Shown: piece by piece, positions 1-64,000 of the stretch | Layout of the letters: each line of letters starts with the position of its first letter | How positions within the stretch are numbered: the first letter of the stretch is position 1 | Assembly: GCF_903915725.1 (NCBI RefSeq) | Contig: NZ_CAIWTY010000105.1 | Coordinates: forward strand, 1-64,000 | Origin: an uncultured Rhodopila sp. | GTDB taxonomy: Bacteria; Pseudomonadota; Alphaproteobacteria; Acetobacterales; Acetobacteraceae | Direction: 5' to 3' | DNA: 64,000 bases | Notes under the pieces: generated by a model | The model's input: only the letters and a program-made list of their open reading frames with translations | Database searches by the model: none | Told to the model about the DNA's origin: nothing | Position numbers and translations under genes: made by a program

Positions 1-337
1 CCGAAACTGATGGCGGGCAGGCAGTTCGTCCGGCGCTGTTGCGTCCGGGACTCAATCCGGCGGTCTCAGATCGTCCGAAAGCGCCGGAACGGCAGGCCAA
101 GGGTCGCACAGCCTGTGGTCCGACCATAATGAGAACTGCTGATGGCGGGCCGCCCGTCAATCTCACGCGAACTGGTTTTATACGGCGTCAACACGATTAG
201 CGACGCCCGGATCCGGGACTGTCTGAAAAGCATTGGCCCACCCTGCGTTGTCCGACTGACGGGTCACCGCCGCGGACGCGACAGCCTGATGGCGACCGCG
301 ATCATCCGGCGCTCCGTGGCATTAATGCCCCGCCCCG

Positions 338-353
338 GGGGTGAAATCACCCC
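338..353. promoter_or_regulatory. Perfect palindrome, candidate activator-binding (UAS) site
   Basis: GGGGTGA (338-344), AA, TCACCCC (347-353) is a perfect 7-2-7 inverted repeat. It lies 59 bp upstream of the sigma-54 -24 element, that is about 85-100 bp upstream of the expected transcription start. This is within the usual distance for enhancer sites bound by Fis-type HTH domains of sigma-54 activators. That the activator at 22179-23183 binds it is inference; only one clear copy is seen. Confidence 0.45.
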
Positions 354-412
354 ACCAGCGCGCCGCCACCAAAATAATCCCATTCGAGTCAGAAGGTTGT
401 AACTCGCCCATC

Positions 413-429
413 TTGGCGCGGCCTTTGCT
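413..429 (+). promoter_or_regulatory. Sigma-54 (-24/-12) promoter of the eCIS operon
   Basis: TTGGCGCGGCCTTTGCT matches the sigma-54 consensus YTGGCACGRNNNTTGCW at 16 of 17 positions; the only mismatch is G for A at 418. The invariant GG (415-416) and GC (427-428) are separated by exactly 10 bases, as RpoN requires. Transcription would start near 440, about 50 bases before the first gene at 493. A sigma-54 activator gene at the far end of the locus makes a chance match less likely. No computed score is available. Confidence 0.75.
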
Positions 430-492
430 TGATGCCGTATCCGAACACGACCACTCACAACGGCAGGGCCCCTGAAAAAAGGCCGCACACGG

Positions 493-726
493 ATGATCGA
501 AGACCTTATCGCGCACTACATCGCCACCCATCCGCATGCCGCGGATACGGTGGAGGGCATCTGCAATTGGTGGGTCGCGCCCGATCTGCCCGATGTGTTT
601 TGCGCCGAGGTTCAGGTCGCCGTGGACCACCTGGTCGCTCGCGGGACTTTGGCCCAGTCCGCCCTCCCTGAGGGAACCTTGTTCTTTGCCTCAGTGACCT
701 CGAAGAACGGAAACAGTAACTATTAG
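493..726 (+). CDS. Small winged-helix-like protein, first gene of the eCIS operon
   Basis: The 77-residue protein has no signal peptide or membrane segment. Its predicted layout, helix (residues 1-12), HPHAADTVEGICNWW, helix, then VDHLVARGTL followed by a short beta pair, resembles a minimal winged helix. I recall similar small proteins at the head of phage-tail-like clusters, but their role is not established. It sits about 50 bases downstream of the predicted sigma-54 start, and the sheath gene follows 12 bases after its stop, so it is the first cistron. The start has an A-rich AAAAAAGG upstream. It could be an operon-specific regulator or an assembly adaptor; the sequence does not decide. 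Confidence 0.65.
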   Translation: MIEDLIAHYIATHPHAADTVEGICNWWVAPDLPDVFCAEVQVAVDHLVARGTLAQSALPEGTLFFASVTSKNGNSNY

Positions 727-738
727 AAGGAACTCCAA

Positions 739-2304
739 ATGCCCGTTCTCGCGACCTACCCCGGCGTCTACATCCAGGAATTGCCCAGCGGCGTCCGCTC
801 GATCGTCGGCGTATCGACGTCGCTGACGGCGTTCATCGGCCGGGCCTTGCGCGGACCGCTGAACACGCCGACGGCCGTGAACAGTTATGCGGATTTCAAT
901 CGGATTTTCGGCGGTTTGTGGGCGACCAGCGCGCTCGGCTATTCGGTCGCGCAGTTCTTCAGCAACGGCGGATCGCAGGCGCTGATCGTCCGCGTCTATA
1001 ACGGCACCGGCGGCGCTGCCACGGCCACGCTGGCGAATGGCGGCACCGGCATTGTCCTGGCGGCGGCAAATCCCGGCGTCTGGGGCAGCAAGCTGACGGC
1101 TGCCGTCACGGCCGTGAGCCCGGCCTCGACGACCACGTTCAATCTGACGCTGACGGACAGCGGCGGGGCCGGCGGTACGACGACCGAGACCTATTTCAAT
1201 CTCTCGGTCGATCCAGCCAGCCCGAAATTCGTCGGCCAGGTGTTGGCGCAGCAATCGCAGCTTGCCGTCACCACCACGACTTTCTCGTCATCGTCGTTGC
1301 TCGCGATACCAACCGCGCAGTCGGTGCCGTTCACCGGGGGCGGCGACGGCAGCGACATCGGCGACGCACAGGTTTCCGGCAGCGGCCTGGCTTCGCTGCA
1401 TCAGGGACTCTGGGCGTTGGACAAGGCGCCGATTTTCAATCTGCTCGTCATCCCGCCCTACGCGCGGCCGCCGAGCACGGCGACATACGATGTCGGCGAG
1501 GCGACCTGGAATGCCGCTGTCGGATATGCGCAATCGCGGCGGGCCTTCGTCATCATCGACCCGCCGAGTTCCTGGACGCCGTCCGCGGCCGCTGCCGATG
1601 CCTTGAGCATGGAAACCAGCGTCCTCGGAGGATCCCAGTACAGCAGTTATGCGGCGATCTACTATCCGTATCTGCTGGCGCCGGATCCGCTGATCAACAA
1701 CTTGCTCGCCAGTTTCGCGCCGAGCGGAACGCTCGCCGGGATCTATGCCTATACCGACGCTCAGCGAGGCGTGTGGAAGGCGCCGGCCGGCATCGATGCA
1801 ACGCTGTCGGGCGCCGTGGGCCTGACCACCAGCGGCGCAACGACGCCGGTCACGGTGACGGACAGCGACAGCGCCGCGCTCAATCCCCTCGGGGTGAACT
1901 GCCTGCGCAGCTTCCCGGTTATCGGCAACGTGGTCTGGGGTGCGCGCACGATGGCCGGTGCGGATGCGCTGGAATCGCAATGGAAATACATACCTATCCG
2001 GCGGCTTGCGAACTACATCGAACAAAGCCTGTTCCAGGGCACGCAATGGGTGGTGTTCGAGCCTAATGCCGAACCGCTCTGGGCACAGATCCGGCTTGAT
2101 GTCGGCGCCTTCATGCAGACCCTGTTCGTGCAGGGCGCGTTCCAGGGAACCACGCCGTCGCAGGCTTACTTCGTCAACTGCGACAGCACGACGACCACGC
2201 AGACCGACATCGAGAACGGCATCGTCAACATCGTTGTCGGGTTCGCGCCGCTGTACCCGGCGGAATTCGTCATCATCTCGATCCAGCAGATTTCCCCGTC
2301 CTAG
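739..2304 (+). CDS. Contractile tail sheath protein (Afp2-4/Pvc2-4-like)
   Basis: The 521-residue sheath subunit forms the contractile outer cylinder that drives the inner tube through a target envelope. The N-terminus TYPGVYIQELPSGVRSIVG followed by TAFIGRA is the diagnostic sheath start, and the C-terminal third (WVVFEPNAEPLWAQIRLDV, then MQTLFVQGAFQG and YFVNCDS) is the conserved FI-like sheath domain. The length fits the family. A strong AAGGAA ribosome site lies at 727-732. The central Ser/Thr/Gly-rich part (about residues 90-250) is the variable surface domain. It is the only sheath gene in the locus; Afp and PVC clusters carry several, so this particle should have a homogeneous sheath. 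Confidence 0.95.
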   Translation: MPVLATYPGVYIQELPSGVRSIVGVSTSLTAFIGRALRGPLNTPTAVNSYADFNRIFGGLWATSALGYSVAQFFSNGGSQALIVRVYNGTGGAATATLANGGTGIVLAAANPGVWGSKLTAAVTAVSPASTTTFNLTLTDSGGAGGTTTETYFNLSVDPASPKFVGQVLAQQSQLAVTTTTFSSSSLLAIPTAQSVPFTGGGDGSDIGDAQVSGSGLASLHQGLWALDKAPIFNLLVIPPYARPPSTATYDVGEATWNAAVGYAQSRRAFVIIDPPSSWTPSAAAADALSMETSVLGGSQYSSYAAIYYPYLLAPDPLINNLLASFAPSGTLAGIYAYTDAQRGVWKAPAGIDATLSGAVGLTTSGATTPVTVTDSDSAALNPLGVNCLRSFPVIGNVVWGARTMAGADALESQWKYIPIRRLANYIEQSLFQGTQWVVFEPNAEPLWAQIRLDVGAFMQTLFVQGAFQGTTPSQAYFVNCDSTTTTQTDIENGIVNIVVGFAPLYPAEFVIISIQQISPS

Positions 2305-2322
2305 TCCGCCAGGAGCCAGGCA

Positions 2323-2844
2323 ATGGCCGAGTTCACTGTAAACCCAACTCGTTTCGACCCGTATAAGAATTTCAAATTCCGGCTGAAATGGGACGGCCAC
2401 TACGTGGCGGGACTGTCGAAGTGCGGCGCGCTCAAGCGCTCAACCGAGGTGGTCGAGCACCGCGAAGGCGGCGACCCGTCCACATCGCGGAAGTCCCCAG
2501 GCCGCACCAAGTACGAGGCGATCACGCTGGAACGCGGCGTCACCCACGACACCGACTTCGAAGCCTGGGCCAACAAGGTCTGGCACTATGGCGCCAAGCT
2601 CGGCGCCGAAGTATCGCTGAAGGATTTCCGCAAGAACCTGACGCTGGAATTTTATAACGAAGCCGGTCAACTGGCGCTGGCCTACAAGATCTATCGCGCC
2701 TGGGTGTCGGAATTCCAGGCGCTGCCGGACCTCGACGCCAATGCCAACGCTGTCGCCATCCAGCACATCAAGCTGGAGAACGAGGGTTGGGAACGCGACC
2801 TGACCGTCCCCGAGCCCAGCGAACCGAGTTTCGTGGCGCTTTAG
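2323..2844 (+). CDS. Inner tube protein (Afp1/5, gp19-like)
   Basis: The 173-residue protein builds the rigid hexameric inner tube inside the sheath. The N-terminus has the tube signature NPTRFDPYKNFKFRLKWDG, followed by HREGGDPSTSRKSPGRTKYEAITLERG, a charged strand-loop-strand segment common to Hcp/gp19-type tube proteins of eCIS. The C-terminal IYRAWVSEFQALPDLDANAN and IQHIKLENEGWERD are also typical. The start follows an AGGAG site at about 2310. It follows the sheath gene by 18 bases. Only one tube gene is visible; Afp and PVC use a second (Afp5-like) protein to start the tube on the hub, so here one protein may do both jobs. Confidence 0.93.
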   Translation: MAEFTVNPTRFDPYKNFKFRLKWDGHYVAGLSKCGALKRSTEVVEHREGGDPSTSRKSPGRTKYEAITLERGVTHDTDFEAWANKVWHYGAKLGAEVSLKDFRKNLTLEFYNEAGQLALAYKIYRAWVSEFQALPDLDANANAVAIQHIKLENEGWERDLTVPEPSEPSFVAL

Positions 2845-2858
2845 GAACTGACAAAGAA

Positions 2859-3554
2859 ATGGTCGTGGCCATGCGCTCACCGGGCGACGCGGCGCTGCTG
2901 GACATCTGGGAACAGGGTCAGGCGCGGGGTCCCGTCGCGCGCACGAAGCTGCTGCTTGGCGCCGCGCTGCCCGAACTGGACGACGCCGAGCGGGCAGCGC
3001 TCGCGGTCAGCGCCGCCGACATCGCGTTGCTGCGGCTACGTGGCGCGATCTTCGGCGGGCGGCTGCCGGCCGAGACGACCTGCCCCGCCTGCGCCGAGGT
3101 GCTGGAATTCGAACTCGATGCCGCGGCGCTGATCCATGGCATCGCCAAGCGGGAGCCGGACGCGCCGGGCGGCGAGTGTGACTTCCGGGAACCGGCCATC
3201 GGCGACCTGGAGGCCATTGCCGGCATCGCCGATCCTGATGCCGCCATGCACCGATTGGCAAGCCTGTGCCGCCGGGCACCCGACGCATCGCCAAACGGCG
3301 CCGAGATCGAACGGATCGATGCGCTGTATGGTCAGACCGCCATACGCCTGCGTCTCGACTGCGCCGCCTGCGGCAACACCTGGCACGAGGTTTTTGATGT
3401 CGCCGCCTACCTCTGGCAGGAGGTCGCGCGGCGCGCCGGCGCCCTGCTGGACGAGATCCACATCCTCGCCGCGGCCTATGGCTGGTCCGAGGCGCAAATC
3501 CTGGCGTTGAGCGAGACCCGCCGGACCGCCTACCTGCAACGGTGCGGCGCGTGA
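2859..3554 (+). CDS. gp26-like baseplate chaperone with zinc ribbon
   Basis: The 231-residue protein resembles the T4 gp26/baseplate-hub assembly chaperone proteins found after the tube gene in many eCIS and phage-tail clusters. Two CxxC pairs (C75/C78 in TCPAC and C168/C171 in CAAC) probably bind zinc. The C-terminal HILAAAYGWSEAQILALS and the following RRTAYLQ are the recurring family ending. I chose ATG 2859, just after an AGGAACT site and clear of the tube gene; GTG/ATG starts further upstream would overlap that gene. A second in-frame ATG lies at 2871. Function is inferred from family and position. Confidence 0.75.
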   Translation: MVVAMRSPGDAALLDIWEQGQARGPVARTKLLLGAALPELDDAERAALAVSAADIALLRLRGAIFGGRLPAETTCPACAEVLEFELDAAALIHGIAKREPDAPGGECDFREPAIGDLEAIAGIADPDAAMHRLASLCRRAPDASPNGAEIERIDALYGQTAIRLRLDCAACGNTWHEVFDVAAYLWQEVARRAGALLDEIHILAAAYGWSEAQILALSETRRTAYLQRCGA

Positions 3555-4255
3555 GCCTCTATCTGCAAGACCTGGTGGCGCGCGCCCGCCCCGGGCAGCC
3601 GGCGATACGCCCGCCCCGAACGCCGCGCTGGCTGCCGCCGGAAGCCGCCGCGGCGGAGCCGTCCGCGCCGGTTGCGACCCGCCCTGCGCCCCCGGGCGAG
3701 CCGCCGGCCGCGGTCGCGCCCGTTGCGATGCCGCGGGAACCGCTTTTCCCCCGGGGACCGGAGCCGGCCCACGCGTTGCCGCCCGCGGCAGCGCTGCGCG
3801 AGGCGCCGGTTGTGCCGGAGCCGCTGGTCGCGGACGCGCGGCCGCCGAACCCAAGGCAGACGGAAACCCGCCAGAGCGCAATGCCCGCGCCGGTTCATGA
3901 GGCCGCCCCGATAGTCGTGCCGGTCCATGAGCCCGCCCCGATGTCCGCGGCGGCCGCCGTCCCGCACCCCGCCAGCGCACCCGCGCCCGAGGCGGCCCCG
4001 ACGGTCGCGACCGTCATCGCGCGGCTCGTCGAGACCGCCATCAGGCCAGCCGCCCCGCAACCCGAAGCCGCACGGGCTCGGCAACCGGATACGCAGGCGG
4101 CCGAATCCGAGGCCGCCACGTATATCCATATCGGCCGCGTCGAGCTCCACGCAGCGCCGCCCGCTGTCACCGTCCAGCGCGCGTCCCCGAAACCGGCCCA
4201 TCAGCACATGTCGCTCGATGAATACCTGCGGCGCCGCAACGGCCGGCCGCAATGA
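3551..4255 (+). CDS. Pro/Ala-rich eCIS protein with conserved C-terminal tail
   Basis: GTG 3551 overlaps the preceding TGA (GTGA), giving about 234 residues. The middle 180 residues are Pro/Ala/Glu-rich and predicted disordered. The ends are conserved in type: an N-terminal SLYLQDLVARAR helix and a C-terminal TYIHIGRVELHA strand followed by HMSLDEYLRRR. The same strand plus SLDDYL-type ending occurs in proteins placed just before the DUF4255 cap gene in other eCIS loci (family knowledge). The layout suggests a flexible linker tethering two assembly parts, perhaps the cap and the ATPase. The next gene overlaps its stop (ATGA). Confidence 0.7.
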   Translation: MSLYLQDLVARARPGQPAIRPPRTPRWLPPEAAAAEPSAPVATRPAPPGEPPAAVAPVAMPREPLFPRGPEPAHALPPAAALREAPVVPEPLVADARPPNPRQTETRQSAMPAPVHEAAPIVVPVHEPAPMSAAAAVPHPASAPAPEAAPTVATVIARLVETAIRPAAPQPEAARARQPDTQAAESEAATYIHIGRVELHAAPPAVTVQRASPKPAHQHMSLDEYLRRRNGRPQ

Positions 4256-5556
4256 GCAATGCGCTCGCCATCGCCGGCGTCACCGCCGTGATCAAGGACC
4301 TGCTTGACGACGGCATGATCGACCATGCCGTCACCGATACGCTTGGGCAGGGGGTCACCGTCTCGGCCATCGCGCCCGACGAGATCGAACTCGGGACCGA
4401 CAAACAGCCTCGGCTCAATCTGTTTCTGTATCAGGTCACACCGAACATCGCGTGGCGGAATGCCGGGCTACCCTCCTGCGACTCCAACGGCCGGCGCACC
4501 GGCAACCCCCCGCTGGCGCTGGATCTGCACTACATGCTGACCGCCTACGGGGCGCTCGACCTGCAGGCGGAAGTGCTTCTGGGCTACGCCATGCTGCTGC
4601 TGCACCAGACGCCGGTGCTGCCGCGCGCCGCCATCCGCAAGTCGCTGAACCCACCAACGCCCCCGGTCACCGGCAGCCTGCTGCCAGCGGTCTACAAGGC
4701 GTTGCAGGCGTCCTCCCTCGCCGATCAGCTCGAGCAGATCAAGATCACGCCGGAGGTGATGAATACGGAGGAGCTGTCGAAGCTGTGGACGGCGATTCAA
4801 ACGCATTACCGGCCAACCGCGACCTATCTCGTGACCGTTGTGCTGATCCAGCCGACGGCTACCACCAGCGCAGCGCTGCCGGTGCTGTCGCGCGGGCCGC
4901 GGGACCCGGTGACCAATCTGGAAACCGGACCGACAGTGATCGCCACCATGCGGTCGCCCGGCCCGGTGATCTCGTCGTTTGTGTACGCTAACGGTCAGAA
5001 CTCGGCCGAGCTCGGCGATGCGGTCGTGGTGAACGGCCAGAATCTCGCCGGCAACGGCCAGACCCTGGTGCTGGCGAATCCGCTGCGCGGCGTCAACGTT
5101 TCGGTGACCACGCCGAGCAACGTCAGCGCCACCAGCCTGACCTTCACGCTACCATCCGACCCCGCCTCCTGCCCGGCGGGAACCTATACGGCGAGCGTGC
5201 AACTGACGCAGGGCGCCGATCCGTCCGTGCTGGTAAGCAATCAGCAGCCGCTCATGATCGCGCCGAAAATCACGGCGCTGCCGGCCACCGCAACGCGCGA
5301 CGCCAGCGGCGGCCTGACGCTGACGCCAACCTGCACACCGCAGTTGCAGCCGAACCAGACTGCATCGCTGATTCTGGGAGACATCCAGGTCTCGGCCGCG
5401 CCGATAACCGCGGCGACGGCGACGCCCGGGTTCACGTTCACCGCGCTGCCGCCCGGGAAGTACTGGGTAAGGTTGCGCATAGATAACGCCGACAGCCACT
5501 TTATCAACTTCGGTCCCCCGCCGGTGTTCGCCGGTCCGCAGATCGTGGTGTCATGA
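4252..5556 (+). CDS. DUF4255 tail cap/terminator protein (Afp16/Pvc16-like)
   Basis: The 434-residue protein has an N-terminal DUF4255 domain (about residues 1-195), recognised by VTAVIKDLLDDGM, LNLFLYQVTPN, LALDLHYMLTAYG and LGYAMLLLHQTPVL. In Afp/PVC this domain forms the hexameric cap that ends tube growth and fixes particle length. Residues about 230-434 look like two Ig/IPT-type beta domains (VISSFVYANGQNSAELGDAVVV, then PKITALPATAT), a common addition in this family. Start ATG 4252 overlaps the upstream stop and the gene overlaps the ATPase gene by 4 bases, so translation is likely coupled. Confidence 0.88.
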   Translation: MSNALAIAGVTAVIKDLLDDGMIDHAVTDTLGQGVTVSAIAPDEIELGTDKQPRLNLFLYQVTPNIAWRNAGLPSCDSNGRRTGNPPLALDLHYMLTAYGALDLQAEVLLGYAMLLLHQTPVLPRAAIRKSLNPPTPPVTGSLLPAVYKALQASSLADQLEQIKITPEVMNTEELSKLWTAIQTHYRPTATYLVTVVLIQPTATTSAALPVLSRGPRDPVTNLETGPTVIATMRSPGPVISSFVYANGQNSAELGDAVVVNGQNLAGNGQTLVLANPLRGVNVSVTTPSNVSATSLTFTLPSDPASCPAGTYTASVQLTQGADPSVLVSNQQPLMIAPKITALPATATRDASGGLTLTPTCTPQLQPNQTASLILGDIQVSAAPITAATATPGFTFTALPPGKYWVRLRIDNADSHFINFGPPPVFAGPQIVVS

Positions 5557-7457
5557 TGGACGACTCACCCCACACTGCCCGCTGGGCCGAGGCCAACCAG
5601 CGCCTTCTGGTGCAGGAACTGAACGCGTTGGCCGCTCGCCTGACGCCCGGCGAGGTGCCACCAGCCGCCGACAACCTGGTCGAACTGGCGCCGTCCGCGC
5701 TCGATCTGTTGGCCGAGGTGTTCGGGCTTTCGGGCTTCGAACGCGCGATCCTTCTGCTGTGCGCCGGCATCGAGATGGACAGCCGCTTCGCCCGCTGCTG
5801 CGCCACCGCGGGCAGCCAGGGCGCCACCTTCGCGCTCGCGCTCGCGACACTCGACGCGCCGCATTGGAGCGCATTGGCGCCGGACCGTCCGCTCCGCCGC
5901 TGGCGCATGATCGATATCGGCGCGGGCCAGTCGCTGACCACGTCGCCGCTGCGCATCGATGAGCGCATCCTGCACTTCCTGGCTGGCCTCAACGTCCCGG
6001 ACGCCCGGGTCGCGCCGCTGGTGACCCGTCACGAGCCGCCGGTGATCATGGCGGATGCGCATCAGGCGTTGGCGGAGCGCCTGGCCGCCGTCTGGCTCCG
6101 GCAGCCGGGCCCGAAACATGTCCTGCATCTGTCCGGCGAGGATGGCTTGGGCCGGGAGGACATCGCCGCGTCCATCGCCAGCGGTCTGGGTCTCGACCTG
6201 TATGCGATCGCAGCGGAAAACCTGCCCGCCGCGCCGGGCGACCTCGACACCTTCGCCACCCTTTGGCAGCGCGAGGCGGTGCTGCTGCCGGCGGCGCTGC
6301 TGATCGACTGCGGCGAGAACCCCGCCTCGCCGGCGGTCACGGCGCTCAGCGACAAACTCTCCACGCCGCTGTTCCTTGGCGCGCGCGACCCGCAGCGGCT
6401 GCATCGCGTGATGCAGGTGCACGACGTCCGCAAGCCCGGCGCCACGGAACAGAAACGACTCTGGCGGCAGGCCCTGGCAATCGACACCGCGCCGTTCGAC
6501 GACGTGCTGGACGGCATCGCGTCGCAATACCGGCTGAGTACGCGGGCGATCCTGCTGGCGGGCCAGGCGGTGCGCGACAGTGTCGCGTCCGGCACGCCAG
6601 CGGGCGATGCGCTACGGCAGGCCTGCCGCGGATCGGGGCACCGCCGCCTGGATGAACTCGCCACCCGCATCGAGCCGGGTGCGGTCTGGGACGATCTGAT
6701 CCTGCCGGACCCGCAACGCAACGTGTTGCGCCAGATCGCCGCGCAGGTGCGGCAACGCCGGCGGGTGTATGACGAGTGGGGTTTCGGCAAGCGCCACGAG
6801 CGCGGGCTGGGCGTCGCCGCGCTGTTCAGCGGCGAGAGCGGCACCGGCAAGACGCTGGCCGCCGAAGTGCTGGCGTCCGAACTGCATCTGGATTTGTACC
6901 GCATCGATCTGTCGGCCGTCATCAGCAAGTATATCGGCGAAAGCGAGAAGAACCTGCGCCGCGTCTTCGACGCCGCCGAGGACACCGGTGCGATCCTGCT
7001 GTTTGACGAAGCCGACGCGTTGTTCGGCAAGCGCAGCGACGTCAAGGACAGCCACGACCGTTACGCGAACATCGAGGTCAGCTACCTGCTGCAACGGATG
7101 GAGGCGTATCGCGGCCTGGCGATTCTGACGACCAACCTGAAATCCGCGCTGGACCCGGCGTTCCAGCGCCGGCTCCGGTTCATCGTGCAATTCCCGTTCC
7201 CCGACGCGTCGCAGCGCGAGGCGATCTGGCGGCGCGCGTTCCCGCCGGATGCGCCGCTCGACACCCTGGATTTCCCAAGGCTCGCGCAGCTCGCCGTCGC
7301 CGGTGGCGGCGTGCGCAACATCTCGCTGAACGCCGCCTTCCTGGCGGCGGAGGCGGGCGAAAAACTCTCGATGCGGCATCTGCTGGCGGCGGCCCACGCC
7401 GATAGGTCGAAGCAGGATCGGCAGGTCGCCGGCCACGAGACCAGGGGGTGGTTATGA
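5553..7457 (+). CDS. AAA+ ATPase of the eCIS (Afp15/Pvc15-like)
   Basis: The 634-residue protein has a helical N-terminal half (1-390) with a degenerate nucleotide-binding region near 190-300, then a canonical AAA+ module. Walker A GESGTGKT is at 427-434 and Walker B ILLFDEAD at 481-488, followed by an arginine-finger region (DPAFQRRLRFIVQFPFPD). This ATPase is a hallmark of eCIS and is absent from T6SS and phages; it is thought to assist assembly or cargo loading and is usually not in the final particle. ATG 5553 overlaps the cap gene stop. The downstream small gene overlaps its stop. Confidence 0.93.
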   Translation: MMDDSPHTARWAEANQRLLVQELNALAARLTPGEVPPAADNLVELAPSALDLLAEVFGLSGFERAILLLCAGIEMDSRFARCCATAGSQGATFALALATLDAPHWSALAPDRPLRRWRMIDIGAGQSLTTSPLRIDERILHFLAGLNVPDARVAPLVTRHEPPVIMADAHQALAERLAAVWLRQPGPKHVLHLSGEDGLGREDIAASIASGLGLDLYAIAAENLPAAPGDLDTFATLWQREAVLLPAALLIDCGENPASPAVTALSDKLSTPLFLGARDPQRLHRVMQVHDVRKPGATEQKRLWRQALAIDTAPFDDVLDGIASQYRLSTRAILLAGQAVRDSVASGTPAGDALRQACRGSGHRRLDELATRIEPGAVWDDLILPDPQRNVLRQIAAQVRQRRRVYDEWGFGKRHERGLGVAALFSGESGTGKTLAAEVLASELHLDLYRIDLSAVISKYIGESEKNLRRVFDAAEDTGAILLFDEADALFGKRSDVKDSHDRYANIEVSYLLQRMEAYRGLAILTTNLKSALDPAFQRRLRFIVQFPFPDASQREAIWRRAFPPDAPLDTLDFPRLAQLAVAGGGVRNISLNAAFLAAEAGEKLSMRHLLAAAHADRSKQDRQVAGHETRGWL

Positions 7458-7705
7458 GCCGCAAGACCCACCTGACAATCGACCGGTTGGTGCTGCACGG
7501 CTTCTCGCCGGCTCAGCGCGACGCGGTGGTTGCCGGCTTCCACGCCGAACTCATGCGCCTGCTCGGGGGCGGCGACAGCGGCCCGGGCGCCGATTTCGGC
7601 GACAGCCGGGCGGTGCCGGCACTGAAGGTCGCGCTGCGGCGCAACGGGGGAAGCGGGGCTGGCGAGGCCGCCGCGCGCCAACTCGTGCAGGGGCTGCGCC
7701 GGTGA
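7454..7705 (+). CDS. Small conserved eCIS protein of unknown function
   Basis: The 83-residue protein starts at ATG 7454, which overlaps the ATPase stop (ATGA). Its N-terminal half, LTIDRLVLHGFSPAQRD followed by VVAGFHAELMRLL, predicts a beta strand and amphipathic helix. The C-terminal half is Gly-rich and then helical (ARQLVQGLRR). Short proteins of this layout recur between the AAA+ ATPase and LysM genes of eCIS loci, but I know of no assigned function. Coupling by overlap to the ATPase suggests a partner or adaptor role. Confidence 0.7.
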   Translation: MSRKTHLTIDRLVLHGFSPAQRDAVVAGFHAELMRLLGGGDSGPGADFGDSRAVPALKVALRRNGGSGAGEAAARQLVQGLRR

Positions 7706-7773
7706 CGGGGCCGCGCAAACCGGACGGTGGCGGCAAGGTCTTGCCAATCCCGCTTCCGAAACCGTTCAACTGA
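7702..7773 (+). CDS. Possible 23-residue ORF between eCIS genes
   Basis: GTG 7702 overlaps the previous TGA (GTGA), exactly the coupling used elsewhere in this operon. The frame runs 23 codons and stops one base before the next ATG (TGACATG). The peptide is Gly/Pro/Lys-rich with no recognisable fold. It may be a translation-coupling minicistron that carries ribosomes over the gap rather than a functional protein. Nothing beyond position and overlap supports it. Confidence 0.25.
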   Translation: MTGPRKPDGGGKVLPIPLPKPFN

Positions 7774-7774
7774 C

Positions 7775-8440
7775 ATGACCGCGACACCTTTCCCAGGCTC
7801 TCCCAAACTTGTTCGTGGCGGCATTGTGCAGGTTGACCCGACCTCGGGCGCCGTGCTGCGTGTCATTACGCTGCAATATAATCCCGACACGCTGACGCGC
7901 ACGCTGCAGGTCCAGGGCATCGGCGACAACGGCGAACGATCGGAGGTGCTGCGGCTGAAAGGCCCCGCCGTCGAGACCATCAAGGTCGAAGCCGAACTGG
8001 ACGCGACGGACCAGCTTGAGGACCCGGGCAACAATCTGAACACGGTGCAGTTCGGCCTGCACCCGCGGATCGCGGCCCTGGAGTCGTTGCTGAACCCCAC
8101 CGTATCCGATCTGATCGACCAGGACAGCCTGGCGCAGAGCGGCACGCTGGAAATCTCGCCGGCGGAAGCCCCGCTGGCGCTGTTCGTCTGGAGCGCCCAG
8201 CGCGTCCTGCCGGTGCGGGTCACTGAATTCAGCGTTACGGAAGAGGCGTTCGACGCCAAACTGAACCCGATCCGCGCCAAGATCAGCCTCGGCCTGCGCG
8301 TGCTGACGGTCGAAGACCTTCCGTTCACGCATCGCGGCAGCACGTTGTTCCTGAGCTACCTGCAACGCAAGCAGACGCTCGCGGCGCTGGCGCCGTCTGC
8401 GGCGCTCGACGCCCTCGGCATCGGAGGACTCCCATTATGA
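7775..8440 (+). CDS. Afp7-like tube/baseplate protein, core domain
   Basis: The 221-residue protein matches the architecture of the N-terminal domain of Afp7/Pvc7-type proteins: VRGGIVQVDP, LQYNPDTLTRTL, VETIKVEAELDATDQLE, then LALFVWSAQRVLPVRVTEFS and NPIRAKISLGLRVLTVEDL. In that family the domain joins the tube to the baseplate and is usually fused to LysM; here LysM is a separate gene directly downstream. I chose ATG 7775 over an upstream GTG (7727) because the extension has no family-like sequence. The stop overlaps the LysM gene start. Confidence 0.75.
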   Translation: MTATPFPGSPKLVRGGIVQVDPTSGAVLRVITLQYNPDTLTRTLQVQGIGDNGERSEVLRLKGPAVETIKVEAELDATDQLEDPGNNLNTVQFGLHPRIAALESLLNPTVSDLIDQDSLAQSGTLEISPAEAPLALFVWSAQRVLPVRVTEFSVTEEAFDAKLNPIRAKISLGLRVLTVEDLPFTHRGSTLFLSYLQRKQTLAALAPSAALDALGIGGLPL

Positions 8441-8811
8441 GCGATGCGCAATCCGCTCTCGACGCCCTGCTGCAGAGCGCCGCGGCGACGCCGCAACTTT
8501 ACCCGCCGAACAGCCGTTACTACGGCCAGCCGACGCTCACGATGACGCTGCCGGACGGCACATCTGTTTCGTACCTGTCGCAGCGCTATGTTCCGCAGCC
8601 AGCACAGTTTGCCGTGCTCAAGCTGTATTCGGTCGTACAGGGCGACCGGCTGGACAATCTCGCCGGAACGTTCTTCAACGATCCGCAGCAATACTGGCGC
8701 ATCTGCGACGCCAACAACGCCATTCGCCCCGCCGCGCTCACCGAAACCATTGGCACCCGGTTGCGCATCACCCTGCCGCTGGGCGTTCCCGGCGGCCTCG
8801 GCAGCGCCTGA
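8437..8811 (+). CDS. LysM-domain baseplate protein
   Basis: The 124-residue protein has a LysM fold at about residues 65-115: YSVVQGDRLDNLAGTFFNDP, then YWRICDANN and GTRLRITLP. In CIS baseplates this module (T4 gp53/Afp7 C-terminus, phage gpX) sits in the inner baseplate around the hub; a structural role is more likely here than peptidoglycan binding. The N-terminal part (YYGQPTLTMTLPDGTSVSYL and QRYVP) is the usual short beta stretch before LysM in these proteins. ATG 8437 overlaps the upstream stop. Confidence 0.85.
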   Translation: MSDAQSALDALLQSAAATPQLYPPNSRYYGQPTLTMTLPDGTSVSYLSQRYVPQPAQFAVLKLYSVVQGDRLDNLAGTFFNDPQQYWRICDANNAIRPAALTETIGTRLRITLPLGVPGGLGSA

Positions 8812-8812
8812 T

Positions 8813-9937
8813 ATGCTGGAAGGGATCAACCTCAGTCTGCTGATCGGGCCGGGCATCCCGGTGCCGGCGCCGGCTGAATTGATCTACGCGCTGGATTCGA
8901 TCCAGGTGACCAGCGGCGCGCAAACCAGCGGTTTCCAACTGGCCTTCAAGATCGGCAGGACATCATTGCTGCAGACCCTGCTGCCGGCCGGCTACTTCGA
9001 CCCGATCGTTACTAGAGTAATCATCATCGTCACGATGAACGGCTTGCCCAACGTGCTGATGGACGGCGTGGTCACGCGGCAGGAACTGACGCCGAGCAAC
9101 GAGGTCGGCAAGTCCACGCTGACCATCACCGGCGAGGACCTGAGCCGCATGATGGACCTGATCGAGATGCCGTTCATGCGCTATCCGTGCATGCCGATCA
9201 TCGCCAGGGTCTACGCCATTCTCGCCAAGTATGCCGTGCTCGGCATCGCGCCGGTGGCGATCCCGCCGATCATTCCGGACTTTCCCGATCCGCTGGAGGA
9301 AGTGCCGACACAGACAGGTACCGACCTTGCGTATATCCGCCAAATGGCGAGCCAGTCGGGCTATGTCTTCTACGTCGAGCCGGGACCGTTGCCCGGAGGC
9401 AACATCGCCTATTTCGGACCCGATATCCGGATCCCCGTGCCGCAACCGGCGCTGAATGTGAACATGGATGCGCAGACCAACGTCGAGTCGCTCAGTTTCT
9501 CGTTCGACGGCTTGGCAAAAAAGATAACGGTCGTGACGATATTCGACCCGGTCACCGGCAAGATTCCGATCCCGGTACCGGTGCCGAACCTCGATCCGCT
9601 GCGGCCGCCAATGGGCGTGAAGTTGCCGCTGCCCGCCAAGCTGGAGTTCGCCGAGGGCATGGGCAGCCTGAAGCTTTCACCCGCGCTGAACCAGATCATC
9701 GGGATCATGTTCGGCGCCAACGATTCGATCACGGCGTCGGGCGCGCTGGACGTGATGCGCTACGGCCAGGCGCTGCGGTCCCGCATGATGGTCGGCGTGC
9801 GCGGCGCCGGCCTGACGTATGACGGGCTGTATTACGTCAACAGCGTGACCCACAACCTCAAACGCGGCGAGTACAAGCAGAATTTCAGCCTGTCGCGCGA
9901 CGGCCAGATTTCCAACACGCCAATGGTGATGCCATGA
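8813..9937 (+). CDS. gp27/gpD-like baseplate hub protein
   Basis: The 374-residue protein resembles the hub domain of VgrG, T4 gp27 and P2 gpD. Features include FQLAFKIGR near residue 43, TGEDLSRMMDL near residue 100, a Pro-rich loop (VAIPPIIPDFPDP), SGYVFYVEP, and a C-terminal GLYYVNSVTHNLKRGEYKQNFSLSRDG, which is the classic hub ending. The start ATG 8813 is one base after the LysM stop. In Afp/PVC the hub and spike are one protein (Afp8); here they are split into this gene and the next, as in phages. Confidence 0.88.
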   Translation: MLEGINLSLLIGPGIPVPAPAELIYALDSIQVTSGAQTSGFQLAFKIGRTSLLQTLLPAGYFDPIVTRVIIIVTMNGLPNVLMDGVVTRQELTPSNEVGKSTLTITGEDLSRMMDLIEMPFMRYPCMPIIARVYAILAKYAVLGIAPVAIPPIIPDFPDPLEEVPTQTGTDLAYIRQMASQSGYVFYVEPGPLPGGNIAYFGPDIRIPVPQPALNVNMDAQTNVESLSFSFDGLAKKITVVTIFDPVTGKIPIPVPVPNLDPLRPPMGVKLPLPAKLEFAEGMGSLKLSPALNQIIGIMFGANDSITASGALDVMRYGQALRSRMMVGVRGAGLTYDGLYYVNSVTHNLKRGEYKQNFSLSRDGQISNTPMVMP

Positions 9938-10482
9938 CAACTTCGACATCGACTTCGCAAGCCCGCACCTTCTACGGCAAGTACCGCGGCACGGTGATCA
10001 ACAATGTCGATCCGCTGCTGAAAGGACGCCTGCTTTTGGAAGTGCCCGATGTCGTCGGCCTGGTCCCATCCAGTTGGGCGGAACCCTGCGTGCCCCTGGC
10101 CGGGCCGACCGGCATGCCGATGGGTGTCTATATGGTTCCCCCAATCGGTGCCGGCGTCTGGGTGGAGTTTGAGCGCGGCGATCCGTCGTTGCCGATCTGG
10201 GTGGGGTGCCGCTGGGGCCTGCCAACGGACGTCCCGACCCTGGCGCTGCTCGGCCTGCCGGTGTCGCCGAATATCTGCATGCAGACCATGGGACAGAATA
10301 TGGTCATGATCAGCGACATGCCGCCGACGCCGCTGACCGGCGGCATCATCCTGAAAAGCCTGACAGGTGCGTCGCTGGTGGTGAACGACGCTGGCATCTT
10401 CATCCAGAACGGCAAGGGCGCCTCGATCACCATGGTTGGCCCGGCGGTCGAGATCAATCTCGGCGCGCTGACCGTGATCTGA
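9934..10482 (+). CDS. gp5/gpV-like OB-fold spike protein
   Basis: The 182-residue central spike protein has an N-terminal OB fold (residues 10-100: YRGTVINNVDPLLKGRLLLE, MVPPIGAGVWVEFERGD, PIWVGCRWG). A C-terminal beta-prism region follows (ITMVGPAVEINLGALTVI with short repeating strands from about 130). Trimers of such proteins form the spike under the hub. The start ATG overlaps the hub stop, and hub plus spike together equal one Afp8/VgrG. A PAAR-like tip gene follows 13 bases later. Confidence 0.9.
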   Translation: MTTSTSTSQARTFYGKYRGTVINNVDPLLKGRLLLEVPDVVGLVPSSWAEPCVPLAGPTGMPMGVYMVPPIGAGVWVEFERGDPSLPIWVGCRWGLPTDVPTLALLGLPVSPNICMQTMGQNMVMISDMPPTPLTGGIILKSLTGASLVVNDAGIFIQNGKGASITMVGPAVEINLGALTVI

Positions 10483-10495
10483 GCGGGCGCGGACG

Positions 10496-10819
10496 ATGCC
10501 CGGACCGATCCTGCATATGGGCGCCGTCGTTACCTGCGCGCATGGGGGACAGGCGACACCCACGGCGCCGGTACCGCGCGTGCTGGTGAGTGGCCAGCCG
10601 GTCGCGACCATTGCTGCGCCGTATGTCATCGCGGGCTGCCCGTTCGTGCCTCCCGCCAACCCGGCAGGCCCCTGCGTGACCGGCCAATGGGTTGTCGGCG
10701 CGGTGCGCGTGCTGGCGCTGGGCCAGCCGGTGGCGATCCAGGCCGGCGTCGCCGTCTGCGTTCCCAACGGCACCCCACTGCTGCCGGTCACCGTGCAGCC
10801 GCGGGTGATCGCGACATGA
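10496..10819 (+). CDS. PAAR-like spike tip protein
   Basis: The 107-residue protein has the layout of PAAR-like (Afp10/DUF4280-type) tips: MGAVVTCAHGGQATP, PRVLVSGQPVATIAAPYVIA, GCPFVPP, GPCVTGQW, VLALGQPVAIQAGVAVC and GTPLLPV. Two pseudo-repeats of a beta hairpin, with Cys14, His16 and later Cys residues, could coordinate a metal at the point of the cone. It sits right after the spike gene, as expected. Classical PAAR proteins can carry C-terminal toxin extensions; this one has none. Confidence 0.85.
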   Translation: MPGPILHMGAVVTCAHGGQATPTAPVPRVLVSGQPVATIAAPYVIAGCPFVPPANPAGPCVTGQWVVGAVRVLALGQPVAIQAGVAVCVPNGTPLLPVTVQPRVIAT

Positions 10820-10838
10820 GCATTCCCGGGAGCCCGGC

Positions 10839-11207
10839 ATGAACCTGGCCTATCCGTACCAGTTCGGACCGAACGGCCGCACCGGACAATCCAGCGACCC
10901 TCAGCACATCCGCGACCTGATCGAGCAGGTGCTGTTCACCGCGCCCGGTGAGCGCGTGATGCACCCCGATTTCGGGAGTGGCGCCGCGCGCCTGGTGTTC
11001 GCGCCGAACTCGGTGGAACTGGCCGGCGCCACGCAGATGCTGGTGCAGGCGGCGCTTCAGCAATGGCTGAACACGCTGATCGTGGTGCAGGCCGTCAGCG
11101 TCCAGGCGGCCGACGCCAGCCTGTCGATCATCGTGCAATACGCCATTCGCAGCAGCGGCGACGTGGTTCAGCAAACTTTCGCCCGCGCCTTGGGAAGCAG
11201 CCAATGA
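10839..11207 (+). CDS. gp25-like baseplate wedge protein (Afp9)
   Basis: The 122-residue protein is of the GPW/gp25 family, which starts sheath polymerisation from the baseplate. Diagnostic parts are DPQHIRDLIEQVLFTAPGER, MHPDFGSGAARLVF and a C-terminal strand (LSIIVQYAIRSSGDVVQQTF). The EPR-like loop is replaced by GERVMHPDFG, a typical eCIS variant. A minicistron of 8 codons (10816-10842) bridges from the PAAR stop to this start. The stop overlaps the next ATG. Confidence 0.92.
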   Translation: MNLAYPYQFGPNGRTGQSSDPQHIRDLIEQVLFTAPGERVMHPDFGSGAARLVFAPNSVELAGATQMLVQAALQQWLNTLIVVQAVSVQAADASLSIIVQYAIRSSGDVVQQTFARALGSSQ

Positions 11208-13801
11208 GCTACAGTTGCTGCGACACGCTGCGACGCGACTTGGTAGCCGCCAGCCCCACGCTGAACGGCATAGACTATCTCGAGGTGATCGACAGCGACC
11301 TGCCGTCCGGCGACCCGCTGCGGCAGCAGACCTTGCTGCTGCACTGCCTGAAGCCGCTGCCGGCGGGATTCAGCCAGGCGAACGTGCGGATCAGCGGCGG
11401 CGAGCGGATCACCAACGTGGGCGTGGTGTGGGCTGCCGTCGCCACACCGGTGCCGGCGCAGTTCTCCATGACCGGCGAAGCCGCGACGGCGGCGATCGTC
11501 GGAGCCGAACCGGCACCGGCGACAATCCTGGTGGTCCGCACCACGACTTCGGGGGATTTTTCCACCTACACGCTGACACTGGTCGCCTCGGCGCTGGATG
11601 CCTCACCCCCGGCCGGGTTCGATCCGCGGCTGAGTTCGGTGGATTTCTGTTTCAAGGTGGATTGCCCGTCCGACTTCGATTGCCAGCCAAACCCGTCCTG
11701 CCCGCCCGAAATCAGCACGCCGCCCGCCATCAACTACCTGGCGAAGGACTTCACCACCTTCACCACGTTGATGTCCGACCGCATGTCGCAGCTCGTGCCG
11801 GATTGGCAACAGGGCAGCCTGGCGGATTACGGCATGGCGCTGATCGAGCTGCTTGCCTACGCGGGTGACCAACTGAGCTACCAGCAGGATGCGATCGCCA
11901 CCGAGGCCTATTTGGAAACGGCGCGCCGCCGCATCTCGCTGCGCCGCCTGGCGGTGCTCGTGGACTACGCGATGCACGATGGCTGCAACGCCCGCGCCTG
12001 GGTGCAGATCCAGATCTCGCAGCCGCAATTCACCCTGACCGCCGGCAAGACGCAGTTCCTGACGCGTTGCGCGGGGTTCCCGGCCGGGCTGCCCATCGGC
12101 TCCCGGTTGCTGGCGGATGCCATGCTCACCGGCCCGCTGATCTTCGAGCCGCTGGAAACGCCGACGCTGTACCAGGCGCACAACAAGATATCGTTCTATA
12201 CCTGGAGCGACAAGAACTGCTGCCTGCCCGCCGGGTCTACCGCCGCCACGCTGGCCGGCACCTACCCGAACCTGACCGCGGGCGACACGTTGCTGTTCGA
12301 GGAAGTCATGGGCCCGCGCACCGGAGCCGCCGGCGACGCCGACCCGGCGCACCGGCAGGTGGTCAGGCTGACGTCGGTGCTTCCGATCGCGCCCGCCGTC
12401 CTGACCGATCCGCTGACCGGTGCGGCAATCACGCAAATCGCCTGGGCGCAGGCCGATGCGCTGACGTTTCCGCTGTGCGTGTCCAGCACAACCGACGCGG
12501 CGCACGGCGGCAAGGCGCTGATCGATGTGAGCGTCGCCCGCGGCAACATTGTCCTGATCGACCACGGTCAGACCGTCAGCGGCGAATCCCTCGGACAAAT
12601 GCCGGACAGCACGCTTTTCCTGGCGCCCGCCGGCCACCCGACGCCGTGCACCGCCGCGGCCCCGGTGCCGGTGCCGGCCCGCTACAACCCGACGCTGGCG
12701 CTGGCGCCCCTCACTCAGCAAGCCCGGGTCCAGGTGGCGTCCGGCACGCCGGGATCGACGGCGACGGTCAGCAAGGCTTTCGATCCCTCGGCAGCCGCCA
12801 CCGACGCGATGAACTGGAGCCCGGACGAAGCGATCCCTTCGCTGACCCTGACGGGCACGTTGAACGGCACGCCGGCGGTCTGGCGGGCACAGCGCAGCTT
12901 GCTGGAAAGCGGCGCCGGCGCGACCGACTTCGTTGCCGAGGTGGACGACAACGGCGCCGCCCATCTGCGCTTCGGCGACAATGAGCACGGCATGCGGCCG
13001 CTGGCGGGGACGGCGTTCACCGCGACCTATCGCGTCGGTAACGGTTCGGCCGGCAACGCGGGCGCGGAAACGATCGTGCACATGGTGGCCTCCGCCGGCG
13101 ACCTGGCCAATATCGCCAACCTGCGCAATCCGCTGGCGGCGGAAGGCGGCGTCGATATGGAAACCGCCGACAGCGTCCGCCGCAATGCGCCGCAAGCGTT
13201 CCGCACCCAGGAACGCGCGGTCACCCCGGCCGACTACGCGGTGATCGCGGAACGCCGGACCGGCGTCCTTCAGGCCGCCGCGGACCTGCGCTGGAGCGGC
13301 AGTTGGTACACCGCCTTCATCACCGTCGATCCCGATGACGGTGTCGCTCCCGGCCCGCTGAAGACCGCACTGAAGCCGTTCGTCGACACCTACCGCATGG
13401 CCGGCCACGATCTTGAGTTCAACGACCCGATCTATGTCTCGCTGGAAATCGAGATGCATATCTGCGTCCAGCCCGACTATTTCCGATCCGACGTCGAGAC
13501 CGGATTGCTCGCCGCGCTTGGCAATAAACGTCTGCCCAACGGCCGGACCGGGCTGTTCTATCCGGACAATTTCGGCTTCGGCCAGACTGTGTATCTCAGT
13601 CCGATTTACGCCGCGGCACATGCCGTGCCGGGTGTGCAGTCCGTGCTGATCACGACGTTCCAGCGTCAGGGCACCCCGGACCCGAGCTATCTGATCAACG
13701 GCGAGCTACCGCTGGCGCCGCTGGAAATCGCGCGTCTCGATAACGATCGCAACTTCCCGGAACACGGCGTGCTCCGGCTCGACCTCAATGGCGGCAAGTA
13801 G
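11204..13801 (+). CDS. Large baseplate wedge protein 1 (gpJ/gp47-type, Afp11-like)
   Basis: The 865-residue protein is the first of two tandem large wedge proteins. Near residues 180-270 it has PAINYLAKDFTTFTTLMSDR and LIELLAYAGDQLSYQQDAI, and from about 580 a gp47-like module: HLRFGDNEHG, RRNAPQAFRTQERAVTPADYA and YTAFITVDPDDG. Such proteins (T4 gp6/P2 gpJ equivalents) form the iris of the baseplate that triggers contraction. ATG 11204 overlaps the gp25 stop; longer in-frame extensions reach back inside gp25 and were rejected. The stop is 9 bases before the next gene. Confidence 0.88.
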   Translation: MSYSCCDTLRRDLVAASPTLNGIDYLEVIDSDLPSGDPLRQQTLLLHCLKPLPAGFSQANVRISGGERITNVGVVWAAVATPVPAQFSMTGEAATAAIVGAEPAPATILVVRTTTSGDFSTYTLTLVASALDASPPAGFDPRLSSVDFCFKVDCPSDFDCQPNPSCPPEISTPPAINYLAKDFTTFTTLMSDRMSQLVPDWQQGSLADYGMALIELLAYAGDQLSYQQDAIATEAYLETARRRISLRRLAVLVDYAMHDGCNARAWVQIQISQPQFTLTAGKTQFLTRCAGFPAGLPIGSRLLADAMLTGPLIFEPLETPTLYQAHNKISFYTWSDKNCCLPAGSTAATLAGTYPNLTAGDTLLFEEVMGPRTGAAGDADPAHRQVVRLTSVLPIAPAVLTDPLTGAAITQIAWAQADALTFPLCVSSTTDAAHGGKALIDVSVARGNIVLIDHGQTVSGESLGQMPDSTLFLAPAGHPTPCTAAAPVPVPARYNPTLALAPLTQQARVQVASGTPGSTATVSKAFDPSAAATDAMNWSPDEAIPSLTLTGTLNGTPAVWRAQRSLLESGAGATDFVAEVDDNGAAHLRFGDNEHGMRPLAGTAFTATYRVGNGSAGNAGAETIVHMVASAGDLANIANLRNPLAAEGGVDMETADSVRRNAPQAFRTQERAVTPADYAVIAERRTGVLQAAADLRWSGSWYTAFITVDPDDGVAPGPLKTALKPFVDTYRMAGHDLEFNDPIYVSLEIEMHICVQPDYFRSDVETGLLAALGNKRLPNGRTGLFYPDNFGFGQTVYLSPIYAAAHAVPGVQSVLITTFQRQGTPDPSYLINGELPLAPLEIARLDNDRNFPEHGVLRLDLNGGK

Positions 13802-13810
13802 AGGCATGTC

Positions 13811-16567
13811 ATGAGCGCCACCACCGATTGCGGTTGTTGCACAGGCGTTACCGACGAAACGCCGGCCGGAAAATCCAACCCGCCCGGGCAGCCGGCAATC
13901 GGCTACCGCGCCGGGACCTGGGCGACGTTCCGCGCGACGATGCTGTCGCGCCTGTCCAGTACCGATTATCCCGCGCTGGCGCCGCTGACGACGCGCGACG
14001 ATGGAGACTACACGTTGGCGCTGTGCGACTCGTTCGCGATGCTGGCCGACGTGCTGACCTTCTACCAGGAGCGCATCGCCAACGAGACCTATCTGCGCAC
14101 CGCGACGCAGCGCAATTCGGTCGTCCAATTGGCCGGCCTGATTGGCTACCAGCCTTCGCCGGGCGTTGCCGCGAGCGTCAGCCTCGCGTTCACCCTGCAG
14201 AGCGCACCCGGTTTGCCCGCGCAAGCGACACAGCCCTCGGTCGTGCCGATCGGCACGCGGGCGCAAAGCGTGGCGGATCCGGGCCAGACCGCGCAAACCT
14301 TCGAAACCGTCGGCGCGATCACCGCCCGGGTCGAGTGGAATGCCATTCACGCCCAAACCGCGGTCGCGTATCCACCCGCGCCCGGGATGACGGATCTTTA
14401 CCTTGCGGGCACCGCCACGCAGCTCAATCCGGGCGACGCCATCGCCATTGTCAGCGGCGAGCGCGCGATGGGAGCGAGGGGCGCGCACTGGTGTGTGCGC
14501 TGGATCGATAGCGTCACGACTGATGCCGCCAATAGTGTAACGCGCATCACCTGGTCGACGCCGCTTGTGGCGCCCCGGATACATCCATCGACCCGCGGCA
14601 CGCAGGTCTTCGCGCTTCGCCAGCGGGCGTCGCTGTTCGGCAGCGGAGCACCGGACCCGCGCCTGATGAAGGTGACCGACACGGCGCTGGTGCATCACGA
14701 CGGCACGTGGCGACATTATCATATCGACACGACTGGCGTCGCGGTCGATCTCGACTCCGCATACCCGAAGATTGTGCAAGGAAGCTGGGTGGTGCTCGCG
14801 AACGCCGTCAACGGTGCCGCCGAACTGTACAATGTTACTGCCGTCACGCAGTTGTCGCGCACCGCCTTCGGACTCAGCGCCAAGCTCACCCGCCTGTCCT
14901 TCGACACCGCCGCCGGGCTCGGATCCTTCACCCTGCCGGAAACCCAAGTACTGGCGCAGAGCGAACTGCTAACGGTGGCGCCGCGCCCGCTGCCTTACCC
15001 GGTCTTCGGCAGCACGTTGGTCCTGGGCGTTGCGGACGGCAACCTCGTGCCCGGCCAATTTCTCGCGGTGAGCGGCAAGCGGCAACGCGTGATGATTGGC
15101 CCCGACCCGACCGGGATTAGTTTCGCCGATGATCCGGGCCGCATCCCGACCCCCGGCGATTCCTTCCAGATGCTGGCCGCGCCAATCCGGATGGTTGGCG
15201 GCACGCCGCAGTCGCTGACGCCCGTCGAGCTCGACCCGGCGCGGGCCTCCGCGCTGTCCGGCGACCTGACCTGGAACCTGCGGGACCGCAACGGCCAGAC
15301 CGTTTCAGTGACAGCGCCCGCCGGGTCGCTGGTCCTGCAGCCGGCGCTGACGGCCGATCCGACGGTCAGCGAGGCCGCCGCTATCGTCAGCGGCGCCGAC
15401 GGCATCGTCCTGAACCTCGATACAACGACGGTGTCGCTGACCGCGATACTGGCGAACTGCTATGACCGGTCTACCGTGGCGGTGAACGCCAATGTGGCGC
15501 CGGCCACGGCGGGCCAGACAACGACCGAGGTCGGCGGCAGCGGCAACGCCAGCCAGCAAAATCAAAGCTTCACCCTGAAGCAGTCGCCGCTGACCTACGT
15601 GCTCGACGCGAACAGGCCGACAGGACGGTCGTCGACGCTGTCGGTTGCCGTCAACGGCCTGACCTGGTCCGAGGTCCCGGCGCTGTACGGGGCGAAACCC
15701 ACCGGCCGAGTCTATTCGCTGAGTCAGGCCGATGACGGCACCACCACCGTGCGGTTCGGCGATGGCGTCAATGGCGCGCTGCTGCCGACGGCACAGAACA
15801 ATGTGCGCTTCGCCTACCGGCAAGGACTGGGCGCGGCCGGCAACCTGCGTGCAAGCCAGATCTCGCTGCTGCTGACCCGGCCTTTGGGCGTCACCGGCGT
15901 GACCAACCCGGCACCCTCCGCCGGCGGTCAAGATCCCGAAACGATCGGCGATGCGCGCAGCAACGCGCCGCTGCATGTCATGACGCTGGACCGTGCGGTC
16001 TCGACCCGGGACTATGCCGATTACGCCGCGACCTTCGCCGGGATCGCCAAGGCCTATTCGGTGTGGATCAGCGCCGGCCTGTCCCGCGGCGTCTACGTCA
16101 CCGTTGCCGGTCCGGGCGGCGAAACGTTTCAGCCAACCGATGCGACGATCGTCGCCCTGACAAAATCGCTGCGCGAGTACGGCGACGCGCTGCTGCCGTT
16201 GCAGGTGCAGTCCTTCGCCAACCCGACCTTCACGCTGTCCGCGACCGTCAAGGTCGCCGCCGATGCCGACGCGCCGACAGTGCTCGCCGGGGTGACCGCG
16301 GCGCTGCGGGCGGCCTACGGATTCGCCGCCCGGGAGTTCGGCCAGCCGGTGACCATCGACGGCGTGTATGCCGTGATCCAGGGCGTCACAGGGGTGGTCG
16401 CGTCCGATATCTCCCAGCTTTACCTGCTCTCGACCGGCCCGTCCGCCGCCGAACCGCAGGCCCGGCTGCTGGCCGCGCTTCCGGCGGTGCAGCCGGACGG
16501 CAGCGTCAATCCGGCGGCCCTGCTGACGCTCGATCCCGGTCCTATCACCCTGGGGTCCATGACATGA
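13811..16567 (+). CDS. Large baseplate wedge protein 2 (paralogue of wedge 1)
   Basis: The 918-residue protein shares the architecture of its neighbour: an early DSFAMLADVLTFYQERIANE segment, then a C-terminal gp47-like module (TVRFGDGVNGALLP, ARSNAPLHVMTLDRAVSTRDYAD, and a later GVTGVVASDISQLYL). A Cys-rich N-terminus (DCGCCTG) is also present. Matching domain order implies an old duplication that gives a wedge heterodimer. ATG 13811 was chosen; an ATG at 13805 stops at once. The next gene overlaps by 4 bases. Confidence 0.85.
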   Translation: MSATTDCGCCTGVTDETPAGKSNPPGQPAIGYRAGTWATFRATMLSRLSSTDYPALAPLTTRDDGDYTLALCDSFAMLADVLTFYQERIANETYLRTATQRNSVVQLAGLIGYQPSPGVAASVSLAFTLQSAPGLPAQATQPSVVPIGTRAQSVADPGQTAQTFETVGAITARVEWNAIHAQTAVAYPPAPGMTDLYLAGTATQLNPGDAIAIVSGERAMGARGAHWCVRWIDSVTTDAANSVTRITWSTPLVAPRIHPSTRGTQVFALRQRASLFGSGAPDPRLMKVTDTALVHHDGTWRHYHIDTTGVAVDLDSAYPKIVQGSWVVLANAVNGAAELYNVTAVTQLSRTAFGLSAKLTRLSFDTAAGLGSFTLPETQVLAQSELLTVAPRPLPYPVFGSTLVLGVADGNLVPGQFLAVSGKRQRVMIGPDPTGISFADDPGRIPTPGDSFQMLAAPIRMVGGTPQSLTPVELDPARASALSGDLTWNLRDRNGQTVSVTAPAGSLVLQPALTADPTVSEAAAIVSGADGIVLNLDTTTVSLTAILANCYDRSTVAVNANVAPATAGQTTTEVGGSGNASQQNQSFTLKQSPLTYVLDANRPTGRSSTLSVAVNGLTWSEVPALYGAKPTGRVYSLSQADDGTTTVRFGDGVNGALLPTAQNNVRFAYRQGLGAAGNLRASQISLLLTRPLGVTGVTNPAPSAGGQDPETIGDARSNAPLHVMTLDRAVSTRDYADYAATFAGIAKAYSVWISAGLSRGVYVTVAGPGGETFQPTDATIVALTKSLREYGDALLPLQVQSFANPTFTLSATVKVAADADAPTVLAGVTAALRAAYGFAAREFGQPVTIDGVYAVIQGVTGVVASDISQLYLLSTGPSAAEPQARLLAALPAVQPDGSVNPAALLTLDPGPITLGSMT

Positions 16568-18744
16568 CCGTCAGTCCGACCGCCCTGTTCAACCTGCTGC
16601 CCGCGATCCTGCGCATCCGGGACGCAACCAGCCAGTCGGTCACGCCCGGCCTGCTGACCCCGGCCAACCGCGCGCTGCTGGCCGATCTTCTGGCGAAGCA
16701 GGCCTCCGGACCTTTGAGTGCCGCCGACGCGCAGAGCCTGGCGTACCTGCAACGCCAGGCCATGGCCGGCCCGCTCGCGAGCCTGCTCGCGGTGCTGACC
16801 GAGCAGGTCGCGGTGCTGCAGGAAGACCTGGATCAGCTCTACGATGATCAGTTCATCGAAACCTGCGCCAACTGGGTGGCGCCCTACATCGGCGACCTCA
16901 TCGGCTACCAGCCGCTGCACGGCGTTACCGCCGCCATCTCCAGCCCGCGCGCCGAGGTCGCCCACACCATCGGCTACCGCCGGCGCAAAGGCACGATTAC
17001 CGTGCTCGAACAACTGGCGCGCGACGTCACCGGCTGGAACGCCACGGCGGTGGAGTTCTTCCAGCGCCTCGTCGTCACGCAATACATCAACCACATCCGT
17101 CCGCAGTGCGCCGCCACGCCGGACTTCCGCCGCTGGGAAGCTCTCGAGCGCGTCGGCACCGCCTTCGATCCGATCATGCGCAGCGTCGAGGTCCGCCGCA
17201 TCGGGAGCGGACGGGGCCGCTACAACATCCCCAATATCGGCATTTTTCTCTGGACGCTTGGCCCCTATAGCCTGACCAGGTCTCCCGCGGTCAGCGCGGA
17301 CGCGCTGCGCTGGCGCTTTCACCCGCTTGGCATCGACACCCAACTCTATACCGCGCCGCTGACCGAGACGCAGGTGACGCAACTCGCGACGCCGCTGAAC
17401 GTGCCGGCGCCAATCAGCCGCCGCGTCCTCAACGCGCGCCCGGCGGACTACTACACCGGCGCCGACAACATACGCCGCAGCCTGCGCCTGTATGTCGGTC
17501 CGGCCGGCGCGGTCAACGCGGTGCCGGCCGCCTCGATCCGCGTCTGCAATCTCTCGGACGTTGGCACGGGCTGGAACGGCATGCCGCCCGCCGGCATCTA
17601 CGCCATTGACCCGGTGCTGGGACGCATCGCGCTGCCGCCCGGCCTGGCCGCCAATACGCTTGTCCAGGTCGACTTCACCTATGCCTTCAGCGCCGACATC
17701 GGCGGCGGCGAATACGAACGCGCCGCGTCCTTTGCCAGCACGGCGACGCCGCCGCACCTAGTGCATGTGCCGGCGGATCACCCGACCATCGCGGCGGCGC
17801 TGACCGCGCTGAGTGGGGCCGGCGTGATCGAGATCACCGACAGCGGCCGTTACGCGGAGACCCTGACGATCGCTGCCTCGGCCAACAGCCAGGTCGAACT
17901 GCGCGCGGCGGATGGCGCCAGCCCCACCCTGATCGCGGGCGGGCCGCTGACGCTGAGCGGCGGTGCCGGTTCGTCCATCGTGCTCAATGGACTGCGCATC
18001 GCCGGCGCGCCGGTGCAGGTCGCCGCGGCGGCGGGGAACGCGCTCGGCCATTTGAGTATCAGCCATTGCACGCTGGTGCCGGGCATCAGCCTCAAGCCCG
18101 ACGGCAGTCCGGCAACCCCCGGGACCGCCAGCCTGAGCGTCGCGCTGCCCGATATCGCGGTCGCCATCGACCACTCGATTCTCGGCGCGATCAACGCCGT
18201 CGCCAGCGCGACGATCGGCATTGCCGACAGCATCGTCGATGCCACCGCGACCACCGGCGTCGCCTACGCCGCGCTCGACGGCGCAAGCCCGGGTGCGACC
18301 CTTAGCCTCAGCGCCTGCACCGTCATCGGCAAGGTCAACGCCCGGCAACTGACGCTGGTGACCGATTCGATCCTGCTCGCCGCGCTGGCGCCTGGCGATG
18401 CGTGGACATTCCCGGTGAACGCCGCCCGCCGCCAGGAAGGGTGCGTGCGCTTCAGCTACGTCCCGGCCAACGCCCGGGTGCCACGCCGCTACGAGTGCCT
18501 GCCGGAGTCGGCCCCGACGCCGCGGGATGCGCTGCCGCGCTTCACCTCGCTGCGCTACGGTGTCGCCGCCTATGCTCAAATCGCCACCACGGCCGGCGCC
18601 AGCCTGCAAAGCGGCGCCGATGACGAGGGCCAGCCGGGCGCCTTTCACGCGGTCTATCAGCCGCAACGGCAAACCAACCTTCAGATCCGGCTCGGCGAGT
18701 ATCTGCGCACCAGCCTGGAAGCCGGTATTTTCCATGACAGCTAG
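16564..18744 (+). CDS. gpI-like tail protein with C-terminal beta-helix
   Basis: The 726-residue protein begins with a P2 gpI-type domain (1-200) containing ILRIRDATS, VLQEDLDQLYDDQFIETCANW, PYIGDLIGYQPLHG and RKGTITVLEQLARDVTGW. From about 395 it becomes repetitive beta-helix sequence (ISHCTLVPG, IDHSILGAI, IADSIVDA), and it ends with LRYGVAAYAQIA, GADDEGQPGAFHAVYQPQR and a short helix conserved in eCIS proteins of this slot. It probably links the wedges to peripheral fibres. ATG 16564 overlaps the upstream stop. Confidence 0.82.
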   Translation: MTVSPTALFNLLPAILRIRDATSQSVTPGLLTPANRALLADLLAKQASGPLSAADAQSLAYLQRQAMAGPLASLLAVLTEQVAVLQEDLDQLYDDQFIETCANWVAPYIGDLIGYQPLHGVTAAISSPRAEVAHTIGYRRRKGTITVLEQLARDVTGWNATAVEFFQRLVVTQYINHIRPQCAATPDFRRWEALERVGTAFDPIMRSVEVRRIGSGRGRYNIPNIGIFLWTLGPYSLTRSPAVSADALRWRFHPLGIDTQLYTAPLTETQVTQLATPLNVPAPISRRVLNARPADYYTGADNIRRSLRLYVGPAGAVNAVPAASIRVCNLSDVGTGWNGMPPAGIYAIDPVLGRIALPPGLAANTLVQVDFTYAFSADIGGGEYERAASFASTATPPHLVHVPADHPTIAAALTALSGAGVIEITDSGRYAETLTIAASANSQVELRAADGASPTLIAGGPLTLSGGAGSSIVLNGLRIAGAPVQVAAAAGNALGHLSISHCTLVPGISLKPDGSPATPGTASLSVALPDIAVAIDHSILGAINAVASATIGIADSIVDATATTGVAYAALDGASPGATLSLSACTVIGKVNARQLTLVTDSILLAALAPGDAWTFPVNAARRQEGCVRFSYVPANARVPRRYECLPESAPTPRDALPRFTSLRYGVAAYAQIATTAGASLQSGADDEGQPGAFHAVYQPQRQTNLQIRLGEYLRTSLEAGIFHDS

Positions 18745-18786
18745 ACGCGCGCACGGCCAGACAGCCAGCGAGCCAGGGAGCAATCC

Positions 18787-21700
18787 ATGAGCGGTGACTA
18801 CAGCCGGTTCGGGTTCGATCCGACCAGGAATTACGCCAGCGTGCTGCTTCAGCAGGGCCGCCCGCTGACTGACCGCGACTGGAACGACCAGTCGGTCCTG
18901 ACCGCGCGGCGCGACCAGGCCGCGGCATTCGATACAATGGGCCAGGCCGTCGTGCCAGCCTCGACGCCCGGTGGCTTCGCCATCAGCTTCGACAGCACCG
19001 GCAAGCTGCAAATCGGCCGAGGGCGCATGTATGTCGACGGCCTTCTGGTGGAAAACCACGGCACCGGCCTTCAGAGTTTCGATCCGGTGCTGGGGGAAAA
19101 TTTCGGCGGCAGTCCGACCCCGTATTCCGCCCAGCCCTATATGCCGAATGCGCCGGCCTTGCCGGCCAGCGGACAGATTGCCATCGCCTACCTGGATGTC
19201 TGGGAACGCGAGGTCACCCGGCTAGAGGATCCGCTGCTGGTCGAACCCGCCCTCGGCGTCGATACCACCACGCGGCGGCAGACCGTCTGGCAGGTGCGTT
19301 TCCTCGGCGGCCAGGCGGCGGGCACCACCTGCGCGACGCCAGTCAGCTTGCCCGCCCCGTCAGGCGGCCGGCTGAGCACCGCGGCGAAGCCGGTTCCGGG
19401 CCAGTCCAACCCCTGCATCATCCCGCCATCGGCCGGCTACACGGGGCTTGAGAACCAACTTTACCGGATCGAGATCCAGCAGGGTGGCGCGCCGGGCACC
19501 GCCACCTTCAAGTGGTCGCGCGACAATGCGTCCGTCGAGGCCCGCGTGCTGCGCTTCGTCGATCTCTCGCACATCGTCGTGGACAGTGTCGGCCGCGACG
19601 ATGTGCTGCGCTTCTCCGACGGCGACTGGATCGAGATCACCGACGACTGGCGCGAATTCAGCCAGACCCCTGGCGAGCTGCACCGCATCACCGTGGGCGG
19701 CGGCGTTGACGACGCCACCCGCACGATCACGCTGGATACACCGGTCACCGCCGGGCTGTTCCCGACCGACGCACAGGGCAACCTGACGGCGTCACGCAAC
19801 ACGCGCATCCGCCGCTGGGACCAGCAGGGCAAGGTCCTCGACCAGAACGGCAATACGTACGTTGATCTTGGCGCCGCCGGCAGCACCGGCGTCATCACCG
19901 TTCCGGCGGCATCCGGCACCTCGATCCTGCTGGAGAACGGTGTGCTGGCGAGCTTCGCCATCGATCCGTCGGGCGGAGCGTTCCAACCTTTCGACTACTG
20001 GGTGTTCGCCGCCCGGGCCAATGACGGCACGGTCGAAACGTTGCTGTCCGCGCCGCCGCGCGGCATCCGCCATCATTACGCCAGGCTGGCGGTCGTCACC
20101 TTCCCCGGCACCGTTACCGCGGACTGCCGGGTGTCCTGGCCACCCGTGGGCAACTGCGACGGCTGCGGCTGCACCGCCAGCGTCACCCCGCTGACTCACC
20201 AGAACGGCACCTACACAATACAGAAGGCGGTGGACGACGTCAGCAAGACCGGCGGCACCGTCTGCCTGACGGCCGGCAGCTACGCGCTGACCGCACCGGT
20301 CACTATCGGCGCGGTGGCATCGCTGCGCATCGTCGGCGAGGGCGAGGCCACCATCATCACCGCCGCTTCCACGGCGTTCAGCATCACCGGCGGCGGCGAC
20401 ATCAGGCTGGAGGAGTTGCAGATCACCGGCGGCGCCAGCCTGGCTGTCAACGGTGCCTCCTCGATCCAGGTCGACCAGACCGCCAGCCTGACCATCAACC
20501 GCGTCGTCTTCGTGCTGACGCCGACAGCGAACACCGGCGCGGCCATCGCGTTTGGCAGCCTGCCCATCGGCGCGACGGTGACGAACTGCACCATCACCGC
20601 GCCGTCCGGCATTGTCTATACGCCGCCGGCGGCACCGGCATCCGTTACGGGCGCACCGGCAGCCGCGCCGGCGCCGGGCGCGGTTTACCTGGTCGTGCGG
20701 GATAACCTGTTCCAGAGCTCGCTCGACGCCGTCACCATCTTCGGCCAGACCGCCAGCAGCGCCCTGGTGGAGATCAAGGACAATCGCATCAATGGGTGCG
20801 TCCTGTGGGGTATCGGCCTGCAGTTCCCCGGCATTGTGCTGTCATCGGTGCGCGTCGAGGCCAATTTCATCACCACCTTCGGCTACGGCATCGCCGGCAG
20901 CGCCAACGGCTTTCGTATCCTGGACAACGATATCGGTTTCTTCGGAGCCGCGGGCGGGACGCAGGACGGCATCATGCTTTGGTCGCTCTATACCACTGGC
21001 ATCGTCCTGGCGGATTGCGAGATCTCCGGCAATCGGATTGGCGGCTTCGGCGGCGGCGGTGTGGCGATCCGCTCGCCGGTCAATCGCGCGATCATTGAAC
21101 GCAACCAGATCGGGCCGGTGGGTGACGGCATCGTGCTTCAGTACACCAACAGCGTGCTGACCCTCCCCACCGCCGCGATCACGATCGAGAACAACCAGAT
21201 CGCCGATGTCGGCCTGCCCGCGGCCAGCGCTGACGCCGCGCGCAGCGTGATCGCCGCCGGCATCTGGGTGAACCAGGCGGCGTCCGTCCATGTCGCCCAC
21301 AACACGATCCTGCGTGTCGGCCTGTTTCTGCCGGTCGCGCAGGGGCGCGTCGGGATTTTCATCGTGGCCAGTGATCGCGCCGCGGTCTCCGGCAACGAAG
21401 TGTCCGATGTCGGGCCCGTGGGGGACTTTGTCGGTCCGTCGACCGGCATAGCGGTCGTGACGCCGTTCGGCGGTGTCGACATCACCGGTAACCTGTCACG
21501 CCGCTTCAGCCCGGGTTTGGGTGTGACGACGGTGGACAGTTCGGACTGGACGCCGTTGCTGGTGCTCGGTCCGGCACCGGCGGCCACGGACAAGACGTAC
21601 ATCCCGATCTCCAGCCGCTTCGCCACCACCTTCGTCAGGACAATCAATCCCATCGCGCTCAATCTGAGCGGGGCGCTGAAACTCAACACCGCCGCGAATA

Positions 21701-22182
21701 CCACCGTGATCCGCTCCGCCATGATGGTCGCTTCCACGAACGCCACCGGCGCCGTGGCCGCCGCCACGAGCGCCGCCGCCGCTGCCGCCGTCGCGGCATC
21801 CGCGCCGCCGGTCGTCGTGCGGCCGGCCCCGGTGCCAAAGCCGGCGCCGATCCGCGTCGCGGCGCGGGGCAACCAGCTTGAGGGCTACGGCAGCCAGGCG
21901 GTGGTGTTGATCCATGGTCAGACCGACTGCGTATTTTCCGACAATCATTGCGCCCTTGAGACTCCGGCCAACCAGACGGTCAGCAATTCCGATGTCCTGC
22001 TCTCCGCGCTGACGGTCGTGGCCAGCGGTAACCGGGTCACCGGAGGGCCTGTGGCGATGAGCGTGTTGGCACCTTCGCCCACAGCGTGCAGCATTGTCGG
22101 CAATCTGACCCTGGGCACCATCACCTTGAACGGCGCCGCGCTGGGGGCGCCCTGGGCGGCGCTGAACATCGGCGGGGGCTAA
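18787..22182 (+). CDS. DUF6519 protein with long right-handed beta-helix, candidate fibre or effector
   Basis: The 1131-residue protein opens with a DUF6519 signature (MSGDYSRFGFDPTRNYASVL, LQQGRPLTDRDWNDQ), then a beta-rich middle. From about residue 475 it forms a pectin-lyase-like parallel helix with many N-x-I/G-N turns (IKDNRINGC, ISGNRIGGFG, IENNQIADVG, VSGNEVSDVG). An Ala/Pro linker at roughly 980-1025 precedes a last helix segment. No catalytic signature, signal peptide or membrane segment is seen. As the last gene it may be a receptor-binding or decorating fibre (Afp13 slot) or a surface glycan hydrolase. Its stop overlaps that of the convergent activator gene. Confidence 0.8.
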   Translation: MSGDYSRFGFDPTRNYASVLLQQGRPLTDRDWNDQSVLTARRDQAAAFDTMGQAVVPASTPGGFAISFDSTGKLQIGRGRMYVDGLLVENHGTGLQSFDPVLGENFGGSPTPYSAQPYMPNAPALPASGQIAIAYLDVWEREVTRLEDPLLVEPALGVDTTTRRQTVWQVRFLGGQAAGTTCATPVSLPAPSGGRLSTAAKPVPGQSNPCIIPPSAGYTGLENQLYRIEIQQGGAPGTATFKWSRDNASVEARVLRFVDLSHIVVDSVGRDDVLRFSDGDWIEITDDWREFSQTPGELHRITVGGGVDDATRTITLDTPVTAGLFPTDAQGNLTASRNTRIRRWDQQGKVLDQNGNTYVDLGAAGSTGVITVPAASGTSILLENGVLASFAIDPSGGAFQPFDYWVFAARANDGTVETLLSAPPRGIRHHYARLAVVTFPGTVTADCRVSWPPVGNCDGCGCTASVTPLTHQNGTYTIQKAVDDVSKTGGTVCLTAGSYALTAPVTIGAVASLRIVGEGEATIITAASTAFSITGGGDIRLEELQITGGASLAVNGASSIQVDQTASLTINRVVFVLTPTANTGAAIAFGSLPIGATVTNCTITAPSGIVYTPPAAPASVTGAPAAAPAPGAVYLVVRDNLFQSSLDAVTIFGQTASSALVEIKDNRINGCVLWGIGLQFPGIVLSSVRVEANFITTFGYGIAGSANGFRILDNDIGFFGAAGGTQDGIMLWSLYTTGIVLADCEISGNRIGGFGGGGVAIRSPVNRAIIERNQIGPVGDGIVLQYTNSVLTLPTAAITIENNQIADVGLPAASADAARSVIAAGIWVNQAASVHVAHNTILRVGLFLPVAQGRVGIFIVASDRAAVSGNEVSDVGPVGDFVGPSTGIAVVTPFGGVDITGNLSRRFSPGLGVTTVDSSDWTPLLVLGPAPAATDKTYIPISSRFATTFVRTINPIALNLSGALKLNTAANTTVIRSAMMVASTNATGAVAAATSAAAAAAVAASAPPVVVRPAPVPKPAPIRVAARGNQLEGYGSQAVVLIHGQTDCVFSDNHCALETPANQTVSNSDVLLSALTVVASGNRVTGGPVAMSVLAPSPTACSIVGNLTLGTITLNGAALGAPWAALNIGGG

Positions 22183-23183
22183 CCGCCGATGCCGTGCTTC
22201 CTTACCAGCTTGTTCAGCGTGCTCCGATCCTTGCCGCAGATCTTGGCGGCTTCGGAAACATTGCCCCCGGTCATGTCCAGCAGCCGCCGGATGTAGTTCC
22301 TCTCGAACTGCGCTACCGCGATTGCCTTGGCAGAGCGGAAACACAGAGCCGGATCGGCAGCGGCGCTGTCCGTTGCGGCTGCGGTGCCTGCCCATGCCCC
22401 GATCTCGATGCAGGCGCTGTCGTCGAGCAGGATCTGTTGCAGCGCAAAATTCTCGACTTCGCGCACGTTCCCCGGCCAGTTATAGGCGCGCAAGCGGGCG
22501 ATCATCCCGGGGTCGAGCGGTGAGGCCGGGCGGCGATATTGCGCGGCAAACCGGCTACGAAAGTATTTGGTTATCAGCACGGCGTCGTCCTCCCGGTCGC
22601 GCAGGGCGGGCATTGTCACGCGCAGCACGCCGAAGCGGAACAGCAGGTCGGATCGGAACTCCCCCCGCCGGACCATTTGCTCCATGTCGGCGTTGGTTGC
22701 GGCGATGACACGGATATTGGCCGGCCGCATCAGGTGGCCGCCAACCGGGCGGTACTGATGGTCTTGCAGAAATCGTAACAAGACCACCTGCGCACGGAGT
22801 GTCATTGTTTCGATCTCATCGAAAAACAGCGTGCCGCCTTCGGCCTGCGCGATCAAACCCCGGTTGGCTCGTTTCGCATCGGTGAAGGCGCCCTGCTCGT
22901 GCCCGAACAGTTCGCTTTCCAGCAGGCTATCCGGCAAAGCGCCGCAGTTGACCGGCACGAAGCCGAAATCCCGCCGCGGACTGAGGTAATGCAGCGCCCT
23001 GGCGGCGAGTTCCTTGCCGGTACCGGTCTCACCCAGGATCAGGACGCCTGCGTCGACCTCCGCGATGCGTTCGATCCGTCTCAAGGCGCCTAAAAATGCC
23101 CGCGATTCACCCAGCAGATTGAGGCGCGCGAACGTTTCGGATGATTTCAAGCCCTGCGAGGGGACAGTGATTTCGTGCTTCAT
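22179..23183 (-). CDS. Sigma-54-dependent activator without receiver domain
   Basis: The 334-residue bacterial enhancer-binding protein has only about 25 residues ahead of the AAA+ domain, so it has no receiver, GAF or PAS sensor. Walker A GETGTGKE is at 51-58, the sigma-54 contact loop reads GAFTDA (98-103) instead of the usual GAFTGA, and Walker B GGTLFFDEIE is at 116-125. NWPGNVREVENF and a C-terminal Fis-type HTH (NVSEAAKICGKDRSTLNKLV) complete it. Without a sensor, activity is probably set by expression level or a partner protein. It lies tail-to-tail with the eCIS operon, which has a sigma-54 promoter, so it is the likely activator. Confidence 0.93.
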   Translation of the reverse strand: MKHEITVPSQGLKSSETFARLNLLGESRAFLGALRRIERIAEVDAGVLILGETGTGKELAARALHYLSPRRDFGFVPVNCGALPDSLLESELFGHEQGAFTDAKRANRGLIAQAEGGTLFFDEIETMTLRAQVVLLRFLQDHQYRPVGGHLMRPANIRVIAATNADMEQMVRRGEFRSDLLFRFGVLRVTMPALRDREDDAVLITKYFRSRFAAQYRRPASPLDPGMIARLRAYNWPGNVREVENFALQQILLDDSACIEIGAWAGTAAATDSAAADPALCFRSAKAIAVAQFERNYIRRLLDMTGGNVSEAAKICGKDRSTLNKLVRKHGIGG

Positions 23184-24528
23184 GACACCCCCTTGCTGCC
23201 GTCAGCCGGTCTTTGCTGAGCTGCGAATGTTGCCGCCTTTATCCGGTCTTGCGCGTTGGCTCCGACATCGTTGGACAACCAGGAACGTTGCTTTCGGACT
23301 TATTGGTTCGGCGTCGACCCATCGGCTAACGGGCAGTCGGGCCGGAGTTCATTGACACGGGCCGCTTGTGTGACGATGACCCGGAAATCGAGTGTCAGCC
23401 AGCATCCGTGGCATGGCGTCAGAAAGAAACCGTCTCACTGCGGCGCCGTCGTCACCACCCCGTTTGCCGGCAATTTGCAATGGAGGCGGAATGGCCCGGA
23501 CGGCGACGCCCGGATCAGGCGGGACGCACAGGGGGAACATCCTCAACGGCGCCGCCCCGCGATACCCGCCGGCGCCGCCGCGTCGCGAAAGCGCAGATCG
23601 ACCTAAACTGGTTGTAACGCTCACGTTCCTCGCCGCCTCCCGATTTTTTGCAGCCAGGCAAACAGAATTGCAGGATCGTCCGCCGGCCGCGGGTCGTTTA
23701 AGTATTCAACATCATTATACCGACACCAGTTCGTACCGCAAGTGACGTGGTTCACCCCCGGCGGAGAGCCGGTCGGGCATCCGCGGAGCGGTGCAGGGCG
23801 AGCGCGTGAATTAATTCTGACATTTGCCGCGGTAGGTTGAAGCTACGTATTCATACCAATATCGCATGGAGACGCATCTCCAGCTTACGCGCTGCCCCGG
23901 GAAAGGGTATCCAGACCCTCCCACAACCGGCGGAATTATCTCCTGGCGTCGCGTGAGGCTGTTACAGCGGCGGGCGAAGGGCGCCATAGGGTGGGAACCG
24001 ACTTCGGGTGCCAGACCGGCGTCGAAGCCGGCGGCAAAGCGCCCGGTGATCGCGGTTCCCTTCGCCTCGCGTCCCTCGGAATGGCGCTTTTCGTTGCGCT
24101 GCCTCGATCGCCCCGCGATGGCGCGCCAGCAGGCCCGCGGCGCGGCAGAGGCGGGTAACTGGCAACGAGGCGATGTCGAAGTCGGCATGGAGCGGCTCCG
24201 GCGTAGCGTTGCGCGAGGGTTTCGATAGCCTGCGGTTCGGCGAGCCGGCCGGACTGTCCGGCGAGCAAGGCATCAATGCGGCGGCAAAGCCGTGGCCAAT
24301 CATCCGACCGCGGCTCGCGTCAAACGGTCATCAGGATCTTTAGCTCATCATAATGTAATTGTTTTACAATGAAAGCTTGAACAGGATATATCGATATCAG
24401 CATATAACCCGGTCTCATTACGTTTATTTTATGTTTGCTGCGAAATATGGTTAATCGGCGGAGATCCGTGGTCCAGCTTTTCTTGCCTTATGCAGGCAAT
24501 GACGAACACAGTAAGCACTGGCCCCGCT
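23184..24528. other. 1.3-kb stretch with no supported gene, AT-rich island near 24340-24440
   Basis: This stretch would hold the promoter of the sigma-54 activator (upstream of 23183 on the minus strand). Several short frames occur on both strands but none shows a recognisable family, and their compositions (Arg/Pro/Ala-rich) look like non-coding high-GC DNA. A minus-strand reading at about 24300-23960 has protein-like stretches (RLCRAAGLLARHRGAIEAAQ; DALLAGQSGRLAEPQAIETL) split over two frames, which could be a decayed gene. From 24340 to 24440 the sequence becomes strongly AT-rich, including ATTGT-TTT-ACAAT (24358-24370). Confidence 0.5.
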
Positions 24529-25812
24529 TCAATGCCCCGCCGCATCCAGCACCGGTCCTCTCAACCGCGCGGGTCTATGCAGCGTCAGCGTCAACAGCCC
24601 GCCCGCCAGCAGCGCAATCGCCATGAACGCAAACGACGCGCTTGACGTGCCCGTCGCCCCGTTCAGCCAGCCCACCACATACGACCCGACAAACGAACCC
24701 AGTGCCCCGCAGCAATTGATCAGCGCGATCGCCCCGCCGGCCACGTTGCGAGGCAGCATCTCGGCGATCAGCGCGAAATACGGGCCATAGGGCGCATACA
24801 TCGCGCCACCGGCCAGAACCAGCAGCCCATAGCTCAGCCAGTAGTTCGAACTGCCCAGCAGATACGACCCGTAAAACGCAACGGCCCCGATGAGCAGAAA
24901 CGGCCAGACGAAGATTTTCCGCTCGCCCCGGCGATCGGAGAAGAACGACGTCGCCACCATCAGGATCGCCGCCGCCAAATATGGACCCGCGGCGAGCCAG
25001 CCCACCGAAACGATCGACAGCCCGCTTCCGGTCTTCAGCATCGACGGCAGCCAGATCACAAATCCGTAAACACCAATGCTCCAGCAGAAATACTGCATCG
25101 CCAGGATGATCACCGCGGGCGTGCGGAACGCCGCGGCATAGTTCTTCACCGGCGCGAAGGCGCGTTGCTCTTCCTCAAGCTTCTGCTCCAATGGCGCACG
25201 CTCCGCCGGATCGAGCCATTTCGCCTCGCTCGGCCAGTCCGCCACCATGCGCCGCCAGACGAACGCCCAGATGATCGGCGGCGCGCCCTCGATGATGAAC
25301 ATGCCCCGCCAGCCGAACGCCTGGACCAGGTAGCCCGACACGATCGACATCCACAGTACGGTGATCGGATTGCCGAGAATCAGGAACGTATTGGCGCGGG
25401 ACCGCTCGGCCTTGGTGAACCAGTGGCTGAGAAAGATCAGCATGCCCGGCAGCACCACGCTCTCCATAACGCCGAGTAGGAAGCGATCGACGTAGAGCAT
25501 CCGGACGTCTGTCAGCAGGCCTGTCGCGGCGGCAAAGATGCCCCACAGGATCAGGCTCCAGAAGATCAGGTTCTTGGCGCTATACTTCTGCGCGTAGTAG
25601 GCCGCCGGCACCTGGAAGAAGAAGTAGCCGAGGAAAAACAGCGCCCCGAGCAGCGATCCCGCCTCCGGCGTAATGTGCAGATCGGTTGCCATTCCGCCGG
25701 CGGCCCCGAAGCTATAGTTCGCCCGATCGACGTAGGCGAGGCTGTAGGTGATGAACGCAATCGGAATGAGCCTCGCCCACCGGCCCGAATAACCGCGATC
25801 GACTGACGTCAT
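24529..25812 (-). CDS. MFS transporter, anion:cation symporter (ACS) type
   Basis: The 427-residue inner-membrane carrier has about 12 membrane helices. Diagnostic ACS features are the N-terminal YSLAYVDRANYSFGAAGGM, GYFFFQVPAAYYAQKYSAKN after helix 2, MESVVLPGMLIFLSHWF, and a long cytoplasmic loop with the WP-containing segment between helices 6 and 7. Relatives carry organic anions such as tartrate, galactonate or phthalate. It diverges from a 2-hydroxyacid dehydrogenase gene across about 137 bases, suggesting uptake of a hydroxy- or sugar acid; the substrate is not decided by sequence. Confidence 0.88.
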   Translation of the reverse strand: MTSVDRGYSGRWARLIPIAFITYSLAYVDRANYSFGAAGGMATDLHITPEAGSLLGALFFLGYFFFQVPAAYYAQKYSAKNLIFWSLILWGIFAAATGLLTDVRMLYVDRFLLGVMESVVLPGMLIFLSHWFTKAERSRANTFLILGNPITVLWMSIVSGYLVQAFGWRGMFIIEGAPPIIWAFVWRRMVADWPSEAKWLDPAERAPLEQKLEEEQRAFAPVKNYAAAFRTPAVIILAMQYFCWSIGVYGFVIWLPSMLKTGSGLSIVSVGWLAAGPYLAAAILMVATSFFSDRRGERKIFVWPFLLIGAVAFYGSYLLGSSNYWLSYGLLVLAGGAMYAPYGPYFALIAEMLPRNVAGGAIALINCCGALGSFVGSYVVGWLNGATGTSSASFAFMAIALLAGGLLTLTLHRPARLRGPVLDAAGH

Positions 25813-25949
25813 GATGTGGTTCCCCCGGGAACCGAAACGGCGTTGTCGCGTTGCGGTTTCTTGCCCGCGGCCGGAATACCGGCAAGGATCGTCAAATCCG
25901 CCGCCGTGCGATCACGTGGCGCGGCTCGCGACACGATAGGAGGCTGTCC

Positions 25950-26891
25950 ATGAAGCCCGAAATCCTGCTGCTGGAAGCGATGATGCCGGAACTCGAGGCG
26001 AAGTTGGATGCGGCGTACATCGTGCACCGCCCGGACTCCGCGCCGGACAAAGCCGCTTTCATCGCCGCCCTCGGCCCCGCCGTCAGGGGCATCGTTACCG
26101 GCGGCGGCATCGGCGTCAGCAATGCCATCGCCGATGCGCTGCCGAAGCTGGAGATCATCGCCATCAACGGCGTCGGCACCGATGCCGTCGATCTGTCGCG
26201 CGCCAAGGCGCACGGCGTCCGGGTCACCAACACACCGGATGTGCTGACCGACGATGTGGCCGATCTCGGCATGGCGCTGATGCTGGCGGCATCGCGCCAA
26301 ATCCCGGCGGGCGACCGTTTCGTCAGGGACGGACGATGGGCGGCGCGCGAAAGCCTGCCTTTGGCGCACAAGGTAACGGGCAAGAAGCTGGGCATCCTCG
26401 GCATGGGCCGTATCGGCCGCGCCATCGGCAAGCGCGCCGAGGGATTCGGCATGCAGATCGCGTATACCGACATCCGCGCCTTCGATGATCTGCCCTACCG
26501 CCATGTCGCCAACCTGCCGGACCTTGCACGGGACTCGGACATCCTGATCGTCGCGGCCTCCGGCGGGGCGCAATCGCGCGGCATCGTCAATCGCGAGGTC
26601 ATGGACGCGCTCGGCACGCATGGCATCCTGGTGAACGTCGCCCGCGGCAGCGTGGTGGACGAGCCGGCGCTGGTGGCGGCGCTGCAGGCCGGCACGCTGG
26701 GTGGCGCCGGGCTGGATGTCTTCGCCGACGAGCCGAACGTGCCACGCGAGCTGCTGGCCATGGGGCACGTCGTGCTTCAGCCGCACCGCGCCAGCGCCAC
26801 CGTCGAGACCCGCCTCGCCATGGGCGAACTTGTGCTGGCCAACCTCGCGGCCCATTTCGCGGGCGAGTCGCTGGCGACGCCGGTCGTATAG
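25950..26891 (+). CDS. D-2-hydroxyacid dehydrogenase (glyoxylate/hydroxypyruvate reductase type)
   Basis: The 313-residue NAD(P)-dependent enzyme interconverts 2-hydroxy and 2-keto acids. The dinucleotide motif GMGRIGRAIG is at 151-160. The catalytic set is Arg232 (NVARGSVVDE), Glu261 (DVFADEP) and His279 (LQPHRASAT), all intact. The length matches the GhrB/hydroxypyruvate reductase group. The start ATG 25950 has an AGGAGG site at about 25939; an upstream in-frame start lacks one. It is divergent from the ACS-type carrier, which may import its substrate. Confidence 0.9.
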   Translation: MKPEILLLEAMMPELEAKLDAAYIVHRPDSAPDKAAFIAALGPAVRGIVTGGGIGVSNAIADALPKLEIIAINGVGTDAVDLSRAKAHGVRVTNTPDVLTDDVADLGMALMLAASRQIPAGDRFVRDGRWAARESLPLAHKVTGKKLGILGMGRIGRAIGKRAEGFGMQIAYTDIRAFDDLPYRHVANLPDLARDSDILIVAASGGAQSRGIVNREVMDALGTHGILVNVARGSVVDEPALVAALQAGTLGGAGLDVFADEPNVPRELLAMGHVVLQPHRASATVETRLAMGELVLANLAAHFAGESLATPVV

Positions 26892-26929
26892 GCCACGTAC
26901 CGCAAAGCAGCCCCGCGCATTACACCGCG

Positions 26930-26958
26930 TTGACCCTTTCACCGTGCCGGTCTAATCA
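26930..26958 (+). promoter_or_regulatory. Candidate sigma-70 promoter of sdhCDAB
   Basis: TTGACC (26930-26935) and TAATCA (26953-26958) are separated by 17 bases and lie about 60 bases before the sdhC start. The -35 matches consensus at 5 of 6 positions; the -10 is weaker. This is the only reasonable housekeeping promoter in the 127-base gap after the dehydrogenase gene. No experimental support is available. Confidence 0.4.
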
Positions 26959-27018
26959 GCCGCGACCATTCGACGGCGCCGTCGGACTGAACGGCGGCAG
27001 GCAGAACTGGAGCGGCTT

Positions 27019-27450
27019 GTGAAAGACGTACGCGATGCGCTGATGGTGGCGCGCAACACGGACGGCAAGCTCGTGCGCCGTCCACTCTCCCCCCACGTTC
27101 AGGTCTATCGCTGGCCGCTTTCCATGGCGCTGTCGATCCTGCACCGGATCACCGGCGTGGCTTTGGGCGTCGGCACCCTGCTGATGACATGGTGGCTGGT
27201 CGCGGCGGCGTCCTCGGACGCGGCTTTCGCCACCGCCGAGGGATTCATCGGCTCGCCCTTCGGCCTGCTGCTGCTGTTCGGCTGGTCGCTGGCGCTGTTT
27301 TTCCATCTGTTCAGCGGCATCCGTCATCTGGTCTGGGATGCCGGCTTCGGCTTTGAGGAGCCGGCCTACAACACCTCCGGCTGGGCCGTGGTGATTGCCA
27401 CTGGCGTCTGCACGGTGCTCGCCTGGGTCATCGGGCTGGCGGTCTGGTAA
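27019..27450 (+). CDS. sdhC: Succinate dehydrogenase cytochrome b556 subunit
   Basis: The 143-residue inner-membrane subunit of complex II starts at GTG 27019. RPLSPHVQVYRW near residues 20-31 and SILHRITGVALG (haem-ligand region) are the SdhC signatures. Three membrane helices follow, with FHLFSGIRHLVWD in the second. It anchors the SdhAB catalytic part and forms the ubiquinone site with SdhD. It is the first gene of an sdhC-D-A-B operon in the standard order, with sdhD starting 9 bases after its stop. Confidence 0.96.
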   Translation: MKDVRDALMVARNTDGKLVRRPLSPHVQVYRWPLSMALSILHRITGVALGVGTLLMTWWLVAAASSDAAFATAEGFIGSPFGLLLLFGWSLALFFHLFSGIRHLVWDAGFGFEEPAYNTSGWAVVIATGVCTVLAWVIGLAVW

Positions 27451-27458
27451 GGGATATC

Positions 27459-27854
27459 ATGTCAGAAACACCCAACCTCGACATCCTCCGCTCGCCGCTC
27501 GGCCGGGTGCGAGGCCTTGGTTCGGCGCATGCCGGATCTGCGCATTGGTGGGCGCAACGGCTGACCGCAACGGCCCTGGTGCCGCTGACGCTGTGGTTCA
27601 TCTACTCGGTCATGCGGTTCTCCACCGCATCGCATCAGGCCGTGCACGACTGGCTGTCGTCGCCGATACCGCTGGTCCTGATGCTGGCGCTGGTCGCCAT
27701 CACATTTCACCATCTGCAACTGGGTTTGCAGGTCGTGATCGAGGACTATGTTCATGAGGAACCGGCAAAGACCGCCAGCCTGGTGCTGTCGAAGACGCTG
27801 TGCTGGCTGCTGGCCCTGGTCTGCGTCGTCTCGGTGCTGAAAATCGGCTTCTGA
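27459..27854 (+). CDS. sdhD: Succinate dehydrogenase membrane anchor subunit
   Basis: The 131-residue protein has three membrane helices and the alphaproteobacterial SdhD start [20 protein letters not shown] followed by [31 protein letters not shown] in the second-to-third helix region carries the conserved haem/quinone-site residues, and the helix ending in SVLKIGF closes the protein. It pairs with SdhC to hold haem b and the quinone site. It lies between sdhC and sdhA. Confidence 0.95.
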
Positions 27855-27873
27855 GCCCAACAGGAATAACTTG

Positions 27874-29685
27874 ATGAACGCGATTACGAAGCCCTCGTCG
27901 CGCGCCTATAATGTGATCGATCACACCTATGACGTCGTGGTGGTTGGCGCTGGCGGCTCCGGCCTGCGGGCCACCTTCGGCATGGGCGCGGCCGGCCTGA
28001 AAACCGCTTGCATCACCAAGGTCTTCCCGACCCGCAGCCACACCGTGGCGGCGCAGGGCGGCATCGGCGCGGCGCTTGGCAACATGGGCGAGGACGATTG
28101 GCGCTGGCATATGTACGACACCGTCAAGGGGTCGGACTGGCTGGGCGACCAGGACGCCATCGAATACATGTGCCGCGAGGCGATCCCCGCGGTGTATGAA
28201 CTCGAACATTACGGCGTGCCGTTCAGCCGGACCGAGGATGGCCGCATCTACCAGCGCCCGTTCGGCGGCCACATGAAGGAATACGGCAAGGAACCGGCGA
28301 TGCGCGCCTGCGCGGCGGCGGACCGCACCGGCCACGCCATCCTGCACACGCTGTATCAGCAAAGCCTGAAGCACGACGCCGAATTCTTCATCGAGTATTT
28401 CGCGCTGGACCTGATCCTCGACGATGAGGGTGCCTGCCGCGGCGTCATGGCCTGGAACCTGGAGGACGGCTCGATCCACCGCTTCCGTGCCCAGACGGTT
28501 GTATTGGCAACCGGTGGCTACGGCCGTGCATACCTGTCATGCACGTCGGCGCACACCTGCACCGGCGACGGCACCGGCATGGTGCTGCGGGCCGGCCTGC
28601 CGACACAGGACATGGAATTCGTCCAGTTCCACCCGACCGGCATTTTCCCGGCCGGCTGCCTGATCACCGAGGGCGCGCGCGGCGAGGGCGGCTACCTGAC
28701 CAACTCCGAGGGCGAGCGGTTCATGGAACGCTACGCCCCGACCGCCAAGGACCTGGCGAGCCGTGACGTGGTGTCCCGCTCCATGACCATGGAGATCAAC
28801 GACGGCCGCGGCTGCGGTCCTGCCAAGGACCACATCATGCTGCATCTGGAGCACCTGGGCGCCGAATTGCTGAATGAGCGGCTGCCGGGGATTTCCGAGA
28901 CTGCGAAGGTGTTCGCCGGGGTGGATGTGACCAAGGGCCCGATCCCGGTGCTGCCGACGGTGCACTACAACATGGGTGGCATCCCGACCAATCTGCGCAC
29001 CGAAGTGCTGCGCCCGACCAAGGCGGATCCGGATGCGGTGGTGCCGGGGCTGATGGCGGTGGGTGAAGCAGCCTGCGTGTCGGTGCATGGCGCCAACCGG
29101 CTGGGGACAAACTCGTTGCTCGATCTGGTGGTGTTCGGACGCGCCGCGGCGCTGCGGGCTGCCGAAACGCTGAAACCGGGCGCCAGCCAGGCGTCGCTGC
29201 CGCCGAATGCCGGCGATGCCTCGCTGGAACGGTTTGACCGTACGCGTCATGCCAAGGGCGGCACCAAGGTTGCTGAACTGCGGCTGCAGTTGCAGCGTTC
29301 GATGCAGGGTCATGCGGCAGTGTTCCGCACCTCCAAGAGCCTGACCGAGGGCGTGGAGAAGATAAAGAAGGTCTGGAGCGGGCTGACCGACATGTCGGTA
29401 TCGGATCGCAGCCTGATCTGGAACAGCGACCTTGTCGAAGCCCTCGAACTGCAAAATCTCATGGGCAGCGCAGCCACCACCATGGTCGGCGCCGAAGCCC
29501 GGCACGAGAGCCGCGGGGCGCATGCGCACGACGATTATCCGGATCGCGACGACGTTAACTGGATGAAGCACACGCTGTCCTGGTGCGACCCGAACGGCGA
29601 CGTCAAGCTGGATTACCGGCCGGTCAGGATGCAGACGATGACCAATGAGGTCTCGGTCTTTCCGCCGAAGAAGCGGGTTTACTAG
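27874..29685 (+). CDS. sdhA: Succinate dehydrogenase flavoprotein subunit
   Basis: The 603-residue catalytic subunit oxidises succinate to fumarate. The FAD-binding motif GAGGSG is at 25-30, and the covalent flavin His is in [10 protein letters not shown] (His56). [20 protein letters not shown] and MGGIPTN-type segments of the active site are present. The C-terminal Arg-rich domain ends PPKKRVY. I took ATG 27874 rather than the TTG directly before it. Length and all motifs are normal, so the enzyme should be functional. Confidence 0.98.
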
Positions 29686-29724
29686 GTCCGCATCGAACGC
29701 CATTCCATAGGATCGGAAGAGACC

Positions 29725-30507
29725 ATGGTTGCTTTCAACCTTCCCCTGAACAGCCGCATCGGCCAGGGCAAGACCTTCAAGGCCCCCGCCGGAGCCAAGC
29801 GGGTGCGGGAATTCAAGATCTATCGCTGGAGCCCGGACGACGGGAAAAACCCGCGCACCGACACGTATGAGATCGATCTCGACGCTTGCGGCCCGATGGT
29901 CCTGGACGCGCTGATCAAGATCAAGAACGAGGTCGATCCGACGCTGACTTTCCGCAGATCATGCCGGGAGGGCATCTGCGGCTCCTGCGCGATGAATATC
30001 GACGGGCGGAACACGCTGGCCTGCCTCAAGCCGATCGAGGACGTGAACGGGGCGGTGAAGATCAGTCCGCTGCCGCATATGCCGGTGGTGAAGGACCTGG
30101 TGCCGGATCTGACGCAGATCTATACGCAATACCGCTCGGTGAAGCCCTGGATGCAGGCGGACACGCCCGCCCCGCCCGACGGGGAGCGGCTGCAAAGCAA
30201 GGAAGAGCGCGCCAAGCTGGACGGGATGTGGGAATGCATCCTGTGCTTCTGCTGCTCGACCGCCTGCCCGAGCTACTGGTGGAACGGTGATCGCTATCTG
30301 GGTCCGGCGGTGTTGTTGGCGGCTTATCGCTGGATTGCGGATTCCCGGGACGAGGCGACGGGGCAGCGGCTGGATGAGCTGGAAGACCCGTTCAAGCTGT
30401 ACCGCTGCCATACGATCATGAACTGCACGGATACGTGCCCGAAGGGGTTGAACCCGGCGAAGGCGATCGGGGCGATCAAGCAGTTGATCGTCGAGCGCCA
30501 GCGTTAG
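29725..30507 (+). CDS. sdhB: Succinate dehydrogenase iron-sulfur subunit
   Basis: The 260-residue electron-transfer subunit has three clusters. The [2Fe-2S] ligands are C80, C85, C88 and C100 ([13 protein letters not shown] and LAC). The [4Fe-4S]/[3Fe-4S] ligands are in [16 protein letters not shown] and [14 protein letters not shown] near the C-terminus. It passes electrons from SdhA to the quinone site in SdhCD. It is the last gene of the operon and converges on the COQ10-like gene 21 bases away. Confidence 0.98.
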
Positions 30508-30528
30508 AGCGTCAGCGGCGCTTCCGCT

Positions 30529-31029
30529 CTACGCCCGCCGCTGCGGTGCTGCCGCGACCGGGCCGCGTCGGTCTTGTAGCGCGCGCAAACGCAGATGAGC
30601 CCGCCGCTCGAACGCATCCACAATTTTGCTGAAGAGTGCCTCGAACGCCCCGCTGGCCAGGCGGGAGACAATCGGATTGCGGAACTCGAAATCGGCTTTG
30701 AAGCCGATCCGGGTCCGCCCGGGTCCGACCGGATCGAACTGCCATGTGACATGCAGCGTCCGCAGCGGGCCATCCATCGACTCGACGGTGATCCGCCGCG
30801 CGTCCCGGTCGCCCAGCGTCCGGTTGTTGTAGCCGAACTGCAGCGGCGGCACGCCCACCGTCATCCGCGACATGATCTCGGTGCAGCCGGGTCCGATCTC
30901 ACGGCGGGACTGAATCCGGTCGTTGGTGCAGCCCGGGACGAATTGGGGATAGCGTTCGAGATCCAGAACCAGGGCAAACATATCCGCCCAGGCATGGTCC
31001 ACAACTCTGTTGATGGAAATCGTCCGCAT
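30529..31029 (-). CDS. COQ10/RatA-type START-domain protein
   Basis: The 166-residue protein is of the polyketide cyclase/START superfamily that includes yeast Coq10 (ubiquinone chaperone) and E. coli RatA. The N-terminal VDHAWADMFALVLDLERYPQF followed by VPGC is the family hallmark, and WQFDPVGPGRTRIGFKADFEF plus SKIVDAFERRA forms the C-terminal strand and helix. Placement next to sdhCDAB fits a role in ubiquinone-dependent respiration. Annotation as a ribosome-association toxin (RatA) is often applied to this family but is less likely here. Confidence 0.88.
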   Translation of the reverse strand: MRTISINRVVDHAWADMFALVLDLERYPQFVPGCTNDRIQSRREIGPGCTEIMSRMTVGVPPLQFGYNNRTLGDRDARRITVESMDGPLRTLHVTWQFDPVGPGRTRIGFKADFEFRNPIVSRLASGAFEALFSKIVDAFERRAHLRLRALQDRRGPVAAAPQRRA

Positions 31030-31111
31030 GGTGCCCGTTCGCTCCTCCGCGCGAGCATGCGGTATGCGACGGGCAAAATGCGTTGACCTGCGTCAAGTGC
31101 CGGTTCTTGCG

Positions 31112-31858
31112 CTACCGCTCCGCGGTGGCCAGCGACCGCAGCCACGTCAGGTCCGCGACACCTCCTTGTAACCCCGGGCCGGACAGCACCTCCGCCGGCA
31201 GATCCGGGTCGCCCAGATGGCTCAGCACGGACACAGCGCCGGGAAACGGTCCGGGCCCGCCATAGGCGCTGACCGTGACGACGCAACGCAATCCGGCTCC
31301 GCTGGCGCTGACCAGCCCATTGGTCGTGTCCTCGAACGCCAGGCAGACGGCGGCGGGCAGGCCGAGACGCTGCAAGGCCAGCACATAAATGTCCTCGGCC
31401 GGCTTCTTGGCCGGAACGTCGTCGCCGGCCGCGATCACATCGAATGCCGGCAGCGGGGCCGCCGCTGCCAGCAGAGCCTGGACGTTCGGGTGGCTCGTGG
31501 TGGTGGCGATCGCCAGCCGCAGCCCTGCCTCCCTGGCCTCGGCCAAAATGCGCCGAATGCCGGGCCGCATCGGCAGCGCACCGGAGCGGATGCGCGCCGT
31601 ATAGCGCGCTGTCTTGTCCGCATGCAGCGCCGCCACCTGTGCCGGGTCCAGCGGACACGCAATCCCGGCACTGCGCTGGTAATGCGCGATCCGCTCCTTC
31701 CCGCCGCTCACCGCCAGCAGGTCGCCGTACAGCGCCTGGTCCCAATGCCAATCCAGCGAGGCCGCCGCGAAGGCTTCGTTGAAAGCCTCGCGGTGGAGTT
31801 CTTCCGTCTCGGCCAGCGTGCCATCGACGTCGAAGATCAGGGCGGACAGCGCAGGCAT
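31112..31858 (-). CDS. HAD-superfamily phosphatase, CbbY-like
   Basis: The 248-residue hydrolase has motif I FDVDGTLAETEELHREAFN (nucleophile Asp and acid Asp), motif II ATTTSHPN, Lys in AKKPAEDIY and motif IV FEDTTNG. A helical cap follows motif I. The CbbY/phosphoglycolate group dephosphorylates small phosphosugars, for example xylulose-1,5-bisphosphate in Calvin-cycle organisms; no cbb genes are seen here, so the substrate is open. ATG 31858 overlaps the stop of the small gene upstream by one base, so they are likely co-translated. Confidence 0.9.
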   Translation of the reverse strand: MPALSALIFDVDGTLAETEELHREAFNEAFAAASLDWHWDQALYGDLLAVSGGKERIAHYQRSAGIACPLDPAQVAALHADKTARYTARIRSGALPMRPGIRRILAEAREAGLRLAIATTTSHPNVQALLAAAAPLPAFDVIAAGDDVPAKKPAEDIYVLALQRLGLPAAVCLAFEDTTNGLVSASGAGLRCVVTVSAYGGPGPFPGAVSVLSHLGDPDLPAEVLSGPGLQGGVADLTWLRSLATAER

Positions 31859-32097
31859 TAAACCAACTCGGGCTCCCGCGCCGGAGCCGGCTTCGGAATC
31901 AGGCAGTCGGGCAGGGGCTTTTGCGCGTGCGGCACGACGCCCGGATCAGGCAGCGGCGCGGGGTCGGGGGGATTATCCTCTCCCGGCGGCTGGCGCGGCC
32001 TGGTCGGCCCCAGATGCCACAACTCCCATCCGGCATACGCGATCGGCACACCGAAAGTCAGCGCGAAACTGCACAGAATCTGCGTGTTGGCGTCCAT
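31858..32097 (-). CDS. Small membrane-anchored Pro-rich protein
   Basis: The 79-residue protein has one N-terminal hydrophobic segment (ILCSFALTFGVPIAYAGWEL), then a Pro-rich tail with no fold (PPDPAPLPDPG, PAPARE). Its stop shares one base with the start of the HAD phosphatase gene, so coupling is likely. No family is recognised. It may be a tail-anchored or periplasm-facing accessory protein; the frame is supported mainly by the overlap and the credible membrane segment. Confidence 0.6.
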   Translation of the reverse strand: MDANTQILCSFALTFGVPIAYAGWELWHLGPTRPRQPPGEDNPPDPAPLPDPGVVPHAQKPLPDCLIPKPAPAREPELV

Positions 32098-32287
32098 GGG
32101 TTGTTGGTCCCGGGTTGAGGATCAAAGCGAATGCGGAGCGCAGCGCCGGTATTCTCGCGGCAAGCCGGCACCATTGGCAAGGTTTGCATAGCGCCGCTTC
32201 CGCCCCGGGGAACCCGCGAGAAATTGCGGTGTGCACCCCGGTGACCCTGCTCTACCGTCGCGCCTCTTCTGGAGGAGACACAAGACC

Positions 32288-33451
32288 ATGAATGCAGCCA
32301 TCGACCGCGTGCTGGCCAAACCGATCGAGAGCGGCGCGCTGCCGGGGGTGGTGGCGATGGTCGCGAATGAGTCCGGCATCATCTACCAGGGCGCTTTCGG
32401 CCGCCGTGCCGTCGATCGCCCGGATGCGATGACGCTCGACACCGTGTTCCGCATCGCGTCGATGACCAAGGCCATTACCGCCACGGCGGGGATGCAGCTT
32501 ATCGAGGCTGGCCGCATCGGCCTCGACCAGCCCATCGGCGAGCTGTTGCCGTTCACCCGGGATGTCCAGGTGCTGCAAGGCTTCGACGCTGCCGGCAAAC
32601 CCCGCTTGCGGGCGCCAGCCGGGCCGGTAACGGTCCATCATCTGCTGACCCACACCTCCGGCTATGGCTACGATATTTTCAACGCCGATCTGGGCCGTTA
32701 CGTGGAGACGATGGGGCTGCCGAGCATTGTGACCAGCCGGCATGATTCGCTGAAGGTGCCGCTGACGTTCGATCCGGGCACGCAGTGGGAATACGGCATC
32801 GGCATCGACCTGATTGGCCGGATCGTCGAGACCGTCAGCGGCCTGGATCTCGAAGCCTATTGCCAGGAGCACATCTTCGGCCCGCTCGGCATGACTTCCA
32901 CCAGCTTCCGCCCGACCGAAGCGATGCGCGCGCGCATGGTCGGGACGCATGCCCGCGGCGCCGATGGCGAGCCCGTGCCAATCCCGTTCGAGTTCCCGCA
33001 GGATGCGGAGTTCCTGATGGGCGGCGGCGGGCTGTATTCGACCGCGGCCGATTACCTGGCGTTCTGCCGCATGCTGCTGGGCGGCGGCACGCTCGACGGG
33101 CGGCAGGTGTTGAAGCCGGAGACGGTGAAGCTGATGTCGCAGAACCACATCGGTGCGCTGGAAGTCCCGAAGGTGCGCAGCGACAATCCGCAGTTGGTGC
33201 TGGAGACCGAAATGTTCCCCGGCATCGTCAAGAAATGGGGCCTGAGTTTTCTGATCAACATGGATCCCTGGCCGGGCGGCCGCGCCGCCGGCAGCCTGTG
33301 CTGGGCGGGCATACACAACACGTTCTTCTGGATCGATCCCGCCTCGCGGCTCACCGCCGTGCTGATGATGCAGCTTCTGCCGGCCAACGACCCGTTTGTT
33401 ATCGAAACGCTGGTCGGCTTTGAGGCAGCGGTCTACGGCATTTCCGTGTAG
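32288..33451 (+). CDS. Beta-lactamase-fold serine hydrolase (class C/EstB type)
   Basis: The 387-residue enzyme has the S-x-x-K nucleophile motif SMTK (Ser58, Lys61) and the expected Tyr at about 169 in QWEYGIG. HLLTHTSGYGYD and GGGGLYSTAADYLAFCRMLL are typical of the family. There is no signal peptide, so it is probably cytoplasmic and more likely an esterase or peptidase than a true beta-lactamase. ATG 32288 is preceded by GGAGG at 32271-32275. It is monocistronic; REP-like repeats follow. Confidence 0.9.
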   Translation: MNAAIDRVLAKPIESGALPGVVAMVANESGIIYQGAFGRRAVDRPDAMTLDTVFRIASMTKAITATAGMQLIEAGRIGLDQPIGELLPFTRDVQVLQGFDAAGKPRLRAPAGPVTVHHLLTHTSGYGYDIFNADLGRYVETMGLPSIVTSRHDSLKVPLTFDPGTQWEYGIGIDLIGRIVETVSGLDLEAYCQEHIFGPLGMTSTSFRPTEAMRARMVGTHARGADGEPVPIPFEFPQDAEFLMGGGGLYSTAADYLAFCRMLLGGGTLDGRQVLKPETVKLMSQNHIGALEVPKVRSDNPQLVLETEMFPGIVKKWGLSFLINMDPWPGGRAAGSLCWAGIHNTFFWIDPASRLTAVLMMQLLPANDPFVIETLVGFEAAVYGISV

Positions 33452-33480
33452 CCGCCACCACCGTCATGGCGGGCGCAGGC

Positions 33481-33650
33481 CTAAATTAGCTGGCCAGCGG
33501 CGAGCGTTCCCCTTGTGTCATGGCCGGGCTTGGCCCGGCCATCCACGACTTTGCCACCACAAGCCACCGCAAGTCGTGGGTGGCCGGACTAAATCCGGCC
33601 ATGACACGTGGGCGGAACCGCCTGTTGCCACCACTAATTTAGCGCCTATG
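33481..33650. mobile_element. MITE-like element, copy 1, inserted in a REP palindrome
   Basis: The element is flanked by the 10-bp direct repeat GGGCGCAGGC (33471-33480 and 33651-33660). The right terminal repeat is CTAATTTAGCGCCTATG (33634-33650); the left end begins CTAAATTAG, having apparently lost about 10 bases (the CATAGGCG part). Both termini match copy 2 at 56029-56197 in form CATAGGCG-Y-TAAAWTAG. Removing it plus one direct repeat restores a continuous REP palindrome. It has no coding capacity, so it would need a transposase supplied elsewhere. Confidence 0.65.
33514..33607. repeat. REP-like inverted pair inside MITE copy 1
   Basis: GTGTCATGGCCGGGCTTGGC opens the element and its complement (CCGGCCATGACAC) closes it, with an inner pair ACGACTT/AAGTCGT. 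The arms are imperfect. The same sequence type, GTCATGGCC-CGGCTTG, forms the large hairpin at 63207-63303. Confidence 0.7.
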
Positions 33651-33763
33651 GGGCGCAGGCCCGCCATCCACGCCCTGTCTTACACAGGAAAATGGCCTGG
33701 ATGCCGGTCTGCGTCAGCATGACGAGGCGGCGCGGTGGAAGACGCTGTCACGACGGACTCGTA

Positions 33764-35026
33764 TTACCCAAGCACCGGATGCTTATACTGCGGCAGCCGA
33801 TCGGCGGTGTTTTCGCCGGAGAGGATGCGGAAGGCATCGTGGAACGGACTGGTGGCGGCGGAGGCGCCGTATATCTTCGCCGTCGTAAATCCATAGCGGC
33901 GGTAGATCGTCGCCACCTTCAGCGTCAGGTCGTAGTGCCAGGACGGCTCCGGCGTGCGGTGGCTTTCCAGCGCCGAACCGGGATTGGGGCACCAGGCGTT
34001 GGCGAGGCAGATCACGCCCTTGGAGGCCAAATGTTCCACGCCTTCAAGGATCGACTCTTTCGGTTCGATACCGGCGACGATGTTGGACCGCACGTTGCCG
34101 TGCCCGAAGATTTCGCCGCATGTTTCCAGCGCCTTAACCCAATGCTCCCAGCCGCCGCAGCGCGCCTGCTTGCCGGGGCAGATCGCCTTGTAGATGTCCT
34201 TGTCCCAGATTTCCAGATTCATCGCGATCGTTTCGTAGCCGGCTTCCTTGTAGTGCTCGATCACCTTGAGGTCGAGCGGTGCGCCGATGACCGCGGTGCC
34301 GTGGATAGTGTCGACCCCGGCGCGGTTCTTGATTTCATCGGCAACGTCCAGGTAGTAATCGACTTCCCGGCGCTCCGAAATGAATCCGCCGGTCAGGTTG
34401 ATGTGGTTGCCGAGTTTTTCCTTGTACGCGGCGGCGTAAACCTCACCCACCTGGCGGGCGCTCTTGATGAAGATGTTGTCCTGGCGGTAGGCGTCGGCGG
34501 TAGAGTTGATGTTGCAGAACTTGCAGTCCTCGCCGGTGTTCTTCAGGTCGCATTCATTGCTGAAGCAGACGTTTATGCCGCCTTCCGGGGTGAACACGGC
34601 GATGTGGGAGAAGCTTTCGCCGTCGCTGGTGACCCGGTCGAGCAAATACGGCCGCTTGTAGAATTCGATCTCGCCGATGCGGTTCTTGCCGCGATACAGC
34701 ACCGGTTTGCCGTCTTCCGCGGCCAGCCGGAAGCGCGACTGCGGGTCCCAGCGGAACGCCACGAACAGGCCGTGCGGCAGGTAGTAGCCGAACGGCAGAT
34801 CGACACCGGCGTGGTGCTGCTTGTTCATGTCGAACAGCAGGTGGATCTGCTTGGCGTTTTCAACGCCGATGGAGAAGTGCTTCAGGTCGTCCGGATCGAA
34901 GCTGATGCCATCCACCAGCAGCTCGATCTTCAGCCGCAGTTCCCGCAGCAGCGTGTCGCGATCGGCGTCAAGCGGGGTTTGGCGGGAAAAGTCCTGTTCC
35001 GGTGTGGTATTGAGGGCGACGTTCAT
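33764..35026 (-). CDS. Radical SAM protein with non-canonical cysteine motif
   Basis: The 420-residue protein has a TIM-barrel radical SAM region at 145-390: INLTGGFISERRE (GGE-like), AMNLEIWDKDIYKAICPGK as in BioB/ThiH-type enzymes, a later NIVAGIEP, and CPNPGSALESH. The cluster cysteines are C154, C159, C168 and C171, so the usual CX3CX2C is replaced by CX8CX2C (C159-C168-C171). The N-terminal 140 residues form an unfamiliar domain. No partner maturase or precursor peptide is seen. It lies near metY and amino-acid transport genes, so a sulfur-related reaction is possible, but I do not know its function. Confidence 0.8.
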   Translation of the reverse strand: MNVALNTTPEQDFSRQTPLDADRDTLLRELRLKIELLVDGISFDPDDLKHFSIGVENAKQIHLLFDMNKQHHAGVDLPFGYYLPHGLFVAFRWDPQSRFRLAAEDGKPVLYRGKNRIGEIEFYKRPYLLDRVTSDGESFSHIAVFTPEGGINVCFSNECDLKNTGEDCKFCNINSTADAYRQDNIFIKSARQVGEVYAAAYKEKLGNHINLTGGFISERREVDYYLDVADEIKNRAGVDTIHGTAVIGAPLDLKVIEHYKEAGYETIAMNLEIWDKDIYKAICPGKQARCGGWEHWVKALETCGEIFGHGNVRSNIVAGIEPKESILEGVEHLASKGVICLANAWCPNPGSALESHRTPEPSWHYDLTLKVATIYRRYGFTTAKIYGASAATSPFHDAFRILSGENTADRLPQYKHPVLG

Positions 35027-35059
35027 GGTGACAGTCTCCGGGTATTGTTTGCCGTGATG

Positions 35060-35142
35060 CCGTCATGGCGGGCGTAGGCCCGCCATCCACGCCTTTTCTA
35101 TGCAACAAAGAGGCGTGGAAGCCGAGCTTCGTCGGCATGAAG
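35060..35142. repeat. REP/BIME-like intergenic repeat
   Basis: GTCATGGCGGGCGTAGGCCC with its complementary half (CGCCAT), then CCACGCC and a loop, then GGCGTGGAAGCCGAGCTTCG to TCGGCATGA. This is the two-headed form: one palindrome based on GGCGGGC-GYAGGCCCGCC, one on GCCGA-CTTCG-TCGGC, joined by the complementary CCACGCC/GGCGTGG stem. Confidence 0.75.
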
Positions 35143-35157
35143 GTTGGAGCGGCCGCT

Positions 35158-36489
35158 TTACTCCGCCGCCAGCGCCGTCGGTGCGCCCTCACCGGCTGCA
35201 TCCAGCGCCTGCCCGAGGTCGCGCAGCAGGTCATCCGGATGCTCGATGCCAACGGACAGCCGCACATAGCCCGGAGTCACGCCGGTCGCGGCCTGGTCAT
35301 GCTCGCTGAGCTGCGAGTGCGTCGTCGTCGCCGGATGGATCGCCAGCGAGCGCGCATCGCCGATGTTGGCCACGTGGTAAAACAGTTTCAGTGAATTGAT
35401 GAAACGACGCCCGGCCTCCCGCCCGCCGGCCAGTTCGAAGCCGACAAGACCGCCGAAGCCGCCCTTCAGGTAGGTGCGCGCGCTCTGTCCGGCCACGCCG
35501 GTATGGAAACCGGGATAGATCACCCGGGTCACCTCCGGACGGGTCTGCAGAAACTCCGCCACGCGCCGCGCATTTTCGTTGTGCTGGCGCAGGCGCAGCG
35601 GCAGCGTCTCCAGCCCTTGCAGGAACTGGAACGCGGCCAACGCGCTGCTGGCGGCACCGATGTCGCGCAGCAGCACGGCGCGGGCACGGACGACGTAAGC
35701 CACCGGTCCGAGTGCGCGGGTTTTATCCACCCAGGTGACGCCATGATAGCTGGGATCAGGCGTGTTCAGGGTCGGAAAGCGTTCCGCGTGTTGTTCCCAC
35801 GGGAACGTTCCGCTATCGACGATCAGCCCGCCGATGGTGGTGCCGTGGCCGCCGATATACTTCGTTGCGGAATACACCACAATCGCCGCGCCATGCTCGA
35901 ACGGCCGGATGATCAGCGGGGCGGCGGTATTGTCGATGATCAGCGGCACGCCGATTTCGCGCCCGATGGCGGCGACCTCGGCGATCGGGAAGACGTTGAG
36001 CTTCGGATTCGGCAACGACTCCGCATAGTACGCGCGCGTCCGCGCATCGGTGGCGCGGCGGAAATTCTCCGGGTCCGACGGATCGACGAAGCGGACTTCG
36101 ATGCCAAACTGCTTCAGCGACGCAGAAAACAGCGCCCAGGTGCCGCCATACAGATCAGTCGAAGAAACGATATTATCGCCCGCCCCGGCCAGGTTCAGCA
36201 CCGAATACGCCGAAGCCGCCTGGCCGGACGCCACCAGCAGCGCCGCGGCACCGCCCTCCAGCGCCGCGATGCGCTGTTCCAGCGCGTCCTGCGTCGGGTT
36301 CGCCACCCGCGAGTAAATGAAACCCAACTCATCCAGCGCAAACAGCCGATCGGCGTGTTCCGTGTCCTTGAACTGGAAGGAGGTGGTTTGGTAGATCGGC
36401 ACGGCAACCGCGCCGGTGACCGGATCGCTGCGCCAGGTGCCGCCGTGCAACGCCAGAGTTTCGAACTGATAAGCAGGTGTCTCGGTCAT
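35158..36489 (-). CDS. metY: O-acetylhomoserine sulfhydrylase
   Basis: The 443-residue PLP enzyme makes homocysteine (or methionine from methanethiol) from O-acetylhomoserine. N-terminal TLALHGG, PIYQTTSFQF and SRVANPTQDALEQRIAALEG are typical of MetY, and the PLP lysine is K210 in YSATKYIGGHG. C-terminal NIGDARSLAIHPATTTHSQL is also conserved. Length about 430-445 fits MetY rather than the shorter MetB/MetZ. ATG 36489 is preferred; an upstream start would run into the oxygenase gene. It lies 22 bases after that gene, in the same direction. Confidence 0.95.
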   Translation of the reverse strand: MTETPAYQFETLALHGGTWRSDPVTGAVAVPIYQTTSFQFKDTEHADRLFALDELGFIYSRVANPTQDALEQRIAALEGGAAALLVASGQAASAYSVLNLAGAGDNIVSSTDLYGGTWALFSASLKQFGIEVRFVDPSDPENFRRATDARTRAYYAESLPNPKLNVFPIAEVAAIGREIGVPLIIDNTAAPLIIRPFEHGAAIVVYSATKYIGGHGTTIGGLIVDSGTFPWEQHAERFPTLNTPDPSYHGVTWVDKTRALGPVAYVVRARAVLLRDIGAASSALAAFQFLQGLETLPLRLRQHNENARRVAEFLQTRPEVTRVIYPGFHTGVAGQSARTYLKGGFGGLVGFELAGGREAGRRFINSLKLFYHVANIGDARSLAIHPATTTHSQLSEHDQAATGVTPGYVRLSVGIEHPDDLLRDLGQALDAAGEGAPTALAAE

Positions 36490-36511
36490 CGGCCTGTCCT
36501 TGTAACGAGAA

Positions 36512-37567
36512 TTACGATGCCGCCGGCTCGGCGTACGCCGATGCCGTTTGCCCGGCCAGTTTGAAGCTGGCAACCAGATCGGCATGATGCCGCTGCGCCA
36601 CATCCGGGTGGGAGCGCAACCGGCCTTTCAGCGCGTTCAGGCCGACTTCGCGGATTAAAGGGTTGGCCGGGTCGCGCGTGACGCCGCGGCGCCGGGCCGC
36701 CAGCTCCGGCGGCAGGTCCAGCAATGGCACGCTGGCATCAAGATTGCCGCCCAGGAAAAACGCGATCGACAGCCGCTCCGATCCCGACGGGGGCGTGAGC
36801 GCGCGATGCACGTTCGCCCTCAGGTAGCCGTCCGAGGCCAGTTCCAGCAATTCGCCGATATTGATGACGAAACTGCCGGGCACCGGGGGCGCATCGATCC
36901 AGTCGCCGCCTTCGGTTTCCACCTGCAGGCCGGGCTGGTCCGCCTGATACAGCAGCGTCAGGAAGCCGCCGTCTTTGTGCGCGCCGACGCCCTGGTCGCT
37001 GTCGGTGGTGTCGCGGCCGGGGTAGCGGATCAGTTTCAGCAGCGTCGTCGGCGAGGGGGTGTATATCGGCGCGAACACGTTCGCTGGTTGCCCCAGCGCC
37101 AGGGCGAATGCCTGCAACAACCGGATGCCGACGGCGGTGACCTCGGCGATCCAGTCCTGCACCACGGGTTTCAGCTCCGGCAGCGCCTCGGGCCACTGGT
37201 TGGGTCCTTGCAGCCGCGCCCAGGGCGGCGAGTCCGCGCCGATGGCCAGGGGCGCTCGTTCCGCGCCGATGTCGATCTGCTCGCGCCAGTCGGGGCGGCC
37301 GCGCGTCAGTTCGCTGGCGGCCCGGTTATAGCCGCGGAAATGCGGCGAGTGCACCATCTCCACCGCCAGCTTGTCCGCCTCCGGCAGGGCGAAGAACCGG
37401 TGCGCCAGCGCGGCAAGCCGATCGGCTTTCGCCTGTTCGATGCCGTGCCCGACCAGATAGAAGAAGCCGGCCTCACGCGCGGCGCTGCCCAGATCCGCAA
37501 GGAAACCGGCACGCTCGGCGGGGCCCGCGTCGAACCGGCTGAGATCGAGGACGGGAAGCTGGCTCAT
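36512..37567 (-). CDS. Isopenicillin N synthase-family 2-oxoglutarate/Fe(II) oxygenase
   Basis: The 351-residue non-haem iron oxygenase has an N-terminal DIOX_N domain (VLDLSRFDAG, GFFYLVGHGI) and a C-terminal jelly roll. Iron ligands are His197, Asp199 (GAHKDGGFLTLLYQ) and His254 (NVHRAL); the cosubstrate Arg265 is in ERLSIAF. All are intact. The family oxidises diverse small molecules and bacterial members of this size are mostly uncharacterised. The start is ATG 37567 rather than a GTG nine bases upstream. It is in an operon with metY and divergent from an amino-acid ABC transporter. Confidence 0.92.
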   Translation of the reverse strand: MSQLPVLDLSRFDAGPAERAGFLADLGSAAREAGFFYLVGHGIEQAKADRLAALAHRFFALPEADKLAVEMVHSPHFRGYNRAASELTRGRPDWREQIDIGAERAPLAIGADSPPWARLQGPNQWPEALPELKPVVQDWIAEVTAVGIRLLQAFALALGQPANVFAPIYTPSPTTLLKLIRYPGRDTTDSDQGVGAHKDGGFLTLLYQADQPGLQVETEGGDWIDAPPVPGSFVINIGELLELASDGYLRANVHRALTPPSGSERLSIAFFLGGNLDASVPLLDLPPELAARRRGVTRDPANPLIREVGLNALKGRLRSHPDVAQRHHADLVASFKLAGQTASAYAEPAAS

Positions 37568-37606
37568 TCCACGCACGCTCCGTGTAGAAAATGTCTATCT
37601 CGCATG

Positions 37607-37635
37607 ATTTAATGTGTGTCAACGAAACTTGTCAA
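37607..37635 (-). promoter_or_regulatory. Candidate promoter of the oxygenase-metY operon
   Basis: On the minus strand TTGACA (37630-37635) and TTAAAT (37607-37612) are 17 bases apart, about 40 bases upstream of ATG 37567. A second TTGACA lies 13 bases downstream of the first (37617-37622), forming a direct repeat that a regulator could use. The region is the only gap (154 bases) between the two divergent units. Confidence 0.45.
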
Positions 37636-37721
37636 CGCGATATGGTCTGCCGCGCGGCCACTTCACAGCATCGCCGGTTTCGTACATCTTATGGCGTGGC
37701 GTTTATTGGATCAAATCACGT

Positions 37722-39443
37722 ATGGCAATCGGTGAACTAACCGCATCGGCGGTGCCGGACCGGGCCGCTGAACCGCCCGGGGACTATGCCGGCTATCGGG
37801 TTGTCCCGGCCCGCTACCCGTGGCGGGTGGTGGGGACTCTGCTGGCCGCCCTGATCATCGGGCTGTCGCTGCGGTCGATCTTCACCAACCCGCGCTGGGG
37901 CTGGGGGGTGTTCCGCGAGTGGTTCTTCGCCGAACCTGTATTGGCGGGCCTCGGCCGGACCTTGGAACTGACCGCCATCGGCGCGGTGTGCGGCTTCGCC
38001 CTGGGCGGTTTGCTGGCGCTGGCGCGGCTGTCAAAATCGCCGCTGCTATCGGGCCTGGCCTGGGCCTATATCTGGCTGCTGCGGTCAATTCCGCTGATCG
38101 TTCTGCTGCTGTTGCTGTACAACCTCGGCTACCTGTACGAAACGGTCACGCTGGGCATCCCGTTCACCGACATCGTCTTCGCCAAATACCCGACGACCTT
38201 CATCCTCAGCCAGTTCACCGCCGCGGTGCTCGGCCTCAGCCTGAACCAGGCGGCGTTTTCCGCCGAGATCATCCGCGGCGGCATCCTGTCGGTCGACCCC
38301 GGCCAATTGGAGGCCGCGGCGGCGCTCGGCCTGCCGCGGCGGCGGCAGATCTTCCGCATCGTCCTGCCGCAGGCGATGCGATCGATCCTGCCCGCCGGAT
38401 TCAATGAAATCATCGGCCTCGCCAAGGCCACCTCGATGGTCTACGTCCTGGCGCTGCCGGAACTGTTCTACACCGTCCAGGTCATCTACCGGCGCAACCT
38501 GGAGGTCATTCCGCTGCTGACGGTCGCAACGGTCTGGTACCTGATCATCCTGACCGTTCTGTCGGCCATCCAGTTCCGCATCGAGCGGCATTTTTCCAAA
38601 GGCGCGCTGCGCAACACCAAGGTGCGGTTGCTCGCGGACCTGCCGGCGCGTCCGCATGAAACCGCGCCGCTCGGCAGCGGCAAAGCCGGCTCCGTCGGCA
38701 TCCATGGCGTGTCGAAAAGCTATGGCGCGCATCTTGTGCTGGACAAAATCAGCCTGACCGTCCCGGCTGGCAGCGTCACCGTCATCCTCGGCCCGTCCGG
38801 CTCCGGCAAATCGACGCTGTTGCGATCAATCAACCACCTCGAAAAGGTCGATTCCGGTTTCATAACTATCGACCACGATATGATCGGCTATAGCCGAAAG
38901 GGAACAACGCTCTACGAACTGAAGGAAAAAGACATCCTGAAGCACCGCACCGAGGTCGGAATGGTGTTCCAGACCTTCAACCTGTTTCCGCATCTGACGG
39001 TCCTTGAAAACATCGCCGAAGCCCCGGTTTCGGTGCGGGGGCTGACCCGCGCGCAGGCCACGGAACTGGCGCAAGACCTGCTGGCCCGCGTCGGCCTCAG
39101 CGAGAAAGCCAACGCCTATCCCCGCCAGCTCTCCGGCGGACAGCAGCAGCGCGTCGCCATTGCGCGCGCCTTGGCGCTGCGCCCGAAAGTCCTGCTGTTC
39201 GATGAGCCGACATCCGCGCTCGATCCCGAACTGGTGGGCGAAGTGCTCGACGTGATCAAGGAACTCGCCCGTTCCGGCACCACCATGATCATCGTCACGC
39301 ATGAAATCGGCTTCGCCCGCGAAGTCGCCGACACGGTGGTCTTCATGGATGCCGGCGAAATCCTCGAAACCGGCCCGCCCGGCGTGATCTTCAACGCAGC
39401 CACGCATCCTCGGACCAGGGACTTCCTGGCCAAGGTGCTCTGA
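37722..39443 (+). CDS. Polar amino-acid ABC transporter, permease fused to ATPase
   Basis: The 573-residue protein fuses two subunits that are normally separate. Residues about 1-300 are a HisM/GlnP-type permease with several membrane helices and the EAA-loop [21 protein letters not shown]. Residues about 320-573 are the ATPase: Walker [10 protein letters not shown] near 357-365, signature LSGGQQQR, Walker [15 protein letters not shown], then HEIGFAREV of the GlnQ group. ATG 37722 follows the non-coding divergent region; upstream frame extension has no family sequence. The binding-protein gene follows at 39455, so this is a complete importer. Confidence 0.92.
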
Positions 39444-39454
39444 AGGAGTTTTCC

Positions 39455-40372
39455 ATGCATCTGACACGACGCTCGGCCGTCACCGGCCTGGCCCTGTTCG
39501 CGACCGTGCCGGCCCGCGCCGCCTTCGATCTTGGACCGGAGCAGCCCGGACGGCTACACACCGGCAGGAACGACGCCGCCATCGCGCTGATCCCGAAGAA
39601 TTTCCCGTTCGTTACGCCGGGAAGCCTGACGGTCGGCATCCATCCGAACAATCCGCCGATAAGCACCTACGCAACGGACGCCCGGACCATCGTCGGTTTC
39701 GATCCCGACCTGATCACCCTGCTGGCGGAAAGCCTCGGTCTGAAGCCGGAACTGGTTGCCGTCGCCTGGGCCGACTGGCCGCTCGGGCTGGTATCCGGAA
39801 AATTCGACGCGGTGGCCTCCAACGTTACCGTCACCGAGCAGCGCAAGGAGAAATTCGATTTCTCCACCTACCGAAAAGACGAGATCGGCTGGTACGTCCC
39901 GATCAACAGCCCGATCACGTCGATCAAGGAACCCAAGGATGTGGCCGGGCTAAGGGTGATCACCGACTCCGGAACGAACCAGGAGAAGATCGCGCTTGAG
40001 TGGAATCGCCTGAATGTCGCCGCCGGGCTGAAGCCATTTGAAATCCAGTATTACGACGACGATGCGGCAACGACCCTCACCCTGGTGTCCGGCCGCGCCG
40101 ACGCGATCCTCAGCGTCAATGCCAGCCGCGCCTACAAGGCGGCGGTGGACGGCAAAACCCGGCTTGCTGGCACGATCAGCGGCGGCTGGCCACGCACCGC
40201 GGAGATCGCCGTGACCACCCGCAAGGACAGCGGGCTTGCCGACGCGCTGACCGCCGCGGTCAACGGGCTGATCGCCAGCGGCACTTATGCAAAACTGCTG
40301 GACCGCTGGAGCCTCGGTTCGGAGGCGATCGAAAAGTCCCAGACCAACCCGCCCGGTCTGCCGAAAACCTGA
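39455..40372 (+). CDS. Periplasmic amino-acid-type binding protein of the ABC importer
   Basis: The 305-residue protein has an N-terminal export signal ([19 protein letters not shown] then ARAA); the Arg pair before a hydrophobic core resembles a Tat signal. The rest is an SBP_bac_3 fold: [48 protein letters not shown] and [13 protein letters not shown]. It delivers an amino acid or sulfur/opine-like compound to the permease-ATPase fusion directly upstream. It follows by 11 bases with AAGGAG before the ATG. Confidence 0.92.
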
Positions 40373-40414
40373 TCAAACCAGCAGCCTTCAGAAACGACTC
40401 GCCGCCGGTGCCCC

Positions 40415-40497
40415 CCGTCATGCCGACACAGGTCGGCATCCACGCCCTTATTTAGATAAGCAAAGGCGTGGATGGCGGGCCTGCGCCCGCCATGACG
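40415..40497. repeat. REP/BIME-like intergenic repeat
   Basis: GTCATGCCGACACAGGTCGG, CATCCACGCC, loop, GGCGTGG, then ATGGCGGGCCTGCGCCCGCC and ATGAC. It has the same parts as the repeat at 35060-35142 but in reverse order, consistent with one bipartite element present in both orientations. Confidence 0.75.
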
Positions 40498-40542
40498 GCA
40501 GAGGCGCCCGTGCCCATGGGTCAAACTTTGCGGCGGTTGGCA

Positions 40543-41481
40543 TCACCGCGTAATATCGGTCACGAACGAGGCGATGTCCGGCCGCGCCGGAATGATGTGG
40601 TTCTCCACATACCAGTCGGCGATATGCCCGACATGGGTCGCCTCGTCCGGACCGACCGGGCCGAGCGGGTCGGTGTTATACTCCCCCAACCGGGCCGCCA
40701 CCCCGGCAGGAAGCCCAAGTTCGCGCACCCAGATCTCCCCGGCTTCCTGCCTATGCCCCCGCGCCCAAACATTTTCCGCGCGCAACACCTCGAACACCGC
40801 CGCCACGACCGGACGATGGGCCTGAAGAAACGATTGGCTGACGAAGTAGGCGATGGCGTTCTCCGATCCAACCTGAGCGCCATCCGCCAGCAGCCGCGCG
40901 CTGCCATTCCCCAGCACCACCGACAGGAACGGGTCCCAGGTCGCCCAGGCATCGACATGCCCGCCGCTCAGCGCGCTGGAGGAATCCGGCGGCGCCAGAT
41001 AGGCGCGGGTCACCCGATCCGCCGGAACGTTCGCCTTGTTCAACGCCCGCACCAGCAAATATTCTCCGGTGCCCCCGCGGTTCACCGCCACCGTGCGCCC
41101 CTGCAGTTCGGCCACGCTGCGCAGCGGCGAATCGGCCCGCACCACGATGCCCTCATCGCCGGCCGATTGCGGTTGATAGGCGAACATCACCAGCTTGACC
41201 CCGCCGGCGCGCGACGTAATAAACGACGTCGAACTTCCCACTGTCAGGTCGATCGCGCCGCCGTTCATCGCCTCCACCGCCGGAGCGGCCGCGGCGAACG
41301 GCCCCGCCCAGGCAACCGCAACGCCGCGCGGTTCCAGCGCTTTTTCCAGCGACCCGTGCGCCTTCGCCAGGGTCAGGTCGTTGGTGCCCTTCAGGTAGCC
41401 GATGCGCAGCGTGACAGCCGGCTCCTCTGCCCGCGCCGCCGAAACGAACATCAAGAAAACCGCCGCAAACCGAAACAACAT
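40543..41481 (-). CDS. Sulfonate/nitrate-type ABC binding protein (SsuA-like)
   Basis: The 312-residue periplasmic protein has a clear signal peptide (MLFRFAAVFLMFVSAARAEE). Its mature part has the NMT1/SsuA fold: TLRIGYLKGTNDLTLAKAHG, AAAPAVEAMNGGAIDLTVGS, DEGIVVRADSPLRSVAELQG and GHVDAWATWDPFLSVVLGN. It likely captures an aliphatic sulfonate. No permease or ATPase is adjacent, so it would depend on components elsewhere. It follows the flavin monooxygenase gene on the minus strand; ATG 41481 is chosen because it starts the signal peptide. Confidence 0.88.
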   Translation of the reverse strand: MLFRFAAVFLMFVSAARAEEPAVTLRIGYLKGTNDLTLAKAHGSLEKALEPRGVAVAWAGPFAAAAPAVEAMNGGAIDLTVGSSTSFITSRAGGVKLVMFAYQPQSAGDEGIVVRADSPLRSVAELQGRTVAVNRGGTGEYLLVRALNKANVPADRVTRAYLAPPDSSSALSGGHVDAWATWDPFLSVVLGNGSARLLADGAQVGSENAIAYFVSQSFLQAHRPVVAAVFEVLRAENVWARGHRQEAGEIWVRELGLPAGVAARLGEYNTDPLGPVGPDEATHVGHIADWYVENHIIPARPDIASFVTDITR

Positions 41482-41492
41482 CCGCCAATCCC

Positions 41493-42821
41493 CTAAGCCG
41501 ACGGGCGAGCAAGCCCGAGATGGTCCCGCAACGTCGCTCCGGTATACTCGGTGCGGAACAAGCCGCGCTATTGCAGCTCCGGCACCAGCAGCCGCACGAT
41601 GCTTTCCAGCCCGCCGGGGAAATACGGGATCTGCAACATGAAGCCGTCGCAGGCGCCGGCCTCCTGCCATTCCTGCATCCGGTCCGCCACCGCAACCGGC
41701 GTGCCGGTGAAGCCGAACGTCGTCCGCCCGGCGCCATAGCGCTGGCCAAGCTGCGCCACGGTCAGGCCGGTTCGGCGGGTCAATTCCACGACCTCCCGGA
41801 AATGCCCTTCGACACCGGGCGCTTCCAGATCCTCCGGCAGCACTTCGTTCTGCGGCAGCAGCGACAAATCGATCCCGAGATGATACGACAGCGTCGAAAG
41901 TCCGGCCTCCGGCAGGCTGAGCGACGACAGCAACTCCTGCTGCGCCTCCGCCGCTTCCAAACTCTCCGCAACGACTGGAGCGATGCCGGGCAACACCTTA
42001 ACACCATCAGGATCGCGGCCGAACCGTTCCGCTCGCGCCCGCAGGTCCATGCGGAACTCCCGCGCCAGCACCGGATCGCCCGGTGTGACGAAAATCACCT
42101 CCGCCCAGCGCGCGGCGAAATCGCGGCCGCGGTCCGACGCCCCCGCCTGCACGAACACCGGCCGCCCCTGAGGCGACCGACTGACGTTCAACGGCCCCTG
42201 GACATTGAACCAGTTACCGGAATGATCCACCCGGTGCACTTTCGCCGGGTCCGCGAACAGCGGCGTATGGCGGTCGCGCACCAGTGCGCCGTCCTCCCAC
42301 GAATCCCACAGCGCGCAGGCAACCTGCATGAACTCGTCGGCGCGATCGTAGCGTTGCTCGCGGGAAAGCTGCTCGGTGCGGCCGAAGTTGCGCGCCTCGG
42401 CATCCTGAAACGAGGTCACGATATTCCAGGCGGCGCGGCCGTTGCTAAGGTGGTCCAGCGTCGCCATCGCGCGGGCCAGGATATACGGCTCGAAATACGT
42501 CGCCGACATCGTGCAGCCCAGGCCGATATGTTTCGTCGCCCCCGCGATGATCGACAGCACCACCAGCGGGTCCAGCCGCAGCGCGCCCAGCGCGCCGTAG
42601 CGCAACTGGCTGTCGAGGCTGTCACCCAGCCGGTCCGGCACGGCAAGAATATCCGGCAGGAAGACCATGTCGAAACGGCCTTCCTCGAGCAACCGCCCGA
42701 GGTTCTGGTAATACTCCGCCGACAGCAGGTCACCGCCCGCCTGCGGGTGCCGCCAGCCGCCATGGCTGCCGGAAACCGGGCCGGCGGAAGCGAAGACGGC
42801 AAGGTGCAGGGGTTTTGTCAT
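41493..42821 (-). pseudogene. NtaA/DszA-type flavin monooxygenase interrupted by in-frame TAG
   Basis: The intact part (41568-42821, 417 residues) is an LLM-class FMNH2-dependent monooxygenase of the NtaA/SnaA/DszA group: LSAEYYQNLGRLLEEGRFDM, VFLPD, NIVTSFQDAEARNFG, GRPVFVQAGASDRGRDFAA and a late FTGTPVAVADRMQEW. It stops at TAG (41568-41570) after LVPELQ, but the same frame continues for 24 codons as RGLFRTEYTGATLRDHLGL to a TAG at 41493. That is the normal conserved family C-terminus. The read-through stop would lie 11 bases before the SsuA-like start, a natural operon spacing. So one point mutation, a sequencing error or amber read-through is likely. The truncated protein might still fold. 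Confidence 0.85.
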
Positions 42822-42920
42822 ACGTGGTATCGCTCAGTCTGTGCGTGATACACCATGAACTCCCCCATTTGGCAGCACGATTGATTGTCGCCTCGCGTCG
42901 AACCTGCCAAGAGCATCAGC

Positions 42921-44165
42921 ATGGATCGCCCGTCAAGCCACGCCCCCGCCGCCGACATGCCTCTCCGCCGCGGCGCGCTGCCGATATTCCTGCTGCTCAG
43001 CGCCGGGACCGGCATCTCCGTCGGCGTGCTGTCGCTGTCGCTGCCGCTGTTCGCGCTCAGCCTGTCCGCCACGCCGGCGGAAGTCGGCCTGATTCGGGGC
43101 GCCGCCGGCATCGGCCTGCTCTGCGCGGTGCTTCCCGCCGGTTTCCTGGTGGACCGGTTCGGTTCCCGAACAATGTTCTACGCCGGCAGCCTCGGCATGG
43201 TCCTGTGCGTCGCCGCCTACCGTTTCTCCACCGTGCCCGCCGCGCTGATCGCAATTGCGGTGTTCGAGGGCGGCTTCCGCTGCCTGGCCTTCAACGCGCT
43301 GACCGCAACGTTCCTGCAGGCCCTGCCGCGCTTCGGCATGAAGACCGTCGGCTGGTCCAAGGGCGCGCTGTCCTTGGGCCTGAGCTTCCTGGGTCCGCTG
43401 CTGGCCGGGGCGCTGCTCGGCGTCGCCACCTTCCATACGGTCTTTACCGCGGTGATCGTCATGACGCTGGCGCCGAACGTTCTGATGACGTTGGTTGGCG
43501 GCGCCGGGCCGCCGCCTCGCGCCGGGACGGGCGGCGCGCTGGCCTCGGTGCTGAGCCATGGCGGCGAAATCGCGGCCCTGCTCCGGCAACCCAACGTAGC
43601 GGCCTGCCTGGGGGCGGAGGCGCTGGTAGCCGCGACGTTCTCCGCCTTCGGCACCTTCATCGTGGTGGCTGCCGTCTCGGTGCTGGGCATGACGCCGATG
43701 ACGGCCTCGGTGCTGGCGGCGACCGAGGGCGCGACGTTCATCGCCACCGTGTTCGTGGCCGGTGGGCTGATCCAGCGCCTGTCGCACCGGTCCGCCGTGC
43801 TCATCGGCGTTGGCATTGCCGCCCCGAGCCTGGCCAGCCTGTCATGGGGCGGCGCGGTGCCGGTGCTGTTCGCCGCCGCGCTGACCCTGGGCTGGGGCCT
43901 GGGCCTGCTGTCGCTGATCACGACATCGCGCGCCGGAACATTGCCGGGTGAGAAGGGCAAGGTCGCCAGCCTGTTTATGGCCGCGGCCGGCATCGGCATC
44001 GCCATTGGCCCGGCGTTTGGCGGCACGGTGGCGGCCTGGTTCGGCGTCCGGGCGGTGTTTGTCACCTTTGTTCCGCTTTACCTGCTGCTGGCCGCATCGG
44101 TGCTCGGCCGGGTGCAAAAAAGGCCAAGCGGCGGCGGCGCGATCAACCTGGCGAAGCAACCGTAG
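42921..44165 (+). CDS. MFS transporter of unknown substrate
   Basis: The 414-residue protein has about 12 membrane helices and MFS-type loop sequences (GFLVDRFGSRTMFYAGSLGM between helices 2 and 3; LPGEKGKVASLFMAAAGIGI in the second half). Weak similarity of pattern to multidrug/sugar efflux types does not fix a substrate. It diverges from the flavin monooxygenase gene; ATG 42921 is preferred because the region before it is charged and non-helical. Confidence 0.82.
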   Translation: MDRPSSHAPAADMPLRRGALPIFLLLSAGTGISVGVLSLSLPLFALSLSATPAEVGLIRGAAGIGLLCAVLPAGFLVDRFGSRTMFYAGSLGMVLCVAAYRFSTVPAALIAIAVFEGGFRCLAFNALTATFLQALPRFGMKTVGWSKGALSLGLSFLGPLLAGALLGVATFHTVFTAVIVMTLAPNVLMTLVGGAGPPPRAGTGGALASVLSHGGEIAALLRQPNVAACLGAEALVAATFSAFGTFIVVAAVSVLGMTPMTASVLAATEGATFIATVFVAGGLIQRLSHRSAVLIGVGIAAPSLASLSWGGAVPVLFAAALTLGWGLGLLSLITTSRAGTLPGEKGKVASLFMAAAGIGIAIGPAFGGTVAAWFGVRAVFVTFVPLYLLLAASVLGRVQKRPSGGGAINLAKQP

Positions 44166-44172
44166 GCCCGGG

Positions 44173-45114
44173 TCAGCCCGTCCGAGCCGAACCCGAAACC
44201 GACCGCACCCACCCGCACGCCTCGTCGATCGCAGCGCTGGCCGTGTCCACCACGCCCGGCCAGAAGAAGAAGCCGTGGTTCACGCCGTCCCAGCGCTTCA
44301 TCTCCGTCGCCACCCCCGCCTGCCGCAACTGCCGGGCGTAGTATTCGCCTTCATCGCGCAGCGGATCGTATTCGGCGGTGATCACCAGGGCAGGCGGCAA
44401 CCCGCTCAGGTCCGCCGCCCGCAGCGGGCTGGCATGCGGGTGCGCCGCGTCCCGTCTGTCGGCCAGATAGTGGTCCCAGAACCAGATCATGCCGGCACGG
44501 GTCAGCCCGTAGCCTTCGGCGTTCTCGGTCATCGAAGGCGTGCCGGGATCGTAGTGATCGGTCACCGGATAGATCAGCAACTGACCCAGCAACTTCGGGC
44601 CGCCTTCGTCACGGATGCGCAAAGCGGTCACCGCCGCCAGATTGCCCCCGGCGCTGTCCCCCGCCACCAACACCCTCCCGGGATCTGCTCCCAGCGCCGC
44701 CGCATTCGCCACCGCCCAGCGGGTCGCCGCCAAACAGTCATCCGTCGCAGCCGGGAATTTCGCTTCCGGCGCCAGGCGGTAATCCACCGAAACCACCACG
44801 CACCCCGATCCGGCGCACAGATTGCGGCACATCCGGTCGTGCGTATCCAGGCTGCACACCACGAAGCCGCTGCCGTGGAAGAACACCATCAGCGGAAATG
44901 GACCCTGCCCCAGCGGCGTGTAGATCCGCAGCGCCAGCGATCCGCCCGGCCCCTGCATGTCGCGATTGACCACCCGAGCAATCTCGGGCGTCCGCAGTCC
45001 GGGGAAATCCCGTGCCGCAAACTGCGCCCGCGCCTCCGCCACCGTCAGCGTATGCAGCGGCGGCAGGGCGGCGCCGAGTTCCAGCAGCATGCGGATCTGA
45101 GGATCAACCGGCAT
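44173..45114 (-). CDS. Alpha/beta hydrolase, hormone-sensitive-lipase family
   Basis: The 313-residue esterase has an oxyanion motif HGSGF (80-84; usually HGGGF), nucleophile elbow GDSAGGN (Ser154), acid in EYDPLRDEG and His in VNHGFFF. It hydrolyses short acyl esters. ATG 45114 is one base after the thiolase stop (TGACATG), so the two are one translation-coupled unit. Together with the thiolase it may act in degradation of an acyl or ester compound. The Gly-to-Ser change in the oxyanion motif is tolerated in some relatives. Confidence 0.9.
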   Translation of the reverse strand: MPVDPQIRMLLELGAALPPLHTLTVAEARAQFAARDFPGLRTPEIARVVNRDMQGPGGSLALRIYTPLGQGPFPLMVFFHGSGFVVCSLDTHDRMCRNLCAGSGCVVVSVDYRLAPEAKFPAATDDCLAATRWAVANAAALGADPGRVLVAGDSAGGNLAAVTALRIRDEGGPKLLGQLLIYPVTDHYDPGTPSMTENAEGYGLTRAGMIWFWDHYLADRRDAAHPHASPLRAADLSGLPPALVITAEYDPLRDEGEYYARQLRQAGVATEMKRWDGVNHGFFFWPGVVDTASAAIDEACGWVRSVSGSARTG

Positions 45115-45115
45115 G

Positions 45116-46318
45116 TCAGGCCACCTCGAACAGGCCGGCAGCACCCATGCCGCCGCCGACGCACATCGTCACCACCACGAACCGCGCGTCGCGCCGCCGC
45201 CCCTCGATCAGCGCATGGCCAACCATTCGCGCGCCGGACATGCCATAGGGATGGCCGATGGAGATCGCCCCACCGTTGACGTTCAGCCGATCGGCGTCGA
45301 TGCCGAGCCGATCGCGGCAGTACAGCACCTGGCAGGCGAAGGCCTCGTTCAGTTCCCACAGGTCGATGTCCTCGACCCGCAAGCCATGCTTCGCCAGCAG
45401 CTTCGGCACCGCAAAGACCGGGCCGATGCCCATCTCGTCCGGGGCGCAGCCGGCCACCGCCATGCCGCGATAGATGCCGAGCGGATGCAGGCCGCGGCGC
45501 GACGCCTCCGCCTCCTCCATCAGCACGGCGGCGGAGGCGCCGTCGGAAAGCTGCGAGGCGTTGCCGGCGGTAATGAATTTGCCGAGTTTCACCACCTGGC
45601 CGTTGGCGAAGACCGGCTCCAGCCTGGCAAGTCCCTCCAGCGTGGTTTCCGGCCGGTTGCCTTCGTCCTTCGTCAGCGCCACCGGTTTGCGGCTGGCTTC
45701 GCCGGTGGCCTTGTCGGTGACCAGCATCTCGGTTGGCAGGGCCACGATCTCAGTGTCGAAGCGGCCCGCCTGCTGCGCCGCGGCGGTGCGCCGCTGCGAT
45801 TGCAGCGCGTATGCGTCCTGCGCCTCACGCGGAATGTTGTAGCGTTCGGCCACCAGTTCCGCCGTCTCGATCATCGTCATGTAGAGCCCGGGGATGCGGG
45901 CGATCAGGTCGGGGTCCTGGCCGCGGCTGCGGTTGATGGCATTGGTCTGCACCAGCGAGATCGATTCCAGTCCCCCGCCAACGGCGATCTGCATGTCGTC
46001 CTGGATGATCTGCTTCGCCGCCGTGGCGATCGCCATCAGGCCGGAGGCGCATTGGCGATCGACCGACATGCCGGGAACGGTGTCCGGCAGCCCGGCGCGC
46101 AGGGCCGCCTGGCGCGCGAGGTTGAAGCCCTGCGCGCCCTGTTGCAGCGCTGCCCCCATCACGACGTCCTCGACCTCCGCCGGATCGACTCCGGCACGTC
46201 GGACCGCCTGCGCGATGACATGGCCGCCGAGCGCCTGGCTCTGGGTGTCATTGAACGCGCCACGATAGGCGCGGCCTATGGGCGTGCGGGCAGTGGAGAC
46301 GATGACGGCGCTGCGCAT
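45116..46318 (-). CDS. Acetyl-CoA C-acyltransferase (thiolase)
   Basis: The 400-residue thiolase has the acyl-accepting Cys90 ([10 protein letters not shown]), NEAFA, the GHP motif ([18 protein letters not shown]) and the second Cys in [11 protein letters not shown]. The length fits beta-ketothiolases of fatty-acid degradation rather than synthesis. ATG 46318 opens with [20 protein letters not shown], the family start. It is followed immediately by the esterase gene. Whether it is FadA-like or PHB-type is not decided, and no fadB partner is adjacent. Confidence 0.94.
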
Positions 46319-46406
46319 CCCGGCGTTTCCTTTTGGTTGTTCGGGGCAGTATGGGCAGGATGCCGGGCGATTTGAAGCCTCGCGCCGGCGGCGCGGCCGA
46401 CGCCGT

Positions 46407-47054
46407 CTATTCGCCCAGCAACCGAAGTCTTTCCGAAGGATAGATCCGCTCAAACCGATCGATCTCTTCGCACCAGAACGCTGCGGGGGCCGACAGCCAG
46501 AACGTGATCCGCGCCATCGCCGCATGATGCTGCCCCAAATTCCATGCCAGGATCGGCTCATGATGCGCGATGCGATTGCGCAGCAGGCGGATGGGCGTCA
46601 GCGGGCCGGAAAAATCCTTGCGGCGCAACCCCTTGCCGTCCTCCCGGCGGCCGATACGGTGCAGATCGGTTTGCCAGAGGGTTTCGTAGGCCGGTCCGAG
46701 CATCGTGGTCCAGAAACTGAACGTCAGCGCAGAAACGACTCCGGCCGGTGTCGGCGGCTTCTTTTCCCGCAGCAGTTCCTCCGTGGCCGTGGCGATCTGG
46801 ACCGCCTGGTGCGGCACGCGCAGGAAGCCATCTTCAGCGAACCAGGCGGGTTGGCGGGCTTCGGACAGGACGGCATGGATGCGGTTGCGCAGCACCACTT
46901 CGAGCATCTGAAGCGGCGGATAGAGCGCTTCGGATACGCGGATGTTCAGGGCGTACAGCTCGAGCGCGCGGTCGCGGTCGCCGCCTGCCCAGGCGAGATA
47001 CCGGCCGAACCGTTCATGCGACAGCGCGTCTTCCAGCGATCCCGGGCCGCTCAT
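46407..47054 (-). CDS. Abi-like protein with HEPN RNase motif
   Basis: The 215-residue protein resembles Abi_2-type abortive infection proteins. The RX4H motif RNRIAH (159-164) followed by HEP is the HEPN ribonuclease active site, and a second LRNRIH-type stretch is at 55-60. [20 protein letters not shown] and AYETLW are common to the family. HEPN proteins typically cut RNA and stop growth upon phage attack or as toxins. No antitoxin is adjacent, and it lies alone between the thiolase and DUF815 units. It might also be a housekeeping HEPN protein. Confidence 0.75.
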
Positions 47055-47204
47055 GCGGCACCTCGCGACAAAAGGACTTGTGTCCTGGACTGTTTTACAC
47101 TACATACCGCCATGGAAACCCCGGTCCCGTCTCTGCCAGACTATCGGTACGCGGCCGGGGTAAATTTTTGATTAACGCCTTTCGATTTGTGATTGCCGGG
47201 ACGG

Positions 47205-48062
47205 TTAAACCGTCCCCGCCACGCCCAGCCGTCCCGCCATCTCCTGGATGAACTGCCATGCCACGCGGCCAGAGCGGGCGCCGCGCGTAACCGACCATTC
47301 CACCGCCTCGGCATGCAGGTCTTCCTGCGTTATCGGCAGGCCGATATCCGCGGCATAGCCGTCGATCATCGCCAGGAATGTCGGCTGGTCGCAGTTGTGG
47401 AAGCCCAGCCACAGGCCGAACCGGTCCGACAGAGAGACCTTCTCCTCGATCGACTCGTTCGGGTTGATCGCGGTGGAGCGTTCGTTTTCGATCATGTCCC
47501 GCGGCATCAGGTGGCGGCGGTTCGATGTCGCGTAGAACAGCACGTTGTGCGGGCGGCCCTCGATGCCGCCATCCAGCACCGACTTCAGCGCCTTGTAGTC
47601 GGCGTCCTCCTTCTCGAACGACAGGTCGTCGCACAGGATCAGGCAGCGGCGCTGCTCCGCCCGCAGCATGTTCAGCAGGTCGGGCAGGGTGCGGATATCC
47701 TCGCGATGGATCTCCACCAGCACCAGGCAGCCGGGGTTCTCCTGGTTCGCCACCGCGTGGGTCGCCTTCACCAGCGAGGATTTGCCCATGCCGCGGGCGC
47801 CCCACAGCATGGCGTTGTTGGCCGGCAGGCCGCGGGCGAAGCGCAGCGTGTTCTCCACCAGGATGCCCTTCTGTCGATCGACGCCCTTCAGCAGGCCGAT
47901 GTCGACGCGGGAGATCTTGCGGACCGGGGCGAGGTGCGGCGGCGACGGATGCCAGACGAAAGCGTCCGCCTGCGCCAGGTCGAGCGGTGCGGCTGGGGGC
48001 GGCGCCAGGCGCTCCAGCGCGTCGGCGATGCGGGTCACCAGGTCGATCAGGCGTTGTTCCAT
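47205..48062 (-). CDS. DUF815 AAA ATP-binding protein
   Basis: The 285-residue cytoplasmic ATPase has Walker A GARGMGKSS, Walker B RCLILCDDLSF and a post-B ATSNRRHLMPRDMIENE segment diagnostic of DUF815. Its molecular role is unknown; family members are common in alphaproteobacteria, often next to yajC or tat genes. The start MEQRLIDLVTR (ATG 48062) has family-like sequence; frames further upstream do not. It diverges from yajC with 81 bases between them, a shared promoter region. Confidence 0.9.
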   Translation of the reverse strand: MEQRLIDLVTRIADALERLAPPPAAPLDLAQADAFVWHPSPPHLAPVRKISRVDIGLLKGVDRQKGILVENTLRFARGLPANNAMLWGARGMGKSSLVKATHAVANQENPGCLVLVEIHREDIRTLPDLLNMLRAEQRRCLILCDDLSFEKEDADYKALKSVLDGGIEGRPHNVLFYATSNRRHLMPRDMIENERSTAINPNESIEEKVSLSDRFGLWLGFHNCDQPTFLAMIDGYAADIGLPITQEDLHAEAVEWSVTRGARSGRVAWQFIQEMAGRLGVAGTV

Positions 48063-48143
48063 GCGGGCTTCATCCAGACAGCTTGACGAAAGAGGGGCGG
48101 AAACTATGGTCCGCCCCGACTCACCGCAAGGACTTGTGTACCC

Positions 48144-48536
48144 ATGAACCCGTTCACCCTGATTTCCCCCGCCTACGCGCAAGACCTGAACGGGGCGCTG
48201 GGGAGCGTCGTCCAGTTCGCGCCGCTGGTGCTGATCTTCTCCGTGTTCTATTTCCTGCTGATCCGCCCGCAGCAACAGAAGCAGAAGGAGATGCGGGCGA
48301 TGCTGCTGGCGCTGAAGCGCGGCGACAAGGTGGTCACCGGCGGCGGCATCATCGGGACGGTGCAACGCGTGCCGATGGTACAGGACAAGGACGGCAAGCA
48401 GATCCCGGCGACCGAGATCGAGGTCGAGATCGCGCCGAACCTGAAGGTGACCGTGCTGCGCGAGACGATCGCCAGCGTGATCAGCCCGGTTGCCGCGAAC
48501 GACACCAAGCCGGTCAAGGGTCGGGGCGCTGTTTGA
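48144..48536 (+). CDS. yajC: Sec translocase accessory subunit YajC
   Basis: The 130-residue inner-membrane protein has one helix (FAPLVLIFSVFYFLLIRPQQ) followed by the YajC signature QQKQKEMRAMLLALKRGDKV and VTGGGIIGTV. It joins SecDF in the holo-translocon. Usual partners secD/secF are not downstream; instead mbfA follows. An Irr-like palindrome overlaps the yajC stop. Confidence 0.96.
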   Translation: MNPFTLISPAYAQDLNGALGSVVQFAPLVLIFSVFYFLLIRPQQQKQKEMRAMLLALKRGDKVVTGGGIIGTVQRVPMVQDKDGKQIPATEIEVEIAPNLKVTVLRETIASVISPVAANDTKPVKGRGAV

Positions 48537-48548
48537 GAAGCATTCTCA
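48534..48548. promoter_or_regulatory. Irr/ICE-like palindrome upstream of mbfA
   Basis: TGAGAA-GCA-TTCTCA is a perfect 6-3-6 inverted repeat starting in the yajC stop codon and ending 51 bases before mbfA. Iron-control (ICE) boxes bound by Irr in alphaproteobacteria have the same AGAA-N3-TTCT core, and mbfA is a known Irr target in Bradyrhizobium and Agrobacterium. The match to this target class makes regulation by iron likely, though no irr gene is in the window. Confidence 0.6.
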
Positions 48549-48599
48549 TCATTACGCTGGTCACTTGACGGCCCGGCCGGTTCCGCCACATTTCCGGCC

Positions 48600-49556
48600 A
48601 TGCGCAATTTCTCCGACCTGACCGAACGTGAAATCCTCGCGTTGGCGATCGCCAACGAGGAGGAGGACGGCCGTATCTACCTCGACATCGCCGAAGGGCT
48701 GCGCGCCGAGTATCCCGGCAGCGCCGCCGTGTTCACCAAGATGGCGGCCGAGGAATCCGGCCACCGCCACCGGCTGCTCGATGTCTACCGGAAGAAGTTC
48801 GGCGAGCACATCCCGCTGATCCGCCGCCAGGACGTGCGCGGCTTCGTCCAACACAAGCCGGTCTGGCAGATGGTGCCGCTGAACCTCGACGCGGTGCGCA
48901 ACCTCGCCGAGGACATGGAGACCGAAACCCAGGGGTTCTACCGCCGCGCCGCGGCACGCAGCGAGGACGTGTCGATCCGCAAGCTGCTGGGCGACCTCGC
49001 CGACGCCGAGGCCGAGCACGAGCATCGTGCCGACGAACTGCGCGCGGAGAACCTGCCGGAGAACGTGCGGCGGAAAGAGGACGCGCACGCCCGCCAGGCC
49101 TTTGTGCTGCGGTTCATCCAGCCTGGCCTGGCCGGGTTGATGGATGGCTCGGTTTCCACCCTGGCGCCGGTGTTCGCGGCGGCATTCGCGTCGAACAACA
49201 CCTGGGAGACGTTCCTGGTGGGTCTGGCGGCATCCGTCGGGGCGGGGATCTCGATGGGTTTCGCGGAGGCGTTGTCGGACAATGGCAGCCTGACCGGCCG
49301 TGGCGCGCCGTGGATCCGGGGCGGGATCTGCGGGCTGATGACCACCGCGGGCGGCATCGGCCACACGCTGCCGTTCCTGATCCCGTATTTCTGGACCGCG
49401 ATGGCGGTGGCGATCGGTGTGGTGATTGTGGAGCTGGCGGTGATTTCCTGGATACGCTGGAAATACATGGACACCCCGCCGCTATCCGCGACGCTTCAGG
49501 TCGCATTCGGCGGCGCGCTGGTTTTCGGTGTCGGAATTCTTATCGGCAGTAGTTGA
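48600..49556 (+). CDS. mbfA: MbfA, rubrerythrin-VIT1 fusion iron exporter
   Basis: The 318-residue protein fuses a ferritin-like di-iron domain (about 1-165; EEEDGRIYLDIA, AAEESGHRHRLLDVY, METETQGFYRRAA, DAEAEHEHRADEL supply Glu/His ligands) to a VIT1/CCC1-type membrane domain (170-318; GLAGLMDGSVSTLAPVF, GISMGFAEALSDNGSLTGRG). This Er-Vit1 architecture is MbfA, which exports Fe(II) and protects from iron and peroxide stress. The Irr-like operator just upstream fits the known pattern. A strong hairpin terminator follows its stop by 3 bases. Confidence 0.93.
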   Translation: MRNFSDLTEREILALAIANEEEDGRIYLDIAEGLRAEYPGSAAVFTKMAAEESGHRHRLLDVYRKKFGEHIPLIRRQDVRGFVQHKPVWQMVPLNLDAVRNLAEDMETETQGFYRRAAARSEDVSIRKLLGDLADAEAEHEHRADELRAENLPENVRRKEDAHARQAFVLRFIQPGLAGLMDGSVSTLAPVFAAAFASNNTWETFLVGLAASVGAGISMGFAEALSDNGSLTGRGAPWIRGGICGLMTTAGGIGHTLPFLIPYFWTAMAVAIGVVIVELAVISWIRWKYMDTPPLSATLQVAFGGALVFGVGILIGSS

Positions 49557-49559
49557 AAA

Positions 49560-49602
49560 CCTCTTTGTTATAGCCCGGACGCGACGGGCTATAACAAAGA
49601 GG
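49560..49602. terminator. Perfect 18-bp stem hairpin after mbfA
   Basis: CCTCTTTGTTATAGCCCG (49560-49577) is perfectly complementary to 49585-49602 around a 7-base loop. It lies 3 bases after the mbfA stop and before the convergent small-gene unit ending at 49610, so it can serve both strands. It has no long U-tract on either side, so termination may depend on the stem's AT-rich distal part. Confidence 0.7.
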
Positions 49603-49609
49603 CTTCGGG

Positions 49610-49708
49610 TTACGGGATGAATCGCCGCGCGGCCCAAAAGCCGACGCCACCGACGATGACAACGAACAGCGGCATGATCACCAGATAGAGCCAGTCGAAC
49701 TCGGTCAT
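49610..49708 (-). CDS. 32-residue single-helix membrane protein
   Basis: ATG 49708 overlaps the stop of the upstream 76-residue gene (ATGA). The peptide is one hydrophobic helix (LYLVIMPLFVVIVGGVGFWA) with a short basic C-terminus (ARRFIP), like many small membrane proteins. The overlap argues that it is real. Function unknown; it may associate with its membrane neighbour. Confidence 0.55.
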   Translation of the reverse strand: MTEFDWLYLVIMPLFVVIVGGVGFWAARRFIP

Positions 49709-49935
49709 CCGCGAAGCGTTCCCAGAGTGGCCTGGGCAAGAAGATGCCACAGCCCGGCGACCAATATCCAGATGATGCCGCCGAGCAGCAGTTTCAAAGG
49801 GTGCAAGCCGGGTGGCTGGTAGAAGACCGCCGCGGCGATCGGCGCGGCTACTCCGACCGTAACGCTGGAACCGGCCATCGTGTTGAACCAGGCGGAGGTC
49901 AGTTTGATCCGCTCGTTGTGGACGGCATCGGTCAC
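49705..49935 (-). CDS. Small two-helix membrane protein
   Basis: The 76-residue protein begins with a charged stretch (MTDAVHNERIKLTSAWFN) and has two membrane helices (SSVTVGVAAPIAAAVFY; LKLLLGGIIWILVAGLWHLL). Such proteins are frequent in alphaproteobacteria and are uncharacterised. It starts 17 bases after the 204-residue gene stop and overlaps the 32-residue gene, so the three probably form one transcript. Confidence 0.65.
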   Translation of the reverse strand: MTDAVHNERIKLTSAWFNTMAGSSVTVGVAAPIAAAVFYQPPGLHPLKLLLGGIIWILVAGLWHLLAQATLGTLRG

Positions 49936-49952
49936 GCCGAACTGTGCCCCCT

Positions 49953-50567
49953 TTACTGCCGCGTGCGCGGCGCGGACCGCCGACCGCCCCTGTCATCGGC
50001 GCCGTTACCCCGCCGCGCCAGGACCGACAGCGTCATCGGCTCGGCCGATAGTATCGGCAGCTTCGCCGGCTTCTCCGCCACCGCCGGCTTCTCCGGCATC
50101 TCCCGCACCGCGGGGATCTTGCTGCTGGCGTAAAGGAACTTCTCGAGCGCCCGGCCGATGGCGCTCTGGAACGCGGCGTTGTCCCATTGCGTGTTCGCCG
50201 CGGACATCCGATCCGGCGCGCGTTCCCGCTCCCGCCGCCGCGCTTCCAGCGCCTTGGTGCTTTTTTCTGACAGAGTATCCAGCGCGATGGCGCTGTCCTG
50301 CAGGTCCAGCATCACGTCCAGATCCTGGACCCGCACCGTCGCTGCGGCGCCGAGGCAGGCCAGGGCGGCGAAGCTGAACGCCACGATCTGCGCCGCAAGC
50401 TGCAATTCCTTCGGCGTCTGCGGGTCGTAGTCCTCCAGCAATTGCGCCGCCGTGGCAGTCGCACCGGCGATGTCGGCGTCGCTGCCGGGGCCTTCCATGA
50501 AGAAGGGCGCGAGAGCGGCGGCGGTCTGTTCACGCAGGCGAGGCGAGGGTGCAGCGATCTTGCTCAT
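49953..50567 (-). CDS. Conserved hypothetical protein, coiled helices
   Basis: The 204-residue protein has no clear family. A hydrophobic patch near residues 60-80 (AAQIVAFSFAALACLGAAAT) is followed by a long helix with charge clusters (EKSTKALEARRRERERAPDR), then a Pro/Glu/Lys-rich tail (PEKPAVAEKPAKLP). It could associate with membranes or be cytoplasmic. It leads the small membrane-protein unit on the minus strand. The frame is supported by its length and by amino-acid composition matching real proteins. Confidence 0.6.
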   Translation of the reverse strand: MSKIAAPSPRLREQTAAALAPFFMEGPGSDADIAGATATAAQLLEDYDPQTPKELQLAAQIVAFSFAALACLGAAATVRVQDLDVMLDLQDSAIALDTLSEKSTKALEARRRERERAPDRMSAANTQWDNAAFQSAIGRALEKFLYASSKIPAVREMPEKPAVAEKPAKLPILSAEPMTLSVLARRGNGADDRGGRRSAPRTRQ

Positions 50568-50791
50568 GGGCGGGTTCCGTTTTGGCTGAAGCGTTCTTTG
50601 TTTGTTCGCCGCTGTTCTACGTCAGGCCGTTGACCGATGGCAAGGAAAAAATCTCCGCGTTCATCCGGACCACAGTCGATCCCGAGCATTTGGGACGATC
50701 ACACCGGCAGACCCGTTGCCAATTCAGCGGTTATGCTGTTCATCAGGAACAAAGCGCGGGGTGTGACCCGCAGTAAAGCAGGGAGACCCAG

Positions 50792-51181
50792 ATGGCTGCC
50801 CTTATCACCCGAAGCAATCCGCCCGCGGTGCGCGAGCCCGCCGGCTACACCCACGCCATCCGCATCAGCGGCGACATCCGCCGCCTGATCGTATCCGGGC
50901 AGGTTGGCATGGCCCTCGACGGCACCGTGCCCTCCAGCGGGGAAGGCCAGATCGCCCAGGCATTTGCGAATCTCCGCGCCGTGCTGTCGGCCAACGGCAT
51001 GGGTGTCGAGAACATCGTCAAGACGACGATCTTCCTGACCGATCGCGGGCTGCTCGAGTCGTTCCGCTCCTCCCGTGCCGCGGTATTCGGGGAGCACGCC
51101 CCGGCCTCCACCCTGCTGTTCGTCGCCGGGCTCGCAGATCCCCGGTTCGTGGTGGAGATCGAAGCCGAAGCGGTGGCGTGA
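50792..51181 (+). CDS. RidA/YjgF-family protein
   Basis: The 129-residue protein has the RidA fold: TRSNPPAVREPAGYTHAIRI, LIVSGQVGMALDGT, QIAQAFANLRAVLSANGMG, IVKTTIFLTDR. RidA members hydrolyse reactive enamines/imines to ketones. The catalytic Arg of true RidA (in a C-terminal RxxVE context) is here RFVVEIEAEA, so an Arg is at the expected region. GGGAGA lies before ATG 50792. The acyl-CoA synthetase gene starts one base after its stop. Confidence 0.92.
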   Translation: MAALITRSNPPAVREPAGYTHAIRISGDIRRLIVSGQVGMALDGTVPSSGEGQIAQAFANLRAVLSANGMGVENIVKTTIFLTDRGLLESFRSSRAAVFGEHAPASTLLFVAGLADPRFVVEIEAEAVA

Positions 51182-51182
51182 C

Positions 51183-52700
51183 ATGGACCTGATGCACCGC
51201 AACACGGTCGGGGACGGGCTGCGGCGCGCGGCGCGGCAGTTCCGGGACCGCTCGGCCCTGGTGTTCGGCGACCGCGACTGGTCGTTCAATGCCCTCGACC
51301 GCGCCGCCAATCGACTGGCTGGACATTTTGCGGCGAGCGGAATCAGGGCGGGCGACCGGATTGCGGCGTATGGCCGCAACTCCGACGCCTATTTCATCAC
51401 CTGGCTGGCCTGCGTGCGCGGCGGCTTCGTGCATGTGCCGGTGAACTACGCGCTGACGGGCGAAGAACTGTCCTACATCGTCAACCAGTCCGGCTCCCGC
51501 CTCGTGGTGACGGGCGCGGCGCTGAAGGACAATCTGGCGGGAATCGAAGTCGCCTCCATGCAGCTGGAGGACGTGATCCCGATCGCCCTTAACCCCGATG
51601 CGGCCGCCGGACCGGAGCCGGACCTCGAAGACGACAGCCTCGGGCAGATTGTCTATACATCGGGCACCACGGCGGCGCCGAAGGGTGCGATGATGACGCA
51701 CCGGGCGATGATGTCGCAGTACTACTCCGTCATCCCGTCAATGAATTTCACGGAGTACGATCGCGCCCTGGCTGCTCTGCCGCTGTATCACACGGCGCAA
51801 ACCCACGCCTTCACCATGCCGCAGCTTCTGGTGGGCGCCCGCACCATCCTGATCGAGGCGCCGGTGCCGGAGTTGGTGCTGCGGCTGATCGAGCAGGAGC
51901 GGATCACCTCGTTCTTCGCCCCGCCCACGGTCTGGATCAGCCTGCTGCGACATCCGGATTTCGCCACGCGCGACCTGTCTTCGCTGGAGAAGGTCTACTA
52001 TGGCGCCTCCATCATGCCCGTTCCGGTGCTGAAGGAATTGCGGCAGCGGTTGCCGGCCGCGCGTCCGTACAACTGTTATGGCCAGACGGAGATTGCGCCC
52101 CTGGCCACGATGCTGCGGCCCGAGGAGCATGACGCCCGGCCGGCCTCCTGCGGTCGTCCCTGCCTGAACGTGGAAACCCGCGTGGTGGACCTCGACATGA
52201 ACGACGTGCCGCCCGGCACGCACGGGGAGATCGTGCACCGCTCACCGCATCTGCTTGTCGGCTACTGGGACAAGCCAAAGGAAACCGCGGAGGCGTTCGC
52301 CGGCGGCTGGTTCCACTCCGGCGATGTCGGCTATTTCGACGAAGACGGGTATCTTTACATCGTCGATCGCATCCGTGACGTGATCAACACGGGGGGAGTC
52401 CTGGTCGCGAGCCGCGAGGTGGAGGAAGTACTGTTCACCCATCCCGCCGTGTCTGAAGTGGCGGTGGTCGGGCTGCCGGACGAGAAATGGATCGAGGCGG
52501 TAACGGCGTTTGTCGTGCTGCGGCCGGATCATGAGGTTGACGAGGCGGGATTGCTGGCGCTGGCCCGGGAACATCTGGCGCCGTTCAAGCTTCCGAAAAA
52601 AATTCTGTTCGTGGAAAACCTGCCGCGCAACACCGCGGGCAAGTTGTTGAAGCGGGAACTGCGGAAGCAGCACGGCGGGTCCGCATCGAACGTGCCCTGA
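51183..52700 (+). CDS. AMP-forming acyl-CoA synthetase
   Basis: The 505-residue adenylating enzyme activates a carboxylic acid to its CoA thioester. Core motifs are the P-loop YTSGTTAAPKGAMM, the NCYGQTE motif in YNCYGQTEIAPL, GEIVHRSPHLLVGYW and the hinge YIVDRIRDVIN; the C-terminal catalytic Lys is in NTAGKLLKRELR. The acyl substrate is unclear (medium- or aromatic-type). ATG 51183 follows the RidA stop directly, so both genes are coupled; a detoxifying imine hydrolase beside a CoA ligase suggests one catabolic pathway. Confidence 0.93.
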   Translation: MDLMHRNTVGDGLRRAARQFRDRSALVFGDRDWSFNALDRAANRLAGHFAASGIRAGDRIAAYGRNSDAYFITWLACVRGGFVHVPVNYALTGEELSYIVNQSGSRLVVTGAALKDNLAGIEVASMQLEDVIPIALNPDAAAGPEPDLEDDSLGQIVYTSGTTAAPKGAMMTHRAMMSQYYSVIPSMNFTEYDRALAALPLYHTAQTHAFTMPQLLVGARTILIEAPVPELVLRLIEQERITSFFAPPTVWISLLRHPDFATRDLSSLEKVYYGASIMPVPVLKELRQRLPAARPYNCYGQTEIAPLATMLRPEEHDARPASCGRPCLNVETRVVDLDMNDVPPGTHGEIVHRSPHLLVGYWDKPKETAEAFAGGWFHSGDVGYFDEDGYLYIVDRIRDVINTGGVLVASREVEEVLFTHPAVSEVAVVGLPDEKWIEAVTAFVVLRPDHEVDEAGLLALAREHLAPFKLPKKILFVENLPRNTAGKLLKRELRKQHGGSASNVP

Positions 52701-52744
52701 CCCCGGTGCCGCCGTTGACCAGCCACCGGCCCCTGCCGGAGCGT

Positions 52745-52812
52745 AAGGTCGGCGTCCACGCCTTTTGCGAATATTCACAAAAGGCGTGGATCGCGCGCCG
52801 CCGCCCGCCACT
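52745..52812. repeat. Degraded REP-like repeat
   Basis: GTCGGCGTCCACGCCTTTTG pairs with CAAAAGGCGTGGA around a short loop (GAATATT); flanking GCGGGC-type halves are decayed. It is a weaker copy of the family seen at 35060, 40415 and 55313. Confidence 0.55.
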
Positions 52813-52869
52813 CAACGGTTCAGCCCTCCCGGCCGAGGCTGCGAAGGAGCCCCAGGCGGTCGGGGAAGA

Positions 52870-53343
52870 CTATCCGTTATTGGCGAAATGATACGCCGGC
52901 ATCGCGTTTAGCGCGTCCTTGGTCGCGCCGGGCAACACCACCCGGTTGTCGCTACTGCCTTTGACATTGCCGAATTGCAGCTTGGTGTAAGGCACCTCGA
53001 CCATCCTGCCGCCGACGCCCAGGATACCGCCGACATCGATCACGGCTTGCAGCTTCTGATCGTTGCCGATAACCAGATCGTCGACGCTGCCGACCTTCTC
53101 ATCCTTGTCGTTGTAGACTGAAGACCCAATGACCTTGCTGGCCCGCACCCCGCCGCGGTCCGTCAAGGCGCTGTTGCGCTCGGACGGCGCTTTGTAGCCG
53201 CCGCCGGTGGGGTTGCCCGCCGTATCGTGAGTCGCGGGTGCATTCATGGCAGCATTCGAGTGATTCGCAGACGACGGCGTCTGCGCCATCACGGGAAACG
53301 CGAAAGACGCCGCCAGTAGCGACGCGGTGGTGAACTTCAGCAT
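52870..53343 (-). CDS. Exported PRC-barrel protein
   Basis: The 157-residue protein has a signal peptide (MLKFTTASLLAASFAFPVMA then Q) and a disordered Asn/Ala-rich stretch. A PRC-barrel follows from about residue 70: ASKVIGSSVYNDKDEKVGSV and DDLVIGNDQKLQAVIDVGG, then MVEVPYTKLQF. Periplasmic PRC-barrel proteins of this type are common in alphaproteobacteria and are often stress-related, but no activity is assigned. ATG 53343 begins the signal peptide. Confidence 0.85.
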   Translation of the reverse strand: MLKFTTASLLAASFAFPVMAQTPSSANHSNAAMNAPATHDTAGNPTGGGYKAPSERNSALTDRGGVRASKVIGSSVYNDKDEKVGSVDDLVIGNDQKLQAVIDVGGILGVGGRMVEVPYTKLQFGNVKGSSDNRVVLPGATKDALNAMPAYHFANNG

Positions 53344-53703
53344 TGACCTTCTCCTCCAGACCGAATGATCCGGCAATCAGTGCCGGTCCCCTTTCAACGA
53401 AATACGCAGGCCCGGGGTTCGACACCTTCATCGCCCTAAAGAAACATTCACCCGCAGGTCATATGCCGCCTAATCTCCGCAACTCTGGTCATTGTGCGAA
53501 CCAGGGCGGTGCACCCGCCCGATCCGCCGTGGCCGTCCAGGCGCCGGCGGTTTCATCAACCGAAGCCCGGTCAGGTTCCCTCGCGGTTACGGCATCGCCT
53601 CGCGGCCGCCGCCGCGGTCCACCAGCGCCGGCCAACCACTTTTTGGCCCCGATCCCCTTGCTATTGCTTCGCATGACGCCAAACCGCTGGTATGACCGCC
53701 GCC
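53344..53703. other. 360-bp gap, no supported gene
   Basis: The gap separates the PRC-barrel gene from the convergently unrelated yicC-gmk unit. It would carry both promoters. A small GGGCGG-TGCAC-CCGCCC hairpin is at 53504-53520. Short frames here are Arg/Pro/Ala-rich shadows without a family. Confidence 0.5.
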
Positions 53704-54594
53704 ATGACGAGCTGTATTGCCTCCATGACTGGATTCGCCCGCACCGAGGGCACGATCGACGGCATCGCCTGGGCGTGGGAGCTGCGCAGCGTCAACGGCC
53801 GCACCCTGGAACTGCGCTTCCGCCTGCCGAATGGCTGGGACGGCCGCGAGGCCGCGTGGAAGGAACTCGCCGGCAAATCGCTGAAGCGCGGTAACGTGAC
53901 CGCGAACCTGACGATCAAGCGCCCGTCGGAGAACCGCCTCGAACTCGACCCGCTGGCGCTGGAGCAGGTGCTGAAGATCGCAACCGACCTGCACCGGCGG
54001 CTTCCCGGCAGTCCGCCGCCCTCGGCTGATGCGCTGCTGTCGCTGCCCGGCGTGCTGCGCCAGGCGCAGACGGACCCGCAGGAGGAGCGGGACGCGGTGG
54101 CCGTCGATGCGCAGGCTGGCTTTATCAGCGCCCTGGCCGGCCTGGTCGATGCCCGTCAGGCCGAGGGCGCGCGGCTCGCCGCCGTGCTGACGCAGCAGTT
54201 GCGGGACATCGCGACTTTGTGCGCTGATGCGGCCACCCAGGCGGCTGGCCAGCCCGCGGCGCAACGGGCGCGGCTGCTGGAGAATCTCCAGGCGCTGCTG
54301 CGTGAGGCGCCCGGTCTTTCGGAAGAGCGGATCAGCCAGGAAGTCGCCCTTCTCGCCAGCCGCTCAGATGTGCGCGAGGAACTCGATCGGCTGAACAGCC
54401 ATATTGCGGCAGCGCATGACCTGCTGAACGAGGGCGCGAATATCGGCCGCAAGCTCGACTTCCTGATCCAGGAATTCAACCGCGAGGCCAACACGCTGTG
54501 CAGCAAATCCGCGACGGCGGCGCTGACCGCCACCGGCCTGAAGCTGAAAGCGGCGATCGAGCAACTCCGCGAGCAGGTGCAGAACATCGAATGA
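53704..54594 (+). CDS. yicC: YicC-family endoribonuclease
   Basis: The protein of about 296 residues has the YicC N-terminus (SMTGFARTEG, WELRSVNGRTLELRFRLP) and the DUF1732 C-terminus (EELDRLNSHIAAAHDLL and KLDFLIQEFNREANTLCSKS). YicC proteins are endoribonucleases linked to stationary phase and sRNA turnover in E. coli and related bacteria. ATG 53704 gives a family-like start; ATG 53692 adds four residues. The stop overlaps the gmk start, the classic yicC-gmk pair. Confidence 0.94.
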   Translation: MTSCIASMTGFARTEGTIDGIAWAWELRSVNGRTLELRFRLPNGWDGREAAWKELAGKSLKRGNVTANLTIKRPSENRLELDPLALEQVLKIATDLHRRLPGSPPPSADALLSLPGVLRQAQTDPQEERDAVAVDAQAGFISALAGLVDARQAEGARLAAVLTQQLRDIATLCADAATQAAGQPAAQRARLLENLQALLREAPGLSEERISQEVALLASRSDVREELDRLNSHIAAAHDLLNEGANIGRKLDFLIQEFNREANTLCSKSATAALTATGLKLKAAIEQLREQVQNIE

Positions 54595-55220
54595 TCCACA
54601 TCGGCCGCCGTGGCGTCTGCCTGATACTCTCGGCGCCATCCGGGGCCGGGAAGACCGCGATTGCCGACGCACTGCTGGCGAGCGAGCCGGAGCTGGAGCG
54701 CTCGATCAGCGTGACCACCCGGGTGCGCCGGCCGGCTGAGGTTGATGGCGTGCACTACCATTTCCTGACCGAGGCGCGGTTCCAGGATGCTCTGCGCGAG
54801 GACGCGCTGCTGGAATGGGCCCGGGTGCTGCAAGGCACGCATGCCTACGGCACGCCGCGGGCACCGGTCGAGAAGGCGCTGGCCGAGGGCCGGGATGTGG
54901 TGTTCGACATCGACTGGCAGGGGCACCGCCAGTTGCGGGAGAAGTTGCCGGCGGATGTGGTCAGCGTGTTCGTGCTGCCGCCGGACCTGATGGCGTTACG
55001 GTCGCGGCTTGTCGGCCGGGCGGGGGACCATGGCGAGGAGATTGAGCGCCGGATGCGGGTGGCGCAGGACGAAATCTGCCATTGGGTCGAGTTTGATCAT
55101 GTTGTCGTGAACGAGGATCTCGCGGTCGCAACCGAGACGGTGCGGGCCGTGCTGCATGCGGCTCGGGTCAGGACCGGGCGGCTGACGGGTTTGCCGGCGT
55201 TTGTAGCGGGATTGATCTGA
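54591..55220 (+). CDS. gmk: Guanylate kinase
   Basis: The 209-residue enzyme phosphorylates GMP to GDP with ATP. The P-loop SAPSGAGKT is at 14-22; GMP-binding SVTTRVRRPAEVDGVHYHF and DIDWQGHRQLRE are intact. ATG 54591 overlaps the yicC stop. In place of the common GTSFFVSAPSGAGKSSL, this one has a short N-terminus (MIHIGRRGVCLIL). Essential nucleotide metabolism; nothing unusual. Confidence 0.97.
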   Translation: MIHIGRRGVCLILSAPSGAGKTAIADALLASEPELERSISVTTRVRRPAEVDGVHYHFLTEARFQDALREDALLEWARVLQGTHAYGTPRAPVEKALAEGRDVVFDIDWQGHRQLREKLPADVVSVFVLPPDLMALRSRLVGRAGDHGEEIERRMRVAQDEICHWVEFDHVVVNEDLAVATETVRAVLHAARVRTGRLTGLPAFVAGLI

Positions 55221-55312
55221 GGGTGGTGGATCGGGCCCCCGCATGACAGACGGGACACCAGAGGCTAATAGCAGCCGGCACCAAGTATGACCGGCGGGCA
55301 CAGTCGCGTATT

Positions 55313-55398
55313 CCGTCATGGGCGGGCGAAGGCCCGCCATCCACGCCTTTGTTTGAATAAGCAAAAGGCGTGGATGCCGACCTTCGTCGGCATGACGG
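55313..55398. repeat. REP/BIME-like intergenic repeat
   Basis: GTCATGGGCGGGCGAAGGCC with its complement, CCACGCCTTTG, loop, CAAAAGGCGTGG, ATGCCGACCTTCGTCGGCAT and GAC. This is the most complete bipartite copy in the window and lies between gmk and moaE. Confidence 0.8.
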
Positions 55399-55454
55399 GG
55401 AAGCGCTGCCTTGGGGTCATTCTCACAGGCGAGTGGCACTAATCTCCGAGGCGC

Positions 55455-55916
55455 ATGTCACACATCAAAGTCCAGACCGAGGATTTCGACATCGGCGCCG
55501 AGATCGCCGCCCTGACCGCAGGGCGGACCGATATCGGCGGCATCGGTTGCTTCATCGGCACAGTCCGCGCCGACGCCAATGGCGCGGCCTCAGCGGTGAT
55601 CGGCATGACGCTGGAGCAGTATCCGGGCATGACCGAACGGGCCATCGGCAAGATCGCCGACGAGGCGGCGGAACGCTGGCCGCTGCTGGGCTGCACGGTC
55701 ATTCATCGCGTCGGCCCGCTGCGCCCGGGCGAGAATATCGTCCTCGTGATCGCCGCGTCCTCGCATCGTCAGGCGGCGCTGGATGCAACAGCGTTCCTGA
55801 TCGATTGGCTGAAAACCAAGGCCCCGTTCTGGAAGCGCGAAGACTTCGCGGACGGCAACGGCGCCTGGGTCGATGCCCGCGAGGCGGACGACGCGGCCGC
55901 GTCGCGCTGGAGCTGA
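55455..55916 (+). CDS. moaE: Molybdopterin synthase catalytic subunit
   Basis: The 153-residue MoaE subunit inserts sulfur from MoaD into cyclic pyranopterin to form molybdopterin. Key parts are IGCFIGTVRADANG, MTLEQYPGMTERAIGKI, HRVGPLRPGENIVLV, SSHRQAALDAT and the catalytic KTKAPFWKRE. Length is normal. No moaD or other moa gene is adjacent; the gene is bracketed by REP repeats. Confidence 0.95.
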   Translation: MSHIKVQTEDFDIGAEIAALTAGRTDIGGIGCFIGTVRADANGAASAVIGMTLEQYPGMTERAIGKIADEAAERWPLLGCTVIHRVGPLRPGENIVLVIAASSHRQAALDATAFLIDWLKTKAPFWKREDFADGNGAWVDAREADDAAASRWS

Positions 55917-56292
55917 CACCAACCGGCGGTGAACCTGACCGTCCGGCCCACCCACCCCGTCATGCCGACGGAGGTCGGCATCCACGCCTGTCCCGCCCGA
56001 GCAAGGCGCGTATGGCGGGCCTACGCCCCATAGGCGTTAAAATAGTGCCGCGGCGGCTGCGTTTGTCCCCCCGTCATGGTGCGCGAAGGCGCACCATCCA
56101 CGCCTCGCGGTGCGTGCCGCAGCAAAGGCGTGGATGCCGACCTTCGTCGGCATGACAGGGGGAGCGGCAACCGCCGGCCGCTATTTTAACGCGTATGGGG
56201 CCTACGCCCGCCATGACGGTGTTGGCGACGGTGACCATCGGCAAACGCAGGGCCGGTTGGGCTGACCGCCCCGCCGCGTAGACCGGCCGCCG
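55917..56292. other. Intergenic repeat nest
   Basis: The gap is made of one REP-like element (55958-56216) split at its apex by a 169-bp MITE-like element (56029-56197), which itself contains a REP pair (56072-56160). No coding frame is supported. Confidence 0.75.
56029..56197. mobile_element. MITE-like element, copy 2, inserted in a REP palindrome
   Basis: A 12-bp direct repeat GGGCCTACGCCC flanks it exactly (56017-56028 and 56198-56209). Terminal inverted repeats are CATAGGCGTTAAAATAG (56029-56045) and CTATTTTAACGCGTATG (56181-56197), 16 of 17 complementary. Subterminal CGGCGGYTGC and TCCCCCYGTCATG are also mirrored. Deleting element plus one repeat rebuilds ATGGCGGGCCTACGCCCGCC followed by AT. 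The inside carries a REP pair (56072-56160) and no gene. Confidence 0.8.
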
Positions 56293-58086
56293 TCAGTGAT
56301 TGTTCCGGCTTTCCCCCAGCGTCTCGATCACGTTCAGGAACAGCGTCGCCGGTTCCAGGCACGCCCCGGTGCCCAACTGGCCGACCATGGAGCGGTAGAT
56401 TTCCTCCCATGGCGTCATGCTGAGCAGCTTCGGCGCTTTCCAGGCGGCCTTGCGTGCTTCCAGCTCCCCCTCCGGCAGCAGCACATCGACGCTGCGGCGG
56501 TTGAGGTCGATCCTGATCCGGTCCCCCGTCTTCAGGATCGCCAACCCGCCGCCGACGGCCGCCTCCGGCGAGACGTTCAGGATCGACGGCGACCCCGACG
56601 TGCCGGACTGCCGCCCGTCGCCGAGCGTCGGCAGCGTATTGATGCCGCGTTTCAGCAGCGAGGCGGGGGGCTGCATGTTCACCACCTCGGCACTGCCGGG
56701 ATAACCGACGGGGCCGCAGTTGCGGATGATCAGCACGGACTGGTCCTCGACGCCGAGATCGGGATCCTCGATCCGGTGGTGGTAGTCTTCCGGACCTTCG
56801 AACACGATCGCCTTGCCCTCGAAGACGTTGGGGCGGGACGGGTCGGACAGGAAGCGCGCCCGGAATTCCTTGTCGATGACGCTGATCTTCATCACCGCGC
56901 TGTCGAACAGATTGCCGGACATCACCACGTAGCCGGCGGCGGGCAGCAGCGGCTTGTCGTAGGCGCGGATGACCTCGCGGTCGGCATCCTGAGCCTCCGC
57001 CAGATCCTCGGCCAATGTGCGGCCGGTCACCGTGCGGACGTCGCCGTGCAGCTTGCCGGCGGCCAGCAGCTCCTTCATCACCGCGGGCACGCCGCCGGCG
57101 CGGTGGAATTTCTCGCCGAGGAAACGGCCGGCGGGTTGCAGATCGACCAGCAGCGGGATCTCCGGCCCCAGGCGCTGCCAGTCCTCCAGGTCGTGCTCCA
57201 CGCCCATGTGGCGGGCGATGGCGATCATGTGGATCGGGCAGTTCGACGATGCGCCCAGGGCGGCGGCGGCCACCACCGCATTCTCGAACGCCTGCTTCGT
57301 CATGATGTCCGAAGGGCGCAGGTTTTCGTGCACCATCCCAACGATGCGCCTGCCGGTCTCATACGCCATCCAGCCGCGTTCCCGGTGCGGGGCGGGGATC
57401 GCTGCGCAGCCGGGCAGCGACATCCCCAGCGCCTCGGCCAGCGAGTTCATCGAGGTCGCCGTGCCCATGGTGTTGCAGTGCCCGACGGACGGCGCCGACG
57501 ACGACACCATTTTCATGAATTCGTCGTAGCCGATTTTGCCCTCGGCATAGAGCTTGCGGCCTTCCCAGACGATGGTGCCGGAGCCGGACAGGCGGCCCTG
57601 CCACCAGCCGTCGAGCATCGGGCCGCCGGACAGCACGATGGCGGGGATGTTCACCGTGGCCGCGCCCATCAGGCAGGCCGGCGTGGTCTTGTCGCAGCCG
57701 GTGGTCAGCACGACGCCATCCAGCGGGTAGCCGTGCAGCACCTCGACCAGGCCGAGATAGGCCAGGTTGCGGTCCAGCGCCGCCGTCGGGCGCTTGCCGG
57801 TCTCCTGGATCGGGTGCATCGGGAATTCCAGCGGCACGCCGCCGGCGTCGCGGATGCCGTCGCGGACGCGGCTGGCGAGGTCGATGTGGTGCCTGTTGCA
57901 CGGCGACAAATCCGACCCGGTCTGGGCAATCCCGATGATCGGCTTGCCGCCGCGAAGTTCGTCAGGGGTAATGCCGTAGTTCATGTAGCGCTCGAGATAG
58001 AGCGCGGTCATCGCCGGATCGGCCGGGTCGTCGAACCAGCGGCGGGACCTCAGGCGCTTGTCGGTGGGTTCGGTGGGGCTGGCCAT
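56293..58086 (-). CDS. IlvD/Edd-family sugar-acid dehydratase
   Basis: The 597-residue dehydratase converts an aldonic or 2,3-dihydroxy acid to the 2-keto-3-deoxy product with an Fe-S cluster. The cluster Cys are in GSDLSPCNRHH, TGCDKTTPACLMG and SVGHCNTMGTATSM; FLNVIETL and the late GTSGSPSILN are also typical. SDLSPCN and the C-terminal length match the pentonate/arabonate-type group rather than IlvD proper. ATG 58086 has GGAGG nine bases upstream. It stands alone. Confidence 0.92.
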   Translation of the reverse strand: MASPTEPTDKRLRSRRWFDDPADPAMTALYLERYMNYGITPDELRGGKPIIGIAQTGSDLSPCNRHHIDLASRVRDGIRDAGGVPLEFPMHPIQETGKRPTAALDRNLAYLGLVEVLHGYPLDGVVLTTGCDKTTPACLMGAATVNIPAIVLSGGPMLDGWWQGRLSGSGTIVWEGRKLYAEGKIGYDEFMKMVSSSAPSVGHCNTMGTATSMNSLAEALGMSLPGCAAIPAPHRERGWMAYETGRRIVGMVHENLRPSDIMTKQAFENAVVAAAALGASSNCPIHMIAIARHMGVEHDLEDWQRLGPEIPLLVDLQPAGRFLGEKFHRAGGVPAVMKELLAAGKLHGDVRTVTGRTLAEDLAEAQDADREVIRAYDKPLLPAAGYVVMSGNLFDSAVMKISVIDKEFRARFLSDPSRPNVFEGKAIVFEGPEDYHHRIEDPDLGVEDQSVLIIRNCGPVGYPGSAEVVNMQPPASLLKRGINTLPTLGDGRQSGTSGSPSILNVSPEAAVGGGLAILKTGDRIRIDLNRRSVDVLLPEGELEARKAAWKAPKLLSMTPWEEIYRSMVGQLGTGACLEPATLFLNVIETLGESRNNH

Positions 58087-58387
58087 TTTCGTTTCCTCCC
58101 GTTGGTTCGCAGACGGTGCAGGCGGTGGAGCCTGGTCAACAGGCTTCAGCACCACTGGTTTCGCTCGGGCCGGCGGTTGCCGCCCCTCCGCTGACCTGTC
58201 ATTGATCGACCGCAGAATGGCCGGTGATGCAATGATATGTTAGAGCAATGAGTTGTTTGTCCATAACCTCGGGCTTGTGGCTTGCTGTCACTTGTGAAAA
58301 GCGCGTCGAACGGCGTTCGGCGAGATCGTGCATCAGGCTTAATCATGTAGCTGGCGGCCCCGGTTGCCGTCAAAGGAACTACCGTCA

Positions 58388-59125
58388 ATGCCACTGAGGA
58401 AACTGGGTATTCCCATGACCCGGAGGACCGCCCTGATCGCGGTGCTCGTCGTGGCAGCGGGCAGTATTCCGTTCATCCAGGCGGGCTTGTCCGACACGCA
58501 CTTCGTCAAGCACTCGCAGTTCGATGCGAGGCAACTCGTGCACTCGCCGCCGGCCGCCGACTCCGCCACCACAAAGGCCGAGCTGGCGGAGCTGCGCCGC
58601 ATCCAGGCCACCCGAACCCCGGAAGCCCTGCGGCAAGCCCGGGCGGACGCGGAGAACCAGACCGTGTTCCTGTTCAACACCGTCTTCGGCGACGGCTTCA
58701 CCGCCGACAAGCTGCCGGAAACGGCCCGCTTCTTCGCCCGTATCGGCAGCGACGAGTCGATCTTTGCCGACGTGCCAAAAGACACCTGGAAGCGGCTGCG
58801 GCCGGCGATGCTCGATCCGGCGATCCAACCCTGCCTGCCGACGAGGGGCGCTTCCTATCCCAGCGGCCACGCGACCCGGGGCTATGTGTTCGCCGTCGTG
58901 CTGGCCGCGGCGGTGCCGGAAAAGCACGATGCGATCTTCGACCGCGCCGCCGAGTATGCGCATAACAGGGTGGTCTGCGGCGCCCATTTCCCGTCCGACG
59001 TCGAGGCCGGCCATTTGATCGGCACCGCTCTCGCAGCGGTGATGTTGGCGCAGACGGATTTCCGCCAGGCTCTCCAGGTCGTGCAGATCGAATTGCGCTC
59101 GGCCGGCTACACCACCGCACATTGA
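58388..59125 (+). CDS. Class A acid phosphatase (PAP2 superfamily)
   Basis: The 245-residue exported enzyme starts with a signal peptide (ALIAVLVVAAGSIPFIQAG). The PAP2 triad is present: KDTWKRLRP, SYPSGHATRG and the third motif CGAHFPSDVEAG. This arrangement matches PhoN-type non-specific acid phosphatases of the periplasm. ATG 58388 has AAAGGAA nine bases before it; ATG 58415 is an alternative. The gene is divergent from the dehydratase. Confidence 0.9.
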   Translation: MPLRKLGIPMTRRTALIAVLVVAAGSIPFIQAGLSDTHFVKHSQFDARQLVHSPPAADSATTKAELAELRRIQATRTPEALRQARADAENQTVFLFNTVFGDGFTADKLPETARFFARIGSDESIFADVPKDTWKRLRPAMLDPAIQPCLPTRGASYPSGHATRGYVFAVVLAAAVPEKHDAIFDRAAEYAHNRVVCGAHFPSDVEAGHLIGTALAAVMLAQTDFRQALQVVQIELRSAGYTTAH

Positions 59126-59240
59126 AGGGACCGCTTCAGTCTTTTGCCACCTCCGTGCATGACTCAGTCGTAATGGCAAATGACTTGCCGCGTGTTCGCA
59201 TTCCGGGCATTTCCATTGGAATGTTGTCCCTGATAGCCGA

Positions 59241-59723
59241 ATGAACCCGCTCGCCTGGCTGGTGAGCTTCGCCCTGCCCGCCTGCGGCTTTCCCGCGGCG
59301 GAGGGGTTGCCAATGCCGCCGGTGATGGACATCGCCCACATCACCCGCCCGGCCAGCCCGAACACCGCACTCGCCGCGCCGTCCGGGTTCAGCCCGGCGC
59401 CGGATATCGTGACACCGATCTATCACCTGCCGGCGGGCAAGCTGTTCGCGCTGGCGCAGGACGTGGCGGCCGGACAGCCCCACACCTTTCAGGCCGCGCT
59501 CTACCCGGACCAGCTTCAGGCGCACTACGTGGCGCGTAGCGCGGTGTTCAACTTCCCGGACCTGATCACGGTCCAGGTGCGGCAGGAAACGCCGGACACC
59601 AGCGATTTGATCATCTGGTCCCGCAGCGTTTACGGTGAATCGGACCTCGGCGTGAACCGCAAGCGCGTGCAGGCCTGGCTCGGCGCCCTCGACAGCAAGC
59701 TCCCTCCATCCAGCGAGAGATAG
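59241..59723 (+). CDS. DUF1499 protein, exported or membrane-anchored
   Basis: The 160-residue protein has a hydrophobic N-terminus (LAWLVSFALPACGFPA). The body matches DUF1499: DIVTPIYHLPAGKLFALAQ, FPDLITVQVRQE, and the C-terminal SRSVYGESDLGVNRKRVQAW followed by L. The function of DUF1499 is unknown. It ends 7 bases before the ABC transporter gene, forming one unit. Confidence 0.85.
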   Translation: MNPLAWLVSFALPACGFPAAEGLPMPPVMDIAHITRPASPNTALAAPSGFSPAPDIVTPIYHLPAGKLFALAQDVAAGQPHTFQAALYPDQLQAHYVARSAVFNFPDLITVQVRQETPDTSDLIIWSRSVYGESDLGVNRKRVQAWLGALDSKLPPSSER

Positions 59724-59730
59724 CCCGTTC

Positions 59731-61515
59731 ATGCGCGGAATCGGACCCTTCCTGAAAGACGCCTGGCAGCTCGCCCGCCCGTACTTCATGACCTCGGAGG
59801 AGAAGTGGTCCGCGCGCGGCCTTCTGCTCGCGATCGTCGCGCTGAACCTGACGAATGTCGGCCTCAGCGTGATTTTCAACTTCTGGCGGAAGGAGTTCTA
59901 CAACTCCTTGCAGGACAAGGACTGGAGGTCGTTCCTGGAGTTGCTGTTCACCTTCCGCCCGTCCGATAGCGGCATCTTCGGCATCATGCCCGGCTTCTGC
60001 GAGCTGGCGGCCGTGTTCATCATCATTGCCGTCTATGCGGTCTACCTGAACCAGTTCCTGCAGATCCGCTGGCGCCGCTGGCTGACCCGCCAGTTTCTGA
60101 CCGAGTGGCTAGCGGATCGCGCCTATTACAATATCAGCCTGACGGCGGACCGCGCGGCCATCGGCACCGACAACCCGGACCAGCGCATCGCCGAGGATCT
60201 GCGCGATTTCACCGATACCACCCTGACGCTCGGCCTGGGGCTGCTGTCCAACGTCGTGTCGCTGGGCAGTTTCGTGGTCATCCTGTGGGGGCTGTCCGGC
60301 TCCATCGAGGCCTTCGGCATCCCGATCCCCGGCTACATGGTCTGGGTGGCGCTCGGCTATGCCATTATCGGCACCTGGCTGACCCACCTCGTCGGCCGCC
60401 CGTTGGCATTGCTGAACTTCCGGCAGCAGCGGGTGGAGGCGGATTTCCGCTACGCCCTGCTGCGCATCCGCGAAAACATGGAAAGCATCGCGCTGTATCG
60501 CGGCGAGGAGGAAGAAAAAGTCACTCTGCGTGAGCGGTTTACCGCGGTCGTCGGCAATTGGCGGCAGATCATGACGCGCACCAAGCTGCTGAACTCGCTG
60601 ACCAACGGCTACTCGCAGGTGGCGGTCGTGTTCCCGATCGTCGTGGCCGCGCCGCGCTACTTCTCCGGCGCGATCCAGTTGGGCGGGCTGATGCAGATCG
60701 TCGGCGCATTCTCCCAGGTGCAGGGGTCGATGTCGTGGTTTGTCGATTCGTATGCCTCGCTGGCGCAGTGGCGCGCCATCGTCGAACGTCTGGCGACATT
60801 CCAACGGGCGATCATCAAGGCGCGTGCCGAGGCCCATGGCGGCTTCGTGGCGGCGGAGGCACCCGCCGATACGGTGCGGCTGCACGATGTCACCATGAGC
60901 CTGCCCGACGGCACCCGGCTGCTGGATGGCGCGGACCTGACCCTGACGGCGGGGCATTCGCTGGTGATCACCGGCCGCACCGGATCGGGCAAATCGACGC
61001 TGTTCCGCGTGCTGGCGGGAATCTGGCCGTTCGGGCACGGCTCGGTGGAGGTCCCGCCCAAGTCGTTCTTCCTGCCGCAGCGGCCATACATCCCGCTCGG
61101 CACCTTGCGCCACGTCATCACCTACCCCAACGCCGTGGACGCCTTCACTCAAGAGGAAATCGGCCAGGCGCTGACCGATGCGGGACTGCCGCAACTGGTC
61201 AGCCGGCTGGAGCATGACGACAACTGGCCACAGCGCCTGTCGGGCGGCGAACAGCAGCGGGTCGCGCTGGCCCGCGCGCTGCTGGCCAGGCCGGATTGGA
61301 TTTTCCTGGACGAAGCAACCGCCAGCCTCGACCCCGATGCCGAGGAAGAGCTGTATCACGTGCTGAAGCAGCGGCTGCCGAACGCCACGCTGGTGTCCAT
61401 CGCCCATCGCCCGTCGGTCGCCGCTTTCCATGAGAAGCGGCTGGTGTTCAAGCGGGAGGAAGGCAAGACTGGCACCCTGGCGCAGCAAGCCATCGCGCCG
61501 GCCGTAGGAGAGTAA
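59731..61515 (+). CDS. SbmA/BacA-YddA-type ABC exporter (permease-ATPase)
   Basis: The 594-residue half-transporter has an ABC_membrane_2 domain (about 1-340; FNFWRKEFYNSLQDKDW, RRWLTRQFLTEWL, YYNISLTADRAAIGTDNPDQ, RIAEDL) and an ATPase: Walker A GRTGSGKST, signature LSGGEQQR, Walker B WIFLDEATASLD. Relatives import or export peptides, B12 or very long-chain acyl compounds (BacA, YddA, ABCD). It functions as a homodimer in the inner membrane. It is coupled to the DUF1499 gene and followed at 5 bases by the peptidase gene. Confidence 0.93.
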   Translation: MRGIGPFLKDAWQLARPYFMTSEEKWSARGLLLAIVALNLTNVGLSVIFNFWRKEFYNSLQDKDWRSFLELLFTFRPSDSGIFGIMPGFCELAAVFIIIAVYAVYLNQFLQIRWRRWLTRQFLTEWLADRAYYNISLTADRAAIGTDNPDQRIAEDLRDFTDTTLTLGLGLLSNVVSLGSFVVILWGLSGSIEAFGIPIPGYMVWVALGYAIIGTWLTHLVGRPLALLNFRQQRVEADFRYALLRIRENMESIALYRGEEEEKVTLRERFTAVVGNWRQIMTRTKLLNSLTNGYSQVAVVFPIVVAAPRYFSGAIQLGGLMQIVGAFSQVQGSMSWFVDSYASLAQWRAIVERLATFQRAIIKARAEAHGGFVAAEAPADTVRLHDVTMSLPDGTRLLDGADLTLTAGHSLVITGRTGSGKSTLFRVLAGIWPFGHGSVEVPPKSFFLPQRPYIPLGTLRHVITYPNAVDAFTQEEIGQALTDAGLPQLVSRLEHDDNWPQRLSGGEQQRVALARALLARPDWIFLDEATASLDPDAEEELYHVLKQRLPNATLVSIAHRPSVAAFHEKRLVFKREEGKTGTLAQQAIAPAVGE

Positions 61516-61519
61516 CGGG

Positions 61520-63193
61520 ATGGATGCACCGCTGCAGTTTGCCGATATCGCCGAACCGCGCCCGGCCAAGGAAGGGCTGGAAACCGCCTACGCCGCCATC
61601 AACGCCGCCCTCGACCGCGGCGAGCGTGAAGCCGCGCTGGCCGATTGGGACCGCCTGAGGCGCCGCTACGACACCTGGTCCGCGCTGGTGCATCTGCGCT
61701 TTGCGCAGGACACAACCGATCCGGCCGCCAAGGCAGACCGCGACTACGCCGATGCGCTGTCGCCTGAGGCGGCGGAACTGGAGATTGCCCTGAAGCGCCG
61801 CCTGCTGGTCGATGCGGCCGACGTTGCGGGGATCGTCGGGGATCATGCGCTGCGGCTGTGGGAGACCGATGTCACCACCTTCGATCCCGCCATCAAACCG
61901 GATCTGGAGGAAGAATCCCGCGTCTCGGCCCGCTACACCGAACTGCTGGCCTCGGCAAAGCTGGCGTTCAACGGGCAGACGCTGAACCTGGCCGGTCTCG
62001 GTCCGTATGCCGAGGACCCGGACCGGGAGACCCGCTATCAGGCGGAGAAGACGCGCTGGGGGTTTTTTGAGGCCAACGCGGCGGTGCTGGATGAGATCTA
62101 CGACCAGCTCGTGAAGCTGCGGACCGGGATGGCGCGCAAGCTGGGCTACAAGACCTTCACGCCGCTCGGCTACAAGCTGCTGCGCCGGGTGGATTACGGT
62201 CCCGACGACGTCGCCCGCTACCGCGAGCAGGTCGCCGAACATGTGGTGCCGTTGGTGGCCCGGCTGCTGGAAGCGCGGCGCGTCGAGAACGGCTGGGACC
62301 GCCTGCGCTTCTGGGACGAGGCGCTGATCGACCCCGCCGGCAACCCCAAGCCCATCGGCGATCATGACGTGCTTGTCGAGCAGGCGCAGGCGATGTTCGA
62401 CGGCATGGACCCGAGGCTGGCCTCGTTCTACCGGGTGATGACCGCGGGCGGCTTCATGGACCTGAAGAACCGGCCCGGCAAAGCTGGTGGCGGCTTCTGC
62501 ACCTCGTTCCCGACGGCGGGCGTGCCGTTCATCTTCGCCAACTTCAACGGTACCAACAACGATATCGGCGTGTTCACGCATGAGATGGGGCACGCCTTCC
62601 AGAACTGGGAAAGCCGCCACCAGCCGGGCGTCGACTACCTCTGGCCGACGATGGAGGCGGCCGAGATCCACTCCATGGGGCTGGAATTCCTGACCTTCCC
62701 GGGTATCGGCAAGCTGGTGGGCGAGGCGTCAGCCGATCGCTTCCGTCGCATGCACCTGATCGGCGCGCTGGCCTTCCTGCCCTATGGCGTGTGCGTCGAT
62801 CACTTCCAGCATGAGGTGTATGCGAACCCCGATGCGTCTCCGGCGGACCGCCATGCGATGTGGCAGCGGCTGGAGAAGATCTACCTGCCCCGGGCGGATT
62901 ACGGCGATATCGGGTTCCTGCTGAAGGGCGGCCGCTGGCAGGCCAAGCCGCACATCTACGGCTCGCCATTCTACTACATCGACTACACGCTGGCGCAGTG
63001 TTGCGCGATGCAGTTCTGGGTCAGGTCGCGGCAGGATTACCCGGCGACGCTGGAGGCCTACGTTCAGCTTTGCGGCCGAGGCGGATCGGCGCCGTTCCAG
63101 GATCTCGTCCGCTCGGCTGGACTGGTGTCGCCGTTCGCGCCGGGTGCGTTGGCCGATGTCGTGCGGGAAGCCGAGGCCGTGCTGGGCGTTTGA
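61520..63193 (+). CDS. M3-family oligoendopeptidase
   Basis: The 557-residue zinc metallopeptidase has HEMGH at 354-358 (two His ligands and catalytic Glu), and the third ligand Glu about 27 residues on in AAEIHSMGLEFLTF. The N-terminal helical domain and the C-terminal GSPFYYIDYTLAQCCAMQFW are typical of the PepF/oligoendopeptidase group. It cleaves peptides of roughly 5-20 residues in the cytoplasm. Right after an SbmA/YddA-type ABC gene, it could process transported peptides. Start ATG 61520 is 5 bases after that stop. Confidence 0.93.
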   Translation: MDAPLQFADIAEPRPAKEGLETAYAAINAALDRGEREAALADWDRLRRRYDTWSALVHLRFAQDTTDPAAKADRDYADALSPEAAELEIALKRRLLVDAADVAGIVGDHALRLWETDVTTFDPAIKPDLEEESRVSARYTELLASAKLAFNGQTLNLAGLGPYAEDPDRETRYQAEKTRWGFFEANAAVLDEIYDQLVKLRTGMARKLGYKTFTPLGYKLLRRVDYGPDDVARYREQVAEHVVPLVARLLEARRVENGWDRLRFWDEALIDPAGNPKPIGDHDVLVEQAQAMFDGMDPRLASFYRVMTAGGFMDLKNRPGKAGGGFCTSFPTAGVPFIFANFNGTNNDIGVFTHEMGHAFQNWESRHQPGVDYLWPTMEAAEIHSMGLEFLTFPGIGKLVGEASADRFRRMHLIGALAFLPYGVCVDHFQHEVYANPDASPADRHAMWQRLEKIYLPRADYGDIGFLLKGGRWQAKPHIYGSPFYYIDYTLAQCCAMQFWVRSRQDYPATLEAYVQLCGRGGSAPFQDLVRSAGLVSPFAPGALADVVREAEAVLGV

Positions 63194-63206
63194 TGCCGTA
63201 TGTTCC

Positions 63207-63303
63207 CGTCATGGCCCGGCTTGTCCGGGCCACCTCTCGCGGCACGTGCCAGCGGGAAGGGCCCGTGCTGGCATAGGTGGCCCGGACAAGCCGGGCCATG
63301 ACG
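63207..63303. repeat. Large hairpin repeat with perfect 29-bp arms
   Basis: Arms 63207-63235 and 63275-63303 are perfectly complementary (starting CGTCATGGCCCGGCTTGTCC). The loop carries a second pair (TGCCAGC/GCTGGCA). The sequence type matches the REP pair inside MITE copy 1. It lies between the peptidase and amidase genes and could also end transcription. Confidence 0.8.
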
Positions 63304-63338
63304 ATGATAGTTGACGATACCAAGTTAGGACCACCGCC

Positions 63339-64000
63339 ATGGACCCGACATTCCTGCCCGCGACCGCATTGGCCGAATTGGTCCGGACTGGAAAACTCGG
63401 CGCGCTGGAACTGCTGGACCATTTCATCGCCCGGACCGAGCGGCTCGACTCTCGCATCAACGCCGTCGTCGTCCGCGACTTCGACCGCGCCCGCGCCCGG
63501 GCGCAAGAACTGGACTCCCGAACGGACAAATCCGCACCGCTGTTCGGCGTGCCGGCGACGGTGAAGGAAAGCTTCGACGTCGCCGGGCTTCCCACCACCC
63601 GCGGCCACGCGGATCTGGCGTCCCGGCCCATCGGGGTGACGACGATCACCGTGCGGCGGCTGGAGGCGGCAGGCGCGGTGGTGTTCGGCAAGACCAACGT
63701 CCCGGTCGATCTGGCCGATTGGCAGAGCTACAACCCGGTCTACGGAACGACGTCCAGTCCGTGGAACACCGACCATACTCCGGGCGGGTCCTCCGGCGGG
63801 TCCGCCGCCGCCCTCGCCGCCGGCCTGACCGGCCTTGAGATCGGCACTGATATCGGCGGCTCCATCCGGGTGCCGGCGCATTTCTGCGGCGTCTACGGCC
63901 ACAAGCCGACCTTCGGGCTGGTGCCGAACTATGGCGACCCGGCGCTGAGTGCGGCGGCCGGGACGGATATCGCGGTTGCCGGGCCCTTGGCGCGGTCCGC
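63339..64000 (+). CDS. Amidase-signature family enzyme, partial (cut by window end)
   Basis: The first 220 residues show a complete amidase-signature core start: Lys76 (TVKESFD), cis-Ser Ser151 (PGGSSGGS) and nucleophile Ser175 (DIGGSIRVPA). These are the Ser-cisSer-Lys triad of amidases, hydrolysing a carboxamide. The rest lies beyond the window. ATG 63339 follows the hairpin repeat. The substrate is unknown; relatives range from GatA to indole-acetamide and aliphatic amide hydrolases. Confidence 0.92.
   Translation, partial: MDPTFLPATALAELVRTGKLGALELLDHFIARTERLDSRINAVVVRDFDRARARAQELDSRTDKSAPLFGVPATVKESFDVAGLPTTRGHADLASRPIGVTTITVRRLEAAGAVVFGKTNVPVDLADWQSYNPVYGTTSSPWNTDHTPGGSSGGSAAALAAGLTGLEIGTDIGGSIRVPAHFCGVYGHKPTFGLVPNYGDPALSAAAGTDIAVAGPLARS

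Follow-up and report, generated by a model that had tools for sequence, protein, structure and literature searches.

A dedicated sigma-54 activator (EBP), encoded at the far end of the locus, very probably controls the eCIS operon at the start of the analysed DNA. In the reading that we prefer, with a probability of roughly 0.8, the element at 413-429 is the promoter of an operon that extends from P1 through sheath and tube to a DUF6519 gene, and this promoter would be opened by the EBP of the locus acting from an upstream enhancer palindrome. The window, meaning the whole stretch of 64,000 nucleotides that was analysed, is the start of contig C105 in a 6.7-Mb Rhodopila genome.

The eCIS operon and the activator gene of the locus

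The first gene of the operon (493..726, plus strand) encodes P1, a 77-aa winged-helix protein by AlphaFold2 prediction. It is followed on the same strand by the eCIS sheath (739..2304; PF17482, E 3.2e-9), the eCIS tube (2323..2844; PF06841, E 1.8e-44) and an unnamed eCIS gene (2859..3554) with no Pfam match, which takes the same place in related loci by tblastn. The plus strand continues with a Pvc16-like protein (4252..5556; PF14065, E 1.8e-48), an AAA ATPase that is Pvc15-like by place and domain (5553..7457; PF00004, E 2.1e-26, and PF22977), a CIS tube-like protein (7727..8440; PF19266, E 3.4e-4, below its cut-off), the spike base Phage_base_V (9934..10482; PF04717, E 2e-15), the gp25 baseplate wedge (10839..11207; PF04965, E 1.6e-16) and two baseplate J-like proteins, the former at 11204..13801 (start chosen; ORF listed from 11063; PF04865, E 2.6e-6) and the latter at 13811..16567 (PF04865, E 3.9e-6). 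The last operon gene, also on the plus strand, encodes a DUF6519 and beta-helix protein (18787..22182; PF20129, E 1.9e-39, and PF13229). In a published survey (PMC8213781), a locus counts as an eCIS when four or more core genes are linked and three or more different Pfam families are represented among them; the operon fits this definition with its genes for sheath, tube, Pvc16_N, AAA, spike base, gp25, baseplate J and DUF6519. Capsid and T6SS membrane genes were absent from the ORFs scanned, which were a part of all ORFs on a contig that starts at base 1, and no RNA family reached its gathering score in 1-25000.

The earlier note on this DNA had stated that a sensorless sigma-54 activator gene closes the locus. 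This was confirmed by Pfam, with the gene on the minus strand (22179..23183), tail to tail with the DUF6519 gene and with overlapping 3' ends. The 334-aa protein contains a sigma-54 interaction domain at residues 24-189 (PF00158, E 1e-60), an AAA lid at 195-261 (PF25601) and a C-terminal Fis-type HTH at 290-323 (PF02954, E 5.5e-6), while no Pfam domain was found before residue 24. The Walker A sequence GETGTGKE is present, and the sigma-54 contact loop reads GAFTDA, departing from the canonical GAFTGA. Against the PspF model the protein scored 243.9 bits, short of the cut-off of 443.55, and the cut-off was reached for none of the best 25 of 30 NCBIfam models. The Rhodopila genome encodes RpoN and 12 strong sigma-54 activator domains. 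The EBP gene is separated from an MFS transporter gene by ~1.3 kb (23184-24528), in which only short ORFs were seen.

The -24/-12 element at 413-429

The candidate sigma-54 promoter element on the plus strand at 413-429 reads TTGGCGCGGCCTTTGCT, with GG at 415-416, GC at 427-428 and a spacer of N10. The sigma-54 consensus is TTGGCACG-N4-TTGCW; the element agrees with it at 12/13 specified positions, the single departure being A to G. Counting the four N as well gives 16/17, the figure claimed in the earlier note, and the element was confirmed as the best such site in the window. The note had also placed it directly before the first eCIS gene: it does precede the operon, but the gene directly downstream is P1, which starts 63 nt on, and the sheath gene lies 309 nt away. 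A transcription start near 440 would be expected from an element at this position.

No other match with at most one mismatch occurs in the 64-kb window. Matches at three mismatches numbered 27 against 32 expected, so looser sigma-54 matches are meaningless. Simulation of 3 Mb of DNA with the dinucleotide composition of the window gave no site of 12/13 with both GG and GC. Across the 6.7-Mb genome, the exact pattern TTGGCRCG-N4-TTGCW, whose R was picked to admit the 413-429 site, occurs nine times; with up to two mismatches allowed, it has fewer matches than its reversed control (768 versus 905). An EBP gene lies within 15 kb of six of the eight remaining exact sites, and three of the eight precede ORFs that by eye resemble NifH, NifU and alcohol dehydrogenase. 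A chance match at 413-429 was rejected on the strength of this rarity, the simulation and the recurrence of the site before P1 elsewhere. Separately, a near-perfect sigma-54 site, TTGGCGCGGTCCTTGCT, was seen elsewhere in the Rhodopila genome (C106:295444-295460; L094:7445); a 419-aa ORF starts 81 nt downstream of it, close to the end of the contig.

Upstream palindromes

A palindrome with perfect 7-bp arms, GGGGTGAAATCACCCC, lies at 338..353 (no strand assigned), 59 nt before the -24 element, and has no other exact copy in the Rhodopila genome. By itself it is weak, because 27% of shuffles of the same stretch hold a palindrome with 7-bp arms; as an enhancer for the Rhodopila EBP it is nevertheless plausible. 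A second palindrome, GGCATTAATGCC, was observed beside it at 318-329; P1 or another regulator might bind there.

Upstream regions were compared for 13 loci (Rhodopila, G199, G324, L119, L120, L121, L122, L124, L140, L204, G906, G775 and G365); G960, which has no site, and G184 were left out of the count. Six exact copies of GGGTC-N6-GACCC were found in 4/13 regions (two in G199, two in G775 and one each in L119 and L120), 51-161 nt before the -24 element, where shuffles gave 0.01 with a maximum of 1. All 2.59 Mb compared, some stretches of which were counted twice, held 12 copies, 10 of them distinct. Perfect 5-N6-5 dyads of any sequence numbered 17 in the 13 regions, compared with 7.7 in shuffles (sd 2.8, maximum 17). 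GGGTC-N6-GACCC was rejected as the Rhodopila enhancer, as none occurs at up to two mismatches in the 412 nt upstream. The recognition helix of the Rhodopila EBP is KDRSTLNKLV, and an ERR-type helix is present in the four palindrome loci and in G184, where GGGTC-N6-GACCC stands 239 nt before the sheath.

Two further copies were observed outside this arrangement. One, in G324 (L074:8681-8696), lies downstream of P1, between it and the next gene. The other is an exact copy on Rhodopila contig C30 (L090:14821-14836), ~1 kb before a 13/13 sigma-54 site; this contig also carries another EBP gene.

EBP, P1 and eCIS loci in genomes of the order

Sheath matches at E ≤ 1e-10 were found in 66/395 genomes of the order, although many weak matches (26-29% identity) are probably phage sheaths; 33 genomes were taken forward from this search, and long stretches were compared in 22. 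The gene order of the window was found in G347, G152, G166, G287, G182 and others, where the stretches examined contained neither an EBP match nor P1.

The EBP query P0001 at E ≤ 1e-72 matched 6/395 genomes of the order, Rhodopila included, and in five of the six the EBP lies beside eCIS-type genes. A class-wide search with P0025 at E ≤ 1e-80 returned the Rhodopila genome alone among 385. The four other genomes with the EBP beside eCIS genes (in G324 an eCIS_core gene) differ in arrangement. In G365, which has no P1, the EBP is divergent from the first eCIS gene, and the site ATGGCATGCAACTTGCG (10/13) lies 47 nt before that gene. In G199 the EBP is convergent with an eCIS_core gene at the eCIS 3' end, and CTGGCCCGACCCTTGCA (11/13) precedes a P1 homologue. 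G324 carries CTGGCCCGCCGATTGCT (11/13) before a P1 homologue and eCIS genes, with its EBP on a separate contig, convergent with the eCIS_core gene. G184, again without P1, has an eCIS that seemingly spans two contigs, with a longer EBP at its 3' end and an 11/13 site lacking GG, GTTGCACGTTTCTTGCT, 95 nt before the sheath. The EBPs of Rhodopila, G365, G199, G324 and G184 all share a GA[FY]TDA loop. G037 was rejected as an orthologue, since its loop is GAFTGA and tblastn found no eCIS match in 38 kb.

The contrast set comprised 17 related eCIS loci in which the sheath start could be placed, all in genomes where neither this EBP nor P1 was found; for four of these genomes (G281, G353, G214 and G322) the absence of the EBP rests on genome searches. 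None of the 17 has a site of at least 11/13: within 420 nt upstream of the sheath, the highest GG-N10-GC score was 10/13 in one locus and at most 9 in the other 16. The earlier note had named absence of the motif from homologous loci as a finding that would count against its proposal. The motif is indeed absent from the nearest eCIS loci by sheath, which lack the EBP too, and a similar site recurs in most other P1 loci. The argument that the motif therefore has no function was rejected, since these nearest loci are also without P1.

The P1 family and its loci across phyla

The AlphaFold2 model of P1 has a mean pLDDT of 91. Rhodopila P1 gave no Pfam match at E ≤ 10, and its homologue in L120 gave weak Pfam matches below the cut-off; the family numbers 204 proteins at E ≤ 0.001. 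P1 shares the winged-helix fold with the Fur, MarR and Penicillinase-repressor regulators but shows no family-level sequence match to them, and the predicted fold is also similar to winged helices that are not regulators. P1 was found in 3/390 genomes of the order, with at most 13 candidates scored per genome, and the EBP is present in all three.

GAFTDA was read in 107 of the best 119 EBP homologues, the remaining 12 not being parsed. In a midpoint-rooted FastTree of 127 EBPs, all P1-linked or CIS-linked EBPs fall within one clade of 24 (support 0.82), which also includes the unlinked L123, the G906 EBP on its separate contig and eight database proteins of unknown context. Loops in this clade are mostly GA[FY]TDA, with GAFTGA in L121, L122 and L140 and GAYTNA in L204. 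L123 (Nitrosospira multiformis) was rejected as a further locus: although its EBP belongs to the clade, tblastn, the P1 model and ORF reading over 21 kb gave neither an eCIS match nor P1.

The named-genome scan was a sample of at least 80 loci, and P1 was found in 6 of 80 scanned loci among the matches listed. The EBP clade adjoins P1 in records from Rhodocyclaceae, Cupriavidus, Hydrogenophilales, Verrucomicrobia, Acidobacteriota and Nitrospira. Taxon labels may be incorrect for several loci that are MAG contigs. L119 (Rhodocyclaceae) and L122 (Verrucomicrobia) carry EBP, site, P1, sheath, tube and more eCIS genes on one strand, and the EBP stands directly before P1 and eCIS in L119, L122 and L204. 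In L120 (Hydrogenophilales), L121 (Acidobacteriota), L124 (Algicola MAG) and L140 (Nitrospira) the EBP is followed by P1. Plasmid pMTS1 of Cupriavidus sp. P-10 holds the EBP, P1 and eCIS genes and was the single record with a P1 match in the plasmid search, in which sheath matches occurred in nine records, eight of them without a P1 match. A 13/13 sigma-54 site in the opposite direction was also observed between EBP and P1 in L119 (3166-3182, minus strand), facing a small ORF.

A P1 profile searched against 388 genomes of the phylum matched G906, G775 and G960 besides Rhodopila. G906 has P1 and an 11/13 site before a multi-sheath eCIS, and no eCIS match lies beside its EBP. G775, G960 and L124 encode fused TssB-TssC, accompanied by TssF in G775 and G960 and by Hcp in L124, so the machine in these loci is a T6SS; in G960 a minus-strand ORF separates P1 and tssBC. 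P1-EBP pairs in L205, L206 and L124 were seen to adjoin T6SS clusters with TssB and TssC in one ORF.

Recurrence of the site before P1

For 12 P1 loci besides Rhodopila, the region 30-220 nt upstream of the conserved proline codon of P1 was searched for its best site. A -24/-12-like site of at least 9/13 was present in 10/12, with scores of 11 in G199, G324, L119, L121 and L207, 10 in L120 and L122, and 9 in L124, L140 and L204; L205 scored 7 and L206 had none. The Fisher test, which takes loci as independent, gave 1.1e-11 against shuffles and 1.5e-8 against random windows from the same loci, with test window and motif fixed after sites in several loci had been seen. Among the five loci less inspected beforehand (L121 and L204-L207), two score 11, one scores 9 and two fail. 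The sites in L140 and L204 are weak (p about 0.1), and an 11/13 site in L205 lies 155 nt before P1, just outside the tested window. Sites scoring at least 9 stand 86-120 nt from the proline codon, as compared to 102 nt in Rhodopila.

Proposed mechanism and alternatives

The earlier note had claimed an eCIS under a sigma-54 promoter with its own dedicated activator, and the comparison supports this core claim: EBP, site and P1 recur together, and no site of comparable quality was found in the 17 related loci without EBP and P1. P1 and the GAFTDA loop did not feature in the note. From the sequence we infer transcription from 413-429, binding by the EBP and an enhancer in Rhodopila. RNA polymerase with sigma-54 would wait at 413-429 until the EBP of the locus binds the upstream enhancer palindrome, for which 338-353 is the candidate; the bound EBP would then form a ring and open the promoter by ATP hydrolysis. 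With no sensor domain and a GAFTDA loop, the EBP would be gated through its amount or by a partner in trans; the note's idea that particle production is tied to activator level would thus be one of two options. The best candidate for such a partner, or for a feedback regulator, is P1, which would be the first product of the same promoter; as a conserved winged-helix protein opening the operon it could gate the activator. In compact loci the EBP is located just before the site and P1, whereas in Rhodopila and G199 it is convergent at the operon 3' end, as is probably also the case in G184 and G324. That the linkage is kept through such rearrangement suggests a dedicated pair.

The operon could instead be run from a sigma-70-type or other promoter, with the -24/-12 match accidental or minor and the EBP serving other targets. 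Most related eCIS loci of the order are without such a site and must be run otherwise, and the upstream DNA is limited to 412 nt by the start of the contig at base 1. This explanation is nonetheless improbable, as the 413-429 site is rare and its position matches that in other P1 loci; moreover, no sigma-70-like site was found in 1-760, although only 0.1 would be expected by chance and alphaproteobacterial promoters may escape the pattern. It is less probable still that sigma-54 drives the operon but is activated by another EBP of the genome, the EBP of the locus being a mere neighbour. Sensor-bearing EBPs do exist in the Rhodopila genome, the Rhodopila enhancer is a candidate, and the G906 EBP is unlinked to the G906 P1, yet the EBP clade is linked with eCIS or P1 in most loci examined, and within the order nearly all of the few genomes with the EBP have it beside eCIS-type genes.

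For P1, the odds that it acts as a regulator, either as partner or through feedback, are about even. An assembly or structural role in the particle would fit its position as first gene of a structural operon and the resemblance of its fold to winged helices without regulatory role. Such a role is considered unlikely given that P1 tracks the EBP and not the machine: it accompanies two eCIS architectures as well as T6SS, and was found in none of the eCIS loci without the EBP.

Relation to known systems

The preferred reading, an eCIS run by sigma-54 and the EBP of its own locus, resembles VasH / Sfa2 T6SS control in that a contractile injection machine is combined with sigma-54 and an EBP encoded in the cluster. 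VasH has an N-terminal sensor domain. The Rhodopila machine differs in being an eCIS, in having an EBP without an N-terminal sensor and with the loop GAFTDA, and in an operon that opens with P1; its cluster is not a T6SS, but the P1-linked relatives G775, G960 and L124 adjoin T6SS genes. PspF- and HrpS-like EBPs also combine an AAA+ domain and a Fis HTH without a sensor and depend on a partner in trans for their gating; P1 differs in having another fold. In Vibrio, Aeromonas and Pseudomonas, sigma-54 activates T6SS clusters together with an EBP of VasH / Sfa2 type from the same cluster, according to a published account (PMC10482370).

The contact-loop aspartate of the Rhodopila EBP stands at the same place as in NorR G266D, which is described as fully constitutive and active without signal in the available part of that study (PMC2941729). 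An aspartate in this loop can thus release an EBP from its sensor domain. NorR G266D is a laboratory variant of a sensor-bearing EBP, whereas GAFTDA is natural here, in a sensorless subclade. GAFTDA is listed among loop variants expected to keep activity in the accessible sections of another paper (PMC4641369); the available text on Dickeya VfmH, which also has GAFTDA, reports that sigma-54 was not found in a pull-down (PMC10714721).

Activation of eCIS genes is known for few systems. Regulator genes beside eCIS operons have been described too, namely GerE/LuxR-type, BTAD and RfaH in the available part of the eCIS survey, but these are not sigma-54 activators, and the word 'sigma' is absent from the main text of that survey (PMC8213781). 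The earlier note knew of no described eCIS with a dedicated sigma-54 activator, and none was found in text searches of an open-access library with few subscription papers and no preprints. If correct, the preferred reading would provide an eCIS with a defined switch consisting of sigma-54, one activator gene and one small DNA-binding protein, and would join eCIS and T6SS control in one evolutionary unit. The ~200 Pfam-less proteins of the P1 family gain a first context, and P1 together with the EBP clade could serve as a marker for finding sigma-54-run injection machines in genomes.

A broader and more tentative proposal, somewhat short of even odds, is that EBP, enhancer palindrome, -24/-12 promoter and P1 may form an exchangeable cassette across two eCIS architectures, T6SS and phyla, in which P1, as anti-activator or signal sensor, would gate in trans an EBP made constitutive by GAFTDA. 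In L120 (8455-10022) and L140 (9941-11403), no eCIS gene was recognised on the contig downstream of the EBP-P1 pair, and these are either orphan control sets or sets acting on a machine elsewhere.
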